Assembly: GCF_003675875.1 (NCBI RefSeq)
Contig: NZ_RCDI01000002.1
Coordinates: 746,786-810,785, forward strand
Direction: 5' to 3'
Source of the DNA: Halostella limicola
Lineage (GTDB): Archaea > Halobacteriota > Halobacteria > Halobacteriales > Natronoarchaeaceae
DNA length: 64,000 nucleotides
Of the stretch, positions 1-64,000 are shown in pieces. How positions within the stretch are numbered: position 1 is the stretch's first letter; the number at the start of each line of letters is the position of its first letter. Position numbers and translations under genes: made by a program. The notes under the pieces were generated by a model. The model ran no database searches and was not told where the DNA came from. It saw only the letters and a list, made by a program, of their open reading frames with translations.

Positions 1-194
1 GTCGTCAACCATCCCGATGGGTACAGACAGACTCTGGGGCCGGCATGACGTCTACGTTCCACAGCCAGTGAGTCTCGTCTGACGGACCTCGGCAGTAACG
101 CCGCCGCGTCCGGTGAACCTGATAGCGCTCTCGCAGGCACGACTCCTTCCTCGTACGCGCGAACCCTTTTGTCTCGACGCCCTGTGGGCTTCGT

Positions 195-1349
195 ATGACC
201 GGTATCACCGAACGGGCGCGGGCCGTCGAGCAGTCGTCGATCCGCCTGATGTTCGACATGGCCGAAGCGTCCGACCAGGACCTCGTCCGCCTCGAAGTGG
301 GCGAACCCGACTTCGACACGCCCGAACACATCGTCGACGCCGCGCACGACGCAGCCCAAGCGGGCCACACTCACTACACGTCGAACGCCGGGCTACCCGA
401 ACTTCGCGAGGCTATCAGCGACACGATGCGCGACGAGTTCGACGTGCGCGTCGACCCGGACGAGGTCGTCGTCACCAACGGCGGCATGGAGGCGCTGCAC
501 CTCGCCGTGCTCGCGACCGTCGGCCCGGGCGAGGAGTTGCTGCTCCCGTCGCCGACCTGGCCGAACTACCGAGGGCAGGCGCTGCTGGCGGACGGCGTCC
601 CCGTCGAGGTGCCGATGCCCGCGGCCGAGGGGTATCCCCTCGACCCGGACCGCGTCCGCGACGCGATGTCCGAGGACACCGCGGCGGTCGTGCTGTGTTC
701 GCCGTCGAACCCGACCGGGCAGGTCTACGAGGAAGACGCGATCCGAGCGGTGGTCGCTGCGGCGGCCGATCACGACGCGTACGTCGTCGCCGACGAGGTG
801 TACGCGGGGCTCTCGTACGACCGCGACGTCACCGGAATCGCGGCGCTCACTGACCATCCGGACCACGTTCTCACGGTCAACTCCTGCTCGAAGAGCTACG
901 CGATGACGGGCTGGCGGCTCGGCTGGCTCGCCGGCCCGAGCGAGGCGACCGACGAGGTGACGAAGATGCACGAGAGCACCACCGCGTGCGCCTCGTCGGT
1001 CGCCCAGCACGCCGCACTGGCGGCGCTGACCGGGCCACAGGAGCCGATCGAGGAGATGTACGAGACGTTCCGGGAGCGGCGTGACTACGTCGTCGACCGT
1101 ATCGAGGCTATCGAGGGGTTCTCTTGTCCACGGCCAGAGGGGGCGTTTTACGCGTTCGTCGACCCGGACGTCGAGGCGTCGAGTCTCGACGTCGCGAAGG
1201 AACTGCTGACCGACTACGGCGTCGTGCTCGCGCCCGGCGACGGGTTCGGCGAGGCGGGCGAGGGGCAACTTCGGCTGAGCTTCGCCAACGATATGGACCG
1301 TCTCGAAACCGGCTTCGACCGCATCGAGCGCTTCTTCGACGACCGCTGA
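195..1349 (+). CDS. PLP-dependent aminotransferase, class I/II
   Basis: This 384-residue cytosolic fold-type I aminotransferase should move an amino group between an amino acid and a 2-oxoacid. The N-terminal segment has the LEVGEPDFDTP motif at residues 33-43. SPSNPTG lies at 169-175, and the Schiff-base lysine is Lys233 in the NSCSKSYAMTGWRLGW motif. A carboxylate-binding arginine sits near the C-terminus in QLRLSFAN. The length is normal for aspartate/aromatic-type aminotransferases. The start follows a haloarchaeal-style AT-poor leader and leaves the family N-terminus intact. The gene is strongly GC-rich, unlike the AT-richer genes that follow, so it looks like core sequence at the edge of an accessory region. 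The amino donor cannot be decided from sequence. Confidence 0.9.
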   Translation: MTGITERARAVEQSSIRLMFDMAEASDQDLVRLEVGEPDFDTPEHIVDAAHDAAQAGHTHYTSNAGLPELREAISDTMRDEFDVRVDPDEVVVTNGGMEALHLAVLATVGPGEELLLPSPTWPNYRGQALLADGVPVEVPMPAAEGYPLDPDRVRDAMSEDTAAVVLCSPSNPTGQVYEEDAIRAVVAAAADHDAYVVADEVYAGLSYDRDVTGIAALTDHPDHVLTVNSCSKSYAMTGWRLGWLAGPSEATDEVTKMHESTTACASSVAQHAALAALTGPQEPIEEMYETFRERRDYVVDRIEAIEGFSCPRPEGAFYAFVDPDVEASSLDVAKELLTDYGVVLAPGDGFGEAGEGQLRLSFANDMDRLETGFDRIERFFDDR

Positions 1350-1479
1350 CGCTCGAAACAGCGCGAACAGTCGATTGACGGGTGTCCGCTTGCTTTCTAA
1401 CTAAACGAGCGGTCTTTCTAGAGTTTCTAGAATAGTGGTACTGGTTACCTCAGCGGCAGTGGATATGCTTGTACGGTAG

Positions 1480-1695
1480 GGTTCCATCCAAGACTGCTCT
1501 CTGTGTCGGCCAACGTTCGTCGAACGCGACCACGAGGAGTCCGGCGCGACGGCGCTTGCCGCCGGCGAAGTGACGATGACGCCGTCCTACACCGACCGCC
1601 CGAGCGTCGCGGCACATGCGAACGCGTTCTTCCGCGAGTACGACGGGGCCGAGTTCACCGAGCGGCTGAGCCTCGAACTCGTGCCGTCGAAGTGA
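1480..1695 (+). pseudogene. Degenerate coding fragment, C-terminal remnant
   Basis: An open frame without a start codon runs from a stop at 1477-1479 to a TGA at 1693-1695. It reads like a genuine haloarchaeal C-terminus (FVERDHEESG ... LSLELVPSK), with GC-rich third positions and acidic residues. The opposite strand at about 1700-1860 also reads like protein (GETVEIESGDDRSRRIRIED). No family was recognised. I read 1.48-1.86 kb as remains of one or two decayed genes at the border between the GC-rich first gene and the AT-richer region. Confidence 0.35.
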
Positions 1696-1859
1696 GAGGC
1701 TGAGGCTCGGCTGTGCGCCGACGGTTGGCGGCCGGCGACCTCTCGGTCGAGATCCTCGATCCGGATCCGTCGAGACCTGTCATCCCCCGATTCGATCTCG
1801 ACGGTCTCGCCGGCGCTGTTCGCCACGACGATACAAAGTTCGAACTGAGACGAACCCTT

Positions 1860-2382
1860 ATTCCAGAGTCCCGGGAGTGAAATGACTATTTCCTCTTTCC
1901 TGTGGTGACGCGGCCTAGGATCGGTTCTAATCTATGCCATTCTTATTCTTGGTTGTATGAGAATTCGCAGGGCGGCTCTGGAGTATACATAGAGTTCGCT
2001 CGGGTGATGTCTCGGGAATTCACGCGATCGCACTTGTTCGGCTGAATTGATAATCGTGGCCTCCGTTCACTCCGGGAAGTGCAGATGATCTATCTCGTCC
2101 CCCGGACGCTCTCGCTGATACTCCAGAACGCTCCCGTACGTCTCGTCCGATCAATGCTCGACCGGAACTCTGGTCTTCGGACTGGCGATGAACTCGCGAT
2201 CTTCGGCGTCGATTACACGACGAAGCGGCCAGATCTCTCCCTCCAGATCTTGCTCACTCCAAGCAAATTTTCTCATTGAAGAACCAATGATTTCTTTTCT
2301 CGATGTCATGTGGGTGTCTTATAAATATTCCTACATGATTGGGGAACTAACCCCTGCTCCGAGATCATTCGCCACAGAGAAA
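1860..2382. other. Non-coding AT-rich stretch upstream of the IclR gene
   Basis: About 520 bases with no convincing gene. Short open frames here have no family resemblance and no haloarchaeal codon bias. The right end leads into the promoter of the regulator at 2415. Confidence 0.5.
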
Positions 2383-2390
2383 CTATTAAT
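2383..2390 (+). promoter_or_regulatory. TATA-like box for the IclR gene at 2415
   Basis: The sequence CTATTAAT lies about 30 nt before the ATG at 2415. This is the spacing expected for an archaeal TATA box and a leaderless or nearly leaderless transcript, and it favours ATG 2415 over an in-frame TTG at 2409. Confidence 0.5.
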
Positions 2391-2414
2391 ACTGTTTGTC
2401 CATGAGTATTGTTC

Positions 2415-3179
2415 ATGGGGAACACAGGAAAGAGAGTCAACGCAGTCGGCAACTCACTTGAGATCCTACATTTAATAAAATCGGAAGAAGGGGCGCGTCT
2501 CTCCGATATAGCTACTCAGCTAGAACTTTCGAAGAGCACCGTACACAGCCACCTCAATACTCTCCAGAGCTACGGTTATATAACGAAAAAAGGAGAAATA
2601 TACCGCCTGGGATTGAAATTCTTCCACGTTGGTCAGCACACTCGGAACCGGAACGACAGGTACCAATTAGCGAAAGAAAAAACATCTGAACTAGCGGAGT
2701 CGTTGAACCATGCAGTGGATTTCGACGTTGAGACAAACGGAAAGATCATGGTTCTCTTCCACGAAGCCAACGAATCGACTGAAGTCGGCCTGAAGGAGGG
2801 AGATTACCTACATCTTCACACTAGTTCGACCGGGAAAGCTATCCTCGCCGAATTACCCGAAAAGCGGGTTACTGAACTTCTCGACAGAGAGAGAATGCCT
2901 AAGGAAACTGAGTATACAATCACCGAACCTGACAACCTCAGAGAAGAACTCCGAGAAACGAGTGAACGTGGCTATGCCATCGTCGATCAGGAATGGTTGG
3001 AGGGGCTCCGAGCAGTCGGTGTTGCTGTGACTCTCCCGGACGGTAGTCCGTTCGGAGCATTAAGCGCTGGCGGTCCGACGTACCGGCTCACCACGGAGAC
3101 GATCGAAACGGACGTTGCTCCTAAACTTATGGAAACTGCGAAAGAACTAGAGGACGAGATCAGCAGGGTAGTCGAGTAG
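2415..3179 (+). CDS. IclR-family transcriptional regulator (first of three)
   Basis: A 254-residue regulator. An N-terminal winged helix-turn-helix covers about residues 8-60 (NAVGNSLEILHLI, then LSKSTVHSHLNTL). The C-terminal IclR effector-binding domain follows, with the conserved LHTSSTGKAILAELP segment and ERGYAIVDQEWLEGLRAVGVAV. The family usually senses small organic acids and controls an adjacent catabolic or uptake operon. Here the peptide/organic solute ABC transporter at 3.8-11.2 kb is the natural target. The ATG at 2415 was chosen because it fits the family start and the TATA box. It is AT-richer than the flanking core genes. The effector is unknown. Confidence 0.92.
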   Translation: MGNTGKRVNAVGNSLEILHLIKSEEGARLSDIATQLELSKSTVHSHLNTLQSYGYITKKGEIYRLGLKFFHVGQHTRNRNDRYQLAKEKTSELAESLNHAVDFDVETNGKIMVLFHEANESTEVGLKEGDYLHLHTSSTGKAILAELPEKRVTELLDRERMPKETEYTITEPDNLREELRETSERGYAIVDQEWLEGLRAVGVAVTLPDGSPFGALSAGGPTYRLTTETIETDVAPKLMETAKELEDEISRVVE

Positions 3180-3769
3180 AGATACCCCTCGGTCAGCGCA
3201 TTGCATGTTTTACCCTCATAGTGGCTCAACCACGGATGTCAGATAGTCGTTCGCGGAAGCTACGGACGCAGATACCAGCGTATAAATATCAATAGAAGTC
3301 GAAGGAAGAACATCCTTCTATGTTTTGCGATAGCGAACTATTTTACACGACCAGCGGGCTTGACAGCGGGTTTCTCATATCTGTCCGTGGTAAAGGAGAT
3401 ATCAATCACGCTGATAGTATAGACTACTACTAAATAATAAGTAAAATATTATGGATATATTATACTACTCATTACGTACATAGGAGTGTAAAAAGAGCGT
3501 CGGTATCTCCTTGTGGTTTTATAGAGAAGGTCGGTGGCGTGATATTCATGATGAAACGATCACGTAATAAATATTATAGCACGGAATATCAAAATAACAT
3601 TGGTCTGATACTCAGGATCTCCTTGATCCCGCCACGATCATTAGTTCCGATCTTTTGTTCCTTATCACCGAACTGTTATACGGGGACAAGTACCGAATGG
3701 TGTGCCTCGTCTAATGTCAATCTCACCATCTATTCAGCGACGTAACCTCGGGAAATACGAGCGAAGCAA
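3180..3769. other. AT-rich convergent intergenic region
   Basis: About 590 bases between the convergent IclR gene and the ATPase gene on the minus strand. It is very AT-rich, with runs such as ATAATAAGTAAAATATTAT near 3435. One 68-codon open frame (3539-3745) has no protein-like character. No recognisable gene, remnant or RNA was seen. Confidence 0.5.
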
Positions 3770-4792
3770 TCAATTGCGGAGCACGGGAGCTTCCTGTACC
3801 TCTTTTTCGTTCTCATCATGGTAGAGGTAACATCTCACGTTTCGGTCCTCAGCTTCTGCTAGACCGGGTTCTGCGTTCTCGCAGACATCCATCTTCTCGG
3901 GACAGAGAGGATGGAAGTTACAACCACTGACCTGCCGCTGATCCGTGTCGTCAGCGGAACTAGTGAGGAGAACACGCTCACGCTCGGTAGATAAATCTGG
4001 AAGACTGCGCATGAGTGCCTGTGTATACGGATGTTTGGGTCGCTTCATGATCTCTTCTACGTCGCCTTCCTCAACGATCTTCCCGCTATACATGACACCG
4101 ATCTTGTCCGCGACGAGACGCGTGAGGGCCAGATTGTGGGAGATAAATAATATCGTGAAATCCAGCTTGTTCTGGAGGTCTTCTAATATCTTCAGAATAC
4201 CGGCTTGAATGGAAACGTCAAGCATCGACATCGGCTCATCGGCGATAAGTAAGTCTGGTTCCAGAACTAATGCCCGTGCAATGTTGACTCGCTGTAGCTG
4301 CCCACCGCTGAGTTGCGCCGGATACGTCTGCAGGAACTCCTCTGGCGGTCGCAGGCCGACCTCGAAGAGAAGCTCTCGGACGCGGTCTTCAGCGTCAGCT
4401 GTCTCGTAGCCATAGTTCTTCAACGGCTCAGAGACAGACTGGAGGACTGTTTTCTTCGGGTTCAGACTGCCATAGGGGTCCTGGAAGATGATCTGAGCCT
4501 TCCGTCGGAACTCATGTAACTCACGACGGTCGAATTCGAGTATGTTCTCTCCGTCGAAGTATATCTCCCCGGCCGTCGGCTCCTCGAGACGAATGACGGC
4601 TTCCCCGAGCGTAGATTTCCCCGATCCGCTCTCACCGACTAATCCGTACACCTCTCCCTGTTCGATCCTCAGGTCAACGTTGTCGACAGCTTTGATACGG
4701 TTTTTCTTCCCCAGGAGTGAGGCGAGTAGCCCCCCGGAATCCTCGTAATACTTTTTCAAACTTTTCGTTTCGAGTATCGCATTATCGGACAT
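3770..4792 (-). CDS. Oligopeptide/dipeptide ABC transporter ATPase (OppF/DppF type)
   Basis: A 340-residue ATP-binding subunit of a peptide/nickel-type importer. Walker A is GESGSGKST at residues 53-61, the signature is LSGGQLQRVNIARAL, and Walker B is LLIADEP followed by MSMLD. The C-terminal extension contains the cysteine-bearing oligopeptide/dipeptide segment (CNFHPLCPEKMDVC), which marks OppD/OppF-type ATPases. Its start overlaps the end of the partner ATPase gene by 11 nt, so the two are translationally coupled. It should power the permease pair at 9281-11190 from the cytosolic face. Confidence 0.93.
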   Translation of the reverse strand: MSDNAILETKSLKKYYEDSGGLLASLLGKKNRIKAVDNVDLRIEQGEVYGLVGESGSGKSTLGEAVIRLEEPTAGEIYFDGENILEFDRRELHEFRRKAQIIFQDPYGSLNPKKTVLQSVSEPLKNYGYETADAEDRVRELLFEVGLRPPEEFLQTYPAQLSGGQLQRVNIARALVLEPDLLIADEPMSMLDVSIQAGILKILEDLQNKLDFTILFISHNLALTRLVADKIGVMYSGKIVEEGDVEEIMKRPKHPYTQALMRSLPDLSTERERVLLTSSADDTDQRQVSGCNFHPLCPEKMDVCENAEPGLAEAEDRNVRCYLYHDENEKEVQEAPVLRN

Positions 4793-5798
4793 GTTCTATC
4801 TCCTCCTGTCGCCAGTCCACGTCGAAGGCTCGCCGATTGAGTTCCTCGAACTCGTCGGCGCGATAGCAGGCGCTCTCGATATCGGCGCGCGCCGACTCGA
4901 ATGGCGGATGGGCCTCGTGGCACTCCGGAACATCGAACGGACACCGATCTACGAATCGGCACTCACTCGACAGCGATCGGAGGTCCGGGGGATCCATCTC
5001 CATTCGAATTAGTTCTTCCAACTCCGAGTTGATGTTTGGAAGGGAATTTTTCAATCCGATGGTGTACGGGTGCGTCGGCTCCTCGAACAGCTCGCGGCTC
5101 GGCCCCTTTTCGACGACCTTTCCGCCGTACATCACCATCAGGGAATCACTCGTCTCCACGAGGTCCGCGATATCGTGTGACACGAAGATTATCGAAATAC
5201 CGAGTTCGTCTCGGAACCGTTCGATATCGCTCAGGATTTTGTCTCGAACGAGTACGTCCAACCCCGTTGTCGGTTCGTCGGCGATGATCAGATCCGGTTC
5301 AAGAATCATCGCCATGGCGACGATGACGCGTTGTTTCATTCCGCCGCTCAGCTGGTGGGGATACGCTTTGAGCCTGGATTCGTCGATATCGACCATTGAG
5401 AGGACTTCTTTGGCCCGTTCAACCGCCTCACGCTTTGTGGTCGAATTGTTGACAGTGAGAGGTTCGATGAGTTGTTCCTTGATAGTCGCTACGGGATTGA
5501 GACTGTTCATCGCCGCTTGAGGAATGTACGCGATCTCGTTCCACCGCATCTCTCGCAACCGTTGATCGGACATCTCGAGGATGTTCTCCCCGTGGAGAAG
5601 TATTTCGCCAGACGTGATATGAGCGTTCGGCGCGAGGTGTCGGACTAGCGCTTCGGAGAGGGTGGATTTCCCGCATCCGGACTCTCCCAGTAAGCCCGTA
5701 ATTGTTTGTGATTCAAGTTCAAACGAGATGTCATCTAAAGCGTGTATCCGGCCGTCGTCCACCTCGTAATACAACGACAAGTTATTCACTGATAGCAT
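4782..5798 (-). CDS. Oligopeptide/dipeptide ABC transporter ATPase (OppD/DppD type)
   Basis: A 338-residue ATPase subunit. Walker A is GESGCGKST near residues 38-46, the signature is LSGGMKQRVIVAMAM, Walker B is LIIADEPTTGLDV, and the C-terminal cysteine segment is CRFVDRCPFDVPEC. The open frame continues 55 codons further upstream, but that part is not protein-like. The family N-terminus (MLSVNNLSLYYEV) starts at 5798, so that start was chosen. It is first in a two-gene unit with the OppF-type gene and is separated by 255 nt from a divergent MFS gene. Two different ATPases per transporter is the rule for Opp/Dpp systems. Confidence 0.92.
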   Translation of the reverse strand: MLSVNNLSLYYEVDDGRIHALDDISFELESQTITGLLGESGCGKSTLSEALVRHLAPNAHITSGEILLHGENILEMSDQRLREMRWNEIAYIPQAAMNSLNPVATIKEQLIEPLTVNNSTTKREAVERAKEVLSMVDIDESRLKAYPHQLSGGMKQRVIVAMAMILEPDLIIADEPTTGLDVLVRDKILSDIERFRDELGISIIFVSHDIADLVETSDSLMVMYGGKVVEKGPSRELFEEPTHPYTIGLKNSLPNINSELEELIRMEMDPPDLRSLSSECRFVDRCPFDVPECHEAHPPFESARADIESACYRADEFEELNRRAFDVDWRQEEIEHVR

Positions 5799-6053
5799 GT
5801 TCTGACGTCCTCGTCTTGTGGCGCGGTTTTCCGATCTGGTGATGCGTTTCGGTTCCATACAGAGACCGGACGGGCCGTTGGTTGTGGGGTGTTGTGCTAC
5901 CAAATACCATTCTCGTTGGTATACACCACCCTCTCGCATTAAAAACCTTCCCCACTGAGTCATCTAAGACTGGCTCGTACATCTATAAATAAAGATAATC
6001 GGCCGCATGATCGGAACAGAAATATCGAACTTCCCTACAATGAGTAGTGGGGA

Positions 6054-7256
6054 ATGAGATCCAACACAGTCCGAGCCGTCTTTTCAAGATGGAGTGATCG
6101 TTTCACCGTCCTCTCGCTCTGTGTTGGGTCGTATTTCGCCGTTCGATTTACTCAGGTCCTCATAGGACCGGTCGTACCTGAAATCACGAGAACATTCGAC
6201 GTCTCCAAGGGAGCAATCGGTGTAGCACTCACTGGGATGTGGGTCGCGTATGCGCTCTTTCAGCTACCGAGTGGAGTCTTCGCAGATCGGTTTGGGGAAC
6301 GTCGGCTCATGCTCGTCGCGCTTGGGACCATTACTTGCGCGACGCTCGGACTAGCGACTGCACCGACGTTCCAACTGTTCGGTCTCGGCGTACTGGCTTT
6401 GGGAATCGGAGCGGGGATATACTATAACCCGGCGACGGCGCTGCTTGCTCGGGAGTTTGACGAGGTGGGATGGGCAGTTGGCATGCACCGGACCGGCGGG
6501 CAGGTCGCTGGGATAGCGGCTCCCGTTGCCGCGACGGTTATAACCGTTCGATACGGATGGCGGGCAGCGATCGCCGTCGGGTTCCTTCTCACTGTCGTCG
6601 CTGTCATCCTTTTTGCCTGGCAAAGTACAGTGGGCACTCCAGCCCGACCGACTGCCTCACTGAGTGAGTTATTCGAGCCATCCAACCTCCTGGCGTTGCT
6701 GATCCGTCCTCACACGCGGTATACTACTCTCATAGCTACGCTCGTGGAGTTCGTCGGTTTGGCCTCGATGGCGTTCTTACCAACCCTCTTTATCGAGCAT
6801 TCCGGCTTCTCAAGCAGGAGGGCAAACCTGCTATTTGCGCTCTTCTACGCAACTACCGCTCTCTTCCAGCCGCTCGGTGGCTGGCTCTCTGGCCGCATTG
6901 GCCGCGACGAGACCATCGCCTTTCAGGCGATCGCCGGTGTCCTCGGCTATGGAGTGCTCGTCATCGGTGATAGGCTCATCGTTGCTGTTCCTGCCGTAGT
7001 GCTCGCTGGGAGTGCTATAAGTAGTATGCCGGTAATCCAATCACGGATGATGGACGAGTTATCGGCAGCGGACCAAGGACGAGGATTCGGTCTCTTTCGA
7101 ACTCTCTACCTCCTGGTCGGTGCGCTGGGAACGACGGTAATGGGATCGACCGTTGATGTCGCTGGTTGGGAGACGGCAACTGGTCTCCTTGCGGCACTAC
7201 TCGCAGTCGTCGTTCTCTCGCTCATGCCCAAGATAATCGACTACGACTGCCGATGA
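6054..7256 (+). CDS. Major facilitator superfamily transporter
   Basis: A 400-residue membrane protein with about 12 predicted hydrophobic segments. It has the MFS loop 2-3 motif (GVFADRFGERR, residues 74-84) and a weaker repeat in the second half (GGWLSGRIGRDE). It lies between the divergent ATPase pair and the binding protein gene of the ABC system, so it may export a product or import a related solute. The nearest recognisable types are bacterial and archaeal organic-anion carriers, but the substrate cannot be read from sequence. Confidence 0.85.
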   Translation: MRSNTVRAVFSRWSDRFTVLSLCVGSYFAVRFTQVLIGPVVPEITRTFDVSKGAIGVALTGMWVAYALFQLPSGVFADRFGERRLMLVALGTITCATLGLATAPTFQLFGLGVLALGIGAGIYYNPATALLAREFDEVGWAVGMHRTGGQVAGIAAPVAATVITVRYGWRAAIAVGFLLTVVAVILFAWQSTVGTPARPTASLSELFEPSNLLALLIRPHTRYTTLIATLVEFVGLASMAFLPTLFIEHSGFSSRRANLLFALFYATTALFQPLGGWLSGRIGRDETIAFQAIAGVLGYGVLVIGDRLIVAVPAVVLAGSAISSMPVIQSRMMDELSAADQGRGFGLFRTLYLLVGALGTTVMGSTVDVAGWETATGLLAALLAVVVLSLMPKIIDYDCR

Positions 7257-7502
7257 CCTGATTCCGTCACGTCCGGCGCTGCCCATGCTCGCTGGTGTCT
7301 CTCTTCTGGATTTGGAGGGACTTCCACAATTCAAACCAATACTCTGTTTTCTATTTTATAAGATTCTGTCTTTTTACATTAATTCAATACCCTATCGCCC
7401 CGTTTGGAAGACTCGTTTCAACTGTGCTATCCAAAAGATACTCCGGAAATAACTGCAGGGATCATTGTTATCCTATTCTCAGGAGGAAAACCAATAGTAA
7501 CG

Positions 7503-7509
7503 TTTAAAT
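7503..7509 (+). promoter_or_regulatory. TATA-like box for the ABC binding protein operon
   Basis: TTTAAAT lies 30 nt before the ATG at 7533. The spacing fits a leaderless transcript of the binding protein-permease operon. Confidence 0.5.
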
Positions 7510-7532
7510 CATGAGTTGTATATTGTTACCCT

Positions 7533-9260
7533 ATGGCAAAGAGACGCCCCTACGAGCAGCTCCCGGATTCCCTCAAGGAGGCGAAGCGTCGTCAGGTGCT
7601 AAAATCACTCGGTGCCGTGGCAGCGGCTGGTTCCCTAGCAGGGTGTTCGTCTGGAGACGACGATAGCCCCGACCTCGCGGGGCGAGGTAGCGACGACTAC
7701 GGGGACACCATCGAACTAAGTATCGATGCCCCTCGCCTACAGAATATTCCCGATATCATGCGAGACATCGGTAACCACTGGGAGCAAGAACTCGGTATCA
7801 CATTCAATATCGAAACGACTTCCTGGGGGACCTATCTTGACATGATTTGGATCCAACAAGACTATGAGAACGTCGCCTGGACGTTCTTCGGAGGTTCACC
7901 GGAACGGTTCGACCCGCAGTTCTTCCTTTCGGTACACACCCCTGATAACCCACAGAACGTCTCGAATTGGACTGATCCGGAATACACCGAGCTTTACCAA
8001 GAGTACACTCGCACGTTTGACGAAGAACGCCGGAACGAGATCGTCGGCGAAATGCAAACTATGTGGCACGAGGACCACGCCTCGACGGTCAACATTTGCT
8101 GGCCAGTTGATCTGTTTCCGTATGATGCCGAACGGTGGAACCTTGAACCGACGACGATGATCGGCGCTGGTGCCGCATCAACGATGACCCTTATCACAGC
8201 TGAACCACAGGGGGACGAAACATCTCTCATAATCGGTGGTGAGGAAGTAAACCAGCGTCCGAACGTTACCGCACCAACGGCAAACGCAATGGACTGGTTA
8301 TTCCGATCGGTCTATGATACGTGTAGACGGTTGAGCTTGGACGGTGAATTCATAAACTGGGCTATCGAGAACTTCGAGGTCATCGACGAAACCACTATCG
8401 ATCTCACACTCCGCGAAGGAATGGAGTTCCATGACGGGGAGCCAGTCACTGCAGAAGATTTACAGTTCACCTTCGAGTTCCTGAGTTCATACACGTTTGG
8501 GAAAATCGACACACACGTACAACCGATAGACAGCGTGAGTCTCGAAACGGATCTGACGGCGCGAGTACATCTTGAAGACCCGTGGGCGAACTTCACAACT
8601 AATACACTCGTTTACACGTGGATTCTACCAGTTCACATCTGGGGAGATGTACCGAATCAGGTCGATGAACCGGTTAACTGGAGTCAAGAGGTTGGCAATA
8701 ATCCGCCCGGCGACTGGGCAGCAAGCGGACCCCTGCAGGTCCGAAGTGTTTCACCTGAGCGGATCGAACTCGAGGCCTACGACGATCACTTCAGTGATTA
8801 TCCCCAATACGACGAGCTGATCTACCAACGCCAGGGAAGCGAGGAGGCCGTTCGCAGTGAACTGGTCGAAGGGAACATCCACGCGAAGCTACAGGTTCCA
8901 TCAGTGTCCATGGCTAACCAGGCGGCAGACCAGGGGGATCATATCGAGTTGATCGAAGAGGACTCGCTGTTGACACAGTGTTATTCGTTTAATGTCAACA
9001 ACTCACCGGGCGATGATTTGGTATTTAGAAAGGCCCTGAGAGCGTGTACTAATGCGAATCAGATGATGCAAGTCCATCGACGCGGACATGCTGTTGAAAG
9101 CGATTCCACGTATATCCACCCGGAACATCCGTTGGAACTCGGGAGAGACGACCTCCCGACAATGCCGGAGATGTATGATCCGGAAAACGCCAGGCAAATG
9201 CTTGAAGATGCCGACTACGCCTGGGATGATAATGGACAGCTCCGGTATCCGAGCGACTAG
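7533..9260 (+). CDS. ABC transporter solute-binding protein (SBP_bac_5 family), apparently circularly permuted
   Basis: A 575-residue secreted lipoprotein. A twin-arginine signal (RRQVLKSLG, Arg19-Arg20) ends in lipobox LAGC with Cys38, so it is exported folded and lipid-anchored outside the cell. The mature part has the segments of family 5 peptide-type binding proteins in an unusual order. Residues about 58-200 resemble the canonical C-terminal part (EQELGITFNIET ... DPEYTELYQEYTRTFDEERR ... EMQTMWHED). After them comes the canonical N-terminal part (REGMEFHDGEPVTAEDLQFTFE, about 294-315). The protein then ends at residues 548-575 (YDPENARQMLEDADY ... LRYPSD), exactly where the canonical C-terminal part would continue. 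It heads an operon with the two permease genes. Confidence 0.88.
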   Translation: MAKRRPYEQLPDSLKEAKRRQVLKSLGAVAAAGSLAGCSSGDDDSPDLAGRGSDDYGDTIELSIDAPRLQNIPDIMRDIGNHWEQELGITFNIETTSWGTYLDMIWIQQDYENVAWTFFGGSPERFDPQFFLSVHTPDNPQNVSNWTDPEYTELYQEYTRTFDEERRNEIVGEMQTMWHEDHASTVNICWPVDLFPYDAERWNLEPTTMIGAGAASTMTLITAEPQGDETSLIIGGEEVNQRPNVTAPTANAMDWLFRSVYDTCRRLSLDGEFINWAIENFEVIDETTIDLTLREGMEFHDGEPVTAEDLQFTFEFLSSYTFGKIDTHVQPIDSVSLETDLTARVHLEDPWANFTTNTLVYTWILPVHIWGDVPNQVDEPVNWSQEVGNNPPGDWAASGPLQVRSVSPERIELEAYDDHFSDYPQYDELIYQRQGSEEAVRSELVEGNIHAKLQVPSVSMANQAADQGDHIELIEEDSLLTQCYSFNVNNSPGDDLVFRKALRACTNANQMMQVHRRGHAVESDSTYIHPEHPLELGRDDLPTMPEMYDPENARQMLEDADYAWDDNGQLRYPSD

Positions 9261-9280
9261 ATCCTCCAGTGTGAGATACA

Positions 9281-10258
9281 ATGAGTCTCCATAGATATGT
9301 AATTCGCAGAACTGTTCGGTGGTTCGTTCTGATCTGGTTATTGCTGACGATTATCTTTCTGCTGTTCAGAGTGACACCTGGTGACCCGACCGGCTTCCTT
9401 GTCGGCGGACAGTTCTCGGAGGAAACGCGTCAACAAATCTTGGAAAGTTTTGGTTTGCACAGACCGCTTCACATCCAATACTACATATTCGTGAAGAACA
9501 TATTGTTAGCTGGCGATCTAGGTGTTTCGTTTCACTACCGACAGCCGGTTTCTGAGATTATAATCCCGAGGATGATAAATACATTATTAATCATGCTACC
9601 GGCTATGTCGTTGATCATGCTCACGGCCTACTCGTTGGGATCGCGATTAGGTTGGCGGAAAGGAGAACGGATCGAACAGATCGGCTCATACACGCTCGTG
9701 GCGATACGGTCGCTGCCACACTTCGTACTCGGACTGTTCCTCCTCATGATATTCTCTACATGGTTAGACATACTCCCGACTGGTGGCATGGGTCCTATTG
9801 AAACGGGACGATCATCGGTCCAAGAAATGTTGCTCGATCCGGTTTTCTACAAATATCTCGCGTTACCGTTTTTAACAGCATTCCTCTTCTTCCTCGCTGA
9901 CCCGTTCCTCCTGATGCGGGGGAATATGATCAATCAGAAAAACCAAGACTACGTCGACCTGCTGCGGCTCAAAGGTCTTCCAGAAGGCCACGTTCGCAAT
10001 CAGGCAGCCAGAAACGCGTTACTCCCCCTGTTGACGTACGCAACACCAGCTGTTGCTATCGCGTTTGGCGCCCAGATCCTGATTGAAATCGTGTTTTCGT
10101 GGCCAGGAATCGGCCGTGAACTGGTCGAATCGGTCCATAGAAACGACTATCCGGTCGCGCAGGGCGCATTTTTCATCATCGGGTTCCTTGTCATCACTAC
10201 GAACCTCATCGTTGATCTCCTCTACGCCTACGTCGACCCGCGGATCAGATACGATTAG
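9281..10258 (+). CDS. Dipeptide/oligopeptide ABC permease (OppB/DppB type)
   Basis: A 325-residue inner-membrane permease with six hydrophobic segments. The N-terminus (YVIRRTVRWFVLIWLLLTIIF) and the cytosolic coupling region (DYVDLLRLKGLPEGHVRNQA ahead of LLPLLTYATPAVAIAFG) are typical of the family. The conserved FSWPGIGRELVESV segment follows. It starts 21 nt after the binding protein gene and forms the translocation pore with the OppC-type protein. Confidence 0.93.
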   Translation: MSLHRYVIRRTVRWFVLIWLLLTIIFLLFRVTPGDPTGFLVGGQFSEETRQQILESFGLHRPLHIQYYIFVKNILLAGDLGVSFHYRQPVSEIIIPRMINTLLIMLPAMSLIMLTAYSLGSRLGWRKGERIEQIGSYTLVAIRSLPHFVLGLFLLMIFSTWLDILPTGGMGPIETGRSSVQEMLLDPVFYKYLALPFLTAFLFFLADPFLLMRGNMINQKNQDYVDLLRLKGLPEGHVRNQAARNALLPLLTYATPAVAIAFGAQILIEIVFSWPGIGRELVESVHRNDYPVAQGAFFIIGFLVITTNLIVDLLYAYVDPRIRYD

Positions 10259-10263
10259 TAACC

Positions 10264-11190
10264 ATGATAAAGAATTTACTCAACCCCACTGGCGTCGAAA
10301 CCCAGAAGCTAGAACAGATAAAAAAGAGTATAGTGGAGTTTCTCCAACCGCTTTGGAAGGGTATACTCCGTCGGATAGCCGTCATGACTCTCTCCCTCTT
10401 CGTTGTTCTCGGCGTCATCGCACCGTATCTCCCACTCCCCAATGCGTACGAGACGATGCAACGAAGTAACGGGGAATACGTCTTGCTCGAGCCACCAAGC
10501 GGAGAGTTCCTACTCGGTACCACCGAAGGCGGATACAACGTCTTTGCCCAGACGGTTCTAGCGACCCGGACGTCTCTCAAGATCGGTTTGTTCTCGGCGA
10601 TGGTGCTCATCGTCATCGGTCTGAATATCGGTCTTATCGCCGGCTACTACGGTGGCTGGGTCGAGACCATCCTCATGGGCATCGACGACCTCGCATACGG
10701 GATGCCGTTCCTTCCGTTCGCCATCGTTTTCGTTGCGGTAATTGGGCAAAGTACTTGGGTATTAGTCGCGGTGATCGGTTTATTGCTCTGGCGTGGCATC
10801 GCCAGGGTCGTCCGATCAGAGACGCTATCGTTACGGGAACGGGAGTTCGTGAAGAGTGCACGAGCTTCCGGATCAAGCAATATCAAAATAATGTATTTCC
10901 ATATCCTCCCCAACCTCCTCCCGATAATTATCGTCTACTTCGTCTTGGGGGCTATCTATGGAATCTTGATCGAAGCTAGTCTCAGCTTCGTCGGCCTTGG
11001 CGATCCGACCACGATCAGCTGGGGGATGATGCTCTTCGACGCGTTCCAATCCGGCGCGTTCACCACCGCCTGGTGGTGGGTGCTTCCGCCGAGCTTCGGG
11101 CTGTGGCTATTCGTTTGGAGTCTGTACACGGTCGGACGAGCGCTTGAAGATAATCTCAACGAGAATCAGCTTGGCGGCCTCACGGAATGA
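10264..11190 (+). CDS. Dipeptide/oligopeptide ABC permease (OppC/DppC type)
   Basis: A 308-residue membrane permease. It has the N-terminal amphipathic segment and first transmembrane helix, an external loop, and five more helices. The ATPase-coupling motif is REREFVKSARASGSSNIKI, followed by LPNLLPIIIVYFVLGAI and then EASLSFVGLGDPTTISWG, which is diagnostic of OppC/DppC. It starts 5 nt after the OppB-type stop, so it is cotranscribed and probably translationally coupled. It is the last gene of the plus-strand transporter operon. Confidence 0.93.
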   Translation: MIKNLLNPTGVETQKLEQIKKSIVEFLQPLWKGILRRIAVMTLSLFVVLGVIAPYLPLPNAYETMQRSNGEYVLLEPPSGEFLLGTTEGGYNVFAQTVLATRTSLKIGLFSAMVLIVIGLNIGLIAGYYGGWVETILMGIDDLAYGMPFLPFAIVFVAVIGQSTWVLVAVIGLLLWRGIARVVRSETLSLREREFVKSARASGSSNIKIMYFHILPNLLPIIIVYFVLGAIYGILIEASLSFVGLGDPTTISWGMMLFDAFQSGAFTTAWWWVLPPSFGLWLFVWSLYTVGRALEDNLNENQLGGLTE

Positions 11191-11199
11191 GCCCCAGCC

Positions 11200-11237
11200 G
11201 GTGAAATCCTCTCCGGCCTGTAGGACGGTATTTCACC
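11200..11237. terminator. Inverted repeat between convergent genes, candidate terminator
   Basis: GGTGAAAT at 11200-11207 is the exact reverse complement of ATTTCACC at 11230-11237, with a 22-nt loop that could pair further (CC/GG). It lies ten bases after the OppC-type stop, between convergent genes. A transcription end or processing stem-loop is the simplest reading. Its shape also faintly recalls the hairpin ends of IS200/IS605-type elements. Confidence 0.4.
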
Positions 11238-11323
11238 TTTGGAACCTCCTTGACCATCCATTCAGATTCTTCAACTAACACGCTCCGAGTTCCGTCATGC
11301 TCAGTACGAGATCACTCACATAA

Positions 11324-12472
11324 CTATTGAAGGAGTTCTCTTGCCGCCTGTTTGAGTACGTGCAACCCATCCACTGCTTCCTGCTCGTAAATGTACTCGT
11401 CGAACGTATGAGCCTGCGAGATATCGCCGGGTCCCCATGTGATCGCGTCCATTTCGGCGCTGTTTATCAAATCGCGAGTATCCGTCGCTGCGGGGATCCC
11501 CCAGGGCTCTGTCGGCACGTCAGTAAGCTCCGCTACATTTCGTCGGAATACGTCGGTCACCCGGCTCTCCTCAGGAGTCAACGACGGTTCGTATATCTGA
11601 TATTGCTTCCACTCAGTCTCAATGCCGTGTTCGTCGGCAAGCTGCTCGAGTATCGAGTTGAGTTCTTCATCGAGATCTTCGAAGCGCTCGTCCGGTAGAA
11701 CCCGTCTGTCCAATGTGATCTCAGCGCGTTCCGGAACGATGTTCTCCTTGGTTCCGGCCGAGAATTCCGTCAACGTGGCGAACGCGGTCCCGACCAGTTC
11801 GTCCTCCCGAGACCGGACGTCGGTTCCGTAGTCGGTGAGCGCTTCGATGACGTGGTTAGCGTTCTCTATCGCATTTGTTCCCTGATCAGGTCTGCTCGCA
11901 TGGGAGGGCTCGCCGGAGACCGTGATCGTATACCAGGCCGTGCCCTTGGTTGCGGTGGCAACCCGCATCCCGGTAGGTTCGAGGACGACTCCGTATTCAC
12001 CCGTGTAGCCCTTCTCAAGCAGCGTTTTCGTCCCGGGGTCACCCGTTTCCTCGCCCATTGCCCCGTGAAAGATTATGGAACCGCTGGAGTCGCCCCGCTC
12101 TAGCTCCTTACCGATATCCCGGGTCGTGAGCATACCGATCGCGAGCCCAGTCTTCATGTCCACTGCGCCGCGACCGTAGATCTTCCCGTTGTCTACGGTT
12201 CCCGAGTAAGGGCCGTACGTCCACTTTTCGCGGTCCCCGGCCGGCACTACATCCGTATGTCCGTTCAGAACGAGCGTCGGGTCGCCATCTCCGATTCGGG
12301 CCACAACCTGTGGACGGTCTTCCACAGGTTCGTCGATCAGTTCTGTCTCGATCTCGTGTTCTTTGAACCAACCGTGAATGTACTCTGCACACTTCAGCTC
12401 GTTTCCTGGAGGATTTTCAGTTTCAATCCGGACCAGTTCCTGAATGAGTTCTGTAACTTCAGTGTTATCCAT
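11324..12472 (-). CDS. M20-family metallohydrolase (ArgE/DapE/ACY1/CPG2 type)
   Basis: A 382-residue cytosolic zinc hydrolase. Metal and catalytic residues are visible: His72 and Asp74 in NGHTDVVPAGD, bridging Asp105 in GRGAVDMKTG, and Glu141-Glu142 in GAMGEETGD. The dimerisation domain has GEPSHASRPDQGTNAIE. Family members cut amide bonds in N-acyl amino acids, succinyl-diaminopimelate or dipeptides. A TATA-like TTATAATT (12498-12505) supports the start. Next to a peptide-type ABC importer and an aminotransferase/cyclodeaminase group, it probably deacylates an imported N-acyl amino acid or dipeptide. The exact substrate is open. Confidence 0.92.
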   Translation of the reverse strand: MDNTEVTELIQELVRIETENPPGNELKCAEYIHGWFKEHEIETELIDEPVEDRPQVVARIGDGDPTLVLNGHTDVVPAGDREKWTYGPYSGTVDNGKIYGRGAVDMKTGLAIGMLTTRDIGKELERGDSSGSIIFHGAMGEETGDPGTKTLLEKGYTGEYGVVLEPTGMRVATATKGTAWYTITVSGEPSHASRPDQGTNAIENANHVIEALTDYGTDVRSREDELVGTAFATLTEFSAGTKENIVPERAEITLDRRVLPDERFEDLDEELNSILEQLADEHGIETEWKQYQIYEPSLTPEESRVTDVFRRNVAELTDVPTEPWGIPAATDTRDLINSAEMDAITWGPGDISQAHTFDEYIYEQEAVDGLHVLKQAARELLQ

Positions 12473-12505
12473 GATACTCTAATTCGGTCCCAGTCTATTA
12501 TAATT

Positions 12506-13070
12506 TGTCGTGTGAATGGGTTCTACATCGGCTTCAACGGCAAGGGGAGGGATTGCGGGGAATGCTCCCGGTAGTTGGTCCACTAGGACCGTGCTCAAGG
12601 TTATTGACGGCTGCTATGGGCGTATTGCGCGTGAATACTGACCGTCCTCGTCACCTGCGACTAGCCTCGTCCGGAAGCGCGTCGATACCGCCTTAGTCTC
12701 CTGTTCCCCTTTGGCGAACTACTATAGGCTCTTTCCCCACTCATTTTACTCCAATACGAACGTAAAGCATTGGATTACATTAGTGGTGTGCCGAACAGGT
12801 ATCATAGCTGACTGAGACCGGTTATAGGTTGCTGATGCACTATTTAACGTAGAGAATTCTGTCACTATATCTGAAGCTATCGGCATGCCGTGAATAGTGG
12901 CGTGCATATCGGTCGCCAATGGAGCCGGACGGAAAGGAAGGAATAGGCCGAGAAAGCGCTCTCTGATGCCGAAAATCTCAGTCCGCGGCGTGTAACGTTC
13001 ATCGCTATTTCTGTTCTGAGCGACGATATCACGATTCTAGGTCTATCGCTCTTTGTAGATCCCAGTAAAC
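12506..13070. other. Intergenic region between divergent M20 and AsnC genes
   Basis: No gene was recognised in this AT-richer stretch. A short perfect hairpin GGTCC-ACTA-GGACC is present near 12578-12591. Promoters of both flanking genes sit at its two ends. Confidence 0.45.
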
Positions 13071-13078
13071 TTATTAAG
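13071..13078 (+). promoter_or_regulatory. TATA-like box for the AsnC-type regulator
   Basis: TTATTAAG lies 32 nt before the ATG at 13103. This supports that start rather than an in-frame ATG 18 nt upstream. Confidence 0.5.
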
Positions 13079-13102
13079 TAGCGGTTGGTAAAATCTTTCA
13101 CA

Positions 13103-13615
13103 ATGGATGAACTAGACCTCGAAATCCTGAAGACGATTGCAGAAAAACGGACCGACAGTCCAACGGAGATTCACGAGGAGACCGGAATCCCAGAGTCGAC
13201 TATCTATTACCGCCTCAACAACCTTCACGACGAAGGAATCATCAAGAACGACCTCTACGATATGGATCTCGAAAAGTTGGGGCTCGGTATAACGATTATC
13301 GTCGAGGTGGTCGCTAACTACAAAGAAGATTACCATAAGGAAGTCGGAGAGAAGCTCAGCGAAGTGGAGGGCGTGAGTGAGGTTCACTTCACGATGGGCG
13401 ATCGGGACTTCGTTGTGAACGCCCACGTTCCTGATCGGAAAGGTGTCGAACGCCTCATCAGCGACTTCGAGAAGATCGAGGAGGTCGAACGGACGGAGTC
13501 AAAGTACACAATTACGACGATCAAAAACGAACCGCGCGCTATCAATACGTATTCGCTCGAGACCCTCATTGAGACGCTCGTTGACTCAAACGATACCGGT
13601 AACACAGAGTCGTGA
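13103..13615 (+). CDS. Lrp/AsnC-family transcriptional regulator
   Basis: A 170-residue regulator. Its N-terminal winged helix-turn-helix (DELDLEILKTIAEKRTDSP, then GIPESTIYYRLNNLHDEGI) is followed by a RAM/ferredoxin-like domain that usually binds an amino acid and drives oligomerisation. It sits between the M20 hydrolase and the convergent class III aminotransferase, and probably controls one or both. AsnC-type regulators beside TRAP, UspA, aminotransferase and cyclodeaminase genes also occur in bacterial ectoine catabolism loci. The inducer cannot be read from sequence. Confidence 0.9.
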   Translation: MDELDLEILKTIAEKRTDSPTEIHEETGIPESTIYYRLNNLHDEGIIKNDLYDMDLEKLGLGITIIVEVVANYKEDYHKEVGEKLSEVEGVSEVHFTMGDRDFVVNAHVPDRKGVERLISDFEKIEEVERTESKYTITTIKNEPRAINTYSLETLIETLVDSNDTGNTES

Positions 13616-13738
13616 CTGGATGAAAGGCCAGCGCGCTGTCTCGTTTACTACCGCTGTCACACAAGAACGGGAGTCGGACACGGAGTTGGAGTCGACCACC
13701 GCCCTGATGATCGTTACGGTGTTGGCCGTTGTCTTCGG

Positions 13739-15058
13739 TTAGAAGACTTCGTCGATGGCCTCGTCCAGGACGGAGACGGCTGTATCGATGTCTTCGCGGT
13801 CGGCACAGAACGGCGGAGCGACCATTATCTGGAAAGGTGGACGGCCCGGACCGAACAGTGCTCCGTTCTCAGCCGCCCTGGCAACCACCTCTTTGACGGG
13901 ATTCCGGCCGTCTTCGATCCGGGGATCGAAGACTGGATTGCCCGTCTCCGGATCGGTGAACTCGATCGCATAGAGGAATCCGCGTCCTCGGATGTCGCCC
14001 ACGACGTCGTGGTGAGAGAGTCCCTCAAGTTGCTTCTCGAGTTCCGGGGCGAGTTGGCAGACGTTCCCGATCTGATCCTCGTACTCGTCCATTGCCGCGA
14101 TGCCTGCTGCACAGGCGAGCGGATTGCCGGCGAATGTCTGGCCAACGTCGATCCCTTCTTCCCGAAGGTGTGTTCCGATTCGATCGTTCACTAACACGCC
14201 TGCCAACGGCACATAAGCGCTGGTCACGCCCTTTGCGAAAGTGATCATATCGGGATCGAGGTTCTCTGTTTGACTCCCGAACCAGTCACCACATCTACCG
14301 AAGCCAGTGATAACCTCGTCGATAATCAGCAGGATATCGTACTTATCACAGAGTTCCCGCACGCGCTCAAAGTAACCTGGCGGAGCTGTGAAGGCACCAC
14401 TACTTCCTCCCACAACTTCGGTGACCAGCGCCGCGATCGACTCCGGACCCTGATTGAGTATCACGTACTCTAGGTGGTCCGCCGCTTGCTCAGCTAATGC
14501 CTTGGTCGACCGTGTATCAAACGGACCGTCAACTCCGGTGAATGGCGGTAGGAACTTGACGTTGTTCGTGGTGGCCGCGTGTGATTCCACAGCAAGCCGC
14601 GTCTCAGGATCACCAGTCATACCACCGGAAGCATATGTCGCACCGTGGTACGATCGCCAGCGTGTTAGAACCGTTGATGCGTCTTGGACTTCCCGTGCAA
14701 TCTGAATCGCCGCTTCGTTCGCTTCGCTCCCAGAAATTCCGAAGAAGACATCGTTTAGTGAATCCGGTGCGACCTCGGTTAGCCTATTAGCCAACTCCGT
14801 TCGCGTATCATTATCCTTCGCTGAAGAGACGTATTGGATCCGGTCAGCCTGTGATTTGATGGCTTCTGTGATCGCTTCATTACTGTGACCTGCGTTCACA
14901 CAATACAACTGTGAAGTGAAATCAAGATATTCGTTGTCATCACCGTCATAGACCCGAATCCCTTCTCCCCGATCAAGGGATATGGATTCTGTCCCGGGAG
15001 TATTCCAGTGAGCGATCGTCGAGTTCTCATTGGCCGTGATCGGTTCTTGCTCCGACAT
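13739..15058 (-). CDS. Class III aminotransferase, candidate taurine/omega-amino acid:2-oxoacid transaminase
   Basis: A 439-residue PLP enzyme. It shows YLDFTSQLYCVNAGH (44-58), SGSEANEAAI (109-118), RSYHGATY (135-142), Asp247 in LIIDEVITGFGR, and the Schiff-base lysine Lys276 in ITFAKGVTSAYVPL. The pattern is closer to actinobacterial and archaeal enzymes annotated as taurine-2-oxoglutarate transaminase than to acetylornithine or GABA transaminases. Neighbours are an ornithine-cyclodeaminase-family enzyme, a TRAP transporter and UspA. Taurine to sulfoacetaldehyde would feed the Xsc pathway at 35-40 kb. Other amino donors such as diaminobutyrate or beta-alanine remain possible. Confidence 0.85.
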   Translation of the reverse strand: MSEQEPITANENSTIAHWNTPGTESISLDRGEGIRVYDGDDNEYLDFTSQLYCVNAGHSNEAITEAIKSQADRIQYVSSAKDNDTRTELANRLTEVAPDSLNDVFFGISGSEANEAAIQIAREVQDASTVLTRWRSYHGATYASGGMTGDPETRLAVESHAATTNNVKFLPPFTGVDGPFDTRSTKALAEQAADHLEYVILNQGPESIAALVTEVVGGSSGAFTAPPGYFERVRELCDKYDILLIIDEVITGFGRCGDWFGSQTENLDPDMITFAKGVTSAYVPLAGVLVNDRIGTHLREEGIDVGQTFAGNPLACAAGIAAMDEYEDQIGNVCQLAPELEKQLEGLSHHDVVGDIRGRGFLYAIEFTDPETGNPVFDPRIEDGRNPVKEVVARAAENGALFGPGRPPFQIMVAPPFCADREDIDTAVSVLDEAIDEVF

Positions 15059-15441
15059 AGTTGCGAGGTTTAACGCAGAATATTGTAAAGGTAACTGTTA
15101 AATGCTGTAGATAACTATTGAAATAAATAGGATGCCTGTAGTAGAGTCCGAGAACAGAGTAGTGACAGACACATAGCGCTACGTTCAGAATGGATCGCCT
15201 TGCTCAATAGGCTTCTAATCCCACTCCAAGGCAAGTGACCCGAAAAGACTCAGACACTTTTCCTGAGAATAGGACGAGTAGTGGACGTATACCAGATATT
15301 CCGCTGTCAGTTCAAAGATAATACCCGAGTGAGCGGATCCGTGATCTTCGCGGAAATATCTGTTCGACCTGACTCGAAGCCGTCCTTCAGGTAGACACCT
15401 GATACTCTGTCTCGAAAAGCCAGATGCTACTGTGGAGTGAA
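15059..15441. other. Intergenic region, nothing recognised
   Basis: About 380 bases between two minus-strand genes. An AATATTGTAAA stretch near 15079-15089 may serve as the TATA box for the aminotransferase. Nothing else was recognised. Confidence 0.4.
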
Positions 15442-16449
15442 TCAGTCGCTAACCAAGCTAAATTCGGTGCCGAATCCCTGTTCGTCCGCGGATTCATACA
15501 CGAGACGGGCCGTAGCGATGTCCTGGATGGCCAGCCCAGTCGAATCGAAGACTGTTATGTCGTCGTCACCAGACTCGGGTGCTTCGCCGGTGACGACTTC
15601 GCTGAGATCGGCGTAAACGTCTTCTTGCTCGAGACGACCTTCGGCGACAGGAACGTTAATCTCGCCGCTGTGTGAACACTGCACCCAATCGTCGACGATC
15701 ACGTTTGCATCAACGAGAATCTGTGATTCCAGTTCCTGTTTCCCTTCAGCGTCAGCACCGATAGCGTTGATATGTGTCCCATCGGAAATCCATTCGCGTT
15801 TCAGAATCGGATCTTCGGAAGGTGTCGTCGTAGAGATAACATCACATCCTGCGACATCTTCTGGCGTTCCACTTACGACTTCGATATTGCGATCGTTCTC
15901 GTTTGCGATGAATCGTTCGATTGCCTTTTCATCAAGGTCAGACACGACCACCCGATCGAGATCGATAACGTTCGCGATGGCAGCGAGTTGCGCGTGTGCC
16001 TGTTGGCCTGCACCGAGGAGACCCAATGAATTTGCACCGGAAGGCGCAAGGTGACGAGTAGCAACACCGGCCACGGCTCCCGTCCTAAAGCGTGTCAGCT
16101 TCGTCCCGTCCATTATTGCTAGAGGATAGGCTGTTTCTGGGTCGCTATAGATAACAACGCCCATTACGGTGGGCAAGCCGAACGTTTCCGGGTTGTCCGG
16201 GTGGACGTTTACCCACTTGATTCCAGCTGAGTCCCCCACCGCCGCCGGCATCGCACGAAAGTCGCCATTGATCTCATCAAGATCGACGTATGATTTTGGC
16301 GGCATCTTTGCATCTCCGTTTTGATATGCGACAAATGCATCTTCAATCGCGTCGATGACGTTCGACATCTCAATACACTCTGTCAGTTCGTCGGGGCCGA
16401 TCATGAGAGTGCCCTGATTCGCTTGGTCTGATTCTTCTAGAGTACTCAT
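15442..16449 (-). CDS. Ornithine cyclodeaminase / mu-crystallin / archaeal alanine dehydrogenase family enzyme
   Basis: A 335-residue Rossmann-fold NAD(P)-dependent enzyme. Markers are KSYVDLDEINGDFRAMPA, the active-site segment MDGTKLTRFRTGAVAGVATRHLA and the nucleotide-binding SLGLLGAGQQAHAQLAAI. The family includes ornithine cyclodeaminase, archaeal alanine dehydrogenase, ketimine reductases and EutC of ectoine catabolism. An alanine dehydrogenase role would regenerate the amino acceptor of the neighbouring transaminase. The ATG at 16449 was preferred, although an in-frame TTG at 16455 is possible. A TATA-like TATTAAAA lies at 16477-16484. The exact reaction is not determined. Confidence 0.88.
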   Translation of the reverse strand: MSTLEESDQANQGTLMIGPDELTECIEMSNVIDAIEDAFVAYQNGDAKMPPKSYVDLDEINGDFRAMPAAVGDSAGIKWVNVHPDNPETFGLPTVMGVVIYSDPETAYPLAIMDGTKLTRFRTGAVAGVATRHLAPSGANSLGLLGAGQQAHAQLAAIANVIDLDRVVVSDLDEKAIERFIANENDRNIEVVSGTPEDVAGCDVISTTTPSEDPILKREWISDGTHINAIGADAEGKQELESQILVDANVIVDDWVQCSHSGEINVPVAEGRLEQEDVYADLSEVVTGEAPESGDDDITVFDSTGLAIQDIATARLVYESADEQGFGTEFSLVSD

Positions 16450-16499
16450 ACTCAATTGGCATATGAATAGCCCCCCTATTAAAATTTTCCACCATATAT

Positions 16500-17108
16500 A
16501 CTCTATATCTTGGGTTAAGTATTGAATTATCTTTCTAATATTGTAGTCTGCTATGGCAAAGAGAGATTGGCGCGGTACTCCAGTTGAGAAGAACCTGTCC
16601 TAATAGGTACCGGCACGACATTCTGAGGAACGTCTTAATTGGTGTCATCGACTTTGCCCACTGTGACTGCTATGATGTGTTCGGTACCAAAGCGCCCGTC
16701 GTCGCATTCGATGCACTCCTCACTGTGTACGGGTTATCTCTTAGTTGGGAAGAAATCGCAAGGAATCTCTGTAGGAAAACCCACCTAAGAGAATTATTCA
16801 GTGTCTCTACAGCAGGACAGCAGAGCAAAGAGGTCCCGGGTCAGAGTGGATAGAAGATAATGACGCAAAAATATATGGAGAGTTGCAAGAAATTCCCCAT
16901 CGAAATCATCTTCCACGAAGAGTTCATACGACAACGACGAAGCGGTGCAAGTCTTAGAATTCCCGGATGACAGAGGATATCTGTTAGTACGCCTACTGGA
17001 TACGGCACAACAGTTGTTGAACCTCTTTTCAATGTGCTAGAAGGATGCACAGGAGCTCATTTTGTGAAGTAGCCACACGTATCTCTGCCATATTAAAAGT
17101 ACATATAC
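16500..17108. other. Intergenic region with possible degraded coding sequence
   Basis: About 600 bases between two minus-strand genes. An 89-codon frame at 16584-16853 (plus) and a second interrupted frame to about 17040 (including YDNDEAVQVLEFPDDRGYLL) have some protein-like character. Neither has a clear start, promoter or recognisable family. They may be remains of a decayed gene. Confidence 0.3.
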
Positions 17109-19064
17109 TTACGTATATCCGAGCATTCGCGGTAGCCACAATGCGATGTCCGGGACAGCGATAACTAGGAGGAGGATTACCAATTCTATCAAAAAGAAAA
17201 TGATAAGGTTTTTACTAATATTTTCGATATTGGTATTCGCTATCGGCGCTGCCACGAACAGCGTTACGCCGAGTGGCGGCGTAATCATCCCCATCGCCAG
17301 CGTCATTATCATCACGATACCAAAGTGTAGTGGATCGACGCCGATTTCTACCGCTAATGGTGCGAACACTGGGGCCCAGAGAAGTATGTTGGCGATCGAT
17401 TCAATGAACAACGCTAACAGAGAGAGAATACCGACGATCAAGAGGAGTATAACTAGCTCACTGCTCGTGGTTGCAAGTATCACGGCGGCTATTTCATCTG
17501 GGACACCCGTGATTGCCATCAGTTGGGTTATTGGCATCGCTGCCCCGATGATAAACAGCGTTACACCGGACATTGTGGCCGCACTATAACTCGCTTTGAC
17601 GAATTCTGTAAGGGTGATCTCACGGTAGACAAAGATCCCAATCACGATCGCGTATAGCACGGCCACGCCACCGGCCTCTGTCGCGGTAAATACTCCAGAG
17701 AGAATGCCACCAATGATGATAAGTGGCATGAGAAGCGCGAACCCAGCGTCTTTGACGATGCCAATCGCCTCGGCCGTGTCCGGCCGTTCGCGGTGTTCAA
17801 CCTCTGGGAATTTTTCCCAACCAGTACGGTAACCAATGATGTATGTTGCGGCCATTAGACCAAGACCCATTAGGATACCAGGGATGACACCAGCCATGAA
17901 GATGCCGGCAACACTCACAGATGGAACTGTGATCGCGAAGATGATCATAATGATACTTGGCGGAATGATCGGTCCAATGACCGATGAGGAACAGGTTACC
18001 GCGCACGTGTATCCGGTATCGTACCCTTCGTCCTTCATGGACGGAATGAGGATGCTGCCCACCGCTGCGGTGTCAGCGACGGCAGATCCAGAAATACCTG
18101 CAAAGAGCATGCTCGATACGACGTTAACGTGAGAGAGCCCTGCTCGCAATCGTCCGACGATAAGGTTTGCAAAATTGATGATCTGCTGTGTGATACCGGC
18201 GATCGTCATAATCCGTCCGGCGTAAATGAAGAGCGGAATCGCCAAGATCGAAAACGAATTTATTCCTTGTCCCATCTGTTGGATGACTATCAGCGGTTGG
18301 AGGATTGCTAATCCGTTCGGGAAGAATAGCAAAAATATCAACGGACTAAGTGCCATCGCGAACGCGACCGGTGTATTGATGAGGATTAGGAATATGAGTA
18401 AAACAAATATTACAACTATTTGCAGGATACTATTGCCCGGGGGGGCAAAGTTGGTGAACGAGACGAAGGCACCACCGAGACAGAGGACAATAAGCGTGCT
18501 TAGTGCAATGTAGCTGTCGTCAACTAGGTCCTCAATTAATGTTCCGAGTATGCGCTGTCCGCCTTCGATAGTGAGATAGAATCCACCGATTGCAAGTGGG
18601 ATACGCGTCCAAAACATTGAAATCTGTGAGATTCCGAGGACTTCGTAGACGGTCTGGCTACTCGCCTGATCCAGCGCTAACTGTGCCCCCAGCTGTAACA
18701 TCGCGAATCCGAGAAGAACAACCAATCCATTGATGAATACTGTTGCACCTCGGGCGACGGATGACGGGAGTTTCTTATGGACGTACTGAATGCTTACGTG
18801 GTCCCCAACGTAATAGGCGATGGCTCCGCCAACGTACGTCACCCAGATATTCAGGATAATCGACGTACCTCCTGGCCACGGGAGGGCGTTATTAAGAACG
18901 TATCGAAAAAAGACGTTGATATTGATGAAAATCACGATACCAAGTAAGGCAGTAATCGATAGCCATTTCAGCACATACCGTATGGCCCACTCAAGATTTC
19001 TGAGTAGCGCTTCTACCTGTTCAATCCTTCCAACAAATGGATACTTATCTTTCTTTATAGCCAT
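17109..19064 (-). CDS. TRAP transporter permease, fused DctQ-DctM
   Basis: A 651-residue membrane protein. Residues 1 to about 185 are the four-helix small subunit DctQ (RYVLNNALPWPGGTS, then a loop and two more helices). The rest is the large 12-helix DctM subunit, with INTPVAFAMALSPLIF, LFIYAGRIM, GISGSAVADTAAVGSILIPSM, IGPIIPPSIIMI and ITPPLGVTLFVAA. Together with the DctP protein it should import an organic anion or zwitterion driven by the sodium or proton gradient. QM fusions are known in TRAP systems. It follows the binding protein gene by 56 nt in the same direction. Confidence 0.94.
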   Translation of the reverse strand: MAIKKDKYPFVGRIEQVEALLRNLEWAIRYVLKWLSITALLGIVIFININVFFRYVLNNALPWPGGTSIILNIWVTYVGGAIAYYVGDHVSIQYVHKKLPSSVARGATVFINGLVVLLGFAMLQLGAQLALDQASSQTVYEVLGISQISMFWTRIPLAIGGFYLTIEGGQRILGTLIEDLVDDSYIALSTLIVLCLGGAFVSFTNFAPPGNSILQIVVIFVLLIFLILINTPVAFAMALSPLIFLLFFPNGLAILQPLIVIQQMGQGINSFSILAIPLFIYAGRIMTIAGITQQIINFANLIVGRLRAGLSHVNVVSSMLFAGISGSAVADTAAVGSILIPSMKDEGYDTGYTCAVTCSSSVIGPIIPPSIIMIIFAITVPSVSVAGIFMAGVIPGILMGLGLMAATYIIGYRTGWEKFPEVEHRERPDTAEAIGIVKDAGFALLMPLIIIGGILSGVFTATEAGGVAVLYAIVIGIFVYREITLTEFVKASYSAATMSGVTLFIIGAAMPITQLMAITGVPDEIAAVILATTSSELVILLLIVGILSLLALFIESIANILLWAPVFAPLAVEIGVDPLHFGIVMIMTLAMGMITPPLGVTLFVAAPIANTNIENISKNLIIFFLIELVILLLVIAVPDIALWLPRMLGYT

Positions 19065-19120
19065 TTTATTTTAAATTTTAACCCTACTAATTAGTTTCGG
19101 TGGTAGCGATTCGGTCTACG

Positions 19121-20218
19121 CTATATATCAACACCGGGCGGTTGATAGTCCTGATAATCTAGAACTGCTTTGACAGTGTCCTCTGCAACACCTTCCTCAC
19201 CGAGCCACTCATCATACACGGAGCTAGCGGCCGATTGCCACTCAGTTAACTCGTCATCTGTCGGAGTGTAGATCTCGATATCGGAATTTTCCTCTTGGAT
19301 CGTACTTTTCGCTTCTTCACCCTGCTGGATGTCCATTTCGATCTGCTGTGGCGTGACCTCACTGATTGATTCGTTTAGTATACTCTTTTTGTCCTCCGAC
19401 AGACTATCCAGCGTGTCTCTATTTATATGTACAATAGCCGGACTGTCCTGTGTCGCGGTTTCGACAGTGTAATTTATCTGCTCAAACATGTCAGAGTTAT
19501 ATAGCCAGAAATAGTGGATATGGATCCCATTTACGGTTCCTTGTTGCATTGCAGAGACGGTCTCACTCCAGGCAATTGGACTCGGACTCAGATTCCACTG
19601 GTCGATCGTGGATTGTTCGATAGGTGATTCAGTGACGCGTATTTTCTGCCCGTCTAGATCGCCCGGCGTCTGTGCGCCCGGATTAGACGTGAAATGGAGA
19701 TGTCTCATACTCCCTCCATTACTTCCCCAATATGATAGTACCTGTATATTATCCAAATCTTGGTATGCTCGCTGGTTGATCTCTTCGACGATGTCTGCAT
19801 TGTTCCAGAAGTCGTACATGTCGCTATGCGATTTCCACAGATATGGTAGCTGTGAAACTAGCCACGCCGGCGTCAGTCCTGCAAGGTTGTTCACCGCTGA
19901 CAGTCCTATGTCCAGACTCCCGGACTGAACCGATTGTGTGATCTCAGGCGGGCCACCGGCTTGTTGACAACAGATAACATCCAGAGTTAGTTCGCCGTCG
20001 GATTTCTCTTCGACAGTATCCGCTAACAATTGGGCACCCTCGTAATGAGCACTTCCCTGATTCCCTGACAGCGCGAACGCAAGTTGTGACCGATCATTAT
20101 CAGTACCACCGCCACCACTGAAACACCCGGCCAAGCCAGCTAGGCCAACTGATCCTGCACCAGCGAGTCCCTTCAGTGCGGCTCTCCGGTTAAACTGCGA
20201 ACTGTGATCATCTGCCAT
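19121..20218 (-). CDS. TRAP transporter solute-binding protein (DctP family)
   Basis: A 365-residue secreted lipoprotein. A twin-arginine signal (NRRAALKGLAGAGS) ends in lipobox LAGC near residue 32, followed by a glycine-rich linker. The mature domain has DctP features, including DLDGQKIRVTESPIEQ, which carries the conserved substrate-carboxylate arginine, and SETVSAMQQGTVNGIH. A TATA-like element at 20243-20252 lies about 29 nt upstream of the ATG. It captures the solute for the fused permease next to it. Known DctP ligands include C4-dicarboxylates, sialic acid, ectoine, taurine and isethionate, so the ligand here is open. Confidence 0.93.
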   Translation of the reverse strand: MADDHSSQFNRRAALKGLAGAGSVGLAGLAGCFSGGGGTDNDRSQLAFALSGNQGSAHYEGAQLLADTVEEKSDGELTLDVICCQQAGGPPEITQSVQSGSLDIGLSAVNNLAGLTPAWLVSQLPYLWKSHSDMYDFWNNADIVEEINQRAYQDLDNIQVLSYWGSNGGSMRHLHFTSNPGAQTPGDLDGQKIRVTESPIEQSTIDQWNLSPSPIAWSETVSAMQQGTVNGIHIHYFWLYNSDMFEQINYTVETATQDSPAIVHINRDTLDSLSEDKKSILNESISEVTPQQIEMDIQQGEEAKSTIQEENSDIEIYTPTDDELTEWQSAASSVYDEWLGEEGVAEDTVKAVLDYQDYQPPGVDI

Positions 20219-20467
20219 GGTACATTATCATCACACCTTCCCATATAAATATTTCTCCACACCGTGGAATGTTGGGAGGAGAATTCATTCTACAGTGGAA
20301 ACTTGGACTCAGAGATAACATCATCGTGTCTCTCAAATTCATCAATTGTAGTACTTGTATGCGGAGACTCTCTTCTGCCAGTTGATCGTCACTGCAGATT
20401 CGTCTCTCGGACGAGTTTTCACACGAGAAAAGTTAGCACAGTCGTTGATATCAGCGATGCGTGAAAT

Positions 20468-20893
20468 CTATTCCGAGACGACTATGACAGGTTGATCAGC
20501 GTTAAGCAATACTGACTGTGCAACGCTACCGAAAATGGTTTTCCCAACCGGTGATCGTTTCTTCGCTCCCATGACAATGTAGCGAGTGTTTTGTTCGCGA
20601 CCGTATTGAACGATTTTGTCTGCCGGGTCACCGACACGTCCAACAGCAGTAACATCAATCGGGACATGATCAGCAATTTCGCTTGCGATTTCGGCTGCAG
20701 TCCGTTCGATCTCTTCCATCTGGACAGATATGTGCTTTCTCTCGACACTTGTCTGATTGAGTTCGTGAAAATCATTTCGGCTTAGCACGTGCAATACATG
20801 TAACTCTTCGTCAAATTTTTCTGCGAGTCGATATCCCTCTTCGAGGCTCGAATCAGCACTATTCGACCGACTGACTGGTACAACGATACACAT
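20468..20893 (-). CDS. Universal stress protein (UspA family)
   Basis: A 141-residue single-domain UspA. The ATP-binding pattern is visible at the C-terminus (MGAKKRSPVGKTIFGSVAQSVL). The start was set at MCIVVPVSRS because upstream codons are not UspA-like. Placement beside a TRAP transporter recalls TeaD of Halomonas elongata, a UspA protein that binds ATP and modulates the TeaABC ectoine TRAP carrier. A similar modulating role is inferred. It is closely similar to the second UspA at 30851-31291 (shared SPVGKTIFGSVAQSVLLN-type ending). Confidence 0.9.
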   Translation of the reverse strand: MCIVVPVSRSNSADSSLEEGYRLAEKFDEELHVLHVLSRNDFHELNQTSVERKHISVQMEEIERTAAEIASEIADHVPIDVTAVGRVGDPADKIVQYGREQNTRYIVMGAKKRSPVGKTIFGSVAQSVLLNADQPVIVVSE

Positions 20894-21138
20894 ACACCTA
20901 ACTACCCCACCTATCCACATGAACATTATTGATATTCCCTTGCTATACAATAACTCAATACGCTCAAGCGAGAATTGGACAGGCCGCTATTGTAACTCAC
21001 TGACCGGCACACAGTTTATATCTCCTATAACTAGGTGGCTACAGTTCTCTCAGATCCCGTCATCGTTTCTTGTGAACCTGCATCTCTGGGTTACTTGAGA
21101 GCACCCTTTGTGATGCCCATCCCCTAGGCCTGTATCAC

Positions 21139-21711
21139 TCACCTCTTTTGCGCCGTGAAGAGCAGTGCATCAACAACGTCATCCATGCTAGCCTCCATAA
21201 GAGGACGCGCACCAACCAGGCATATCCCTAGAATCGGCCGAGCACCGTCGCGTCCGCTGGCCGATCGGACAACGTGAGGCGAGGTTGCTAGCAAGTCCAA
21301 GAAGATAATTGCTTCACTGTTCATCAACGGCATCCTGCCCGTCTTCCACTCAGCCATCGCAGGAATCAGCACGGCGTCGGTCTGCAACTCGCTGTCGATC
21401 ATCAGCGATTCCGTACTCTCTCAGATTTGGTCCGTCACGGTCTGGACCGTTCTGATCGTTTCGTAACTCCTTCTCCCTTTCGTTAAAAACACAACATCGC
21501 CATTCGCGGCCCCACCCGAAGAGATGATTAGTTGGCACGGCGGTCGCGATCGAGATCTTGGCCAACTGCCCGGCCAACGGTCCGATGTTATCACTGCGGC
21601 CGGCATCCACTCAGACACTATCTTTGCCTACTGTCAATACTTTAATAACAGGACGAAGAAACTCGCTCCAGTGTCAATCCTAAGCGAGAGGCCCACAACG
21701 CCATTGAATTC
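21139..21711 (-). pseudogene. Decayed phosphotransacetylase (pta) remnant
   Basis: Frames on the minus strand align in order with the intact Pta at 39411-40490. NGVVGLSLRIDTGASFFV (near 21705-21650) matches its NGVVGFHPTVDTGSSFFV. The next segment contains QLAKISIATA then LFGW. A frame change leads to FLTKGRRSYETIRTVQ. IDSELQTDAVLIPAMAEWKT and MDDVVDALLF close the C-terminus. At least two frameshifts and a stop are present, and about 125 N-terminal residues are missing. It cannot make an active enzyme. It suggests an earlier xsc-pta-type locus beside the TRAP/UspA genes. Confidence 0.75.
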
Positions 21712-21756
21712 TCAATGAGAACGGTTGAGAAGGCTCTCAAAAGTAGGGTAACGCTT

Positions 21757-22935
21757 TTACCCCGGTTCAAGGGCACAAAGGACGAGAACTACAGTGCTTG
21801 CGAGTAGGCAAAGAGCAAGACCGAGAAACGCCATGGAAAAAGTCGTGGTATCGGCGATGACGCCGACAATGAATGGGCCGATGCTTCCAATACCCATGAA
21901 GACTGTTCGCGTCGCACCAAAGTCCCCACCCATGTTCGCATCGGGAAATAGATCCATGATATAGGCGTTCATCACCGGCCAGATAGCTGCAAGTCCGGCG
22001 GCCATGGGCAACACTCCGAGGATTAAAAGGGGGACTGACGGGGCTACTGCGGTAACTACTAGCCCCACAGTGGCAGATACAGAAGCTGACACTGCCACCA
22101 ATAGGTGGCCGACCCTATCGCCGGCTCCGCCGGCCACCGGACGTATGACGACTCCGACTACAAAAATCGCCATGAAGGCGGAGGTGGCGACAGAGTCGGA
22201 GAAGCCCTGTGCCAGCAGGAACGTCGGCAAGAAGCTTGTGACGCTCTGCCAGACGAACGCCGAAAGCGAGAACGCAAAGAGTATCCGGAGCATCTGAGAT
22301 GTGGTGGTAATGCGTCTGAAGGTCTCGGGTATCTTGTGATCTACCCGCCGCAGGATGTACGGTTCCCGGCTCCACGCGTGCAGCAGGGCGAGGGTCAAGA
22401 CCACACCTGCGAACATCGGGAAAAAAGCCGTACGCCAGGTCGTGACTGCGAGAACGCCGATAGCGAGCAGGCCAGCGATAACCCCGCTGACATCGATGCT
22501 CCCGGCGTTGATGCCAAACGCCTGCCCCCGGCGAGCGACGAACAGATCTGAGAGAAAGGCAAAACCCGCCGGCAAATAGAGGCCACCTCCTAACCCCACT
22601 AAGCCAGTGGCAGCGATGAACATGACGTAGGTTCTGACGTAAGCGAGCAATCCGAGACCGATCGCAAGGATTCCGAGTCCGATAACCAGAACTGTTGTGC
22701 GCGAGAGCTTGTCAGAGAAACGTCCGCCTGGGTACTGCCCGACGGCAACCAGAAACCACATGACCGATAGCGCAAAACCTGCTGCTGAGGGCGAAATATC
22801 CACCTCCTCGATAATTGTCGGCAACAGCGGCGAGAGTACAAGTCGGCTCAGGTACGAGAGCATCGTCCCCATCGCTACGACGAACAGTATCCGTCCAGTA
22901 TAGCCTCGCACGAGGGATTCCTCGGATTCACTCAT
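21757..22935 (-). CDS. Major facilitator superfamily transporter
   Basis: A 392-residue carrier with about 12 hydrophobic segments. The loop 2-3 motif is GQYPGGRFSDKLSRTTVL, and a second-half copy reads RPVAGGAGDRVGHLL. It stands alone on the minus strand, just upstream of the pta remnant. The family includes sulfoacetate and sugar-acid carriers (SauU is an MFS protein), but nothing here fixes the substrate. It is distinct from the MFS protein at 6054-7256. Confidence 0.85.
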   Translation of the reverse strand: MSESEESLVRGYTGRILFVVAMGTMLSYLSRLVLSPLLPTIIEEVDISPSAAGFALSVMWFLVAVGQYPGGRFSDKLSRTTVLVIGLGILAIGLGLLAYVRTYVMFIAATGLVGLGGGLYLPAGFAFLSDLFVARRGQAFGINAGSIDVSGVIAGLLAIGVLAVTTWRTAFFPMFAGVVLTLALLHAWSREPYILRRVDHKIPETFRRITTTSQMLRILFAFSLSAFVWQSVTSFLPTFLLAQGFSDSVATSAFMAIFVVGVVIRPVAGGAGDRVGHLLVAVSASVSATVGLVVTAVAPSVPLLILGVLPMAAGLAAIWPVMNAYIMDLFPDANMGGDFGATRTVFMGIGSIGPFIVGVIADTTTFSMAFLGLALCLLASTVVLVLCALEPG

Positions 22936-23532
22936 CGACTACCAACCCTGTAGTTGGAATCCTTTGGCCGCGTTGTAATCCCGTGGCCAGCATGGCACAC
23001 CACATATAGTCACGGGCTTCTATAACGCTTGTCCAGCTGGTACGGAGATTGTCCCATATCTCACCGTTTCGGCCGGTGCAGTCGTCATCACACCTTGAGA
23101 GGTCCACGCCCCTGAATTCGGACTGATGAAGAAGGCGGTGAAGCCCGCTCCAAAATAATTAAAATTTCAACACTTACTCTAAACGGTAGTGAATAGTATA
23201 TGTAAGTCTGATTGAAAGATATATTCTCAAGACAGGTTCTAGTCCATCTCTGAGGGGTATCTTCTCATTCTTTATGGCCATGTGCGCACTCGTCAAGACA
23301 GCATATCATCTTTACCGGTTGCTCTGCGATCCAAAACTACAAGTCTTCCCTTCGGGTACGAGTAAGTGAGTAGGAGAGAGAACGGATTAACGGGAAACAG
23401 AGTACTTCAGTTCTATCGATGATCTATATACAGTTAAAAAACTGCGTTTCAGGAGTGATTTCGTCGCTCTTAGCGACCTGCCGAAAAACGATAATGAGAG
23501 GCCTGTCTCCCACTCAGAGCCGGGGTATACGA
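22936..23532. other. Intergenic region, nothing firm
   Basis: About 600 bases between two minus-strand genes. The stretch 23085-23155 contains short inverted repeats (GTCC ... GGAC; GGCGG ... CCCGC) that resemble degraded mobile-element ends, but no transposase fragment was recognised. Confidence 0.35.
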
Positions 23533-24840
23533 CTACTGACCGACAGACGTAGCGCGTTCGACGACGTCAGTGCCGTATATCTCCTCTAAGTCCTCGTGTT
23601 GATCCGGCCGGTGCTCGTACACGTCCTGGAAGAGAGTGATTGGAGTTTTGGCAGCCTGATACGTGGCTTCGTCCCACATTCTGTCGTTACTGATGTCGAT
23701 CTCGACGCCGCCGATGACGAGCGTGGTCGACTGGGTCATGGCGATGGCGCCCTTGCCCGCGTCCTTGGCTGCTTCGAACTCTTCCATGGAGTCGACGATG
23801 TCGTTCATGCTGGGAACGTACGCGGTTCGGTCAAGCAGTTCCTCCCGCAGTTCGTCCTCGTCAAGTCGCTGCCGGTTGTTGCTTTCGCGCAGGATGTACT
23901 CCCCCCCATCGGTGGCTTCGAGTGAAAGACCGTCGCCGTCGTACACCTGCTGTCCGTCCTCTCCTTCGAGCTCGATCTCACGGCCATCAACTTCCAGCAG
24001 CCAACTCCCAGTCTTCGGGGGAAGGGGGGCTTTATTCGCCTCGACGACCTGCCCCGGTGTCAGTGACCAGATGCCGGTCATCCCCTTCGCCCGGTTCTCG
24101 GTCATCCGCTCGCGGTAGCCCTCGACGTCACGAATGTCGTCGTACGGTCCGTCGACCGAAATGAGACCTGCAGCACTGGCGCCTCGAGAGGTGTTGTGTC
24201 GCAGTTCCGGCCACTCCGGGAGTTCACCGGTGGGCGTCATCGCCTGCATGTCCTTCGTGTAGTCGACCTCCCCATCGACGAGTAAGAACAGCCGTTCGAG
24301 ATTGTTCGACGGCTTGCCCATCTCCTCGCGGAGGTCGCCCATCGCTAGTTCCGCCTCGGCACTTTCGATGATAACGGACATCGAGAGACTGCCTTCTTCC
24401 AGCCCGTGGTCGTGTTCGATGATAGTAATGAACTCGTCGGCCTTTTTCCAATCATCGATGTCGCCGACCTCCGGAATGACGAACCCATCGATGTACTCGA
24501 CGGCTCCGTTGTCAGGATCCGCGATCTCCCGCATCTGCTGGAATCCTCCGTGACGTGTAGTCGGCGAATCTCGATGCCAGACGACACGAGGGTGGATCTC
24601 TCCGGGGAAGTCTGACCCCTGCTCGGAGACGACCTCGACGATATTTTGAACGCCTTCTTCACGCATGTTTGGCGCGGTCGCGTCCTCGTTGTCAGGAACC
24701 CAAACATCCGGGGCCTTGAGACCCCGAAGTTGGCCAGCACTCCGCAACATCTTCGCGGTATCGTCTTCACCATCGACCGCCGTCGGCGAAGTAAAGAACG
24801 TTCGGACGAACTCGCGTTCGCTATTGTGTTCCACACTCAT
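23533..24840 (-). CDS. aceB: Malate synthase, haloarchaeal HpcH/HpaI type
   Basis: A 435-residue cytosolic enzyme condensing glyoxylate and acetyl-CoA to malate. It closely follows the pattern I recall for Haloferax malate synthase, at normal length: FFTSPTAVDGEDDTAK, KAPDVWVPDNEDATAPNMR, GEIHPRVVWHRDSPTTR, MSVIIESAEAELAMGDLR, LVDGEVDYTKDMQAMTPTGE and a C-terminal MWDEATYQAAKTPITLFQDV. It is a citrate-lyase-beta-like protein unrelated to bacterial malate synthases A/G. Isocitrate lyase, its usual partner in Haloferax, is not in the window. It would help assimilate acetyl-CoA from the Xsc/Pta branch. Confidence 0.92.
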   Translation of the reverse strand: MSVEHNSEREFVRTFFTSPTAVDGEDDTAKMLRSAGQLRGLKAPDVWVPDNEDATAPNMREEGVQNIVEVVSEQGSDFPGEIHPRVVWHRDSPTTRHGGFQQMREIADPDNGAVEYIDGFVIPEVGDIDDWKKADEFITIIEHDHGLEEGSLSMSVIIESAEAELAMGDLREEMGKPSNNLERLFLLVDGEVDYTKDMQAMTPTGELPEWPELRHNTSRGASAAGLISVDGPYDDIRDVEGYRERMTENRAKGMTGIWSLTPGQVVEANKAPLPPKTGSWLLEVDGREIELEGEDGQQVYDGDGLSLEATDGGEYILRESNNRQRLDEDELREELLDRTAYVPSMNDIVDSMEEFEAAKDAGKGAIAMTQSTTLVIGGVEIDISNDRMWDEATYQAAKTPITLFQDVYEHRPDQHEDLEEIYGTDVVERATSVGQ

Positions 24841-25019
24841 GACTCGTCCTCAATGGAATCCACGGCCTGTATTAAAAGTACTGTAAGCCGGCAAGATATA
24901 CGATAACGTATTGCGCCGGTGTTTCTAGATGCGTTCCGCAAAGAGATCATCCGAGTAGTGATCTGAATACCCACAGGTATGGTCACCAAACATGGACACT
25001 CACTCACCCTCGGTTCTAG

Positions 25020-25997
<978 letters not shown>

Positions 25998-26067
25998 CCC
26001 GACCGGGAAGGAGACGTCGCGGTGCGCAGTTATTTTTCGTACCCTCTCTGCGCTGTTGACGGAGATA

Positions 26068-26076
26068 GCTATAACA
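26068..26076 (+). promoter_or_regulatory. TATA-like box for the HAD gene at 26100
   Basis: GCTATAACA lies about 30 nt before the ATG at 26100, which fixes that start over upstream in-frame codons. Confidence 0.45.
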
Positions 26077-26099
26077 GCGTCGTTATCAATAGTTACCGT

Positions 26100-26783
26100 A
26101 TGCCGCTGGACATCGGCGAGGTTGAGACGATCACGTTCGATTCATTCACCACGATCGTGGACGTCGAGACCACTACGCGGCGAGCGCTCGCAAAGCACGT
26201 GGACGACCCGGCCTCGGTCGCCGATCTGTGGCGGTCACGAGCCGTGGATTACCGGATGGTGAGTACGTTCACCGACAACTACGAAACGTACGAGGAAACG
26301 ACTCGTGACGCCCTCGAGTACGCGCTCGCAGCGCACGACTGTACGCTTCCCGACGACGCGATCGACGAGATCGCTTCAGCGTTCCACGAATTGGACGTCT
26401 ACGAGGACGTCCGTCCAGGCATGGAGCGTCTGGTGGACGCCGGCTACGAACTGTACGTACTGTCCAACGGGAATCCGGCAGTACTCGATTCGATGGTCCG
26501 GCGAGCGAGTATCGGTGATCTGATCGCGGACACGATCAGCGCTGACGAGCTACAGGTGTACAAGCCCGATCCCCGGATCTACGAGTACGCGGCCGACTCA
26601 ACGAACACCGCTGTCGAGAACGTCCTCCACGTAGCTACCCCGTGGTACGACATTTACGGAGCGAAGCACGCTGGTAATCAGACGGTCTGGCTCAACCGGA
26701 ACGACGCCCCGTGGGACCGATTCGACGGCGAGCCGGATCTGACCGTCGAGACGTTCGAAGAGCTGGTAACCGCCGTGATCTGA
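26100..26783 (+). CDS. HAD-superfamily hydrolase, type II 2-haloacid dehalogenase-like
   Basis: A 227-residue protein. Asp14 in TFDSFTTIV is the motif I nucleophile. The second acidic residue typical of HAD phosphatases (DxD) is absent, which favours C-halogen or other non-phosphatase chemistry. Motif II is LSNGNPAVLDSMV, motif III is the lysine of YKPDPRIYEYAA, and the ending HVATPWYDIYGAKHAGNQTVWLNRN matches L-2-haloacid dehalogenases. It is a paralogue of the protein at 40578-41288. Dehalogenation of 2-haloacids to 2-hydroxyacids is the best family-based guess; the true substrate is unknown. Confidence 0.85.
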   Translation: MPLDIGEVETITFDSFTTIVDVETTTRRALAKHVDDPASVADLWRSRAVDYRMVSTFTDNYETYEETTRDALEYALAAHDCTLPDDAIDEIASAFHELDVYEDVRPGMERLVDAGYELYVLSNGNPAVLDSMVRRASIGDLIADTISADELQVYKPDPRIYEYAADSTNTAVENVLHVATPWYDIYGAKHAGNQTVWLNRNDAPWDRFDGEPDLTVETFEELVTAVI

Positions 26784-26807
26784 CCGAGAAACAAGTCGGA
26801 AACGGTG

Positions 26808-28118
26808 CTACCAGTTGTGGAGCGCGTCACGATACACCTCACGAACGTCCGATTGGGAGACACCGCGAGGGTTACAGCGAACGAGACGCTTCTGGGTTTC
26901 GACAGTCCGTCTCGCGAGTTCATCCACGTCCTCTTCGGTTGCGCCGGTGAGTTCGTGCAGTCCGCTCGGGAGGACGTTCAGATCCCGTTGGAGTTTGATG
27001 AACTCGCTCTTGGCGGCATCAGCCGCATCGCGACTGCTCATTCCGCTCGTTTCGGCACCGAGCATGCGCGCAACACGACCGTATCGCTCCGGGTCGCTGC
27101 CAGCATTGTAACCAAGCGTACTCGCAGGGGTGAGCACCGCGATCGTCTCGCCGTGATAGGTGTGCCATTTGTTCGCCACTGGATACGACATCGCGTGACA
27201 GAGATTCGATCCGGCAGTCAGCGCTGCGATCCCGCCGAACAATGCCCCGAGCTGCATGTTAGAACGCGCTGTCAGGCTATCGCCGTTGTGAACCGCCGTC
27301 CGGAGATTCTCCGATAGTAGCGTGATCGCCTTCTCGCTGAACATCTCGGTCACGGGCGTTCGACCGGCGTACACCGGCCGCGAAGAGGGATCTGTGGCCC
27401 GCAGGAGTGAGTCAAAGGAGTGGGTCGTGTAACCCTCTATCGCTTGGCCGAGCGCGTCCATCGCCGTCTCCGCGGTCTCTTCTGGCGGGAGCGTCGTCGT
27501 AAACGTCGGGTCGAGTATCGCTGCGTCGGCCTGAACGTATTCACTCGCGATTCCTTCCTTGATACTCTTCTTCTCGACGTCGACGATAGCAATAGGTGAG
27601 ATCTCTGAACCGGTACCCGCAGTTGTCGGCAACAGGACCAGTGGATCGCCCGAATCGGTCAGTGGTTCGCCGTTTCCAGTCGGTTCGCTTATATAATCAA
27701 GGATCTCTCCCTCGTTAGCTCTGATCGTCTGCACGACCTTGGCCGTGTCCATGCAGGTACCGCCACCGAGTCCGAGGTAGAAATCGTAGCCCTCCTCGCC
27801 TCTTTCCTCGCGGACGAACGAGAGGCAGTGGCGGAGAGACCGGATCGACGGTTCGCGCTCCGCACCGTCGTAGACGTGTACCTCGTAGCCGGCGGCTTCA
27901 ACCTGTTCTCGAACGCGGTCAGCATGACCCACGTTCACCAGCGTCTCGCCGGTGATGAGTAGCCCCGTCCCTCCGGGTTCGACATCTATCTCGTCGAGTT
28001 GATGGGGAAGTTCCTCGACCGAATCGCGACCGAACCTGATCCGGGGGAGATGGAGACTCCAAACGGTCTCCGGCGAAAGCTCGTGATCGGGGGCCGAGAT
28101 AGCGCGATCGATCACCAT
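26808..28118 (-). CDS. Iron-containing alcohol dehydrogenase, hydroxyacid-oxoacid transhydrogenase-like
   Basis: A 436-residue group III dehydrogenase. The NAD-binding segment is LGLGGGTCMDTAKVV, followed by LLPTTAGTGSEISPIAIV and the metal-site region TAMDALGQAIEGYTTHSFD, then SNLCHAMSYPVANKWHTYHGE. One usual metal-ligand histidine (DALxHAIE pattern) is glutamine here. Length and the long mid-region insertion with PSSRPVYAGRTPV resemble hydroxyacid-oxoacid transhydrogenase (ADHFE1-like). Some family members interconvert sulfoacetaldehyde and isethionate, so a sulfonate role is possible but unproven. It is convergent with the HAD gene. Confidence 0.85.
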   Translation of the reverse strand: MVIDRAISAPDHELSPETVWSLHLPRIRFGRDSVEELPHQLDEIDVEPGGTGLLITGETLVNVGHADRVREQVEAAGYEVHVYDGAEREPSIRSLRHCLSFVREERGEEGYDFYLGLGGGTCMDTAKVVQTIRANEGEILDYISEPTGNGEPLTDSGDPLVLLPTTAGTGSEISPIAIVDVEKKSIKEGIASEYVQADAAILDPTFTTTLPPEETAETAMDALGQAIEGYTTHSFDSLLRATDPSSRPVYAGRTPVTEMFSEKAITLLSENLRTAVHNGDSLTARSNMQLGALFGGIAALTAGSNLCHAMSYPVANKWHTYHGETIAVLTPASTLGYNAGSDPERYGRVARMLGAETSGMSSRDAADAAKSEFIKLQRDLNVLPSGLHELTGATEEDVDELARRTVETQKRLVRCNPRGVSQSDVREVYRDALHNW

Positions 28119-28202
28119 TCTGTTCGCCTCGGTTCTGGCGCACGTGATTGCGGTTGAGTGCCGATCCGACCCACGGAGGGGCTCCAGAGATCAGTGTTAC
28201 CA

Positions 28203-28220
28203 AATGTCATATATGGCATT
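28203..28220. promoter_or_regulatory. Near-perfect 18-bp palindrome, candidate operator
   Basis: AATGTCATATATGGCATT is a palindrome with a single mismatched pair. It lies about 90 nt upstream of the iron alcohol dehydrogenase start and downstream of a TATA-like element (ATTAATAAG on the minus strand, about 28232-28240). A repressor-binding site is the simplest reading. Confidence 0.4.
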
Positions 28221-28363
28221 ACGGAAGTTCCACTTATTAATCTATGCAGGTAGCCACCGATCGACTTCAGTATCGAGGAGGACCGATCGTCGCGAGTCTG
28301 ATGAGTTGTGCTCAGGACTGGCCTGATATCGGCTGTATTCGGGGGCACTCTACGGACGCCGGA

Positions 28364-28729
28364 CTATAATTCGACTACCAATTCACCGTCTCTGGTTTTC
28401 ACAGGGTATGTGGGAAGTTGATCATCCCTGGGCGCGAGGCAGTCACCCGACTTCAGATCGAACTCCCACCCGTGCCACGGGCAGTTGAGGACATTGCCCT
28501 CGTTCTCCCAACAGACCTCGAGTTCGAGCGAGTCACGATCGAAGGTGCTCTCGTTGGTACCGGATATGGTCCCCTCACACGCCGGGCCGCCTTGGTGTGG
28601 GCACCAGTTGAGAAATGCGTGGTACTCTCCGTCTTTCCGGAAGATCCCTATCTCGCGACCCTCGATCTGGGCGATGATCCGTTCTCCATCCGAGATCTCG
28701 TCCGCGTCCGCGACGACGTGTTCAGTCAT
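28364..28729 (-). CDS. Rieske [2Fe-2S] protein, module A
   Basis: A 121-residue soluble Rieske-domain protein. The cluster ligands are Cys43-x-His45 (NWCPHQGG) and Cys83-x2-His86 (CPWHGWEF). The 37 residues between the two ligand pairs exceed the usual 15-20, because of an insertion with a FDRDSLELEV-type segment. There is no transmembrane helix or signal, so it should be a cytosolic electron carrier or subunit. It overlaps the upstream amidohydrolase gene by 4 nt. It is the same length as, and very similar to, the protein at 55418-55783, with ligands at identical positions. No oxygenase catalytic subunit lies nearby. Confidence 0.92.
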   Translation of the reverse strand: MTEHVVADADEISDGERIIAQIEGREIGIFRKDGEYHAFLNWCPHQGGPACEGTISGTNESTFDRDSLELEVCWENEGNVLNCPWHGWEFDLKSGDCLAPRDDQLPTYPVKTRDGELVVEL

Positions 28730-29799
28730 ATTCCTATCCCGAACACCTCGCTAGCGTTGCCCGACAACACTCGTTCCCTGTCTTCGGGGGAGAAGAGGCT
28801 ACGGAGGTACCCGTTGAGTTCAGTGGGGTGGTCGAAGTCCCAGTGAGGGTAGTCGGATGCGAACATCAGTGAGTCCTTCCCGACCATGTCGATCATGGTC
28901 TTCATGTGCTCAGGATCCATCGGCTCGCCGAGGGGCTGCGTGGCGAAATAGTAGCTGTCGCGAATGTACTCTTCCGGCTGCTTCTCGAGCAGCGGCGCTT
29001 CGCTCCGGCGCATCGAGAGTTCCTTGTTCAGTCGGAACATCATGTACGGAACCCACGAAATCCCCGCTTCCAGGAAGACGAGATCGAGGTCGGGGAACTT
29101 CTCCGGAATTCCGTTCACCATAGTGCTGGTGAGCGTCATCGTCTGACTCCAGAGGTGGGCGTTCACGTGTGCTTCCACGAACTTCTCGAACTCCTGGCTG
29201 TGGATGGGAAATTCGATGTCGAAGCCGCTGTTCGTCGCTCCGTGGTACGCGATTGGCAACCCGTTATCCTCGGCAGCTTGATAGAGTATGTCATATTCTG
29301 GGTCTCCGAGCGGAGGTCGGGGGCCCGTACTCGTCAAGAACACCCCGACGATTTTGTCCTCGTCTCCGATCCGATCGAGCTCCTCCGCGGCCTTATCCGG
29401 TTTTTGTGTTGCGACGGTAGCGAGGCCATGGAAATCGTGGTCATCCAGGAACTGATCGAGCAACAGGTCGTTGCACGCACGCTGTAAGTGAACCGCGGTT
29501 TCGCTCTGCGACAGACGCGACAGGTTGACGAAGGCGTTGACAATAGGGTAGTCGATATGGATCTCGCCTTTCACCTCCTCCTCGATATCCTCGGGTGTCA
29601 GCAAAGTTCGTTCCTCGATTTTGCCCCCCATCGTCGGGTCCCACCCGGGACTTTTCAACTGCACGTCCTCGGCAGAGAGATAATCAGCGTACGGCTTATC
29701 TGCGTACTGCGCGATCTGGTCTGTCGGGGTTGTGAGGTGAATATCCGTATCCACGATAGTCTCTCGCTGAAGGAGACTGGTGTTATTGGCTTGTGCCAT
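28726..29799 (-). CDS. Amidohydrolase-2 family protein (ACMSD/decarboxylase-like), module A
   Basis: A 357-residue TIM-barrel metal-dependent hydrolase or decarboxylase. The N-terminal metal motif is DTDIH (one histidine where many relatives have HxH), then IAYHGATN, HLWSQTMT, FLEAGISWVPYM and SDYPHWDFDHP with the C-terminal aspartate. The family includes aminocarboxymuconate-semialdehyde and hydroxybenzoate decarboxylases as well as hydrolases. MAQANN was chosen as start because it matches the start of the paralogue at 54336 and lies 32 nt after a TATA-like box. It overlaps the Rieske gene by 4 nt. The substrate is unknown. Confidence 0.88.
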   Translation of the reverse strand: MAQANNTSLLQRETIVDTDIHLTTPTDQIAQYADKPYADYLSAEDVQLKSPGWDPTMGGKIEERTLLTPEDIEEEVKGEIHIDYPIVNAFVNLSRLSQSETAVHLQRACNDLLLDQFLDDHDFHGLATVATQKPDKAAEELDRIGDEDKIVGVFLTSTGPRPPLGDPEYDILYQAAEDNGLPIAYHGATNSGFDIEFPIHSQEFEKFVEAHVNAHLWSQTMTLTSTMVNGIPEKFPDLDLVFLEAGISWVPYMMFRLNKELSMRRSEAPLLEKQPEEYIRDSYYFATQPLGEPMDPEHMKTMIDMVGKDSLMFASDYPHWDFDHPTELNGYLRSLFSPEDRERVLSGNASEVFGIGI

Positions 29800-29830
29800 A
29801 CTAACAGGTGGCATTGCCATGACGAGAGTA

Positions 29831-29840
29831 ATTAAATTAT
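29831..29840 (-). promoter_or_regulatory. TATA-like box for module A amidohydrolase
   Basis: ATAATTTAAT (minus strand) lies 32-41 nt upstream of the ATG at 29799, supporting that start and a leaderless message. Confidence 0.45.
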
Positions 29841-29943
29841 CGATCACGGCAGTTTCCGGATCGGATGAATCCAGCATGCGCCTGTTGACTTGACCATCTC
29901 ATCAACCCGGAATTTTATCTCCGTCGGCGTTACACAGAGTTTT

Positions 29944-30417
29944 GTGACACAAGATATCGATAAACAAACCGTCCGAAACTGGATCGACGACGACCTCGTA
30001 CAGCGGATCGAGGACGTCACGGATGGAGACGAGGCATACAACTATCTCGTTCAGGTCTCCGGAATGAACTTCCACATCGGGAGAGTGAGAGGGACTGGGC
30101 CCATCAGTGTCGCAAGCACCATCGAGTTCGATCCGGAAACAGTCGCGCTCCTGATGGAACGGGAGGAGAAACGGCGAGACTTGTTGACGCGATTCGAACG
30201 TGTACTCACCATCGCACCCGGTTGGTACACGTTTCTCGACGGGGCCGGGAACCCCGGCTGTAACTTCACGGAGATGCGTTCGATCCGGCTGGAGTACCGG
30301 ATATATCCGGACGGAGCCAGTCAACACGCGTTGATGAACGGCCTCATCGATATGGCGAACGCGCTCGTTTTCCTGCGGGACGTAATGACGAGCCTCGCAG
30401 AAGCGGCTGACGAATAG
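29944..30417 (+). CDS. Uncharacterised archaeal protein, DUF2299-like
   Basis: About 157 residues, starting at GTG 29944, which lies 32 nt after a TTTTAT box. The segments TVRNWIDDDL, VSGMNFHIGRV, an acidic middle with MEREEKRRDLLTRFERVL and IRLEYRIYPDGASQHALMNGL recall archaeal DUF2299 proteins of unknown function. No signal peptide or membrane helix is seen. It is divergent from the module A amidohydrolase and convergent with the small protein gene. The function is unknown, and the DUF assignment comes from memory of the family pattern. Confidence 0.6.
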   Translation: MTQDIDKQTVRNWIDDDLVQRIEDVTDGDEAYNYLVQVSGMNFHIGRVRGTGPISVASTIEFDPETVALLMEREEKRRDLLTRFERVLTIAPGWYTFLDGAGNPGCNFTEMRSIRLEYRIYPDGASQHALMNGLIDMANALVFLRDVMTSLAEAADE

Positions 30418-30503
30418 GGACTGGAGCACCCCGAACTGCTCTCAGCAACTCTTGGGCGCGTTCGGCCGCTGACGGCATGACGGGATACCGGCCGTGGCGT
30501 CCG

Positions 30504-30836
30504 TCAGTTCGACCGGAGTGTCTCGGTAACGCTGTCGCGGAACTCCTCCGAGGTAACCTCGAAAACCGTGTTGCCGTTCGCGTCTCGATGGCGACCCAAG
30601 GTTAGCGCGCGTTCTCCGTCCACGATCGCTTCCCAGTCGTCCCCGTACTCGACGTCGATTCCGACGATCCGGATCGTGCAGTCCTCCTCGTTTTCGAGCT
30701 CAGAGACGACGGTGTGGGTGTACACCCCATCGCGAAAGCGCGGCGGCTCGTACGCGGGAAGATCCATTGACCGACGGAGCTGTTCGTTCTCTTCCCACCA
30801 ATCGGGGCGATGAGTACTCGATCCGTCTTCGCCCAT
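30504..30836 (-). CDS. Conserved small acidic protein, module A
   Basis: A 110-residue protein of no family I recognise. It is clearly related to the protein at 55833-56243. Shared blocks are WWEEN/WWAEN, a PPRF.DG.YTH segment, an LE.E.DC.IR segment, DW...VDG and GRHRDANGNTVFE, ending in an EF-rich tail. There are no membrane segments, and only one cysteine is conserved between the copies (in the DCTIR segment). Its recurrence beside the amidohydrolase and Rieske genes in both modules suggests a partner or modulator of that pair. Its start is 14 nt from the UspA stop, so both may be cotranscribed. Confidence 0.8.
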   Translation of the reverse strand: MGEDGSSTHRPDWWEENEQLRRSMDLPAYEPPRFRDGVYTHTVVSELENEEDCTIRIVGIDVEYGDDWEAIVDGERALTLGRHRDANGNTVFEVTSEEFRDSVTETLRSN

Positions 30837-30850
30837 TGTTCAGTCGAGAC

Positions 30851-31291
30851 TCATTGCTTCTCCACCGTCTTGGGTGCGACTACCACAGGACATTCGGAGT
30901 TTAACAGGACGGACTGGGCGACGCTTCCGAACACTGCCTTTCCGATCGGCGACCGCTTCCGTCCGCCGACGACTATGTACCGCGCGTTTTGTTTGTCGGC
31001 GTATTTCACTATCTCGTCGGCCGGGTCTCCGATGAAGCCGACGGAGGTGAAATCATCCGTGGACGCTCCCGTCGCTTCGAGGGCAATATCTGCCGCGATT
31101 TCAGCGATTCCGTCTCGCCCCTTCGCCTGGCCGGTCTTTTGGACGTTGTCCATTTCTACGTCAGCGGCTTCAGACTCCGTGAGAACGTGGACGATGTGCA
31201 ACTCCTCACCGGTCAAGTCCGCAAGCTTCCGTGCCTCTTCGAGAACGGTCTGGGCCCATTTCGATCGGTCTACTGCGGCAATGATAGTCAT
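30851..31291 (-). CDS. Universal stress protein (UspA family), second copy
   Basis: A 146-residue single-domain UspA. It starts with MTIIAAVDRSKWAQTVLEEA and ends with the nucleotide-binding GGRKRSPIGKAVFGSVAQSVLL pattern. It is upstream of, and probably cotranscribed with, the small module A protein. Similarity to the UspA at 20468-20893 is high in the C-terminal half. ATP binding is expected; the partner is unknown. Confidence 0.92.
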   Translation of the reverse strand: MTIIAAVDRSKWAQTVLEEARKLADLTGEELHIVHVLTESEAADVEMDNVQKTGQAKGRDGIAEIAADIALEATGASTDDFTSVGFIGDPADEIVKYADKQNARYIVVGGRKRSPIGKAVFGSVAQSVLLNSECPVVVAPKTVEKQ

Positions 31292-31431
31292 AGGACGTTA
31301 GTTAGCAATTCACGAACGCGGTATAAAAAAGTAAGGGCCAGAGGGATCAGATCTCGGTCCGGCACATGAACTAACGCCGAGATGCAGCCGATCGGTGGCG
31401 GAAATATATCTACGAACCCTATGTTATTTAT

Positions 31432-33165
31432 GTGGTTGAGGTGTGTGAACATGACGCAATGAGAGGGAGACGGCTAGCCACGATAGAGGAACTGATAGCG
31501 ATCACCAGCCCGGGGGAAGAAACGGAAGAAGCAGTAGCGAGGCTGCGTTCGTGGACGAACGACAACGGGTTAGAGTTACACACGGTCGACGTCGGCTCCG
31601 ATATCGACGCCGTGTACACCGAAGAGAACGAAACGCTGGGGATCACAATCGGTGGGGACGGAACGTTTCTGGAGGGCATCCAGCAGTTCGCACCACGCAA
31701 CATCCCCCTCTTAGGGATCAATACCGGAACGCTCGCATTCCTCGTCCGGATCGACGTCGACGACCTCGAGGAGGCCCTGACAGAAGTCATTCAGGGTCGA
31801 TCCTCGATCGACAACCGACAACAGTTGTCGGTGAAAGCGAACGGGCTCGAGGCCACTGGCATCAACGACGTCATGGTCCAGAACGTGCCGCCGGAGGACC
31901 CGATCGATCGGAAGATAACGAAGCTCGACGTGTTCGCCGACGGCCAGTACGTGGGCGAGTACGATGGCACCGGTCTAGCGATCTCCACGCCAACTGGAGC
32001 GACCGGCGTTTCGCTCTCCGCGAACGGGCCGATCCACAATCCGACGAACAATTCCTCACTGCAGATCGTCCCCCTACATACTCATCAAATGGGCGTCCGA
32101 CCGCTGATCGTTAGTGAGGACACGACAATCCGGATCAACTGTACTGACGAGTCCGACTTGCTGGTAGACGGCGGCCGTCACCACGAACGCCTCGACGCAG
32201 AGGACGTGATTACCGTTACCGGAGCCGAGAACACGGCCGACCTCGTGCGAACGAGTTACGACGACGATTTCTTCACTGCGATCAGCGAACTCCTCGGATG
32301 GGGTGCGCGGGATGCAGACGGGAAATCGCTCCCGGCAGGCGTCGCGAAAAGAAACGAACCGGAGGAAATGCTCGATCGAGCACTGAAGCTAGCCAAGGAA
32401 GCGGCGAAAAGCGTACGAGAGCCGCTTCGGGATCTGCACGGAAGGATCGAATCCGAGGAGTTCAAAACCGACAAATCAGACGTCATTACGGAGGCAGACT
32501 ACCTATCGGAAAACATCATCGTGACCGCTATCGAAAACGAGTATCCCGCTCACAACATCCGGACCGAGGAGGGCGTTCACGCCAAAACCGGAAGCGACTA
32601 CACGTGGTTGATCGATCCGCTTGACGGCACCGGGAACTACGCGAACGGGAATCCAAACTACTCAGTTTCTATCGCGCTCCTCGAAGGGGACAAACCCATC
32701 GTTGGCGTGGTGTATGCGCCAGAAACAGACGAACTGTGGAGCGCAATTGCCGGTGACGGCGCTAAAAAGAACGGGGAACCGATCATGGTGACGAACCGAG
32801 ACCAGTTAGACGAGAGCATGTTGATGTCGGGATACGACCCGGACGGGAGTTTCCTCACCCACTTCTACAATGAGACGCGAGGAGTGAGGCGACTGGGGTC
32901 TGCCGCGCTGCATCTCTGCTATCTCGCCAGCGGGAGCGCCGATGCCGTTTGGGAATACGACACTCATCCGTGGGACGTCGCAGCAGGCGTCATTATCGCG
33001 AGAGAGGCGGGAGCCACTATCACGGATTCGAGCAGCGACCGCTTCAGCGTGTACGCGGAGAAAGATCGGCAGGAGCTCATCGGTTCGAATGGCTTGATAC
33101 ATGAGGACATGATGGAGCGACTGCAGCACAACGAAGAACTGTACAACACGATAGATAGAGACTGA
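31432..33165 (+). CDS. NAD kinase fused to inositol-monophosphatase-type phosphatase
   Basis: A 577-residue two-domain protein. The N-terminal half (about 1-285) is an NAD kinase with TIGGDGTFLEG and a second signature STPTGATGVSLSANGP. The C-terminal half (about 305-577) is an IMPase-fold phosphatase with DKSDVITEADYLSE, IDPLDGTGNYANGNP and HPWDVAAGVIIAREAG. It could make and remove the 2'-phosphate of NADP. Methanocaldococcus MJ0917 joins the same two activities, as I recall in the opposite order. The start is GTG 31432, 20-26 nt after an AAATATATC box; ATG 31459 is an alternative, and the usual first beta strand of NAD kinase looks short. Confidence 0.88.
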   Translation: MVEVCEHDAMRGRRLATIEELIAITSPGEETEEAVARLRSWTNDNGLELHTVDVGSDIDAVYTEENETLGITIGGDGTFLEGIQQFAPRNIPLLGINTGTLAFLVRIDVDDLEEALTEVIQGRSSIDNRQQLSVKANGLEATGINDVMVQNVPPEDPIDRKITKLDVFADGQYVGEYDGTGLAISTPTGATGVSLSANGPIHNPTNNSSLQIVPLHTHQMGVRPLIVSEDTTIRINCTDESDLLVDGGRHHERLDAEDVITVTGAENTADLVRTSYDDDFFTAISELLGWGARDADGKSLPAGVAKRNEPEEMLDRALKLAKEAAKSVREPLRDLHGRIESEEFKTDKSDVITEADYLSENIIVTAIENEYPAHNIRTEEGVHAKTGSDYTWLIDPLDGTGNYANGNPNYSVSIALLEGDKPIVGVVYAPETDELWSAIAGDGAKKNGEPIMVTNRDQLDESMLMSGYDPDGSFLTHFYNETRGVRRLGSAALHLCYLASGSADAVWEYDTHPWDVAAGVIIAREAGATITDSSSDRFSVYAEKDRQELIGSNGLIHEDMMERLQHNEELYNTIDRD

Positions 33166-33368
33166 GCTACCGGCTCGGGACCCAATCTGGCACTGTGTGC
33201 TCCGTGAATTCGCGTTGACGCGACGAGGGCAATAGGACCATACAGAAGGGGGATTACCGACCCCTACAAGCACCTCAGACGTGGGAATCCGGGACACTCC
33301 GGAGAGTCTGTTGTGGACGTCGCCTGGGAGCACTTCAGACTGTCACTGACATTCTCCGCCGACTTCTC

Positions 33369-33740
33369 TCAACCGTTGAGCGGTTCGATGAGTTCAATCA
33401 CGTGTCCGTCAGGATCCTCGATGAACGCTGTGCGTGCATCGGCGGCTGGTTGATCAGTCGGCTCTTGGACGACGCCGTAATGTTCGATCTGGTCGATCGT
33501 GTCGTCGACGTCGTCTACACCGACAGCGAGGTGATCCCAAGCCGTTCCCGGGTCGAACTCCGTTTCCCCCTCCGTTTCCGAGAGTTGCAGTTCCACACCG
33601 TTTGATTTGACGTATCTGTTCTCGGTTCTGCCATCGGCGGTAGTGAACGACCACGATTCCTCGAAGTCGAGCTGTTCCGTGTAGAACCGCTCTGCTTGGT
33701 CTACGTCCGCCACGTTCAGACAAACGTGTAGCAGCTCCAT
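33369..33740 (-). CDS. VOC/glyoxalase-family protein
   Basis: A 123-residue protein with two beta-alpha-beta-beta-beta units of the vicinal oxygen chelate fold. His5 in ELLHVCLNVADVDQAERFY, a mid-chain glutamate in VELQLSE, WDHLAVGVDD and DPDGHVIELIEP supply the metal-ligand positions of glyoxalase I-type proteins. Length matches lactoylglutathione-lyase-like proteins. Haloarchaea lack glutathione, so another thiol adduct or a dioxygenase-type substrate is more likely. It stands alone, divergent from the IclR gene at 34063. Confidence 0.88.
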   Translation of the reverse strand: MELLHVCLNVADVDQAERFYTEQLDFEESWSFTTADGRTENRYVKSNGVELQLSETEGETEFDPGTAWDHLAVGVDDVDDTIDQIEHYGVVQEPTDQPAADARTAFIEDPDGHVIELIEPLNG

Positions 33741-34030
33741 AGAGAGCGATCACATATTGCAGATACATAAAACTGGGACTCGCCACACCAAGATAGATGC
33801 GAGGCTCGAACCGGATAATACAGATAATCTCTGTGCTATTGTCGAACCCGCCAGTACAGGCGATACTACTCTCTCTACGCTATTCTACCCGTTTTGTGAG
33901 CGAAAGCGTGTCCAGATATTCAACCGAGTGTCCGGAACTGCGGATCCCCCTGTCAAGAGCATAGTTGTCGTTGCATTATATCGAATCCGCGGAGATCCCC
34001 GTTGACCTCCGCACGCTACTCACTGGCAAG
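33741..34030. other. Divergent intergenic region, nothing recognised
   Basis: About 290 bases between divergent VOC and IclR genes. Only promoter-like AT stretches were seen, with no gene or repeat. Confidence 0.4.
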
Positions 34031-34031
34031 G

Positions 34032-34040
34032 TATTAAATA
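34032..34040 (+). promoter_or_regulatory. TATA-like box for the second IclR gene
   Basis: TATTAAATA lies 31 nt before the ATG at 34063, consistent with a leaderless transcript from that codon. Confidence 0.5.
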
Positions 34041-34062
34041 AGATAACCACATATATCGAGCC

Positions 34063-34845
34063 ATGCGAATGGATAACAATGATACGAAAACCCTGACGAC
34101 AATCGAGAGAACGTTTGAAATAGTTGAACTGATACAGGAACTCGACGGAGCAAGGGTGTCTCAGGTGGCTGATGAGCTCGATATGCCCCGAAGTACTACG
34201 CACAACTACCTCGGAACCCTCTGTGAAGTGGGATATTTGGTCAAACACGGGGACGAGTACCATATCGGCTTGCAGTTCCTCGGACTCGGTGGCCACGCGG
34301 CAGCTCGTCACCCCGGATATCAGCTGCTCCGAACGAAGGTGAACCAGCTCGCTGAGGAGACGAACGAACGCGCACAGGTCATCGCAGAGGAGAACGGACG
34401 GGGAGTGTACATTTACGAGATGACTGGCAATAACGCAGTACAGACTGACGTTCAGATCGGCAAACACGTCCATCTGCATACGACCTCCGCCGGGAAGGCG
34501 ATTCTCGCCCACCTCCCCGAAGAGCGACTCGACCAGATCATCGACTATTGGGGCCTCCCGGAACGGACCGAGCACACGATTACGGACGAGGAGGAACTGA
34601 AAGATTGCCTCCAGCGTATCCGAGAGCGCGGATATGCGTTTAACGACGAAGAACGGATTCAGGGTCAGCGTGCAGTGGGGGTCCCAGTGTTAGATGAAAA
34701 GAACGATATCGTTACTGCGCTCAGCGTGTCTGGACCGAAGAATCGCCTCAAGGGAGATTGGTTCACGCAGGAGATCCCGGATATACTCCTCGGCATCGCA
34801 AACGAAGTCGAACTGAACCTGAAATTTTCTGGGCGTGTTAGGTAG
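34063..34845 (+). CDS. IclR-family transcriptional regulator (second of three)
   Basis: A 260-residue regulator. The winged HTH spans about residues 10-70 (LTTIERTFEIVELI, then MPRSTTHNYLGTL). The effector domain contains VHLHTTSAGKAILAHLPEERL and ERGYAFNDEERIQGQRAVGVPV, and ends with FTQEIPDILLGIANEVELNL. The same C-terminal pattern occurs in the IclR at 62672, so those two are closer to each other than to the first. It lies 816 nt upstream of, and in the same direction as, the sulfoacetaldehyde gene set, making it the best candidate regulator of that set. The effector could be a sulfonate or short acid. Confidence 0.92.
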   Translation: MRMDNNDTKTLTTIERTFEIVELIQELDGARVSQVADELDMPRSTTHNYLGTLCEVGYLVKHGDEYHIGLQFLGLGGHAAARHPGYQLLRTKVNQLAEETNERAQVIAEENGRGVYIYEMTGNNAVQTDVQIGKHVHLHTTSAGKAILAHLPEERLDQIIDYWGLPERTEHTITDEEELKDCLQRIRERGYAFNDEERIQGQRAVGVPVLDEKNDIVTALSVSGPKNRLKGDWFTQEIPDILLGIANEVELNLKFSGRVR

Positions 34846-35620
34846 AGATATTATTATCGATAATACTCTTTCTCCCTCTCACCTCTCCTACGAGGAACCG
34901 CATCGATAATTTACAGATATATCGTTGTAATCTATGGGCGGCCGACGAGAGTAATCGGAAAAACCAAACGCAGTCATACACGAAAAGCGCCGGTTTATTA
35001 CGGTCCTACGTTCGTAAAGGAGGTTTCGAAGAGAGCTATTTCCTTGATCTCGAAGGGAACGGATTATATTGTGCCATGGGAGCAGGATCCGTAACTCTTC
35101 AGGCAGATATTCGGGTTTCTCAGGAAGTTACTACAGATATCGATCTCTGCCGCAAGGAATTACAATCATATGACTGTAAGCATAGAGCGGCCTTTCGATC
35201 AGAGATGTAGTTCACTCCCTTCTGCACCAGTTCATTGACTGTTTTCCCCCAGTTCGACTATATCGATCCTTGGTAATGAGTAACATTTGGTGGTGTGTTC
35301 ATAGCCGAAGGGGGAAAATAGACATATTCGGATTAATTGAGTTCTTTTGTTGAAGGTCTTGCACATCAAAGGTGAAAAGCTACAAAAGAGGGTATCAAGA
35401 TGTACTGTCCGAATATATCCAACGCGCTAGTTGCACAGAGATAGTGCCAAGCAGACATTGAAGCGTTTCTACTGACCCGAAGATCAGTCGCGGTTCGGCC
35501 GACGAACAGTGCTAGTTCCCTCAGCGTCGGCATCACTCCTCGTTCTCAAGGCGTATATGTACCTCTTCTCTAATAATATGATTGATGATAAAATTCAGGT
35601 ATTACAATAAATATTGGAGA
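34846..35620. other. Long AT-rich region before the sulfonate genes
   Basis: About 775 bases with no intact gene. It opens with the palindrome at 34852-34865. One frame ending near 35083 reads protein-like at its C-terminus (TFVKEVSKRAISLISKGT, then a tryptophan-containing tail), possibly a gene remnant. The rest is AT-rich and could hold regulatory sites or a small RNA; no specific RNA was recognised. Confidence 0.35.
34852..34865. promoter_or_regulatory. Perfect 14-bp palindrome after the IclR gene
   Basis: TATTATCGATAATA begins seven bases after the IclR stop codon. Its half-sites (TATTAT/ATAATA, spacer 2) equal those of the palindrome at 54239-54254. It could be a regulator site or part of a terminator followed by a pyrimidine-rich run. 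Confidence 0.4.
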
Positions 35621-35622
35621 AA

Positions 35623-35630
35623 CATATTTA
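35623..35630 (+). promoter_or_regulatory. TATA-like box for the acylating aldehyde dehydrogenase gene
   Basis: CATATTTA lies 31-38 nt before the ATG at 35661. Just upstream, CAATA-AA-TATTG at 35605-35616 is a small perfect inverted repeat in the position of an upstream activator or repressor site. Confidence 0.45.
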
Positions 35631-35660
35631 TTCTGCGTTCTGTAACCCCGTTAGTGTGTC

Positions 35661-37091
35661 ATGAGTTTAGAGACCGATGACCAGGAGGAGACTGCGGAAG
35701 AAGTCGTAACTCGGCTGATCGAGCAAGGCCGTGCGGCAATGGCGGAGATAGAGAGCTATGACCAAGAGCGGGTCGACGAGTTGGTACAAGCCACTGCTTG
35801 GGCCATCATGGAAGACGATCGGGCGAAAGAAATCTCCGAGGTAGCCGTCGAAACAACGGGGATGGGGCGTGTCGAAGATAAGTACAGCAAGAAAAAACGC
35901 AAGACGTTGGGAACGCTTGACGATATCCTCGGGGAACCGTCGGTAGGCGTTATCAACGTTGACGAGGAGGAGGGCATCACCGAGATCGCCAAGCCCGTCG
36001 GGGTCGTCGGTGCCGTGGTGCCGTCGACGAATCCGAGTTCGACCGCGGCGAACCTCGCGATGATGGCGTTGAAGGGCCGCAACGCGATCATCCTCTCACC
36101 GTCGCCGAAGGGACTGTCCGTCTGCGAACTCACCGTGGACGCGATCCACTCCGAACTCGAGAAGGTCGGCGCTCCCACGGACCTCGTACAGATGGTTCCG
36201 CCGCCCGTGAACAAGGACAAGACGTACGAGCTGATGGAACAGGTCGACCTGCTGCAGGTAACCGGCTCGTCGAACAACGTCGAACACGGCCAGAAATCGG
36301 GCACGCCGAACTACTGCGTCGGCGAGGGCAACGCCGTGGCAGTAGTCGACGACAGCGCTGACCTGGAGGCAGCGGCGAACGCCATCAAACTGAGCAAGAC
36401 CTTCGACTACGCGACGAGTTGTTCCAGCGAGAACTCCGTCGTCATTGAAGACGCGGTGTACGACGAGATGATGGCGGCTCTCGAGGACGAGGGTGGATAC
36501 GTCTGCAACTCAGACGAGAAGGAACAACTCGAGGAGACGATGTTCCCTGACGGGCATGGGTCGCTCAGCGGGGAAGTCGTCGCACAGCCGCCATCCGATA
36601 TTGCAGACGCCGCTGACTTGACTGATCCTGCAGCACAGGACGCGGAATTTTTCGTCGTAGAGGGAGAGGGCATCGGGCCGGAGTATCCCCTCTCCGGTGA
36701 GAAGCTCTCGGTCGTGCTCACGGCCTACCGCGCGTCCGACTTCGACGACGCGTTAGACATAACGAACGACATCCTCGACTTCGAGGGGTCCGGCCACTCC
36801 TGCGGGCTACACACCACGACCGACGAGCACGTCGACAAGATCGGCGAGGAGATAGACGTCTGCCGGATCCTCATCAATCAGCCACAGTGCTACGGTAACG
36901 GTGGAAACTTCAACAACGGTCTCGATTTCACCCTCTCGATGGGCGCCGGTACGTGGGGCGGGAACCAACTCGACGAGAATCTCACGTACACTCACTTCTT
37001 GAACATCACGACCGTCTCTGAGACCATCGAAGAGGAAGTTCCGTCTGAAGAGGATCTACTCGGCTCGTATCACGAAAAATATGGGAAATAG
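35661..37091 (+). CDS. sauS: Acylating aldehyde dehydrogenase, probable sulfoacetaldehyde dehydrogenase (SauS type)
   Basis: A 476-residue CoA-dependent aldehyde dehydrogenase. PVGVVGAVVPSTNPSSTAAN (112-131) and the catalytic Cys254 in KTFDYATSCSSENSVV place it with acylating enzymes (EutE, AdhE N-domain, SauS). The xsc and pta genes follow directly, with only a DUF2061 gene between. The best role is therefore reduction of sulfoacetyl-CoA to sulfoacetaldehyde with NAD(P)H, releasing CoA in the cytosol. Acetaldehyde or another aldehyde remains possible because substrate residues were not modelled. The start follows a TATA-like box by about 35 nt. Confidence 0.8.
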   Translation: MSLETDDQEETAEEVVTRLIEQGRAAMAEIESYDQERVDELVQATAWAIMEDDRAKEISEVAVETTGMGRVEDKYSKKKRKTLGTLDDILGEPSVGVINVDEEEGITEIAKPVGVVGAVVPSTNPSSTAANLAMMALKGRNAIILSPSPKGLSVCELTVDAIHSELEKVGAPTDLVQMVPPPVNKDKTYELMEQVDLLQVTGSSNNVEHGQKSGTPNYCVGEGNAVAVVDDSADLEAAANAIKLSKTFDYATSCSSENSVVIEDAVYDEMMAALEDEGGYVCNSDEKEQLEETMFPDGHGSLSGEVVAQPPSDIADAADLTDPAAQDAEFFVVEGEGIGPEYPLSGEKLSVVLTAYRASDFDDALDITNDILDFEGSGHSCGLHTTTDEHVDKIGEEIDVCRILINQPQCYGNGGNFNNGLDFTLSMGAGTWGGNQLDENLTYTHFLNITTVSETIEEEVPSEEDLLGSYHEKYGK

Positions 37092-37192
37092 GCCTCGGTC
37101 CTCTAATTTCCCTGCTCGATGATTTTTATGTGAATTGCTAAATCTGTGGTGGGTGGTTCCAATATGGCAGATTCAGAGGAAACCTCGTAACC

Positions 37193-37429
37193 ATGCTCAA
37201 TAGACAGGACGTGATGATACAGTACCAACGCCGCACAGTTGTGAAAGCCGTGATCTACCGCGTCTTTATGATCGTCATTACCGTCGTCTTCGCATTTCTT
37301 GTCACACGTCAAGCGGGAGATGCCCTCACGATCGGTCTCTGGTCAAACGCTGTCAAAACGGCCACGTACTACGGGTATGATCGGCTCTGGAATCGTATTA
37401 CGTGGGGGCTGCAATACAACGAGAACTAG
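37193..37429 (+). CDS. DUF2061-family small membrane protein
   Basis: A 78-residue protein with two hydrophobic helices (about 18-38 and 45-58). It carries the DUF2061 pattern: a basic RRTVVKAVIYRVFMI start, then KTATYYGYDRLWNRITWG at the end. The function is unknown. It sits between the acylating dehydrogenase and xsc on the same strand. DUF2061 genes, as far as I recall, also turn up in bacterial sulfur-assimilation clusters, so a membrane role linked to sulfite or sulfonate is an inference worth testing. Confidence 0.75.
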   Translation: MLNRQDVMIQYQRRTVVKAVIYRVFMIVITVVFAFLVTRQAGDALTIGLWSNAVKTATYYGYDRLWNRITWGLQYNEN

Positions 37430-37574
37430 GAGACGGCCGATCACGCGTTCTCAATATCGACGATACGGCTCGCTGTCGGAATCAAGGTACCGTTGTTGGT
37501 AGTAAATGTATCATATATTATGGTTATGGAAAGTTATAATAGTGGCCATGAAGAAGGATGTTTTGAGTTACCCA

Positions 37575-39362
37575 ATGTCACAGCAAGAGCCAGCCGAAGA
37601 AGCCGATAGCCAGCCGATTCACGAAGATACAGTGATGACGCCAAGCGAGGCGCTGTTAGAGCAGTTCGCAGCCGAGGACGCGGACGTGATGTTCGGGATC
37701 GTCGGTTCAGCGTTCATGGACTTCCTCGACATCATGCCTCAGGCGGGGATCCGCTACGTGCCCGTTCGCCACGAGCAGAACGCCGCTCACATGGCCGACG
37801 GCTACGCCCAGGCGCTCCGGGCCGAGGAACCCGGCCTCTGCGTCGCCCAGAACGGCCCAGGTGTCACCAACATGGTCACAGGGATCAAGGCAGCGCAACT
37901 CAACCACTCTCCGGTCATCATGCTGTCCCCAACGGCGACGACAGGATCGATCGGCACGGACGGCTTCCAGGAAGCCGATACGATGTCTATTTTCGAGGAC
38001 ACTGTCGACTGGCAGCAGCGCCTCGAAGACAAGAGCCGTATCGCCGAGTACGTCCGCACGGCCTACCGCCAGTCGCTCACGAAGAAGGGGCCAGCTCACA
38101 TCGACTTCCCTCGGGACAACCTCTACGGCGAGATCGAGGTCGACGTCCTGCCGCCGAACCAGTACCGGCAGACCGAAATCGGCGGTGCCGCCGAATCGGA
38201 GGTGGAGGAGGCGGTCGACATCATCGAGGACGGCGACAACGTGGCTATCATCGCCGGCCTCGGGGTTATCTACTCGGACGCCGTGGACGAGGTAGCAGAA
38301 CTCGCCGAACTCCTCAACGCGCCGGTCGCCAACTCGTATCTCCACAACGATAGCTTCCCGATCAGCCATCCCCTCGCCGTCGGTGCACTCGGATACGGGG
38401 GATCGAAAGCAGCGATGGGTCAACTCTCCGAGGCGGACACCATCGTCGCGGTCGGCAGTCGACTGAGTGGCTTCGGACTCCTCCCGCAGTACGGCATGGA
38501 CTGGTTCCCCCACGACGCCGACATCATCCAGATCGATGTCGACGCCTCCCAGATCGGCCGGACAACGTCCGTGGACCTCGGGCTGGTCGGCGACGCGGCC
38601 GAAACCGTCCGGAGCCTCACTGACAAGCTCGACTCGTCGGCCGGAGCGCCGGATTCCCGAGTCGAAGAGATCCAGGACGCGTACGCCGAGTGGAAGGAGG
38701 AACTCGAGGAGATGTCCCAGCAGGATCAGATGCCGATCCACCCGCGGCGCGGGCTCTGGGACGTCGCGCAGGCGCTGCCGGAGAACACGATCGTCTCCAC
38801 GGACATCGGGAACACGTGTTCGATGGCGAATGCCTACCTCGAGTTCGACAACCCCGGGAACTTCCTCGCCGCCGGTACGTACGGGAACTGTGGGTTCGCG
38901 TATCCGGCAGCGATGGGCGCGAAAGTCGCACGTCCGGACGCCCCTGCCGTGGCTATCACTGGCGACGGTGCGTGGGGCATGCAGCAGATGAACGAGGTGA
39001 TGACGGCCGTTCGCGAGGACATCAACGCGAACGCCATCATCTTCAACAACATGGAGTGGGGAGCGGAGAAGCAGAACCAGTACTGGTTCTACCAGGAGCG
39101 CTTCCTCGGGACCGATCTCCCCGAGAACCCCAACTTCGCCCAGATCGCCCAGGAGATGGGTGCACACGGGATCCGCGTCACGAGCCCCGACGAGATCACC
39201 GACGCGGTCGAAGAGATGCTCTCGACCGACCAGCCGACGGTGGTCGAACTCATCACCGACGGCACCGAACTCCTCGAACCGTTCCGCCGCGATGCGCTCG
39301 ACGACCCCGAGCGCGTCTTAGAGAAGTACCGGCAGCCGGGTGACGCCAACTACGACGAGTAG
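37575..39362 (+). CDS. xsc: Sulfoacetaldehyde acetyltransferase (Xsc)
   Basis: About 595 residues; a thiamine-diphosphate enzyme of the acetolactate synthase superfamily. It converts sulfoacetaldehyde plus phosphate to acetyl phosphate and sulfite. The N-terminal domain has MTPSEALLEQF, DVMFGIVGSAFMDFLDIMP, RHEQNAAHMADGYAQ with the conserved glutamate, and QNGPGVTNMVTGIKAA. The TPP/Mg motif is GDGAWGMQQMNEVM ... NNMEWGAEKQNQ, and the WGAEKxNQ block is characteristic of Xsc rather than acetolactate synthase. Start choices are 37548, 37575 (chosen) and 37635. A TATTAT and an ATAATA flank 37514-37540 in the promoter. pta follows 49 nt downstream. Confidence 0.93.
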   Translation: MSQQEPAEEADSQPIHEDTVMTPSEALLEQFAAEDADVMFGIVGSAFMDFLDIMPQAGIRYVPVRHEQNAAHMADGYAQALRAEEPGLCVAQNGPGVTNMVTGIKAAQLNHSPVIMLSPTATTGSIGTDGFQEADTMSIFEDTVDWQQRLEDKSRIAEYVRTAYRQSLTKKGPAHIDFPRDNLYGEIEVDVLPPNQYRQTEIGGAAESEVEEAVDIIEDGDNVAIIAGLGVIYSDAVDEVAELAELLNAPVANSYLHNDSFPISHPLAVGALGYGGSKAAMGQLSEADTIVAVGSRLSGFGLLPQYGMDWFPHDADIIQIDVDASQIGRTTSVDLGLVGDAAETVRSLTDKLDSSAGAPDSRVEEIQDAYAEWKEELEEMSQQDQMPIHPRRGLWDVAQALPENTIVSTDIGNTCSMANAYLEFDNPGNFLAAGTYGNCGFAYPAAMGAKVARPDAPAVAITGDGAWGMQQMNEVMTAVREDINANAIIFNNMEWGAEKQNQYWFYQERFLGTDLPENPNFAQIAQEMGAHGIRVTSPDEITDAVEEMLSTDQPTVVELITDGTELLEPFRRDALDDPERVLEKYRQPGDANYDE

Positions 39363-39410
39363 GGCTCCACCCGATTCACCCTACCCGTTACAGCACATCG
39401 GAGTTGCACG

Positions 39411-40490
39411 ATGACCGAACTTTTATCAAAACTACGAAAGCAAGCGCGAGAGGAATCTCCGGAGATACTGCTCCCCGAGGCCGAGGATACGCGCGTCCTC
39501 GAAGCCGCCGCTCGCGTAGGAGAGAGTGGAATCGCACAGCCGGTCGTACTAGGAAGGAGCGAAGCAGTCCGACGCGTTGCCGACAAGAACGATATCACGC
39601 TCGACAACGTCCGAATCCTGGATCCGTCGGAAGAACAGATCGACGAGTATGCAGCGATCTACGCCGACTTGCGGGACGTACCGCACGAGATCGCTGCCGA
39701 GATGCTAAACGACGAACTCGTCCTCGGGGGGGTGATCACTAGGGTCGGCGACGTCGACGGCCTCGTCGCAGGTGCGGTCAACAGCTCAGCCGACGTCGTC
39801 GCAGTCGCAAACGGCGTCGTCGGCTTTCACCCGACGGTCGATACGGGATCGAGTTTCTTCGTTATGGTCTTCGACCGGAAGGACGTCGGCGAAAACGGCG
39901 TGCTCCTGTTCGCAGACTGCGGTGTAAACATCGCTCCCTCCGACGAACAGCTGGCCGACATTGCGGTCTCGACCGCCAACACGGCTGAGAACTTGTTCGG
40001 CTGGACGCCGAGAGTCGCCCTGCTCTCGTACTCGACGAAGGGAAGCGCGAGTCACGAAACCGTCGAAAAGATCCAGCGTACGGCCGAACTCGCCAGACAG
40101 CAGCGCGGTTCCATCATCATCGACGGCGAACTGCAGGTAGACGCAGCGCTGGTTCCGGACGTGGCCGAGAAGAAGACAGATGATTCGGCGCTGATACGGG
40201 GCGACGCGAACGTGTTGATCTTTCCCGACCTCCAGGCAGGGAATATCGCGTACAAGATATCGGAACGCCTGGCTGGCGCCACGGCGCTCGGTCCGGTCCT
40301 ACAGGGCTACGCACGACCAATCAGCGATCTCTCACGGGGTGCGAGCGCCGACGACATCGTCGACGTGATCACGGTTACAGCGGCGATGGCCGCCGCCGAC
40401 CCAGGGACGAGCGCCGGGGACATCGTCACGAGCGGTGCACTCAATAGACGGGAATCGTCGAGTTCCCTACAGCCGGTGAACACTGAGTAG
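39411..40490 (+). CDS. pta: Phosphate acetyltransferase (Pta, PTA/PTB family)
   Basis: A 359-residue single-domain enzyme that turns acetyl phosphate plus CoA into acetyl-CoA. Motifs are ILLPEAEDTRVLEAAARV, NGVVGFHPTVDTGSSFF, LLSYSTKGSASHETVEKIQ, IIDGELQVDAALVPDVAEKK and NVLIFPDLQAGNIAYKISERL. Length equals that of single-domain bacterial Pta. Placement just after xsc is the canonical arrangement of sulfonate degraders and recovers the phosphate used by Xsc. A decayed relative lies at 21139-21711. Confidence 0.93.
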   Translation: MTELLSKLRKQAREESPEILLPEAEDTRVLEAAARVGESGIAQPVVLGRSEAVRRVADKNDITLDNVRILDPSEEQIDEYAAIYADLRDVPHEIAAEMLNDELVLGGVITRVGDVDGLVAGAVNSSADVVAVANGVVGFHPTVDTGSSFFVMVFDRKDVGENGVLLFADCGVNIAPSDEQLADIAVSTANTAENLFGWTPRVALLSYSTKGSASHETVEKIQRTAELARQQRGSIIIDGELQVDAALVPDVAEKKTDDSALIRGDANVLIFPDLQAGNIAYKISERLAGATALGPVLQGYARPISDLSRGASADDIVDVITVTAAMAAADPGTSAGDIVTSGALNRRESSSSLQPVNTE

Positions 40491-40546
40491 GTTACTCCGT
40501 CTCGGTTCGTTGCCCCACTGCTCACTATCGTTATCTTGGGAGTTGG

Positions 40547-40554
40547 TTTTAAGA
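40547..40554 (+). promoter_or_regulatory. TATA-like box for the HAD gene at 40578
   Basis: TTTTAAGA lies about 30 nt before the ATG at 40578. It supports this start over an upstream in-frame ATG at 40536 and suggests the gene can be transcribed separately from pta. Confidence 0.45.
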
Positions 40555-40577
40555 CCGTGTCTGTGGTATCCACTTCC

Positions 40578-41288
40578 ATGCCTGATCTTGACCAGGTAGA
40601 GACGATAACATTCGACTCGTACACCACCCTCGTCGACGTCGGATCGCAGGCGGACGTACTCGCTGAGACCGTGGACGGGATCGAACACCCCGAGTTCGTT
40701 TCGCGGGTGTGGCGGTCTCGAAACATGATGTACACCGTGATCGCGAACGACGTCGGGGCTTACCGACCGTTTTACGAGATCCAGGGGCTCTCGCTGAAGT
40801 ACGCGCTCGAATCGTTCGGCCACGACGTACCAGGTGAGACCCGCGACGAGATTCGCCGCCGAGTCTACAAGGAGAACATCACCGTCTTCGACGACGTCCG
40901 CCCGGCGATGGAGCGACTCACCGACGCCGGCTACGATCTGTTCGTCATCTCAAACGGCGATCCGGAGATGCTGACGCACATGGTCGAGACGGCGGGTATC
41001 AGTGGTCTAGTGGAGGACGCGATCAGTGCAGACGAGATCGAGACGTTCAAGCCTGAACCCGAGATTTACCGCCACGGTGCCGCCCGAGCCGGCGCGCCGA
41101 TCGAGGATATTCTCCACGTGTCCGGCGGGACGATGCGTGACATCTGGGGCGCGAACAACGCCGGTATGGAGACGGCGTGGTTGAACCGACCGGAGAAACA
41201 CTATCCCGACGAGGAACTCGGACAGGACCCGGACATGACGATCGAAAGCCTACACGAGCTCGCCGACTCGCTAGAGCACGTCGAGTAA
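40578..41288 (+). CDS. HAD-superfamily hydrolase, type II 2-haloacid dehalogenase-like (paralogue)
   Basis: A 236-residue paralogue of the protein at 26100-26783. The nucleophile is Asp13 in TFDSYTTLVDV, with no phosphatase-type second aspartate. Motif II is ISNGDPEMLTHMV, the lysine motif is FKPEPEIYRHGAARAGAP, and the ending HVSGGTMRDIWGANNAGMETAWLNRP is typical of L-2-haloacid dehalogenases. Lying 87 nt after pta on the same strand, it may act on a side product or alternative substrate of the pathway, for example a halogenated C2 acid. That link is only positional. Confidence 0.85.
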   Translation: MPDLDQVETITFDSYTTLVDVGSQADVLAETVDGIEHPEFVSRVWRSRNMMYTVIANDVGAYRPFYEIQGLSLKYALESFGHDVPGETRDEIRRRVYKENITVFDDVRPAMERLTDAGYDLFVISNGDPEMLTHMVETAGISGLVEDAISADEIETFKPEPEIYRHGAARAGAPIEDILHVSGGTMRDIWGANNAGMETAWLNRPEKHYPDEELGQDPDMTIESLHELADSLEHVE

Positions 41289-41368
41289 CGGCTTGACCGC
41301 TCGGTGACGACGTGAAGCGTCTGCTCTACCGTCCAGAAGACGGGCAGGATGCTGTCGGTAACAGCCAC

Positions 41369-42598
41369 TCACAAGACAGCTTCAACGCCGGCGTACACTG
41401 CGTAGCTGACGAGGATTGCCCCGACGAGGGAAGCGACCCAGGCGAAGCCCGTTTTCACCATTTTCTCCCTGCCGACCCCTCCCCTGTTCCCCGCATACCC
41501 GCTTCCGACGATGGCGCTGACGATGATCTCGTTGAACGAGACTGGGATGCCGAAGAAGATCGCCGACTGTGCGATCGTGAATGAAGGAATGAGTACCGCG
41601 ATCGCGCGTTGAGGACCGAGCGACGAGTAGTCCTGCGAGAGGGCTTTGATCATCCGCGGGGCGGCCGTCCACGAGCCGATAAGCAGACCGACTCCCCCGC
41701 CGAAGAGAATGGCGAGCAGCGGAACCCCGCGTGGCTGTAAGAGTGGGATCAACGGACCGATAGCGAGGCCGACCTGACTCCCGCCCGCAGAGAACGCGAC
41801 GAGTCCCCCGAGAGCGAGGAGGAACTGTCGTTGGCCCCTCTGGATGTCTCGGGCGACGTGTTTGTACAGAACTATCGTGAGTCCCGCGCCAACTAACGCT
41901 GAAGCGAGAACCCTGCCATAGAGGACCTGGCCCGGAAAGGACGAACCGGCGAGCATCGCGAGCGACGAACTCTCCCCTGACGATCCGAGCACGACGAACT
42001 CCATGTTTGCGATGATTATTCCCGTGACTCCCCCCAATGCTCCTGTAAGGAGACTCTGCCGGTAGCGATCACACTGAAACGTTCGTGCAGCCGCGTACGA
42101 AACACTGCCACCGACGAATGGGGTGAGAATCCAAAGGAGCAGTATTTCCCGATACTTCGTCCAGGCCGGCACCCCCCCAAGCGCGAGGCCGACGCCGATG
42201 ATAGCACCCGTGGCGGTGAAGGCGGTGGAGATAGGGATGCCAGTGAAGATACCGATCGCGACGAGGAGTGCGGCCGTCATGAGGGCTATCGCCGTCCCCA
42301 GCGGCGAGAGACTGACGCCGTGAACCAGATCCGTTCCAACCGCCTTGGAGATGGCTCCGCCCTGCGTTACCGCTCCGAGGAGACACATGATACCGACGAT
42401 AAACCCGGCTCGCATCACTGAGATCGCGTTCGCACCGACTGCAGGCGCGAACGGCGTCGATCCGCTCGACCCCGCGCCGATGGTCCACGCCATGAACATA
42501 CTCGTAACTACCGCGATCAGCATGATACCGACTGTCGCTAACTCCATGGGTGTATCACACTCGGGTGGGAGCACCCGCTCGTTTTCTGGTGCATTCAC
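41369..42598 (-). CDS. PiT-family inorganic anion permease (phosphate or sulfate)
   Basis: A 409-residue membrane protein with about ten hydrophobic helices and two inverted PiT halves. The N-half has APAVGANAISVMRAGF and GIPISTAFTATGAIIGVGLALGG. The C-half has GIPVSFNEIIVSAIVGSGYAGNRGG. PiT proteins carry phosphate, and the CysP branch carries sulfate. Between xsc-pta, which cycles phosphate, and a sulfite oxidation complex, both substrates make sense. It is convergent with the HAD gene and divergent from the Soe-like genes. The substrate is not resolved. Confidence 0.85.
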   Translation of the reverse strand: MNAPENERVLPPECDTPMELATVGIMLIAVVTSMFMAWTIGAGSSGSTPFAPAVGANAISVMRAGFIVGIMCLLGAVTQGGAISKAVGTDLVHGVSLSPLGTAIALMTAALLVAIGIFTGIPISTAFTATGAIIGVGLALGGVPAWTKYREILLLWILTPFVGGSVSYAAARTFQCDRYRQSLLTGALGGVTGIIIANMEFVVLGSSGESSSLAMLAGSSFPGQVLYGRVLASALVGAGLTIVLYKHVARDIQRGQRQFLLALGGLVAFSAGGSQVGLAIGPLIPLLQPRGVPLLAILFGGGVGLLIGSWTAAPRMIKALSQDYSSLGPQRAIAVLIPSFTIAQSAIFFGIPVSFNEIIVSAIVGSGYAGNRGGVGREKMVKTGFAWVASLVGAILVSYAVYAGVEAVL

Positions 42599-42860
42599 AG
42601 GTGCTACTCATGCCCTCTTAACGATTTTGCACACGACATATGCCACCAACTGGCAAGAACACGTGACTGGACTCTGCAGAAAAGGCGGTAGATACGGGTG
42701 AGTCCCCTCTTGGTGACTATTTCCATGACCTCTGGACAGTACTTGTAGGAATAGGAACCGGTTTTGAAAGATCAGTAAAGGGCCGATACGGTGACTGAGC
42801 CGGCATGAGTAACCCCATTCGGCAGTGCTCGGAACAGTCGTGCATGTGATTGGTTCACTA

Positions 42861-42906
42861 ACCTTTATGGTTCAGCCACGTGCATTGATTCTATAGCGAA
42901 AGGAGG
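42861..42906 (+). promoter_or_regulatory. Promoter and strong Shine-Dalgarno of the Soe-like genes
   Basis: A TATA-like CTTTATGG near 42863-42870 is followed by an AGGAGG at 42901-42906, five nt before the ATG at 42912. This is one of few clearly leadered starts here, since most genes look leaderless. Confidence 0.55.
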
Positions 42907-42911
42907 AAGAG

Positions 42912-44738
42912 ATGACTAACTATGGATTCGTAATCGACAACCGGAGGTGTATCGGATGCCACGCATGTACGGTCGCGTGCAAAGCCGAACACGACGACCC
43001 GATCGGTGTGAACAAGACCTGGGTCAAGCAGATCGAGAAGGGAGACTTCCCGAACACCAATCGAAACTTTTCGGTAATGCGGTGCAACCACTGCGACGAT
43101 TCGCCGTGTACCGACGTGTGTCCCGTCACTGCGCTCTGGGAGCGCGAGGACGGTATCGTGGACTTCGACCCGGAACGGTGCATCGGCTGCAAGGCGTGCA
43201 TGCAAGGCTGTCCGTACGACGCCCTGTACATCGACCCCGAGACGTCCACCGCCGCGAAGTGTAACTACTGCTCACATCGTGTCGACTCCGGCCGGGAACC
43301 CGCTTGCGTTACCGTTTGTCCCGAGGACGCTATCATCGCGGGGGACATGGAGAACAACGACACGGAGATTACGCAGACCGTCGCAGACCAAGAGGTTCAG
43401 GCGCGGAAGCCCGAAAAAGGGACCGAACCGAAGCTGTTCTACGTCGACGGGGACGAAGGGAGTATCACTCCGGGAACGACCGCCCGAGAGGAACATTACA
43501 TGTGGAGTGATTCGCCGTCGAGGATGGAAACGCAAGGCGCTGCGCGAGAGGACTTCGACCTCCAGCGAGCAGCGGAGTCACTCGCCGAATCGGACGTCGC
43601 CTTCTCCGACGACGAAGAATCAGCACGAGCTGACGGGGGTTGTGGTTGCGGAAGCTGTGAGTGTGGTCAGAAGTCTGATCCCGGAGGCGAGCGGACGGCT
43701 TCCGACGGGGGTGTCACAAAGGGTTCAGCGATCGATGAGGAGCGCCAGCGCGTTCAGAAATCCGAAACGACGTCCGCGGTCCAGACGGAGGCGCTCGACA
43801 ACGACCGCGAGTTCGCCGACGAAGACGAGTCCAAGTCGAAGACGGAACGCGCGTACGAACTCCTCCACGAGGAGGCAAAGCGGGTCTACGACATCGACGA
43901 GAACCACTATCTCTCCTGGGGGTGGGAGGTGTACTCCTACACCTGGACGAAGTCCATCGCTGCCGGCGCCGTCCTCGTGCCCGCCATGCTCGCGGCGATG
44001 GGACTCATCAGCGTTACCCCGGAACTGATCGGCCTCAGCGCGGGCATTGGTACCGTTTTCCTGGCGATCACGGGTGTGCTTCTCATCCTCGACCTAGAGC
44101 AACCCCAGCGGTTCCACTGGGTGTTACTTCGACCGAACTGGAACTCGTGGCTGGTCAAGGGAGCGTACATCATCACCGTCTACGGAGCGATTCTCGGCTT
44201 ACTGATCGCCGGTGCGGTAGTCGGGGCCGACGTAGTTACCAATCCGGTAGTCCTGTCGGTCGCGTCGGTGGCCGCGGCGGCGACAGCGGTCTACACCGCG
44301 TTCCTCTTCAGCCAGTCGAAAGGGAGGGACCTGTGGCAGAGTCCCGCAATGCCGCTTCACATGTTCACGCAGGCGGTCATCGCCGGCGGCGCGACGACGG
44401 GCCTGCTCGGTCTGGCCGGCTTCGACGGACTCGTCGGTCCGGCCCGTCTCGTGCTCGGCGCCGGGATAGCCCTGCATGCCGCGCTGATCCTGTCGGAGAT
44501 ATTCACTCCGCATCAGACGGAAGACGCCGAAGAAGCGGCCGTCCGCATCACTCGCGGGCGGTTCAGCCGGGAGTTCTGGGTCGGCGCCGTGGGCATAGGC
44601 GTTCTGCTCCCGCTTGCCGTAGTCGCAGTCGGAGCTAGCGCTACGGCGGTCGCCGCCGCCGGCATCGCAGCCCTCGTGGGGCTGTTCGCCTACGAGTACT
44701 GCTGGATACTCGCACCGCAGACGATCTCCCTCGCCTGA
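42912..44738 (+). CDS. Fused iron-sulfur subunit and NrfD-type membrane anchor, SoeBC-like
   Basis: A 608-residue fusion. Residues 1 to about 150 are a DmsB/SoeB-type electron-transfer domain for four [4Fe-4S] clusters (CIGCHACTVACKAEHD, CNHCDDSPCTDVCP, CIGCKACMQGCPYDAL, CNYCSHRVDSGREPACVTVCP). A linker of about 160 acidic residues contains a cysteine cluster (CGCGSCECG). The C-terminal about 290 residues form an NrfD/DmsC-like membrane anchor with eight or so helices. It would pass electrons from the molybdoenzyme encoded next to it to the quinone pool. SoeB and SoeC are normally separate. Sulfite oxidation is inferred from context; other DMSO-reductase-family reactions are possible. Confidence 0.85.
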   Translation: MTNYGFVIDNRRCIGCHACTVACKAEHDDPIGVNKTWVKQIEKGDFPNTNRNFSVMRCNHCDDSPCTDVCPVTALWEREDGIVDFDPERCIGCKACMQGCPYDALYIDPETSTAAKCNYCSHRVDSGREPACVTVCPEDAIIAGDMENNDTEITQTVADQEVQARKPEKGTEPKLFYVDGDEGSITPGTTAREEHYMWSDSPSRMETQGAAREDFDLQRAAESLAESDVAFSDDEESARADGGCGCGSCECGQKSDPGGERTASDGGVTKGSAIDEERQRVQKSETTSAVQTEALDNDREFADEDESKSKTERAYELLHEEAKRVYDIDENHYLSWGWEVYSYTWTKSIAAGAVLVPAMLAAMGLISVTPELIGLSAGIGTVFLAITGVLLILDLEQPQRFHWVLLRPNWNSWLVKGAYIITVYGAILGLLIAGAVVGADVVTNPVVLSVASVAAAATAVYTAFLFSQSKGRDLWQSPAMPLHMFTQAVIAGGATTGLLGLAGFDGLVGPARLVLGAGIALHAALILSEIFTPHQTEDAEEAAVRITRGRFSREFWVGAVGIGVLLPLAVVAVGASATAVAAAGIAALVGLFAYEYCWILAPQTISLA

Positions 44739-44771
44739 AGAGACAAAAACAACGCAAACCGCAACAGAACA

Positions 44772-47700
44772 ATGGGACACGAATTCGAAACGAGTCAGAT
44801 CGAAGCGCTCGCAGAAAAGCTCGGACTTCTGTCGAACCGATCGACGGATACGAAAAAGCAACAGCAACGCCTCGACGGTTCCGAGGTCAACGCTATCCAC
44901 GACGAGGACGGACAGTTAGCCTCGTATCCTGACCCCGAGGACTGGGACTCCTGGGTCGAATTCGAGTCGAGCGGAGAACCGCAGGAATACTCCGTCGTGC
45001 CGACGGCGTGTTTCAACTGCGAGGCCGGATGCGGCCTCCTTACGTACATCAACAAGGACACGGGCGAGATACGGAAGATCGAGGGGAACCCCGAGCACCC
45101 CGGTAGCCGAGGTAAAAACTGCGCGAAGGGACCAGCGACGATCAATCAGATCGAGGACCCGCAGCGGATCGAATATCCGCTGAAACGCGACGGCCCCCGA
45201 GGGAGCGGCCAGTGGAAGCGCGTCGACTGGGACGAAGCACTCGACCACATCGCTTCGGAGATGCGGACGACGATCGAGGACGGCCGTGAAAACGAGATCA
45301 CGTATCACGTCGGGCGACCCGGTCACGAGGAGTACATGGACCGGGTCATCGACGCCTGGGGTCTCGACGGTCACAACTCCCATACGAACATCTGCAGTTC
45401 CGGAGCACGGACCGGATACGCGCTCTGGCACAAGTACGACCGGGCGAGCCCGGATTTCGCGAACGCCGAGTTCATCCTGCTGCTGTCGGCGCACCTAGAG
45501 TCGGGCCATTACTTCAACCCGCACGCCCAGCGCATCATGGAAGGGATGCAGGAAGGCGGCGAGCTCGCGGTCATGGACCCGCGGCTCTCCAACACGGCCG
45601 CGATGTCGGACATTTGGATGCCTACTCAGCCAGGGAGCGAGGCTGCGATCCTGCTTTCGATCGCCAATCAGATCATCGACGAGGAGTTGTACGACGAACA
45701 GTTCCTGCGGAACTGGGTGAACTGGCGGCAGTTCCTCGACGACGAGTTCCCGGAGCGAGACCGGACGTTCGACACGTACGTTCGGACGCTCAAGGACCTC
45801 TATGCGGATTTCACTCCCGAGTACGCCGAGGCGGAGAGCGGCGTTGACGCGGAGAAGATCGAGAAGGTCGCGCGGAAGGTCGGGATGGCCGGCGATCAGT
45901 TCGCCAGCTACATCTGGCGAAGCGCTGCCAGCGGAAACAAGAACGGCTGGCAGGTGTCTCGGACGCTTCACTTCCTCTCGGTGTTGACGGGAAGTGTGGG
46001 AACAAAGGGCGGGACATCGCCGAACGCGTGGCACAAGTTCGACCCGGAACTCCCTAACGAACCGCCGCGCCAGAAGCTCTGGGACGAACTCCAGTTGCCG
46101 AAGGAGTGGCCGTTCTCCCACTACGAGATGAGCCAGCTCCTCCCGTATTTCCTCAAGGAGGACAGGGGGAAGATCAGCGTCTATTTCACTCGCGTATTCA
46201 ACCCGGTGTACACGTATCCCGACGGGTTCTCGTGGATCGAGGCGCTTACCGACGAGGACAAGATCGGCCTTCACGTCGCGCTGACGCCGACGTGGAACGA
46301 GACGGCATACTTCGCCGACTACGTCCTTCCGATGGGACACAGTCCGGAGCGCCACGACATCCAGAGCCAGGAGACGCACGCGGGGACATGGGTGACGTAC
46401 CGCCAGCCGGTACTCCGGGAGTATGCCGAACGCGAGGGACAAGATATCGACCGGACGTACGAGGCGAATCCCGGCGAAGTGTGGGAGGAAGACGAGTTCT
46501 GGCTCGACCTCTCGTGGCGGGTCGACGAGGACGGCGAATTGGGGATTCGCGAGTACTTCGAGAGCCCATACCGCGACGGTGAAGACGGTGAGCCGGCAAA
46601 GATGACCATCGACGAGTACTACCGCTACATCTTCGAACAGGAGGAGAACCTCGTCGAAGTCGCCGACGAGAAGGATATGACGCCGCTGGAGTACATGAAA
46701 CACCACGGCGCGTTCGAGGCGTCCTCCAACGACTACGAGGTCCACGAGGAGACGATAGACGACGCCATCCTCGACGAGGACGGCGTCTACGTCGACGAGT
46801 ACGGAACCGTCCGGCGCTCGGACCCCGAATACGCTTCAGAATCAGACGGATCGGAGGTCGTCGGCGTCATGGTCGACGGGGAGATAAAACGCGGCTTCCC
46901 GACGCCGACCGGGAAGCAGCAGTTCTACTCGAAGACGATGGCGGAGTGGGGATGGGATGACCTCGATTACACCGTTCCGAACTACCTCAAGTCCCACGTC
47001 CATCCGGAGAACATCGACTACGAAGACGGGGAAATGGTACTGGTTCCGACGTTCCGACTGCCGACGCAGATCCATTCCCGGTCCTCGAACTCGAAGTACC
47101 TCGAAGAGATCTCGCACAACAACCCGGTGTGGATCCACACTCGCGACGCGCAACGACTCGACGTCGAGACGGGCGATCTCATCCGTGTGGAGACCGATAT
47201 CGGATACTACGTGAACGAAGCGTGGGTCACCGAGAGCATCAAGCCGGGTATCGTCGCGATGAGCCACCACATGGGCCAGTGGAAAGTCAACCGCGAAGAC
47301 GCCGACTCCGACGTACAGGAGGGCGGCGATCCGTACGGAAAAGTGACGGTCGACCTCGATAACGAGAACAACCAGTGGGGGATGCGTCAGGTCGAGGGTA
47401 TCAAGCCCTTCGAAAGTACTGACCCCGATAGTGAGCGAGTCTGGTGGAACGACGGCGGCGTCGCGCAGAATCTCACTCACGCACCGCATCCGGATCCGAT
47501 CTCCGGAATGCACTGCTGGCACCAGAAGGTTACCGTTCGTCCGGCGGAATCCGATGACCACTACGGCGATATCTACGTAGACACCGACCGTTCGATGGAG
47601 ATCTACAGGGAGTGGGTGGAAGACGCCAAACCGGCCCCGGGACCGAACGGCCTTCGTCGTCCCAAGTGGCTCAAGCGTCCGATCGCTCCGCCGACGGCCA

Positions 47701-47792
47701 CCGACGAAGACGACGCGTGGTACGTCGACGGGCCGATCGGACGGTCTGAAAGATGGGACCCCAAAGACATATTATCGGACGACGATGACTAA
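44772..47792 (+). CDS. Molybdopterin oxidoreductase, SoeA-like sulfite dehydrogenase catalytic subunit
   Basis: A 1006-residue DMSO-reductase-family enzyme. The [4Fe-4S] site is Cys80-x2-Cys83-x3-Cys87-x29-Cys117 (CFNCEAGCG ... NCAKG). A probable molybdenum-ligand cysteine is Cys207 in HTNICSSGARTGYALW, as in polysulfide/thiosulfate reductase and SoeA types. There is no twin-arginine signal, so it faces the cytosol as SoeA does. It starts 33 nt after the SoeBC-like fusion and ends 5 nt before the Mrp gene. Given xsc upstream, oxidation of sulfite to sulfate is the best role. Polysulfide, arsenite or another substrate cannot be excluded. Confidence 0.82.
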   Translation: MGHEFETSQIEALAEKLGLLSNRSTDTKKQQQRLDGSEVNAIHDEDGQLASYPDPEDWDSWVEFESSGEPQEYSVVPTACFNCEAGCGLLTYINKDTGEIRKIEGNPEHPGSRGKNCAKGPATINQIEDPQRIEYPLKRDGPRGSGQWKRVDWDEALDHIASEMRTTIEDGRENEITYHVGRPGHEEYMDRVIDAWGLDGHNSHTNICSSGARTGYALWHKYDRASPDFANAEFILLLSAHLESGHYFNPHAQRIMEGMQEGGELAVMDPRLSNTAAMSDIWMPTQPGSEAAILLSIANQIIDEELYDEQFLRNWVNWRQFLDDEFPERDRTFDTYVRTLKDLYADFTPEYAEAESGVDAEKIEKVARKVGMAGDQFASYIWRSAASGNKNGWQVSRTLHFLSVLTGSVGTKGGTSPNAWHKFDPELPNEPPRQKLWDELQLPKEWPFSHYEMSQLLPYFLKEDRGKISVYFTRVFNPVYTYPDGFSWIEALTDEDKIGLHVALTPTWNETAYFADYVLPMGHSPERHDIQSQETHAGTWVTYRQPVLREYAEREGQDIDRTYEANPGEVWEEDEFWLDLSWRVDEDGELGIREYFESPYRDGEDGEPAKMTIDEYYRYIFEQEENLVEVADEKDMTPLEYMKHHGAFEASSNDYEVHEETIDDAILDEDGVYVDEYGTVRRSDPEYASESDGSEVVGVMVDGEIKRGFPTPTGKQQFYSKTMAEWGWDDLDYTVPNYLKSHVHPENIDYEDGEMVLVPTFRLPTQIHSRSSNSKYLEEISHNNPVWIHTRDAQRLDVETGDLIRVETDIGYYVNEAWVTESIKPGIVAMSHHMGQWKVNREDADSDVQEGGDPYGKVTVDLDNENNQWGMRQVEGIKPFESTDPDSERVWWNDGGVAQNLTHAPHPDPISGMHCWHQKVTVRPAESDDHYGDIYVDTDRSMEIYREWVEDAKPAPGPNGLRRPKWLKRPIAPPTATDEDDAWYVDGPIGRSERWDPKDILSDDDD

Positions 47793-47797
47793 CGATC

Positions 47798-48955
47798 GTG
47801 AAACAGAACAGGAGCGAACTCGAAGCCAAGGTCGAAAACGCCATACGTGACGCCTCGGTCGGTCGAGACGCTCTTTTTGCCGATCTCGTCGATACGGGCG
47901 GCATCGGAGACATAACCGCCAATCAAGACGTGGTCTCGGTGACGCTCACGTTACCCGTTCCATCAGCGGCTTTTCGAGCCTCGATCGAACGAGAACTCAC
48001 TGACGCCATCGCGGGCCTCCCGGCCGTTACCAGCGTCGACTACGAGTGGAAACCAGACGCCGCGGACGGTGGAGCGCGGATCGATTTCATCCCGGACGTG
48101 AAAAACGTCGTCGCAGTGGCGAGCGGCAAAGGCGGCGTCGGGAAGAGTACCGTTGCGGTGAACCTCGCAGCAGCGCTTGCAGACGCGGGTGGAAGCGTCG
48201 GCCTATTGGACGCCGATATCTACGGTCCAAACGTGCCGACTATGCTCGGTGCGCCCGACGATCCGCCGACGACGACCCGGGACGACACCATGGTCCCGCA
48301 CGAGGCGCACGGAGTCAAGGTGATGAGCATCGACTTCATCGTCGACGAGAGCGACCCGGTTATCTGGCGCGGACCGATGGTCGACGACATGCTCAAACAG
48401 CTGTTCGGCGACGTCGAGTGGGGCGAGCTAGACTACCTCATCGTTGACTTACCACCGGGAACCGGCGACGCCCATCTCACGCTAACACAGCACATCCCGG
48501 TGACCGGTGCGGTCATCGTGACGACGCCTCAGGCGGTCGCGGTCGACGACGCCGAGCGGGGCCTTGACGCCTTCGCGAAGTACCAGGTACCCATCCTCGG
48601 CGTCGCGGAAAACATGAGCTACTTCGAGTGTCCCGACTGCGACAGCGACCACGACATCTTCGGCACCGGCGGCGGAGCCCACATCGAAGAAGAGTACGAT
48701 GTCCCTGTCCTCAGTCACCTCCCTATCGATCCGTCCGTCGGGACGCTGACGGCAGAGAACGAGACGGAAGCCCCCGGCATCTCCATTCCGCTGCTCGGTG
48801 ACCTCCGGCTCCCACGTACCAGAGAAGAAAGAGAACCGGTGACGCATCTCCCACCGATCGCGATCCGAGACGAGGAAAGCGGGACGAAACAGAACTTCCG
48901 GGAGCTGGCGAGTCGCACCGCGGCGCGCGTCAACTTACTTAACCAGAGGAGCTGA
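47798..48955 (+). CDS. Mrp/NBP35 (ApbC) family iron-sulfur carrier ATPase
   Basis: A 385-residue P-loop protein. The N-terminal DUF59/MIP18-like domain (about 1-90) leads to a deviant Walker A ASGKGGVGKSTVAVNLA (about 107-123), the DADIYGPNVPTMLG switch and a CPDC pair (ECPDCDSD) that can bind a transferable [4Fe-4S] cluster. It starts with GTG five nt after the molybdoenzyme stop and is therefore in the same operon. A dedicated role in loading the clusters of the Soe-like complex is a reasonable inference; other copies of Mrp probably exist elsewhere. Confidence 0.9.
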   Translation: MKQNRSELEAKVENAIRDASVGRDALFADLVDTGGIGDITANQDVVSVTLTLPVPSAAFRASIERELTDAIAGLPAVTSVDYEWKPDAADGGARIDFIPDVKNVVAVASGKGGVGKSTVAVNLAAALADAGGSVGLLDADIYGPNVPTMLGAPDDPPTTTRDDTMVPHEAHGVKVMSIDFIVDESDPVIWRGPMVDDMLKQLFGDVEWGELDYLIVDLPPGTGDAHLTLTQHIPVTGAVIVTTPQAVAVDDAERGLDAFAKYQVPILGVAENMSYFECPDCDSDHDIFGTGGGAHIEEEYDVPVLSHLPIDPSVGTLTAENETEAPGISIPLLGDLRLPRTREEREPVTHLPPIAIRDEESGTKQNFRELASRTAARVNLLNQRS

Positions 48956-49026
48956 CAGATCCTGTTAAACACCTGACGCGGGAACGTTTCGAGGGGATTC
49001 CCGGGGAAAAAGTCAATCGGGCGGAA

Positions 49027-50217
49027 TTAGATGATGCCGCGCTCCTCTAGCTCTTCAATTTCGGTTTCGGAGAGGCCGAGGCGGTCGCGTAACACGGTGT
49101 GATTGTCTTCGCCCTTCGTCGGCGACGGTTCGATGTTCGGCATCTCGGACTCCGAGAGGCGTATCGGCGTGCCGGGCACCCGGATCGGCTCGTCCATTTC
49201 CGGATGGTCGATCTCCTTGACCATCTCCCGCTCCTCGAGATGGGGATCGTGGATGACCTCCTCGACGGTCTGAACTGCGCCACACGGAACGCCAGCGTCG
49301 AGCATCGTGGACTCGACGTCGTCGCGTGTTCGCTCGCTCGTCCAGTCCTCGATGATCTCGTCGATCTCTTCCATGTGATCCAGTCGCTTGAAGTTCGTCT
49401 CGTACTCCTCATGTCCCTTCAGGTCCTCTCTATCGATGACCTCGAGCAGCTGTTCCCAGTGTCTGTCCGACGCACAGAGGATCGCGACGTACCCATCCGT
49501 CGTCTCGTAGGCGTTGTACGGACATTTCGCGAGGCCACTGTGACGGTTCCCCGTTCTGGGCGGGACGCTCTCCTCCTTGTAGTAGGATCCCAACTGCGAT
49601 AACAGCGAGGGATAGACCGCGTCATACATGCTCGCTTCGACGAACTGCCCCTCGCCAGTTATCTCGCGCTCGTACAGCGCCGCCATTACACCCGTGGCGA
49701 GATGAATACCTCCAAGGAAGTCTCCGGGCGCAATACCCGTTTTCACCGGCGGACCGTCGGGGAACCCGGTCACGTCCATGACGCCGCCGATCGCCTGAAC
49801 GATGAGGTCCATCGCGAGCCGATCGCTTTTCGGTCCGTGCTCGCCGAACCCGCTCCCGTGAGCGTAGATCAATTCCGGGTTGATCTCCGAGAGTGTGTCG
49901 TAGCCGAGACCGAACTTCTCCATCGTTCCGACGGCGAAGTTCTCCACGACGACGTCAGCGTCACGCACTAGGTCTTTGAACAGTTCCTTTCCGCGGTCTT
50001 CCTTGAGATTCAGCGTGATACCGTCCTTCGAAGAGTTGAGCATCACCAGCTCCGGTGGTTCCCCCTCTTCCACGCGTGAACGGAGTGGTTCCCCGAATGG
50101 TGGCTCGATCTTCGTCACGTCCGCCCCCAGATACGAGAGTATCAGTGAGCAGTACGCGCCGTTGTATATCTGACCGAGATCGATAACATCGACTCCTTCT
50201 AAGGCTTGCTCTCGCAT
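49027..50217 (-). CDS. Class III (CaiB/BaiF) CoA-transferase
   Basis: A 396-residue enzyme of the formyl-CoA transferase family. The start is MREQALEGVDVIDLGQIYNG at 50217, the usual family N-terminus. VTKIEPPFGEPLR, LNLKEDRGKELF and VENFAVGTMEKFGLGYD follow, then the likely catalytic Asp137 in AMDLIVQAIGGVMDVTG. The C-terminal part has RHWEQLLEVIDRED and VPCGAVQTVEEVIHDPHLEEREM. It moves CoA between organic acids. Between the Soe-like genes and the Tct transporter, it may activate imported sulfoacetate to sulfoacetyl-CoA for the dehydrogenase at 35661. Other carboxylic acids are possible. It is convergent with mrp. Confidence 0.88.
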   Translation of the reverse strand: MREQALEGVDVIDLGQIYNGAYCSLILSYLGADVTKIEPPFGEPLRSRVEEGEPPELVMLNSSKDGITLNLKEDRGKELFKDLVRDADVVVENFAVGTMEKFGLGYDTLSEINPELIYAHGSGFGEHGPKSDRLAMDLIVQAIGGVMDVTGFPDGPPVKTGIAPGDFLGGIHLATGVMAALYEREITGEGQFVEASMYDAVYPSLLSQLGSYYKEESVPPRTGNRHSGLAKCPYNAYETTDGYVAILCASDRHWEQLLEVIDREDLKGHEEYETNFKRLDHMEEIDEIIEDWTSERTRDDVESTMLDAGVPCGAVQTVEEVIHDPHLEEREMVKEIDHPEMDEPIRVPGTPIRLSESEMPNIEPSPTKGEDNHTVLRDRLGLSETEIEELEERGII

Positions 50218-50479
50218 ACCTCTCAATGAGCACAAGCAGTGATATAACACTTTTGCTAACGCATACCATGGTTGGAGTTGGCTGACTCTAACCCACAGCC
50301 GGCATAGCCGGTACTCTGGAATAATCGCTATCGGCTATCAGTACCGATACCATTATTTCGGATCGGACGGCGCATATTCCGGAGCTAAATCTCACTATCG
50401 TGCCCCGGCCCCCGACATTTCTCCGTCTAAAGCATGGTGAGAGACAGAAATCGGAGTGATATATCACAATATCGTTCAA

Positions 50480-50504
50480 AACTATTAACTACTACCAAAT
50501 AGTT
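50480..50504. promoter_or_regulatory. Inverted repeat upstream of the Tct operon
   Basis: AACTATT (50480-50486) and AATAGTT (50498-50504) form a perfect seven-base inverted repeat with an 11-nt spacer, one helical turn apart centre to centre. It lies in the divergent region between the CoA-transferase and tctC and could be a shared operator. Confidence 0.4.
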
Positions 50505-50602
50505 CAATAGAACGAATTTGAGATAGTCATACGATAACAGGGATCAAAAGACAGGCAAGAGGAGGACGAAAAGCACCTATCAAACAGAGAGAGACAACAA
50601 TC

Positions 50603-51625
50603 ATGAAATCAAATAGAAGAACATTCATCAAGGCGGGAGCATCGGTCAGCATAATCGGTTTAGCGGGTTGTTCGCAGGGAGGAATCGGTGGAGGAGGAGG
50701 TGGCAACGGCGGAGACGGGTCGGTCACTGTCATCGTCCCGTGGTCGCAAGGTGGCGGAACCGACCGATCGACGCGAGCGCTGACCCCGACTTGGTCGGAG
50801 ACACTGGGAGAGGACTTCGTCGTGGAGAACTATCCGGGCGGTTCCACACAGGTCGGCGGCGAGAAACTGTACAACGCCGAAGCCGACGGGTACACGGTCG
50901 GGATGTGGAATCTGCCGCAAATGCAGGCGACGTGGCTCTTCCAGGACGCACCGTATACGGCTGAGGATTTCGATTACATCGGGACCAATCACGCCGACCC
51001 GACGATGTGGTTCGCTCCGCAGGACTCGCCGTACAGCGACATGACCGAGTTCCTCGATTACGCGCGCGAGAACAGCGTCACCGTCGGCCTCACTTCCGCT
51101 ATCGGAAACACGGCGCTCTCGGGACTTCTCGTGCGAGACACGTACGACGTCGACATGGAACTGGTCAATCTTGAGGGCGGAACGCCGACGCGGCAAGCCG
51201 TGCTCTCCGGCGACGTCGACGCCGCCGTCAACCAACCGTGGGCGTTCAATCCGTCTAACATCGGCGAGGTGACGACGCTCGGATCACACACGCCCGAACA
51301 ACAGGAACTCTGGCCCGATACACCTTCGTTCAAGGAACTCGGGTTAAATGACCTCCCGCTGGTTGACAGAGGCCTCGTCCAGTGGAAACTCATGATGGCT
51401 CCCGGTGGCGTCGAGGAGAACCATCCCGACAGGTACGAGGAACTCGTCACGACGTATGAGGAGGCGATGAACTCCGAGGACTACCTCGACCGTGCCAGTG
51501 AACAGGGGAACCTCGACAAGATCATTCGTTACAACGGTCCCGACGAAACCGAATCGATCGTCCAGGAGAACTCCGAGTTCATGTCTCAGTACGAATCGTT
51601 GTTCGAGGACTTCATTAGTGGGTAA
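50603..51625 (+). CDS. tctC: Tripartite tricarboxylate transporter binding protein (TctC family)
   Basis: A 340-residue secreted lipoprotein. A twin-arginine signal (NRRTFIKAGASVSIIG) ends in lipobox LAGC at about Cys23, followed by a glycine-rich linker. The mature domain has the TctC/Bug features VTVIVPWSQGGGTDRSTRAL and VVENYPGGSTQVGGEKLYNA, and the later GNTALSGLLVRDTYDVDMELV. TctC proteins bind carboxylates through the N-terminal loop. Here the ligand may be a sulfonated acid. It heads the tctCBA operon. Confidence 0.93.
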   Translation: MKSNRRTFIKAGASVSIIGLAGCSQGGIGGGGGGNGGDGSVTVIVPWSQGGGTDRSTRALTPTWSETLGEDFVVENYPGGSTQVGGEKLYNAEADGYTVGMWNLPQMQATWLFQDAPYTAEDFDYIGTNHADPTMWFAPQDSPYSDMTEFLDYARENSVTVGLTSAIGNTALSGLLVRDTYDVDMELVNLEGGTPTRQAVLSGDVDAAVNQPWAFNPSNIGEVTTLGSHTPEQQELWPDTPSFKELGLNDLPLVDRGLVQWKLMMAPGGVEENHPDRYEELVTTYEEAMNSEDYLDRASEQGNLDKIIRYNGPDETESIVQENSEFMSQYESLFEDFISG

Positions 51626-51685
51626 GTCCCTCCTCGGACACGATTTATAATAAAGCTTAACAGCCTCACCGTAATACGCCAAATC

Positions 51686-52261
51686 ATGCCAGATATTCCC
51701 AAACAACTTTCGTACGACGTGTTCGGGAGAACGATCACGGTGAAAATAGGGGAACTCGTCCTCCCTATTATCGCGATTATCGCCAGCGCACTGTATTACA
51801 TAGACACGCGGGGCTTGCCAGACCAGTCGCTCATATACGCGGAACCGGTTCTCTACGTCACCGTATTTTTAGCAGTCATCACCATCGTTCAACACGCGAT
51901 CTCCTTCGGGGAGGATGAGGAGATGATGACCGATGGTGCCGGGGAAGTTGACGTGGCCGACAGCGTCACTGACCGTCCAGCCGAAGAGGAGCTATTCGAG
52001 GAAAACGAAGAGACCGATTCCCCGTACTTCAACCGAAAGACCTCAACGATCTTCGTCGTGCTGACGACTGGATACGTTGTGGCGCTCAATACGCTCTTCA
52101 TGTCGAACCTCGTATTCATGGGGCTGTCGGCCGTGTTCTTGGCCGCTACCCTCGTCCTGTTCGGCGAGCGTAGGTGGACGAGAATCGTCGCGTACTCGGC
52201 CGGGTTCGCCGTGATAGTCTGGGCAGTGTTCGTCTCCTGGCTCAAGATACCGCTCTCATAA
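51686..52261 (+). CDS. tctB: Tripartite tricarboxylate transporter small subunit (TctB family)
   Basis: A 191-residue membrane protein with four hydrophobic helices (about 22-38, 50-66, 119-136, 140-186 region). A long acidic cytosolic loop separates the two pairs. Sequence conservation in TctB is low; the call rests on size, topology and position between tctC and tctA. It starts 60 nt after tctC and ends 8 nt before tctA. Confidence 0.85.
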   Translation: MPDIPKQLSYDVFGRTITVKIGELVLPIIAIIASALYYIDTRGLPDQSLIYAEPVLYVTVFLAVITIVQHAISFGEDEEMMTDGAGEVDVADSVTDRPAEEELFEENEETDSPYFNRKTSTIFVVLTTGYVVALNTLFMSNLVFMGLSAVFLAATLVLFGERRWTRIVAYSAGFAVIVWAVFVSWLKIPLS

Positions 52262-52269
52262 CCAGAACA

Positions 52270-53817
52270 ATGCAAGGTCAGATACCACTACTGTTGTTAA
52301 GCGCCGTGCGTGAAACTACCGTGTTTGTGACCCTGAACATGATGGCAGGGCTCGAAGTGTTAGCCGATCCGATCGTTCTGTTAGCGATCCTCCTTGGGAC
52401 GGCAGTCGGCGTGATCTTCGGTGCCATTCCCGGGTTCTCGGCGACGATGACGGTGATCCTGCTAACGCCAGTGACGATTCCGCTCGAACCTGCCGTGGCG
52501 CTGATACTGCTCGTCTCGGCCTATGGGGCTGCCGTGTACGGCGGTTCGATTCCGGCGATCCTTATCAACACGCCCGGCGCGCCGGGATCCGTTGTTACCT
52601 GTTGGGACGGCTATAAGCTCACTCAGCAGGGTTTGGCAATTTATGCACTGGCCGTCTCCGCATTCGCATCCGGAGTGGCCGGGATTCTTGCCGCCGGAGC
52701 ACTCCTAGTGGCAGCCCCAATAATCGCGGATTTCGCTCTGGAATTCGGCCAGCCGGAGATGTTCTTCCTATCGATCTTTGCGCTGACGATAATCCCGGCG
52801 GCGAAAAACGCTTCGCTATCGAAAGGCCTGCTCGCGGGGATGCTGGGGTTACTGATTGCCACCGTCGGCAACGACCCCCAACTCGCTAGGCCGCGCGCCA
52901 CGTTCGGGTTCACGATCCTGCGTGACGGGTTCAACTACATCGTGATCCTCATCGGCCTTTTCGTCATCACGGAGATGATCAGGCTAGCTATCCGTGGAGG
53001 GATTACCAATTCCAACGGCGGGAATGGAGGAAGCGGTGGGTTCGATCAGGTGATCGACGGCGTCCGAGCCGTCTTCCAGCGTCCGGTCGACTTCTTCCGT
53101 GCCGCCGGCATCGGTACATTCATCGGGTCACTGCCGGGTGCGGGCGCCGACGTTGCGAACTTCGTCTCCTACAACGAAGCCCAGCGGTGGTCTTCGGACG
53201 ACATCGCCGACAAGTTCGGAACGGGCATCATCGAGGGCGTGATCGCCGCAGACGCCAGCAACAACGCGACGCAAGGCGGAGCGCTGATGCCCACCCTGAC
53301 ACTCGGAATCCCCGGAAGCGGTGCCACGGCTGCGTTGCTCGGCGCGCTCGCGATCCACGGTCTCAATCCGGGGCCAGGGCTGTTTCAGCGGTCCGGACCC
53401 ATCGTCTACGCGATGATCTTCTCGCTGTTTATCGGCAACTTCCTCATCATCGTGTACGGATTATCCGGATCGCGGTACTTCGGGAAAGTGGCGTACATTC
53501 CCATCCGCTACATCATCCCCGCAGTGACCCTGCTAGCGGTTGTCGGGGCATTCGCGGTCCGTAATTCCGGCTTCGACCTGTTTGTGATGATTGCAGCAGG
53601 TCTGATGGGGGTCGTCTTCGTGAGATATGACTATCCCATCGTCAGTCCCGTTCTCGGAGTCATTGTCGGACCAATAGCAGAGACGGGCTTCGTTCGGGGA
53701 TGGTTGCTTACCGGTCGTGAACCAATTAGCTTCATGACAAGTAGCTCCATCTCTATTGGCTTGATCGCCCTAATAATATTCTCTCTCGCAGTGACCGCCT
53801 ATCAGAACTACACTTGA
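52270..53817 (+). CDS. tctA: Tripartite tricarboxylate transporter large subunit (TctA family)
   Basis: A 515-residue permease with about 11-12 helices. The diagnostic TctA segments are GTAVGVIFGAIPGFSATM, YGAAVYGGSIPAILINTPGAPGS, IGTFIGSLPGAGADVANFVSY and TLGIPGSGATAALLGALAIHGL. MQGQIP at 52270 was chosen as start because the frame upstream overlaps tctB and is not conserved-looking. With TctC and TctB it imports an organic anion in symport with sodium or protons. The sulfonate gene context suggests sulfoacetate or a related acid. Confidence 0.94.
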   Translation: MQGQIPLLLLSAVRETTVFVTLNMMAGLEVLADPIVLLAILLGTAVGVIFGAIPGFSATMTVILLTPVTIPLEPAVALILLVSAYGAAVYGGSIPAILINTPGAPGSVVTCWDGYKLTQQGLAIYALAVSAFASGVAGILAAGALLVAAPIIADFALEFGQPEMFFLSIFALTIIPAAKNASLSKGLLAGMLGLLIATVGNDPQLARPRATFGFTILRDGFNYIVILIGLFVITEMIRLAIRGGITNSNGGNGGSGGFDQVIDGVRAVFQRPVDFFRAAGIGTFIGSLPGAGADVANFVSYNEAQRWSSDDIADKFGTGIIEGVIAADASNNATQGGALMPTLTLGIPGSGATAALLGALAIHGLNPGPGLFQRSGPIVYAMIFSLFIGNFLIIVYGLSGSRYFGKVAYIPIRYIIPAVTLLAVVGAFAVRNSGFDLFVMIAAGLMGVVFVRYDYPIVSPVLGVIVGPIAETGFVRGWLLTGREPISFMTSSSISIGLIALIIFSLAVTAYQNYT

Positions 53818-54235
53818 CAAATATAGTTATTTAATATTATTAGTACTTGTAGGATTGGTTCGACACGATGCTCAACTATCCGAGTCGGACAGTAGTTACC
53901 GATTTTCCCGACTGAGTATCGTTCTCGCCCATAGACAGCTCATTAATAGATGATTTTCAGGCTTTTGTTCTGATAACGGTTAATTGGAGCCCCTCCAGCC
54001 TTTGGCTACAATCCAATACGGCGGTCGATAGAAGTGGATCGTGATCCTCATATGCGAACGCGTCGGTCTCCCGGACCGGGGACACCTCGTCCAGTGCGTA
54101 CACACCTCGGGGACGTTGAGCAGCACCGGCGGCACGGAACTTTCGGCGGCGTCGTGCACTTGGACAGGCACCTTGGAGAGTCTAATGAGGGGTAACGGTC
54201 ATGGGGTGTTCTGCCACAATATATTATTTACTCTT
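53818..54235. other. Intergenic region with an isolated GC-rich patch
   Basis: About 420 bases after tctA. Most is AT-rich, but 53985-54190 is GC-rich and open on both strands without family resemblance. It may be a remnant. No gene is called. Confidence 0.35.
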
Positions 54236-54238
54236 TAA

Positions 54239-54254
54239 CTATTATAAATAATAG
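54239..54254. promoter_or_regulatory. 16-bp inverted repeat upstream of module B
   Basis: CTATTATAAATAATAG consists of CTATTAT and its reverse complement ATAATAG around a 2-nt AA spacer. It lies 82-97 nt before the module B amidohydrolase start and shares TATTAT-N2-ATAATA with the palindrome at 34852-34865. Confidence 0.45.
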
Positions 54255-54335
54255 CAAGGAATTGTAAAACCAGAGTAGATTTCAGGCACAAAACGCAGTA
54301 GGTTCTTGGTAATAGATAACATACAACAGAGTAGT

Positions 54336-55415
54336 ATGGCAGAAACGACACAGAACGCGCTCGCCGAGACGACGGTCGTGGATACCGACGTTCACCTGAC
54401 CGTCCACCCCGAAGAACTCGCCCCGTACCTCGACGAACCGCACCGGACACACATCAGTAACACCACCTACGGGACGCCGTTCCCGTCGAGCGGATGGGAC
54501 CAGTGGATGGGCGGAAAGATCGAGGACAACTGGTCGACGTTCACTACAGCGGAGGCGATCGACGAGTTCTGCGAGGAGTTCCACGTCGACTACCCGATCA
54601 TCAACACATTCGACCCGCTGGGGAAGTTTCCGCAGGACGAACTCGCGATGGCGCTGATGCGGGGGTACAACGACTACGTCCTCGACAGGATCCTCGACGA
54701 GACCGACGACGTGAAAGCGCTCATCGCGCTGGCGACGCAGCGACCGGACAGGGCCGCCGAGGAGATCGACAGGTTAGCCGACGAGGACGGGGTCGTCGGC
54801 GCGTACATCGGAACGACGGGGTCGCAGCCGCCGCTCGGCGATCCGCGCTACGACGTCATGTACCGCGCGGCCGAGGACAACGACCTCCCGATCGCGTACC
54901 ACGGCAACGCCGAGGATTTCATGTTCGAGTTCCCGCGGCAGAATCAGTCGCTGAACAAGTTCCTGCAAGTGCACACGCTGGCACACACGTGGAGTCAGGA
55001 GCTCACCCTCGTCAGCCTCCTCACCGAGGGAGTCCCGGAGAAGTTCCCGGACCTCAACTTCGTCTTTCTGGAGGCCGGTCTCGGCTGGGTGCCGTACACC
55101 ATGTATCGGTTGAACAAGGAGTACTCCATCCGGCGCAGCGAGGCCCCGCTTCTCGAACGGAGTCCCGAGGAGTACGTCAGGGAGTCCTGCTACTTCTCCA
55201 CTCAACCTCTCGGGGAACCGAACGATCCGGAACACATGAAAAATATAATAGATATGGTCGGCACTGACAGTATCGTCTACGCGTCGGACTATCCGCACTG
55301 GGACTTCGATCATCCCAGCGGCGTCGACAAACACCTCCGGAGCCAGTTCTGCGCCGAACAGCGCCGTCAGGTGCTGCACGAGACGCCCGCGGAGGCGTTC
55401 CACCTGGACGCGTAA
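54336..55415 (+). CDS. Amidohydrolase-2 family protein (ACMSD/decarboxylase-like), module B
   Basis: A 359-residue paralogue of the module A protein at 28726-29799, alike from end to end. It has the metal motif DTDVH near residue 18, GWDQWMGGKIEDNW, PIAYHGNAEDFMFEFP, LAHTWSQELT, VFLEAGLGWVPYTMYRLNKE and ASDYPHWDFDHPSG. It is a metal-dependent hydrolase or decarboxylase in the cytosol with unknown substrate. The start at MAETTQ matches the paralogue start. The Rieske gene begins two nt after its stop, so the pair is tightly coupled, as in module A. It is more GC-rich than module A. Confidence 0.88.
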   Translation: MAETTQNALAETTVVDTDVHLTVHPEELAPYLDEPHRTHISNTTYGTPFPSSGWDQWMGGKIEDNWSTFTTAEAIDEFCEEFHVDYPIINTFDPLGKFPQDELAMALMRGYNDYVLDRILDETDDVKALIALATQRPDRAAEEIDRLADEDGVVGAYIGTTGSQPPLGDPRYDVMYRAAEDNDLPIAYHGNAEDFMFEFPRQNQSLNKFLQVHTLAHTWSQELTLVSLLTEGVPEKFPDLNFVFLEAGLGWVPYTMYRLNKEYSIRRSEAPLLERSPEEYVRESCYFSTQPLGEPNDPEHMKNIIDMVGTDSIVYASDYPHWDFDHPSGVDKHLRSQFCAEQRRQVLHETPAEAFHLDA

Positions 55416-55417
55416 CC

Positions 55418-55783
55418 ATGGCGAGCCACGTCGTCGCGTCAGCAGACGAACTGGGTCCCGGCGAGCGGAAGGTCGTACAGGTCGAGGGCCGCGAAGTCGG
55501 CGTGTTCAACGTCGATGGGGAGTACTACGCCTACAGCAACTGGTGTGCGCATCAGTCCGGGCCGGTCTGCGAGGGCTCCGTCACGGGGACGTACGAGGCC
55601 ACGTTCGACCGCGACACGCTCGAGTACGAACTAGAGTGGAGCGAGGAAGGGCACATCCTGAACTGCCCGTGGCACGGCTGGGAGTACGACGTCCGAGACG
55701 GCGAGTGCCTCTCCCGCGAAAAGGTCCGGCTTCCGTCGTACCCGGTAACCGTCACCGACGGGGAGATCGTCGTAGAACTGTAG
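55418..55783 (+). CDS. Rieske [2Fe-2S] protein, module B
   Basis: A 121-residue paralogue of the module A Rieske protein with the same length. The ligands occupy identical positions: Cys43-x-His45 (NWCAHQSG) and Cys83-x2-His86 (CPWHGWEYD). The long 37-residue interval with FDRDTLEYELEW is conserved. It is a soluble, high-potential or NirD/ferredoxin-like electron carrier by fold. No oxygenase large subunit is encoded near either copy, so the amidohydrolase-2 protein is the obvious partner. Confidence 0.92.
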   Translation: MASHVVASADELGPGERKVVQVEGREVGVFNVDGEYYAYSNWCAHQSGPVCEGSVTGTYEATFDRDTLEYELEWSEEGHILNCPWHGWEYDVRDGECLSREKVRLPSYPVTVTDGEIVVEL

Positions 55784-55832
55784 TCGTAGTCACCTCCCAT
55801 AGAAGCCCGATCCGATCGAGCGATCCTCACGA

Positions 55833-56243
55833 TCAGTCCCCGGAGCGTTTCCGCATCGCCTTCTCAAACAGCTCTTCGAACTCGGACGTAGTCGTCTCGT
55901 AGACGGTGTTCCCGTTCTCGTCCCGGTGCCGACCAATGCTCGCGACCGCGCGGCCGTCGACCTCGATCGACCAGTCCTCCGGATACCGGGGATTGACGCT
56001 CGCGAACCGGATCGAGCAGTCGTACTCCTCCTCCAGTCTGGAGGTGACCTCGTGCGTGTACGTCCCGTCTTCGAAACGCGGCGGGCGGTACGGTGGCAGG
56101 TTCAGCTCCTCGCGTATTCGCTGGTTCTCCGCCCACCACTCGGGGAGATCGTCCGGTCTGTCGGGGTCGGACGTCACGCCTGCGCGGACGTACGGCATCG
56201 CCGTCGAAATACTTCCCGGTCGTTCGACCGTCCGAGTTGCCAT
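55833..56243 (-). CDS. Conserved small acidic protein, module B
   Basis: A 136-residue paralogue of the protein at 30504-30836, with about 30 extra N-terminal residues. Shared blocks are LPEWWAENQRIREELNLPPY, PPRFEDGTYTHEV, an EEEYDCSIR segment, DWSIEVDGR and GRHRDENGNTVYETT. No known family was recognised. It is convergent with the Rieske gene, 49 nt apart, whereas in module A it is separated by the DUF2299-like gene. That rearrangement with conserved content suggests a functional tie. A 6-bp inverted repeat with 9-nt spacer lies upstream at 56291-56311. Confidence 0.8.
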   Translation of the reverse strand: MATRTVERPGSISTAMPYVRAGVTSDPDRPDDLPEWWAENQRIREELNLPPYRPPRFEDGTYTHEVTSRLEEEYDCSIRFASVNPRYPEDWSIEVDGRAVASIGRHRDENGNTVYETTTSEFEELFEKAMRKRSGD

Positions 56244-56290
56244 TCCGGGATCTCCGAGAGGACCGTCGACTGTGGGACGGGTTTTCGAGA

Positions 56291-56311
56291 CAGATATTGT
56301 AATAGTATCTG
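56291..56311. promoter_or_regulatory. Inverted repeat upstream of the module B small protein
   Basis: CAGATA (56291-56296) and TATCTG (56306-56311) are exact reverse complements with a 9-nt spacer that includes a TATA-like TTGTAATAG. The site lies 48-68 nt before the start of the minus-strand gene at 56243. Confidence 0.35.
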
Positions 56312-56374
56312 ATGCTGCTAGAAAGATATAATTTTACGTATATAAGTGTATAGGTGTCAGGATCTCCGATACGG

Positions 56375-57154
56375 TCACAGCGCGAGATACGGCCCCACCG
56401 CGAACAGCACGATCCCGAGCGCGACTTTCAATCGGTTCGGGTCGATCAGGTGGGCGACCTTCCAGCCGGCGACGACGCCGACGAGAAGCGGGATGCCGAC
56501 GAGCACGGCGACCGGGACGGAGACGTTCCCCTGCGTGAGATACCCCGTCGTCGCGAACACGGCGATGAAGATCGACTGGACTTGCGCGACGGCGACGGCC
56601 AACAGCATCGGGATGCCGACCAGGACGAGCGCGGGAACCGCGATCACGGGACCGCCGACGCCGAGCAGCCCGCTAGCGATGCCCAGGACGAAACCGAGGA
56701 GACCGAGGACGACCTGTCCCTGGCGGATCGTGGCGTCCAGTCGATACATCGGGCTGAGACCGCGCCGCTCGCGATAGACGATGGTGACGCCAGTCGCCAT
56801 TGCGACGGTACCGAGCAGAACTCCGAAGACCGACCGCGGGACGAAGGAGTTCACGTACGCGCCGATCAGCGCACCGACGATGCTCGAAAGGCTGAGGATG
56901 ATCGCCATGACGCGACCCTCCCCCGTCTTCATCTCGCCGGAGTGGACGTACGCCGCGGTCCCGACCAGTCCCGTCGCGATGAACGTCGAGTGCGCGGTTC
57001 CCGCGACCATGTTCGACGACAACGGCGTCAGCGAGTACAGGGCGATCGTCACGAAGATCCCGCCTGGCCCGATGGTCGTGATTCCGATCCCGGAGAACAA
57101 CGCGATCAGGACGAGCAATACCTGTAGCGGGAGATCGAACGGGACGTTCAACAT
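56375..57154 (-). CDS. TauE/SafE-family sulfite/organosulfonate exporter-like permease (copy 1)
   Basis: A 259-residue membrane protein with about eight helices in two repeats. The repeat starts are GIGITTIGPGGIFVTIALYSLTP and the second-half SGLLGVGGPVIAVPALVLVGIP. The TauE/SafE family includes sulfite and sulfoacetate exporters but also carriers of unknown substrate. In a window with Xsc, which releases sulfite, export of sulfite or sulfate relief is a plausible role. It is clearly paralogous to the protein at 58677-59453. The annotation does not fix direction or substrate. Confidence 0.88.
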   Translation of the reverse strand: MLNVPFDLPLQVLLVLIALFSGIGITTIGPGGIFVTIALYSLTPLSSNMVAGTAHSTFIATGLVGTAAYVHSGEMKTGEGRVMAIILSLSSIVGALIGAYVNSFVPRSVFGVLLGTVAMATGVTIVYRERRGLSPMYRLDATIRQGQVVLGLLGFVLGIASGLLGVGGPVIAVPALVLVGIPMLLAVAVAQVQSIFIAVFATTGYLTQGNVSVPVAVLVGIPLLVGVVAGWKVAHLIDPNRLKVALGIVLFAVGPYLAL

Positions 57155-57232
57155 GGCTTTTCTCTCACGTTCGGGGCTCGGCAGGGCTTCGTTCCGTCCC
57201 GCGGGTCCGGTTCGCCCGGCCCGTGTCGAGGG

Positions 57233-58534
57233 TCACGATTCGGTCCGTGGCTGTTCTACGTGCGGTCGTTCGAACACTTCGTCCACGAAGACGTCTGCTA
57301 TCTTCTCGTTCGTCTCGGGGCTGTAGTGTCCGCCCTCCCCGCGCTCGACGTACAGGGACTCGACGTCGTCGCCCCCTCCCAGATGGTTCGCCATGTCGAT
57401 CGTGACCAGTTCCGGGTACCGGTCGTCGAGCCGGTCGAGCAGGTCGCCGTAGATCGGTCCGTGTTCGACCTCGTACGTCGCGTATCGCAACTGCTGGACC
57501 ATCACGAACACGGGAGTGAAGTCCTGCTCGTCGGCGTACGAGACGAACTCGCCGACGATGGCGGAGAAGAGGTCGTCGTGTTCGTCGAACAGCCGTTCGT
57601 GATACTCGACTCTCGGTTGCTCTAACCGCACCGTGGTCTGCGTTAGCCGCTGGTCGAAGTCGATCCCCGGAACGTCGATCTCGTACTCGCTTTCGACCTC
57701 CTTGAGCGCCGAGTACAGGGAGTACCGCACGTGGTCGGGGTTCCGAAGGAAATCGTCCGTGTACGGGAACGACGCCAAGTGGGGCTTGAACCAGTGTTCG
57801 TAGTGGTAGTCGTTACTCCGCAGGAACTCGGCGTAGTCCTTGAGGTGGAGAAGCTGGTCCTTTTCGGTTATCGGGCTCTCGATCAGCTTCAGCGAGCCGT
57901 TCTCGAGGGTGTATCGCGGCTTTACGGCCAAGATGTTCCCGAACTCCTGATAGTGCTTCCACACGCTCAGGATGCGAGCGATGGACGACGCCGTGACGAC
58001 CATGAAGACGTAGTCCGTCGGGTCTTCGGGATACACCCGTTTGAGTCGGAGCAGTGCCTGATCGAGACCGTAGTTGCCACCGCCGTAGTTCCCGACGTGC
58101 GTGTCGAGCTTTCGCGCGAGGTGATTCTGGAACGTCTCCTCGTCATCCACTTCCCGGCAGAAACAGTACGAGTCACCGTACGTCGACACCGTCAGGTCCG
58201 CGTCGGGATCGCGGTCCTCGGCGGGACACACTCTGCTCCCGTACTGGTCCGTCGAGTACGTGACGACCGTTCGTACCTCTTCGCCGGGGAGGTGTTCGCC
58301 GGTGTCTTTCTGTTTCGTCGTGTTCGGCTGCGGACTCCAACCCAGCTCGGGATCGAAGCTGCTGAACTTCTCGAGTAACTCGCGGTCGATCGGCGGGAAC
58401 TCCTCCAAGACGACAGTCGGGATGCTGTTTAGTCCCTCCCCGTACCGTTTCAGCGACAGGTACGAGACCAGTTCCAGGACGGCCGCGCCGGCGACGAGCG
58501 CGATGCTCTTAGCCGCGGATCTGACTCGACTCAT
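57233..58534 (-). CDS. SGNH/GDSL-like hydrolase with N-terminal membrane anchor
   Basis: A 433-residue protein. Residues about 8-27 form one hydrophobic anchor. The SGNH fold shows block I STYGDSYCFCREV (serine in GDS), a block with GNYGGGNYGLDQALLRLKR, and a C-terminal catalytic-type segment GGHYSPETNEKIADVF with histidine. It resembles membrane-anchored SGNH proteins that modify glycans or lipids (acyl esterase or acyltransferase). It lies between two TauE/SafE paralogues on the same strand. The substrate is unknown, and a link to the exporters is only positional. Confidence 0.8.
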   Translation of the reverse strand: MSRVRSAAKSIALVAGAAVLELVSYLSLKRYGEGLNSIPTVVLEEFPPIDRELLEKFSSFDPELGWSPQPNTTKQKDTGEHLPGEEVRTVVTYSTDQYGSRVCPAEDRDPDADLTVSTYGDSYCFCREVDDEETFQNHLARKLDTHVGNYGGGNYGLDQALLRLKRVYPEDPTDYVFMVVTASSIARILSVWKHYQEFGNILAVKPRYTLENGSLKLIESPITEKDQLLHLKDYAEFLRSNDYHYEHWFKPHLASFPYTDDFLRNPDHVRYSLYSALKEVESEYEIDVPGIDFDQRLTQTTVRLEQPRVEYHERLFDEHDDLFSAIVGEFVSYADEQDFTPVFVMVQQLRYATYEVEHGPIYGDLLDRLDDRYPELVTIDMANHLGGGDDVESLYVERGEGGHYSPETNEKIADVFVDEVFERPHVEQPRTES

Positions 58535-58676
58535 CGGGTGAAACTGCTATGCGACCGGCAATATATCTTTGGGAGATATTCACAACCACCAGGCGGGATC
58601 GGGCCCCGACACGTCCGCTTTCGGAGCCCGTGATCGTTGGGGTCGGGGGAAGACCATGCGTGTTCGACGCCCGCGA

Positions 58677-59453
58677 TCACAGAACGAGGTATGCGCCGAC
58701 GACGATCAAGACGATACCGAGCCCCACCTTCAGACGCTCGGGATCCACGCGGTGGGCGATCAACCACCCCAGCGCCGCCCCGAAGACGAGCGGCACGCCG
58801 GTGATCAGGGCGTACGGGACCGACACGGCGTCTCGTGTGAGGTATCCGACGGTCGCGAAGCCGGAGATGAAGATCGCCTGCACCTGAGCGATCGCCAGCG
58901 CGAGTAGCATCGGGACGCCGAGCAGCACGAGCGCTGGAACCGCGAACACCGGTCCACCGACGCCGACGAGTCCCGCAGTAACGCCGAGCGCGACGCCCAG
59001 CGAACCGAACGCTGTCTTCCCCTTGAGGGTGTGCGGGTCAACTGCAACGACCGAATCTAACTCGTTTCGCTCACGATGGAGCAGGACGAGACCGGTGACT
59101 GCGGAAACGATGCCGAGGATGACGCCGAACAGTCGCCGCGAGACGTACGCGTTCAGGTGCGCGCCGGCGATCGCTCCCAGGATGCTCGTTGCGCTGAGTA
59201 TCACCGCCAGTACGTACCCGTCGCCCTCGGTCAGTTCTCCCGATCGAGCGTAGCCGACCGCGCCGACCGCACCGACCGCGATGAACGTCACGTGTGCCGT
59301 GCCGGCAACCGCCGCCGAAGACAGCGGTGTCAGCAGGTACAGAGCGATCGTCACGAAGATCCCGCCCGGTCCGAGCGTCGTACAGCCGACGCCGGAGACG
59401 AGCGCGATAACGACCAGGAGGAGTATCAGTTCGGGCGTGGCAACGGAAAGCAT
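58677..59453 (-). CDS. TauE/SafE-family permease (copy 2)
   Basis: A 258-residue membrane protein, paralogue of the one at 56375-57154. Shared blocks are LVSGVGCTTLGPGGIFVTIAL, LLTPLSSAAVAGTAHVTFIA and, in the second half, AGLVGVGGPVFAVPALVLLGVP. The two copies flank the SGNH gene in a direct arrangement that looks like duplication followed by divergence. A role in exporting sulfite or another organic sulfur anion is an inference from the family name and the window's sulfonate genes. Confidence 0.88.
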   Translation of the reverse strand: MLSVATPELILLLVVIALVSGVGCTTLGPGGIFVTIALYLLTPLSSAAVAGTAHVTFIAVGAVGAVGYARSGELTEGDGYVLAVILSATSILGAIAGAHLNAYVSRRLFGVILGIVSAVTGLVLLHRERNELDSVVAVDPHTLKGKTAFGSLGVALGVTAGLVGVGGPVFAVPALVLLGVPMLLALAIAQVQAIFISGFATVGYLTRDAVSVPYALITGVPLVFGAALGWLIAHRVDPERLKVGLGIVLIVVGAYLVL

Positions 59454-59572
59454 CGGTTAGCACCCCCAGACGTCTGCGATGGGGCTCGTACTCGGATTGG
59501 ACTGTCGAAAGATAGTGTACGGGGGGACTCGTCGACGCGCGAACGAGAAAGATGAGTGCCCGGTCACAGCCG

Positions 59573-60946
59573 TTAGAAGACGACCAGCAGAGTGATGACG
59601 ACGACGGAGACGTACGCCGTCACGGCGGCCGCGTAGCGGACGAACTCTCGCCAGTCGAACCCGTACACCGCGGCGATGACGCCGACGAACAGGAAGCCGA
59701 GCCAGAGGTTCGAAACCCCGGCGCCGTACATCACCGAGATGACCGACGGAACGAGGTCGGCCCCCGATTCGACGAGCGCCGGCCCCTGGAGGACCCACAA
59801 CGACCCGGGGCTGGGAACGAGCAGCCCCAACGCGAGCGCGACGACGTAGGAAATGGCCTGCGTGACTCCCGTCGCGGCGAACGCGTCGCCGATGGGGGCG
59901 TACAGCTCCGCCTCCAGGAGGAGGGCGAAGGCCCCGGCGTACAGCAGGAACGGGATGGCGACGTGGTTCGCCCATCGGGTAGCGTCAGTGACCTTGTCCG
60001 CGAAGGCCATCGGTCGAGCGTGGATGAGGATACCGGTCATCATCAGCACGAACAGCAACCACAGCATCGTCAGCCGTCCGCCGGTGGCGAAGTACGCGGC
60101 GGCGGAGGTCGCGCCCAGGAGGAAGGTGACGACGGCGATGGTCCGGGACTGCTCGAGCTTGTCGGCGAACACCCACTCGTCCCGCGGCGGCGGCGAGTAG
60201 AAATCGAGCGTCTCGGCGATGCTCCCCTGAAGCACGGACGCGTACGCCGAGACGGGTCGACGCTCACCCTCGCCGGGTGCCAGCGCCGCCAACAGGGCCG
60301 GAAGCGTGAGCACGAACAGGAGCGACGAGATGACGTTTGCCGGGTGAAGGAGGAACGCCGACATGTCGACGACGACCTCGGCCTGCTCGGGGTCGACGAG
60401 GAAGTTCGTCGTCCCGGACGCGTCGGCCATCAGGAGCGCGCCGGGACTGGACAGTCCGACGTTCGTGATGACGAGCGAGAGCAGCGCGGCGGTCAAGACG
60501 GCCGGATAGTGGACCCGAGTCCCGTCTTCCTCGGCTCGTCGGCAGAGCTTTCGACCGACGTAGAACGCACCGATCAGGCCGAGCGCCCAGTTGATCCAGC
60601 CGAACACCAGCGCGACGACGCCGGTCGCGTATACGACCGTCCACTGACTGCCCGTCGGCAACGCCTCGGCGACCCAGTCGAGTGCGCGACCCATCCGACT
60701 CGATTCGACGACCGTCGCGGAGAGCACCCAGAGGAGGATCAACGGCATCTGGACGGTGAACAGCCGGAAGAACCCGGTCGAGAACAGCTCTAACTGTCTG
60801 ACGGTCCCGAGGAACGGAACCGTAGCGAGCAGCGCCAGTACGGCGAGCAGTGCAGCGAGCGTCAGCGCCTCCGGGAAGAACTGCCCGAGGAACGGGACGA
60901 AGTCCTCCTCGGTCGCCGTCTCGCCGTCCGTGGTTTCAGTTGCCAT
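59573..60946 (-). CDS. AtoE-like short-chain fatty acid carrier, divergent copy
   Basis: A 457-residue membrane protein with about 12 helices. Features shared with AtoE are GWINWALGLIGAFYVGRKLCRR, VHYPAVLTAALLSL and a central loop followed by SSLLFVLTLPALLAAL. It is much less canonical than the neighbouring copy and could carry a different short acid. Its start is 13 nt from the stop of the upstream AtoE gene, so both are in one operon. Confidence 0.75.
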   Translation of the reverse strand: MATETTDGETATEEDFVPFLGQFFPEALTLAALLAVLALLATVPFLGTVRQLELFSTGFFRLFTVQMPLILLWVLSATVVESSRMGRALDWVAEALPTGSQWTVVYATGVVALVFGWINWALGLIGAFYVGRKLCRRAEEDGTRVHYPAVLTAALLSLVITNVGLSSPGALLMADASGTTNFLVDPEQAEVVVDMSAFLLHPANVISSLLFVLTLPALLAALAPGEGERRPVSAYASVLQGSIAETLDFYSPPPRDEWVFADKLEQSRTIAVVTFLLGATSAAAYFATGGRLTMLWLLFVLMMTGILIHARPMAFADKVTDATRWANHVAIPFLLYAGAFALLLEAELYAPIGDAFAATGVTQAISYVVALALGLLVPSPGSLWVLQGPALVESGADLVPSVISVMYGAGVSNLWLGFLFVGVIAAVYGFDWREFVRYAAAVTAYVSVVVITLLVVF

Positions 60947-60959
60947 ATCGTGTCACCTC

Positions 60960-62390
60960 CTATAGGATCCCCAGTCCCATGAGTAGCGCCCCGATCCCCA
61001 TCACGGCCCCGCTGAAGAGGAACAGGACGCCGACGTAGCCCATCATGTCGCGGATCGACAACCCCGCGATGCCGAGCGCCGGTAGCGCCCAGAACGGCTG
61101 AATCATGTTCGTCCACTGGTCGCCCATCGCGAACGCGATCATCGTCTTGTCGATCGCCACTCCCGGAATTCCCTGCGCGGCGTCGATCATCACCTGTCCG
61201 GTGACGACCCACTGGCCACCGCCCGAAGGGACGAAGAAGTTGACGGTGCCCGCCGAGAGAAACGCGGCGAGATACCACGTCGTCTCGGTCGAGTACTGGG
61301 CCGCCGTCTGGGCGATGAGCGTCGCCAGCCCCGACCACGCCATGATGCCCATGATGCCGCCGTAGAACTGGAACTGGATGAGGATCTGGCTCGCCCCTTT
61401 GATCGCGTCTCGGAAGACGTCGATGTAACTCCGCAGAGTGCCGTGAAAGAGGAAGCCGAGACCGAACATCACCGAGATGAACACGTTCAGGTTGAACACG
61501 TCCATGAAGTCGTTCGTAGCGAACATGTAGCCCAGGTACGCCCAGATGATTAGTCCGAGACCGATGCCGACGGCCTTGCTGTCGAGCAGTGCCGTCTTGT
61601 ACCCGGCCTCACGAAGCCGGTTCGGCATTACGGCGTCGCTCTCGTCCGCCTGGGAGCCGCCGTCCGCGACCGCCTGTTCGGCTTTCCGGAGTTGGTCTTC
61701 GGGGACCGTGATGAGGTCCTCCTCGTTGTCCGGTGCCATCAGCGGCATGAGGATCACCGTTACCAACACGACCCCCGCGACGATGAGGAGGTTCGCGGGA
61801 TTGAATATCGTCTGCGAGACCGGAACGACGCCGATCTCGCCCGCGAGGAAGTGATCCGGCGTCGCGACGAGCAGCAGGGATGCGCCGGACAGTCCCTGGT
61901 GCCACGGCAGCAGGCCCGCGTACCCCGTCGCGACGAGCAGCGGGTAGTGGACGTCGATGTCCTTCTGTTCCATCGCGATGCCGATCTCGCGAGCGAAGAT
62001 AGCCCCCGCGACCAGAACGACGCCCCAGTGGAACAGCCCGAAGAGCTGCCCGACGACCGCGGTTGCGAAGATCGCCTGTTTCTGCGTCTTCGGGATCTCG
62101 GCGATGCGGCCGAGGACCCGTTTGATCGGTGGGGAGTCGGCGAACGCCCATCCGGTCAACAGCGCCAGCGATGCCTGCATCGAGAACGCGAGGACGAACC
62201 AGAACCCCTCTCCCCAGTGGGTCACGACCGCGACCGGACCCTTGTCGGTGAGAAGCGTCGCGAGGATCATCGTCAGGAACGTGAGCATCAGCGCGAAGAT
62301 GAACGCGTCCGGCAGGTACCGCTGCACGAGGCTACTCGCTCCGTCGCCGAGCCGCGTGAATATCCCCCGATTCGCACCGCTCGTGCTCAT
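60960..62390 (-). CDS. Short-chain fatty acid transporter, AtoE family
   Basis: A 476-residue permease with about 12 helices. It matches AtoE-type carriers throughout: YLPDAFIFALMLTFLTMILA, GLFHWGVVLVAGAIFAREI, HQGLSGASLLLVATPDHFL, FQFYGGIMGIMAWSGL and NFFVPSGGGQWVVTGQVM. It probably takes up acetate, butyrate or other short acids in symport with protons or sodium. The first gene of a two-gene operon, it lies downstream of the IclR gene on the same strand. Such acids converge on acetyl-CoA like the Xsc/Pta products. Confidence 0.9.
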   Translation of the reverse strand: MSTSGANRGIFTRLGDGASSLVQRYLPDAFIFALMLTFLTMILATLLTDKGPVAVVTHWGEGFWFVLAFSMQASLALLTGWAFADSPPIKRVLGRIAEIPKTQKQAIFATAVVGQLFGLFHWGVVLVAGAIFAREIGIAMEQKDIDVHYPLLVATGYAGLLPWHQGLSGASLLLVATPDHFLAGEIGVVPVSQTIFNPANLLIVAGVVLVTVILMPLMAPDNEEDLITVPEDQLRKAEQAVADGGSQADESDAVMPNRLREAGYKTALLDSKAVGIGLGLIIWAYLGYMFATNDFMDVFNLNVFISVMFGLGFLFHGTLRSYIDVFRDAIKGASQILIQFQFYGGIMGIMAWSGLATLIAQTAAQYSTETTWYLAAFLSAGTVNFFVPSGGGQWVVTGQVMIDAAQGIPGVAIDKTMIAFAMGDQWTNMIQPFWALPALGIAGLSIRDMMGYVGVLFLFSGAVMGIGALLMGLGIL

Positions 62391-62671
62391 CCGGTTACAC
62401 CTCTATTCGGCCGTGCGATGGACTCGTACCCCGTCATATGGGAACACTACACAGGATAACCCGCCGACCAGCCCAATAAAGATTATGTAAACTGAGCCAT
62501 GAATCACCCGTTCATCACTGAACAGCGTCTCCGTATCCCCGCTTCGTCGACGTTTTTCCAAGTCGGGGAACGCACAGTACACACCCTCTACTGCTGGTAA
62601 CAGCACCTATCGTCGGACACCGTGTTCCACAAGGCTGAACACTGAGAACAGTTCACTACAGCGGAGAGTGG

Positions 62672-63454
62672 TTACGACGATTGCTGGGCGTGAGCGACGT
62701 TGATCTCGATTTCGTTAGAGCTCCCCAGCAGCAGGTCGGGGATTTCCCTCTCGAAACGGTGGCCCTTCAGGCGGTGCGTCGGTCCTGAGACGCTCAGAAC
62801 GCCGAGCAGCTCCCCGTTCGGGTAGAGGATCGGCGCGGCGACGGCCCGCAACCCCAGCATCGATTCCTCGTCGTTCTGGGCGTACCCGCGGTCGCGAACG
62901 GACTCGAGTTCCTCGAACAGACGTTCCCTCTCCGTTATCGTGTTTCCCGTGTAGGCCTCCAGGGTATTCTCCTCGAGGAAACGCTCGAGTTCGTCGTCCG
63001 GTAGGTACGCGAGGATAGTTTTTCCGGCCGCGACGGCGTGGAGGTCGGTCCGACGCGTCCCGGAGTCGGTCCCGTTCTCAACCGCGTTCGCGCCCGTCTT
63101 CGTGTGGACGTGGATCGCGTGGCGTTGCTCCTCCGCGACGAAGTGAGCGCGTTCGTCGGTTTTCTCCGCGATCTCTTCGACCTTCGGTTCGATCATTCTG
63201 TACACCTCTTTCTTCTCTCTCACGAACTCCCCGAGCCCCAGAAACCGGAGTCCGAGGTGGTACTCGCCCCGGTCCTTCACAACGAACGCCTGCTTTTCGA
63301 GCGTTTTGAGCTGGTTGTAGACCGTACTTTTCGGCAATTGCATTGCCTCAGCGAGGTCAGTCACGCCCGCTCCACCCTGTTCTCGGAGTTCTTCGATTAT
63401 ATTGAACGCTGTATCGACGGACTTGATCGAATCGTTGGATTCGGATTTTGCCAT
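62672..63454 (-). CDS. IclR-family transcriptional regulator (third of three)
   Basis: A 260-residue regulator. HTH region: SIKSVDTAFNIIEEL then MQLPKSTVYNQLKTL. Effector domain: DLHAVAAGKTILAYLPDDEL and ERGYA-type segment RDRGYAQNDEESMLGLRAVAAPI, ending in FEREIPDLLLGSSNEIEINV. It matches the IclR at 34063 over the C-terminal part. Upstream of the tandem fatty acid carriers on the same strand, it probably controls them, and possibly the adjacent TauE/SafE genes. A GGAGGAGGAG run lies some 15 nt before its ATG, farther than a usual ribosome-binding site. Confidence 0.92.
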   Translation of the reverse strand: MAKSESNDSIKSVDTAFNIIEELREQGGAGVTDLAEAMQLPKSTVYNQLKTLEKQAFVVKDRGEYHLGLRFLGLGEFVREKKEVYRMIEPKVEEIAEKTDERAHFVAEEQRHAIHVHTKTGANAVENGTDSGTRRTDLHAVAAGKTILAYLPDDELERFLEENTLEAYTGNTITERERLFEELESVRDRGYAQNDEESMLGLRAVAAPILYPNGELLGVLSVSGPTHRLKGHRFEREIPDLLLGSSNEIEINVAHAQQSS

Positions 63455-64000
63455 GATTATTGTTCATACTCCTCCTCCTTATAGTTCATCGCTGTGGGAC
63501 AGTACTGTTCGTTCACTTCTCGAGTATAGATTACGGGTTAGAAGTGATTTCCTCGTCTCTTACTGCCGTATTTCAAACGTACAGCGATTGGCGATACGAG
63601 GGACCAGACTGGATGCGGGAAGATAGCAGGAGTAAAATTGGTTCATTGGGGCCCTTAGACGAGAAAATACGAACAACGAAGAAGAAGTGGATTCCAAACG
63701 GGCACGACAGATACGCGTTCCGTAGCATGGGACGATGATCCGTCTCAGAACCGTCACCGCGACCGGAGATCTGACCGCCCAGTTTTTCTCCGGTGGTGTT
63801 GCGAGAATCGCCCAGAGGACTCTGACGAACTGTATCAGAGTTAGACGACCGAAAACAGGACCATCGCGAAGAACACTGCGCTGGACGAGCTAGCGTTGAG
63901 ATGATCCGACGGTCGCTAGAGCATCCGGATTACAGAGATAGCCCCGTAAAATAGCGAAACCGGATATAATTCTCAGAGATTAGCAGGGGACTAGATACGC
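63455..64000. other. Upstream region of the IclR gene and window end, nothing recognised
   Basis: About 545 bases with promoter-like sequence close to the IclR start and no convincing gene. Short frames here lack haloarchaeal codon bias or family features. Confidence 0.45.

Follow-up and report, generated by a model that had tools for sequence, protein, structure and literature searches.

A circularly permuted family-5 solute-binding protein in Halostella limicola, with relatives in archaea and bacteria

The solute-binding protein (SBP) encoded at 7533-9260 of the window, the whole 64,000-nucleotide stretch of Halostella limicola DNA analysed here, is almost certainly a circularly permuted form of the ancestral family-5 fold that acts as substrate-binding component of a Dpp/Opp-type ABC importer. 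Homology and fold were already known; the permuted order is, to judge by the open-access literature, not known for family 5, and it is common. The open reading frame on the plus strand begins with ATG, is uninterrupted by stops and encodes 575 residues. The gene and the parts of its product are as follows.

7533..9260, plus strand: gene for the circularly permuted family-5 solute-binding lipoprotein, 575 aa (ORF, Pfam SBP_bac_5, swapped DppA/OppA matches)
7533..7646, plus strand: Tat signal peptide and lipobox, residues 1-38 (RR at 19-20, AGC with Cys38; read from sequence)
7704..8156, plus strand: old C-terminal segment, residues 58-208, now leading the chain (matches to DppA 395-498 and OppA 378-478; structural alignment when folded alone)
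8157..8213, plus strand: new junction from old C-terminus to old N-terminus, residues 209-227 (spacing in permuted homologues)
8214..9257, plus strand: old N-terminal and middle part, residues 228-575, ending at the cut in a helix-strand loop, DDNGQLRYPSD (Pfam SBP_bac_5 6-286; structural alignment to DppA 1-345)

Membership of family 5 (PF00496) was evident by sequence, with a Pfam SBP_bac_5 score of 115.9 bits against a curated cut-off of 32.4. In its natural order, the protein covers only positions 6-286 of the 368 in this profile, at residues 277-570. When an un-permuted copy was made by rejoining residues 216-575 with 45-215, a single SBP_bac_5 stretch of 6-358 was obtained at 124.4 bits, and single stretches were also obtained for the NCBIfam profiles Opp4A (83-519 of 556) and NikA-type (44-453). 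The family-5 fold is complete, with no part missing or duplicated. Although identity to E. coli DppA and OppA and B. subtilis AppA is low (about 20%), phmmer aligned residues 397-561 with DppA 209-367 and residues 78-182 with DppA 395-498, in swapped order, and residues 79-183 with OppA 378-478. Moreover, the first part alone hit the C-terminal positions of the DppA and OppA profiles. The canonical co-linear order is absent; the C part precedes the N part, as in a permuted variant of family 5, and this reversal of order in the alignments lies far beyond chance.

The original prediction, made from the letters of the sequence, had described a clean circular permutation of an SBP_bac_5 protein, and both the swapped DppA/OppA matches and the single-stretch alignment of the un-permuted copy bear this out. 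Separate alignment of the two parts to the family gave the swapped order for both, and neither a co-linear order nor a pair of unrelated domains was seen. The motifs also lie where they had been placed: ELGITFNIET and DPEYTELYQEYTRTFDEERR fall within the first third, EGMEFHDGEPVTAEDL is near residue 294 and LRYPSD closes the sequence. The proposed Tat lipoprotein signal at the new N-terminus was likewise recovered within residues 1-38. Residues 19-38 (RRQVLKSLGAVAAAGSLAGC) are compatible with a Tat signal and a lipobox with Cys38, and R19, R20, G37 and C38 are invariant in an alignment of 30 haloarchaeal homologues.

The chain order was further evaluated by structure prediction, with comparison to solved structures by sequential aligners and the pieces aligned separately. 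The AF2 model, built from 30 permuted homologues, had a mean pLDDT of 81 and a pTM of 0.78. As a whole it aligned to solved SBPs only over residues ~226-575, which superposed on chain residues 1-345 of DppA (Z 21.3, 321 residues aligned) and 18-358 of AppA (Z 23.7, 336 residues aligned). For the first part folded alone (pLDDT 82, pTM 0.56), nearly all alignments fell on the C-terminal portion of family-5 SBPs, namely on DppA 336-498 (Z 6.7), AppA 349-510 and OppA 349-507. These alignments had modest Z scores (6-9) and high rmsd (8-10 Å), as expected because the first part is half a domain. In the predicted models, the two structural ranges complement each other along the canonical chain, and the cut falls close to DppA residue 345, in a loop before a second-lobe strand. 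The comparison with OppA and DppA that had been suggested as a check thus agrees with the permuted reading, within the limits of sequential, piecewise alignment.

Single alignments of the window SBP reached homologues of full length and the same order throughout Halobacteria. A junction-spanning profile (A2, E <= 1e-31) matched the permuted order in 262 of 391 sampled haloarchaeal genomes, about two thirds, and in 73 of 86 genera, a favourable outcome for the suggested check on haloarchaeal relatives; among the matches listed from this search, all ~150 cross the junction. A two-profile order test, applied to proteins from the scan of named genomes with the junction-spanning profile, separated the sampled proteins cleanly into permuted (C-N) and canonical (N-C) forms, and the permuted order was kept in 63 homologous proteins. 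Permuted members are also present in Alphaproteobacteria, Clostridia, Deinococcota and further groups. Neorhizobium galegae and Ketogulonicigenium vulgare are among the bacteria with a homologue. Bacterial isolates with a permuted member include Aliihoeflea, Nitratireductor, Martelella, Aquamicrobium, Marinibacterium, Dethiosulfatibacter and Anoxynatronum, and metagenome-assembled genomes (MAGs), whose assignments may be wrong, include Trueperaceae, Desulfobacteraceae, Atribacteria and Micromonosporaceae. Junction-crossing matches were present in 8 of 190 alphaproteobacterial genomes and in 4 of 148 from the class that includes Dethiosulfatibacter, and at least 35 plasmid records carry a full-length match in permuted order. 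The permutation is neither recent nor unique to Halostella limicola.

An error of assembly or of the gene model, such as an ORF running across parts of two tandem SBP genes, can mimic a permutation. Such an artefact is refuted in practice, because independent genomes in their hundreds, and plasmids by the dozen, show the same order and the same cut; the single uninterrupted ORF and the invariant residues conserved in both parts also speak against it, and its chance is negligible.

Several observations were made on individual genomes. Halostella limicola itself has a second permuted SBP paralogue on another contig, in addition to four canonical paralogues; this second copy (L005:1483-3264; G000:C4:229030-230790, minus strand) has 594 aa and is very divergent, with about 24-29% identity to the window SBP. 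Halobiforma nitratireducens (L094) has two adjacent permuted SBP genes, at 1439-3562 and 4069-6462, one with a long insertion. In Halolamina pelagica CDK2 (L054:3617-5500), the last part of the permuted SBP continues in another frame, matched (5e-07) in the final portion of an overlapping ORF, which makes a frameshift or a sequencing error likely. Junction-crossing matches were also found in three archaea of the same phylum belonging to a family (f15) outside the haloarchaeal families (G549:C2:104620-105393, G482:C7:7259-7978 and G529:C29:22699-23427), suggesting that permuted SBPs extend beyond Halobacteria among archaea.

The permuted homologues share one architecture. In nearly all of them the tail runs on for 2-16 residues beyond one and the same position, pointing to a single cut point, and in 61 of 63, archaeal and bacterial alike, the profile ends are separated by a junction of about 17-22 residues. 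In a tree of 85 rows built on un-permuted sequences, all 46 permuted rows fell on one branch (SH-aLRT 96), together with one long-branch canonical haloarchaeal row. Constraining the permuted rows to one clade was not rejected by the AU test on a 49-row version (p-AU 0.34). The canonical row inside this group, and the three changes that the short C-part tree requires, count against a single origin. Bacterial and archaeal permuted members interleave in the tree, which suggests gene transfer between the two domains. The common cut and junction in all sampled members are consistent with a single old origin followed by spread across domains.

We infer that the permutation was most likely one ancient event, probably a tandem duplication followed by in-frame fusion and trimming. 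The old C-terminus, the last strand of domain I, would have been joined through the short junction to the neighbouring old N-terminal strand, and a surface loop of the second lobe, lying between the helix that ends in ...EDADYAWDD and the strand ...DTIELSID, would have become the new opening of the chain. The new N-terminus would then have received an export signal of its own, and the permuted gene may later have spread between archaea and bacteria, in a direction that is likewise presumptive. At one homologue, a 1336-codon open frame was considered as a fused intermediate and rejected, being only the surrounding frame of a matched protein of ~570 aa.

The same order could also arise if the C-terminal part of an SBP were lost and a similar segment from a different SBP gene were added in front, a chimera of the kind that the authors of the TpMglB-2 study weighed for their own Treponema protein (PMC4990184). 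The first part is the less conserved part of the window SBP, and in the C-part tree it groups less firmly with the other permuted rows, as a chimera might. Against this, trees of the two parts broadly agree and give nearly identical grouping, the short C-part tree being less resolved, and the cut is exact, with no loss or duplication. We regard a chimeric origin as very improbable.

A second, differently cut permutation was found in Clostridia, in proteins of Parablautia, an Enterocloster MAG and Dethiosulfatibacter (L103:2960-4657, L111:2897-4657 and L121). The two Lachnospiraceae proteins (L103 and L111) have the order N-tail, C, N-head, and the Dethiosulfatibacter relative is 52-56% identical to them. 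As in the window SBP, the cut falls within the stretch of chain belonging to the second lobe, but at another site, before the ...DVRVRQALAYAID... region. The nearest relatives of this second form are canonical (L127-L135), with 44-52% identity over both halves. Residues 313-580 of L111 correspond to residues 99-367, and residues 73-309 to residues 375-611, of one canonical protein, with 49% identity each; this near-equal match of both halves to one canonical gene also argues against the chimeric origin discussed above. The match of L111 to its canonical relative is direct evidence that the family-5 fold is permuted in nature without foreign parts. Joining both permutations in one clade was not rejected either (p 0.157; AU test, 49-row tree), and the two are taken to be independent because their cuts differ and the second has un-permuted close relatives. 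On this sequence evidence, the family-5 fold appears to have been permuted at least twice.

The transporter genes of the window are located on both sides of the SBP gene.

9281..10258, plus strand: DppB-type permease (Pfam BPD_transp_1 and BPD_transp_1_N), 21 bases downstream of the SBP stop
10264..11190, plus strand: DppC-type permease (Pfam BPD_transp_1)
4782..5963, minus strand: OppD/DppD-type ATPase (Pfam ABC_tran and oligo_HPY; NCBIfam OppD/DppD)
3770..4792, minus strand: DppF-type ATPase (Pfam ABC_tran and oligo_HPY; best NCBIfam match, dipeptide ABC transporter ATP-binding protein)

Permease genes of the Dpp/Opp type thus directly adjoin the SBP gene, a feature of family-5 membership, and the DppD and DppF genes lie upstream on the minus strand, outside the SBP-DppB-DppC transcription unit. 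Same-strand DppB, DppC and usually DppD genes follow the permuted SBP gene at nearly all loci of both permutations, the second resembling the window locus in having a permuted family-5 SBP followed by DppB/C/D. We infer that the protein's most likely fold is that of an ordinary clamp with two lobes, closing on a small substrate (peptide or amino-acid-like), which would be handed to the DppB/DppC permease encoded just downstream, with power from the DppD/DppF ATPases of the opposite strand. Alternatively, the protein may have kept the fold but left the importer, serving as a sensor or other receptor that uses its lobe-II anchor differently. The membrane anchor is now on lobe II and the ATPase genes are apart from the SBP-permease unit in the window, both of which would fit such a receptor, but DppB and DppC follow immediately downstream, in the window and at nearly all relatives, and we consider this departure from import unlikely.

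As to the substrate, the neighbouring genes (an ArgE/DapE deacylase, a class-III aminotransferase and an alanine dehydrogenase-like gene) were considered and judged too weak a guide. The aminotransferase (13739-15058) and the alanine dehydrogenase-like gene (15442-16455) stand beside TRAP transporter genes at 17109-20218 on the minus strand, a fused DctQ-DctM permease and then a DctP binding protein. In the DppD ORF (4782-5963, minus strand), the NCBIfam matches begin at residue ~55, and the true start is probably internal, about 55 codons downstream.

E. coli DppA and OppA and B. subtilis AppA (cluster C, PF00496) are homologous to the window SBP over the whole fold and have the same operon partners (DppB, DppC, DppD and DppF); in contrast to them, the window SBP has its new N-terminus in lobe II, and a short junction links its old termini. 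An SBP with a natural circular permutation has been described in Treponema pallidum Tp0684 (TpMglB-2), a "Type Ic" protein with a ligand-binding clamp that is present in other species too (PMC4990184). TpMglB-2 is a type I, cluster B glucose/galactose-binding protein whose cut alters the N-lobe (PMC4990184). It is like the window SBP in being naturally permuted, but represents a different structural class and an independent event: the window SBP is not type Ic, since in sequence as in structure all its matches are cluster C proteins of family 5, and its cut is at DppA ~345. TpMglB-2 was the one relevant precedent found in the open-access literature, which yielded no published account of a circular permutation in family 5, an absence that is weak evidence. 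The main text of CIRPIN (PMC12667903), a 2025 preprint on permutation finding, says nothing of SBPs. The original prediction had called such a permutation unusual in this family; in its occurrence it is common in haloarchaea and extends to bacteria.

For TpMglB-2, permutation was proposed to be an adaptation to anchoring (PMC4990184). As judged by a simple pattern test for the lipobox, the first permutation occurs both in lipid-anchored members (haloarchaea and some Gram-positives) and in several Alphaproteobacteria with no recognisable lipobox, and this mix bears on the proposal. Anchoring does not suffice to explain the permutation and was rejected as its reason, since plain signal peptides are found in several alphaproteobacterial members. 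We speculate, tentatively and as a possibility less probable than its absence, that family-5 SBPs have been permuted at least twice with the new ends in lobe II each time, and that one form is old and widely transferred because ends or an anchor on lobe II usefully change opening, closing or docking. Two cuts within one family provide a natural test of how far a large two-lobed clamp tolerates new chain ends, and the close canonical relatives of the second permutation allow direct comparison. Methods of annotation and structure search that depend on chain order detect these proteins only in part, so that the permuted lineage is labelled simply "ABC transporter substrate-binding protein"; the annotated plasmid-borne matches all bear the plain label of substrate-binding protein.

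Follow-up and report, generated by a model that had tools for sequence, protein, structure and literature searches.

A small acidic protein accompanies probable amidohydrolase-related oxygenases and their Rieske ferredoxins in Halostella limicola and other haloarchaea

Analysis of a 64,000-nucleotide stretch of the Halostella limicola genome (the window) has revealed two copies of a three-gene set that probably encodes an amidohydrolase-related dinuclear oxygenase (ARO) acting as a monooxygenase, a Rieske ferredoxin serving as its electron carrier and a small protein (SP) forming a third component. Judging from sequence and modelled fold, the two "amidohydrolases" are almost certainly AROs, while the favoured interpretation of SP is that of an accessory protein with a coupling, effector or assembly function in a haloarchaeal ARO system. 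Amidohydrolase-fold dinuclear oxygenases, among them AibH2, SfbO and PtmU3, have been recognised just recently and few have been characterised. The original prediction, made from the letters alone, had described the open reading frames of copy A, with a 4-nt overlap between the Rieske and amidohydrolase genes and SP nearby, as well as the recurrence of the three proteins in another strand layout; both observations have been confirmed, at 28364-30836 and at 54306-56243 (copy B), respectively. The genes are arranged as follows.

28364-28729, minus strand: copy A Rieske [2Fe-2S] ferredoxin (121 aa; CxH-(37)-CxxH; 4-nt overlap with the ARO gene)
28726-29877, minus strand: copy A amidohydrolase (Pfam Amidohydro_2), almost certainly an ARO (383 aa; likely start M27 at 29799)
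29890-30417, plus strand: divergent ORF between the copy A amidohydrolase and SP (weak DUF2299 similarity; unrelated)
30504-30836, minus strand: copy A SP, the small third protein (110 aa; pI 4.3)
54306-55415, plus strand: copy B amidohydrolase, almost certainly an ARO (likely start 54336; six ligands all present)
55418-55783, plus strand: copy B Rieske ferredoxin (CxH-(37)-CxxH)
55833-56243, minus strand: copy B SP (likely start 56198, 121 aa; convergent with the Rieske gene)

The start of the copy A ARO has been placed at M27 because of the length of its homologues and the low model confidence over the first 30 residues. Identity between the two copies amounts to 55% for the amidohydrolase, 60% for the Rieske protein and 48% for SP, and no further full copy of the set occurs elsewhere in the 4.1 Mb genome. 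Since the two AROs belong to different supported subclades of the ARO tree, a recent local duplication giving rise to copy B has been ruled out. The DUF2299-like ORF is missing at all other loci, which excludes it as a member of the module.

Both amidohydrolases are TIM-barrel proteins assigned to PF04909 (Amidohydro_2). In a search of PDB sequences, the first matches of both copies are all AROs, namely 8sm7, 8sm9, AibH2 (6m1w_B) and SfbO (8sm6 and 8sm8). The best solved relative, 8sm7, is matched with E values of 1.1e-51 for copy A and 1.4e-56 for copy B, with corresponding values of 2.7e-34 and 1.6e-41 for AibH2 and of 1.3e-33 and 5e-42 for SfbO. The 5-carboxyvanillate, gamma-resorcylate, dihydroxybenzoate and ACMSD decarboxylases are matched far more weakly, with best decarboxylase-type values of 1.7e-16 (copy A) and 5.2e-11 (copy B). 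When an AlphaFold model of the copy A protein (pLDDT 87.5, pTM 0.86) is ranked by fold, the top 11 rows are all AROs (Z 42.3-34.5, rmsd 2.0-2.6 A over 328-337 residues), followed by non-ARO enzymes at Z of 33.5 or less and decarboxylases at 32.3 or less. The dinuclear site of AibH2 has been reported to comprise D25, H27, H211, E265, D337 and H340 (PMC7782822), and the ligand alignment places D45, H47, H212, E270, D342 and H345 of copy A at the equivalent positions; the six-ligand set is also complete in copy B. These six columns are invariant across 33 diverse archaeal and bacterial members, and the DHHEDH set is carried by 87 of the 91 archaeal and 86 of the 90 bacterial family members in the fetched loci (173/181 overall).

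A metal-dependent hydrolase or decarboxylase had been proposed in the original prediction, but sequence, fold and metal ligands point to an ARO instead. A mononuclear metal enzyme of the LigW, gamma-resorcylate decarboxylase or ACMSD type, with a Rieske partner by chance, would agree with the Pfam name and with the genuine homology and shared overall fold of LigW and gamma-resorcylate decarboxylase. It is nonetheless very improbable and has been rejected on sequence, fold and ligands: AROs score far higher in both comparisons, the dinuclear set is invariant, including H345, which is missing from the mononuclear AibH1 site, and the almost always adjacent Rieske gene would be useless to a non-redox reaction. 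The earlier statement that no oxygenase is present holds only if the amidohydrolase is left uncounted, and fails once it is taken as an ARO. With the amidohydrolase as the oxygenase itself, the Rieske protein is therefore no longer odd.

The Rieske proteins of ARO partners are distinguished by a long spacer between the two halves of the CxH-CxxH motif, with 31-37 residues in archaea and 32-37 in bacteria among all those in which the motif was found, compared with 16 residues read off the alignment for the naphthalene dioxygenase ferredoxin. The 37-residue spacer of both copies therefore indicates an ARO-type Rieske protein, as opposed to a stray ferredoxin of a dioxygenase. Among the AROs, 85/91 archaeal and 73/90 bacterial ones have a Rieske gene no more than 1 kb away, which supports the dedicated electron carrier that had been predicted. 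The ARO-Rieske association has already been published, with 90% co-occurrence (Powell et al., 2023, PMC10401708; Liu et al., 2024, PMC10811679). The former study presents a 555-member AibH2-like family with haloarchaea coloured in its tree, and the AROs of the window fall within the haloarchaeal group that it had predicted. The pair described here is thus a new member of a largely uncharacterised class whose haloarchaeal pairing was published in 2023-24. Co-occurring proteins are few according to the main text of the same study, in which a conserved third protein is not described (Powell et al., 2023). High cytoplasmic manganese has also been noted there for halophile groups, so that a possible use of Mn/Fe by AROs would suit these organisms.

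Among characterised systems, AibH1H2-AibG-AibF, the 2-aminoisobutyrate monooxygenase of Rhodococcus wratislaviensis (PMC7782822, PMC10401708), likewise combines an amidohydrolase-fold oxygenase bearing the six AibH2 ligands with an adjacent small Rieske ferredoxin. The Halostella sets differ from it in having a single ARO in each copy where the aib system has an H1/H2 pair (just two amidohydrolases are found in the genome at E 0.001), in the absence of an AibF-type reductase nearby and in the extra SP, of which the aib cluster has none. SfbO/TruffO (PDB 8sm6-8sm9; PMC10811679) are the closest solved structures and share the single ARO, the Rieske gene and the ligands. However, they are bacterial, SP was absent from the related bacterial loci that were searched, and the sulfate-binding arginines of SfbO correspond to histidines here. 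No AibF-like flavin ferredoxin reductase gene was detected near either copy, and the only FAD_binding_6 match of the genome lies ~378 kb from the window, a distance that counts against the monooxygenase proposal, though a reductase of another family may serve instead.

SP is classified in no family above cut-off in Pfam, NCBIfam or PHROGs, is annotated as "hypothetical protein" or not at all, and is not described in the literature searched, which consisted mostly of open-access articles without their supplements. A total of 56 full-length SPs were identified in 49 of 391 Halobacteria genomes. The distance to an ARO is at most 15 kb for all of them, at most 7 kb for 53 and at most 1 kb for 43, and the count within 7 kb is far above the 0.46 expected under random placement. 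No intact SP was found away from an ARO in the 391 genomes, and the remnants present in three ARO-less genomes have decayed, through frameshifts that split the gene in G120 and G323 and through loss of the C-terminal part in G186. The linkage occurs in four gene arrangements (upstream or downstream, same or opposite strand, the latter accounting for 20 of the 40 nearby cases) and spans AROs that are just ~37% identical. As position and strand vary, one operon frozen in place does not account for it. On the ARO tree, a quick tree with several long branches, SP is present in 25/26 and 24/28 rows of two deep clades and in 0/26 rows of a third, and its presence changes 8 times, compared with 37 in shuffles. 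The functional unit put forward in the original prediction is thereby strongly supported, with a linkage that outlasts deep divergence and rearrangement, and SP as its third partner is supported as well. Homologues of the three genes do not occur mostly apart, given that a Rieske gene adjoins most AROs and SP is never intact away from them, although about half of the sampled archaeal AROs do stand without SP.

Profile searches detected no SP in the SP-minus archaeal ARO loci, nor in 80 bacterial ARO loci and 19 whole bacterial genomes, a bacterial sample that was chosen by similarity to 8sm7 and is rich in Paenibacillus and Chloroflexi, with AibH2-like actinobacterial loci undersampled. That a large haloarchaeal ARO clade and the examined bacterial loci manage without SP counts against its proposed role as a component. 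An apparent fusion of SP into a 558 aa ORF at one locus (L075) is a start-site artefact, with an N-terminal part that looks like a spurious reading frame, and SP-like stretches in G331 and G266, which show a short N-terminal resemblance within longer ORFs devoid of Pfam matches, were left uncounted.

The protein is ~110 aa long and strongly acidic (pI 4.3-4.6), acidity being common among proteins of halophiles. Its conserved motifs are PxWW, YxPPRFxDG, LE, DxW, VDG, RxR and GNTxY. In a 42-member alignment, W13 and W14 are invariant, P11, Y29, P31, D36, E48, W68, D73, R82, R84 and F99 are nearly invariant, and no Cys or His is nearly invariant. The predicted structure (pLDDT 87.5) consists of a helix followed by an alpha-beta4-alpha arrangement, for which only weak dsRBD-like and other alpha-beta matches were retrieved (Foldseek, VIA; Z of 4.5 or less, no Foldseek E below 0.3); these matches are within noise and silent on function.

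By analogy with the characterised members of the family, the oxygenase of each copy would hold a dinuclear Fe/Fe or Mn/Fe site at the six ligands, where O2 would be bound and activated for the hydroxylation of a C-H bond in a small substrate. A reductase whose gene lies elsewhere would supply electrons to the Rieske ferredoxin, which would hand them on to the dinuclear centre. SP may act on this oxygenase-ferredoxin pair as a haloarchaeal third component; its most likely function is in coupling, as an effector or in assembly, through binding to the ARO or the Rieske protein. The linkage, the decay in genomes without an ARO and the free orientation together favour a protein-level partner (effector, coupling or metal-loading) whose dosage is not operon-matched. 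SP distances correlate almost equally with those of the ARO (r 0.66) and the Rieske protein (r 0.67), with weak partial correlations of 0.22 and 0.28, so neither is singled out as the direct partner. More specifically, SP can tentatively be regarded as a dedicated effector or coupling protein that would control O2 activation or electron transfer, MmoB/TmoD-like in function and unrelated in make. Soluble diiron monooxygenases such as toluene 4-monooxygenase (TmoC/TmoD) also unite an oxygenase, a Rieske ferredoxin and a ~100 aa protein, but the analogy is functional only: the oxygenase folds are unrelated, and comparisons of SP by sequence and by fold gave no significant match to any protein, the MmoB/TmoD effectors included. 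Were this role correct, SP would be an archaeal invention and the ARO class would gain its first known component of this kind.

The main rival is a local regulator of the ARO operon, in which SP would bind DNA, RNA or a ligand and would not be an enzyme component. Roughly half of the loci carry SP on the strand opposite to the operon, in many cases in divergent or convergent orientation, so that the two are often transcribed separately; this layout is about equally compatible with a regulator and with a subunit. The alpha-beta-alpha core predicted for SP is also weakly dsRBD-like (Z below 4.5). Even so, a regulatory role is unlikely: this resemblance does not exceed noise, the protein is strongly acidic, an IclR regulator is already near many loci (43/82), and SP follows two ARO clades and not any regulator type. 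Joint transfer of the three genes on plasmids or islands, with no function in common, is very improbable, as the linkage is kept in dozens of genomes from many genera with otherwise different neighbours and through several rearrangements, and orphan SPs decay, even if several haloarchaeal SP loci do sit on megaplasmids. As an accessory component of the ARO system, SP would offer a direct handle on ARO coupling, metal loading or control. Dozens of haloarchaeal genes named "amidohydrolase" after Pfam, along with their "hypothetical protein" neighbours, could also be assigned a correct function.

The region between copies A and B encodes a sulfoacetaldehyde island consisting of SauS, Xsc, Pta, a CoA-transferase and a tripartite tricarboxylate transporter, with TauE-family exporters and a molybdenum oxidoreductase further out. 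The features named from this region are the following.

34063-34845, plus strand: IclR-family regulator (relatives near 43/82 haloarchaeal ARO loci)
35661-37091, plus strand: SauS, acylating sulfoacetaldehyde dehydrogenase (NF047625, 677 bits, cut-off 600)
37506-39362, plus strand: Xsc, sulfoacetaldehyde acetyltransferase (NF005713, 708 bits, cut-off 620; TIGR03457, 672 against a cut-off of 676)
39411-40490, plus strand: Pta, phosphotransacetylase of the Xsc island (NF007233, 336 bits, cut-off 310)

This location suggests a sulfonate-derived substrate for copy A, with SauS and Xsc as possible downstream enzymes, and the link to sulfoacetaldehyde enzymes provides a testable substrate hypothesis that is compatible with the ARO monooxygenase explanation. 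In its explicit form, copy A, and perhaps copy B, would hydroxylate an N- or O-substituted C2 sulfonate and thereby release sulfoacetaldehyde for Xsc and SauS. Besides the nearby island, exporters and oxidoreductase, such a reaction has a precedent in the ARO SfbO, which has been reported to make sulfoacetaldehyde from MES and PIPES, although its authors doubt that PIPES is the native substrate (PMC10811679). Xsc is rare, being found in 3/159 haloarchaea and in 3/49 SP-bearing genomes, and the three genomes with both Xsc and SP (G000, G029 and G236) are exactly those with a copy-A-type ARO. Several observations nevertheless make this substrate doubtful. In G029 and G236 the copy-A-type ARO and Xsc are on different contigs, SauS and TauE occur at no other ARO locus, and a further genome (G157) has Xsc and no ARO at E 1e-20. 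A sulfonate pocket of the SfbO type is not conserved in the two copies, in which the sulfate-binding R232 and R235 are replaced by His at the aligned positions, in a comparison that mapped four of the five reported residues, the published Y280 not fitting the numbering. In G029, the same SauS-Xsc-Pta-CoA-transferase-TctCBA island lies ~25 kb from its ARO-Rieske-SP set. ARO neighbours vary from locus to locus, with an ABC transporter ATPase near 39/82 and an aldehyde dehydrogenase near 22/82 haloarchaeal loci, both named from sequence.

Within one large haloarchaeal clade of 26 amidohydrolase-related dinuclear oxygenases (AROs; loci L079-L108), the Rieske protein is present and the small third protein (SP) is absent. 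The haloarchaeal genome G236 carries an ARO of the subclade to which copy A belongs, beside which no Rieske gene was detected, and its location 3.4 kb away from a complete ARO-Rieske-SP set suggests that the electron donors are common to both:

L203 4399-5502, copy-A-type ARO

A second amidohydrolase, in which the metal ligands have been lost (DQKGDH; full set DHHEDH), adjoins a full-ligand ARO, Rieske protein and SP at three loci:

L069 8760-9896, ligand-poor amidohydrolase
L070 10175-11311, ligand-poor amidohydrolase
L074 8474-9907, ligand-poor amidohydrolase

The association of these two proteins in archaea resembles the pairing of AibH1 with AibH2, and the DQKGDH protein is probably an inactive partner subunit.

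Additional genes lie around the two ARO sets of the window, copies A and B:

29890-30417, + strand, weakly DUF2299-like ORF, divergent from the copy A oxygenase
31432-33165, ATP-NAD kinase and inositol monophosphatase-family domain fused in a single ORF
34063-53817, archaeal sulfoacetaldehyde-degradation island (IclR, SauS, Xsc, Pta, CoA-transferase III, TctCBA)
42912-47792, Fe-S/NrfD fusion protein and molybdopterin oxidoreductase (~1000 aa), adjoining the sulfonate island
56375-57154 and 58677-59453, directly past copy B, each a protein of the TauE/SafE (sulfite exporter) family

The DUF2299-like ORF occurs in no other ARO locus. Neither the Fe-S/NrfD fusion nor the molybdopterin oxidoreductase scored above any family cut-off, their best solved match being thiosulfate reductase, and they are possibly a SoeABC-like sulfite dehydrogenase. 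In the island, SauS passed its NCBIfam equivalog cut-off. Xsc is rare: of 159 haloarchaeal genomes, only 3 were found to carry it.
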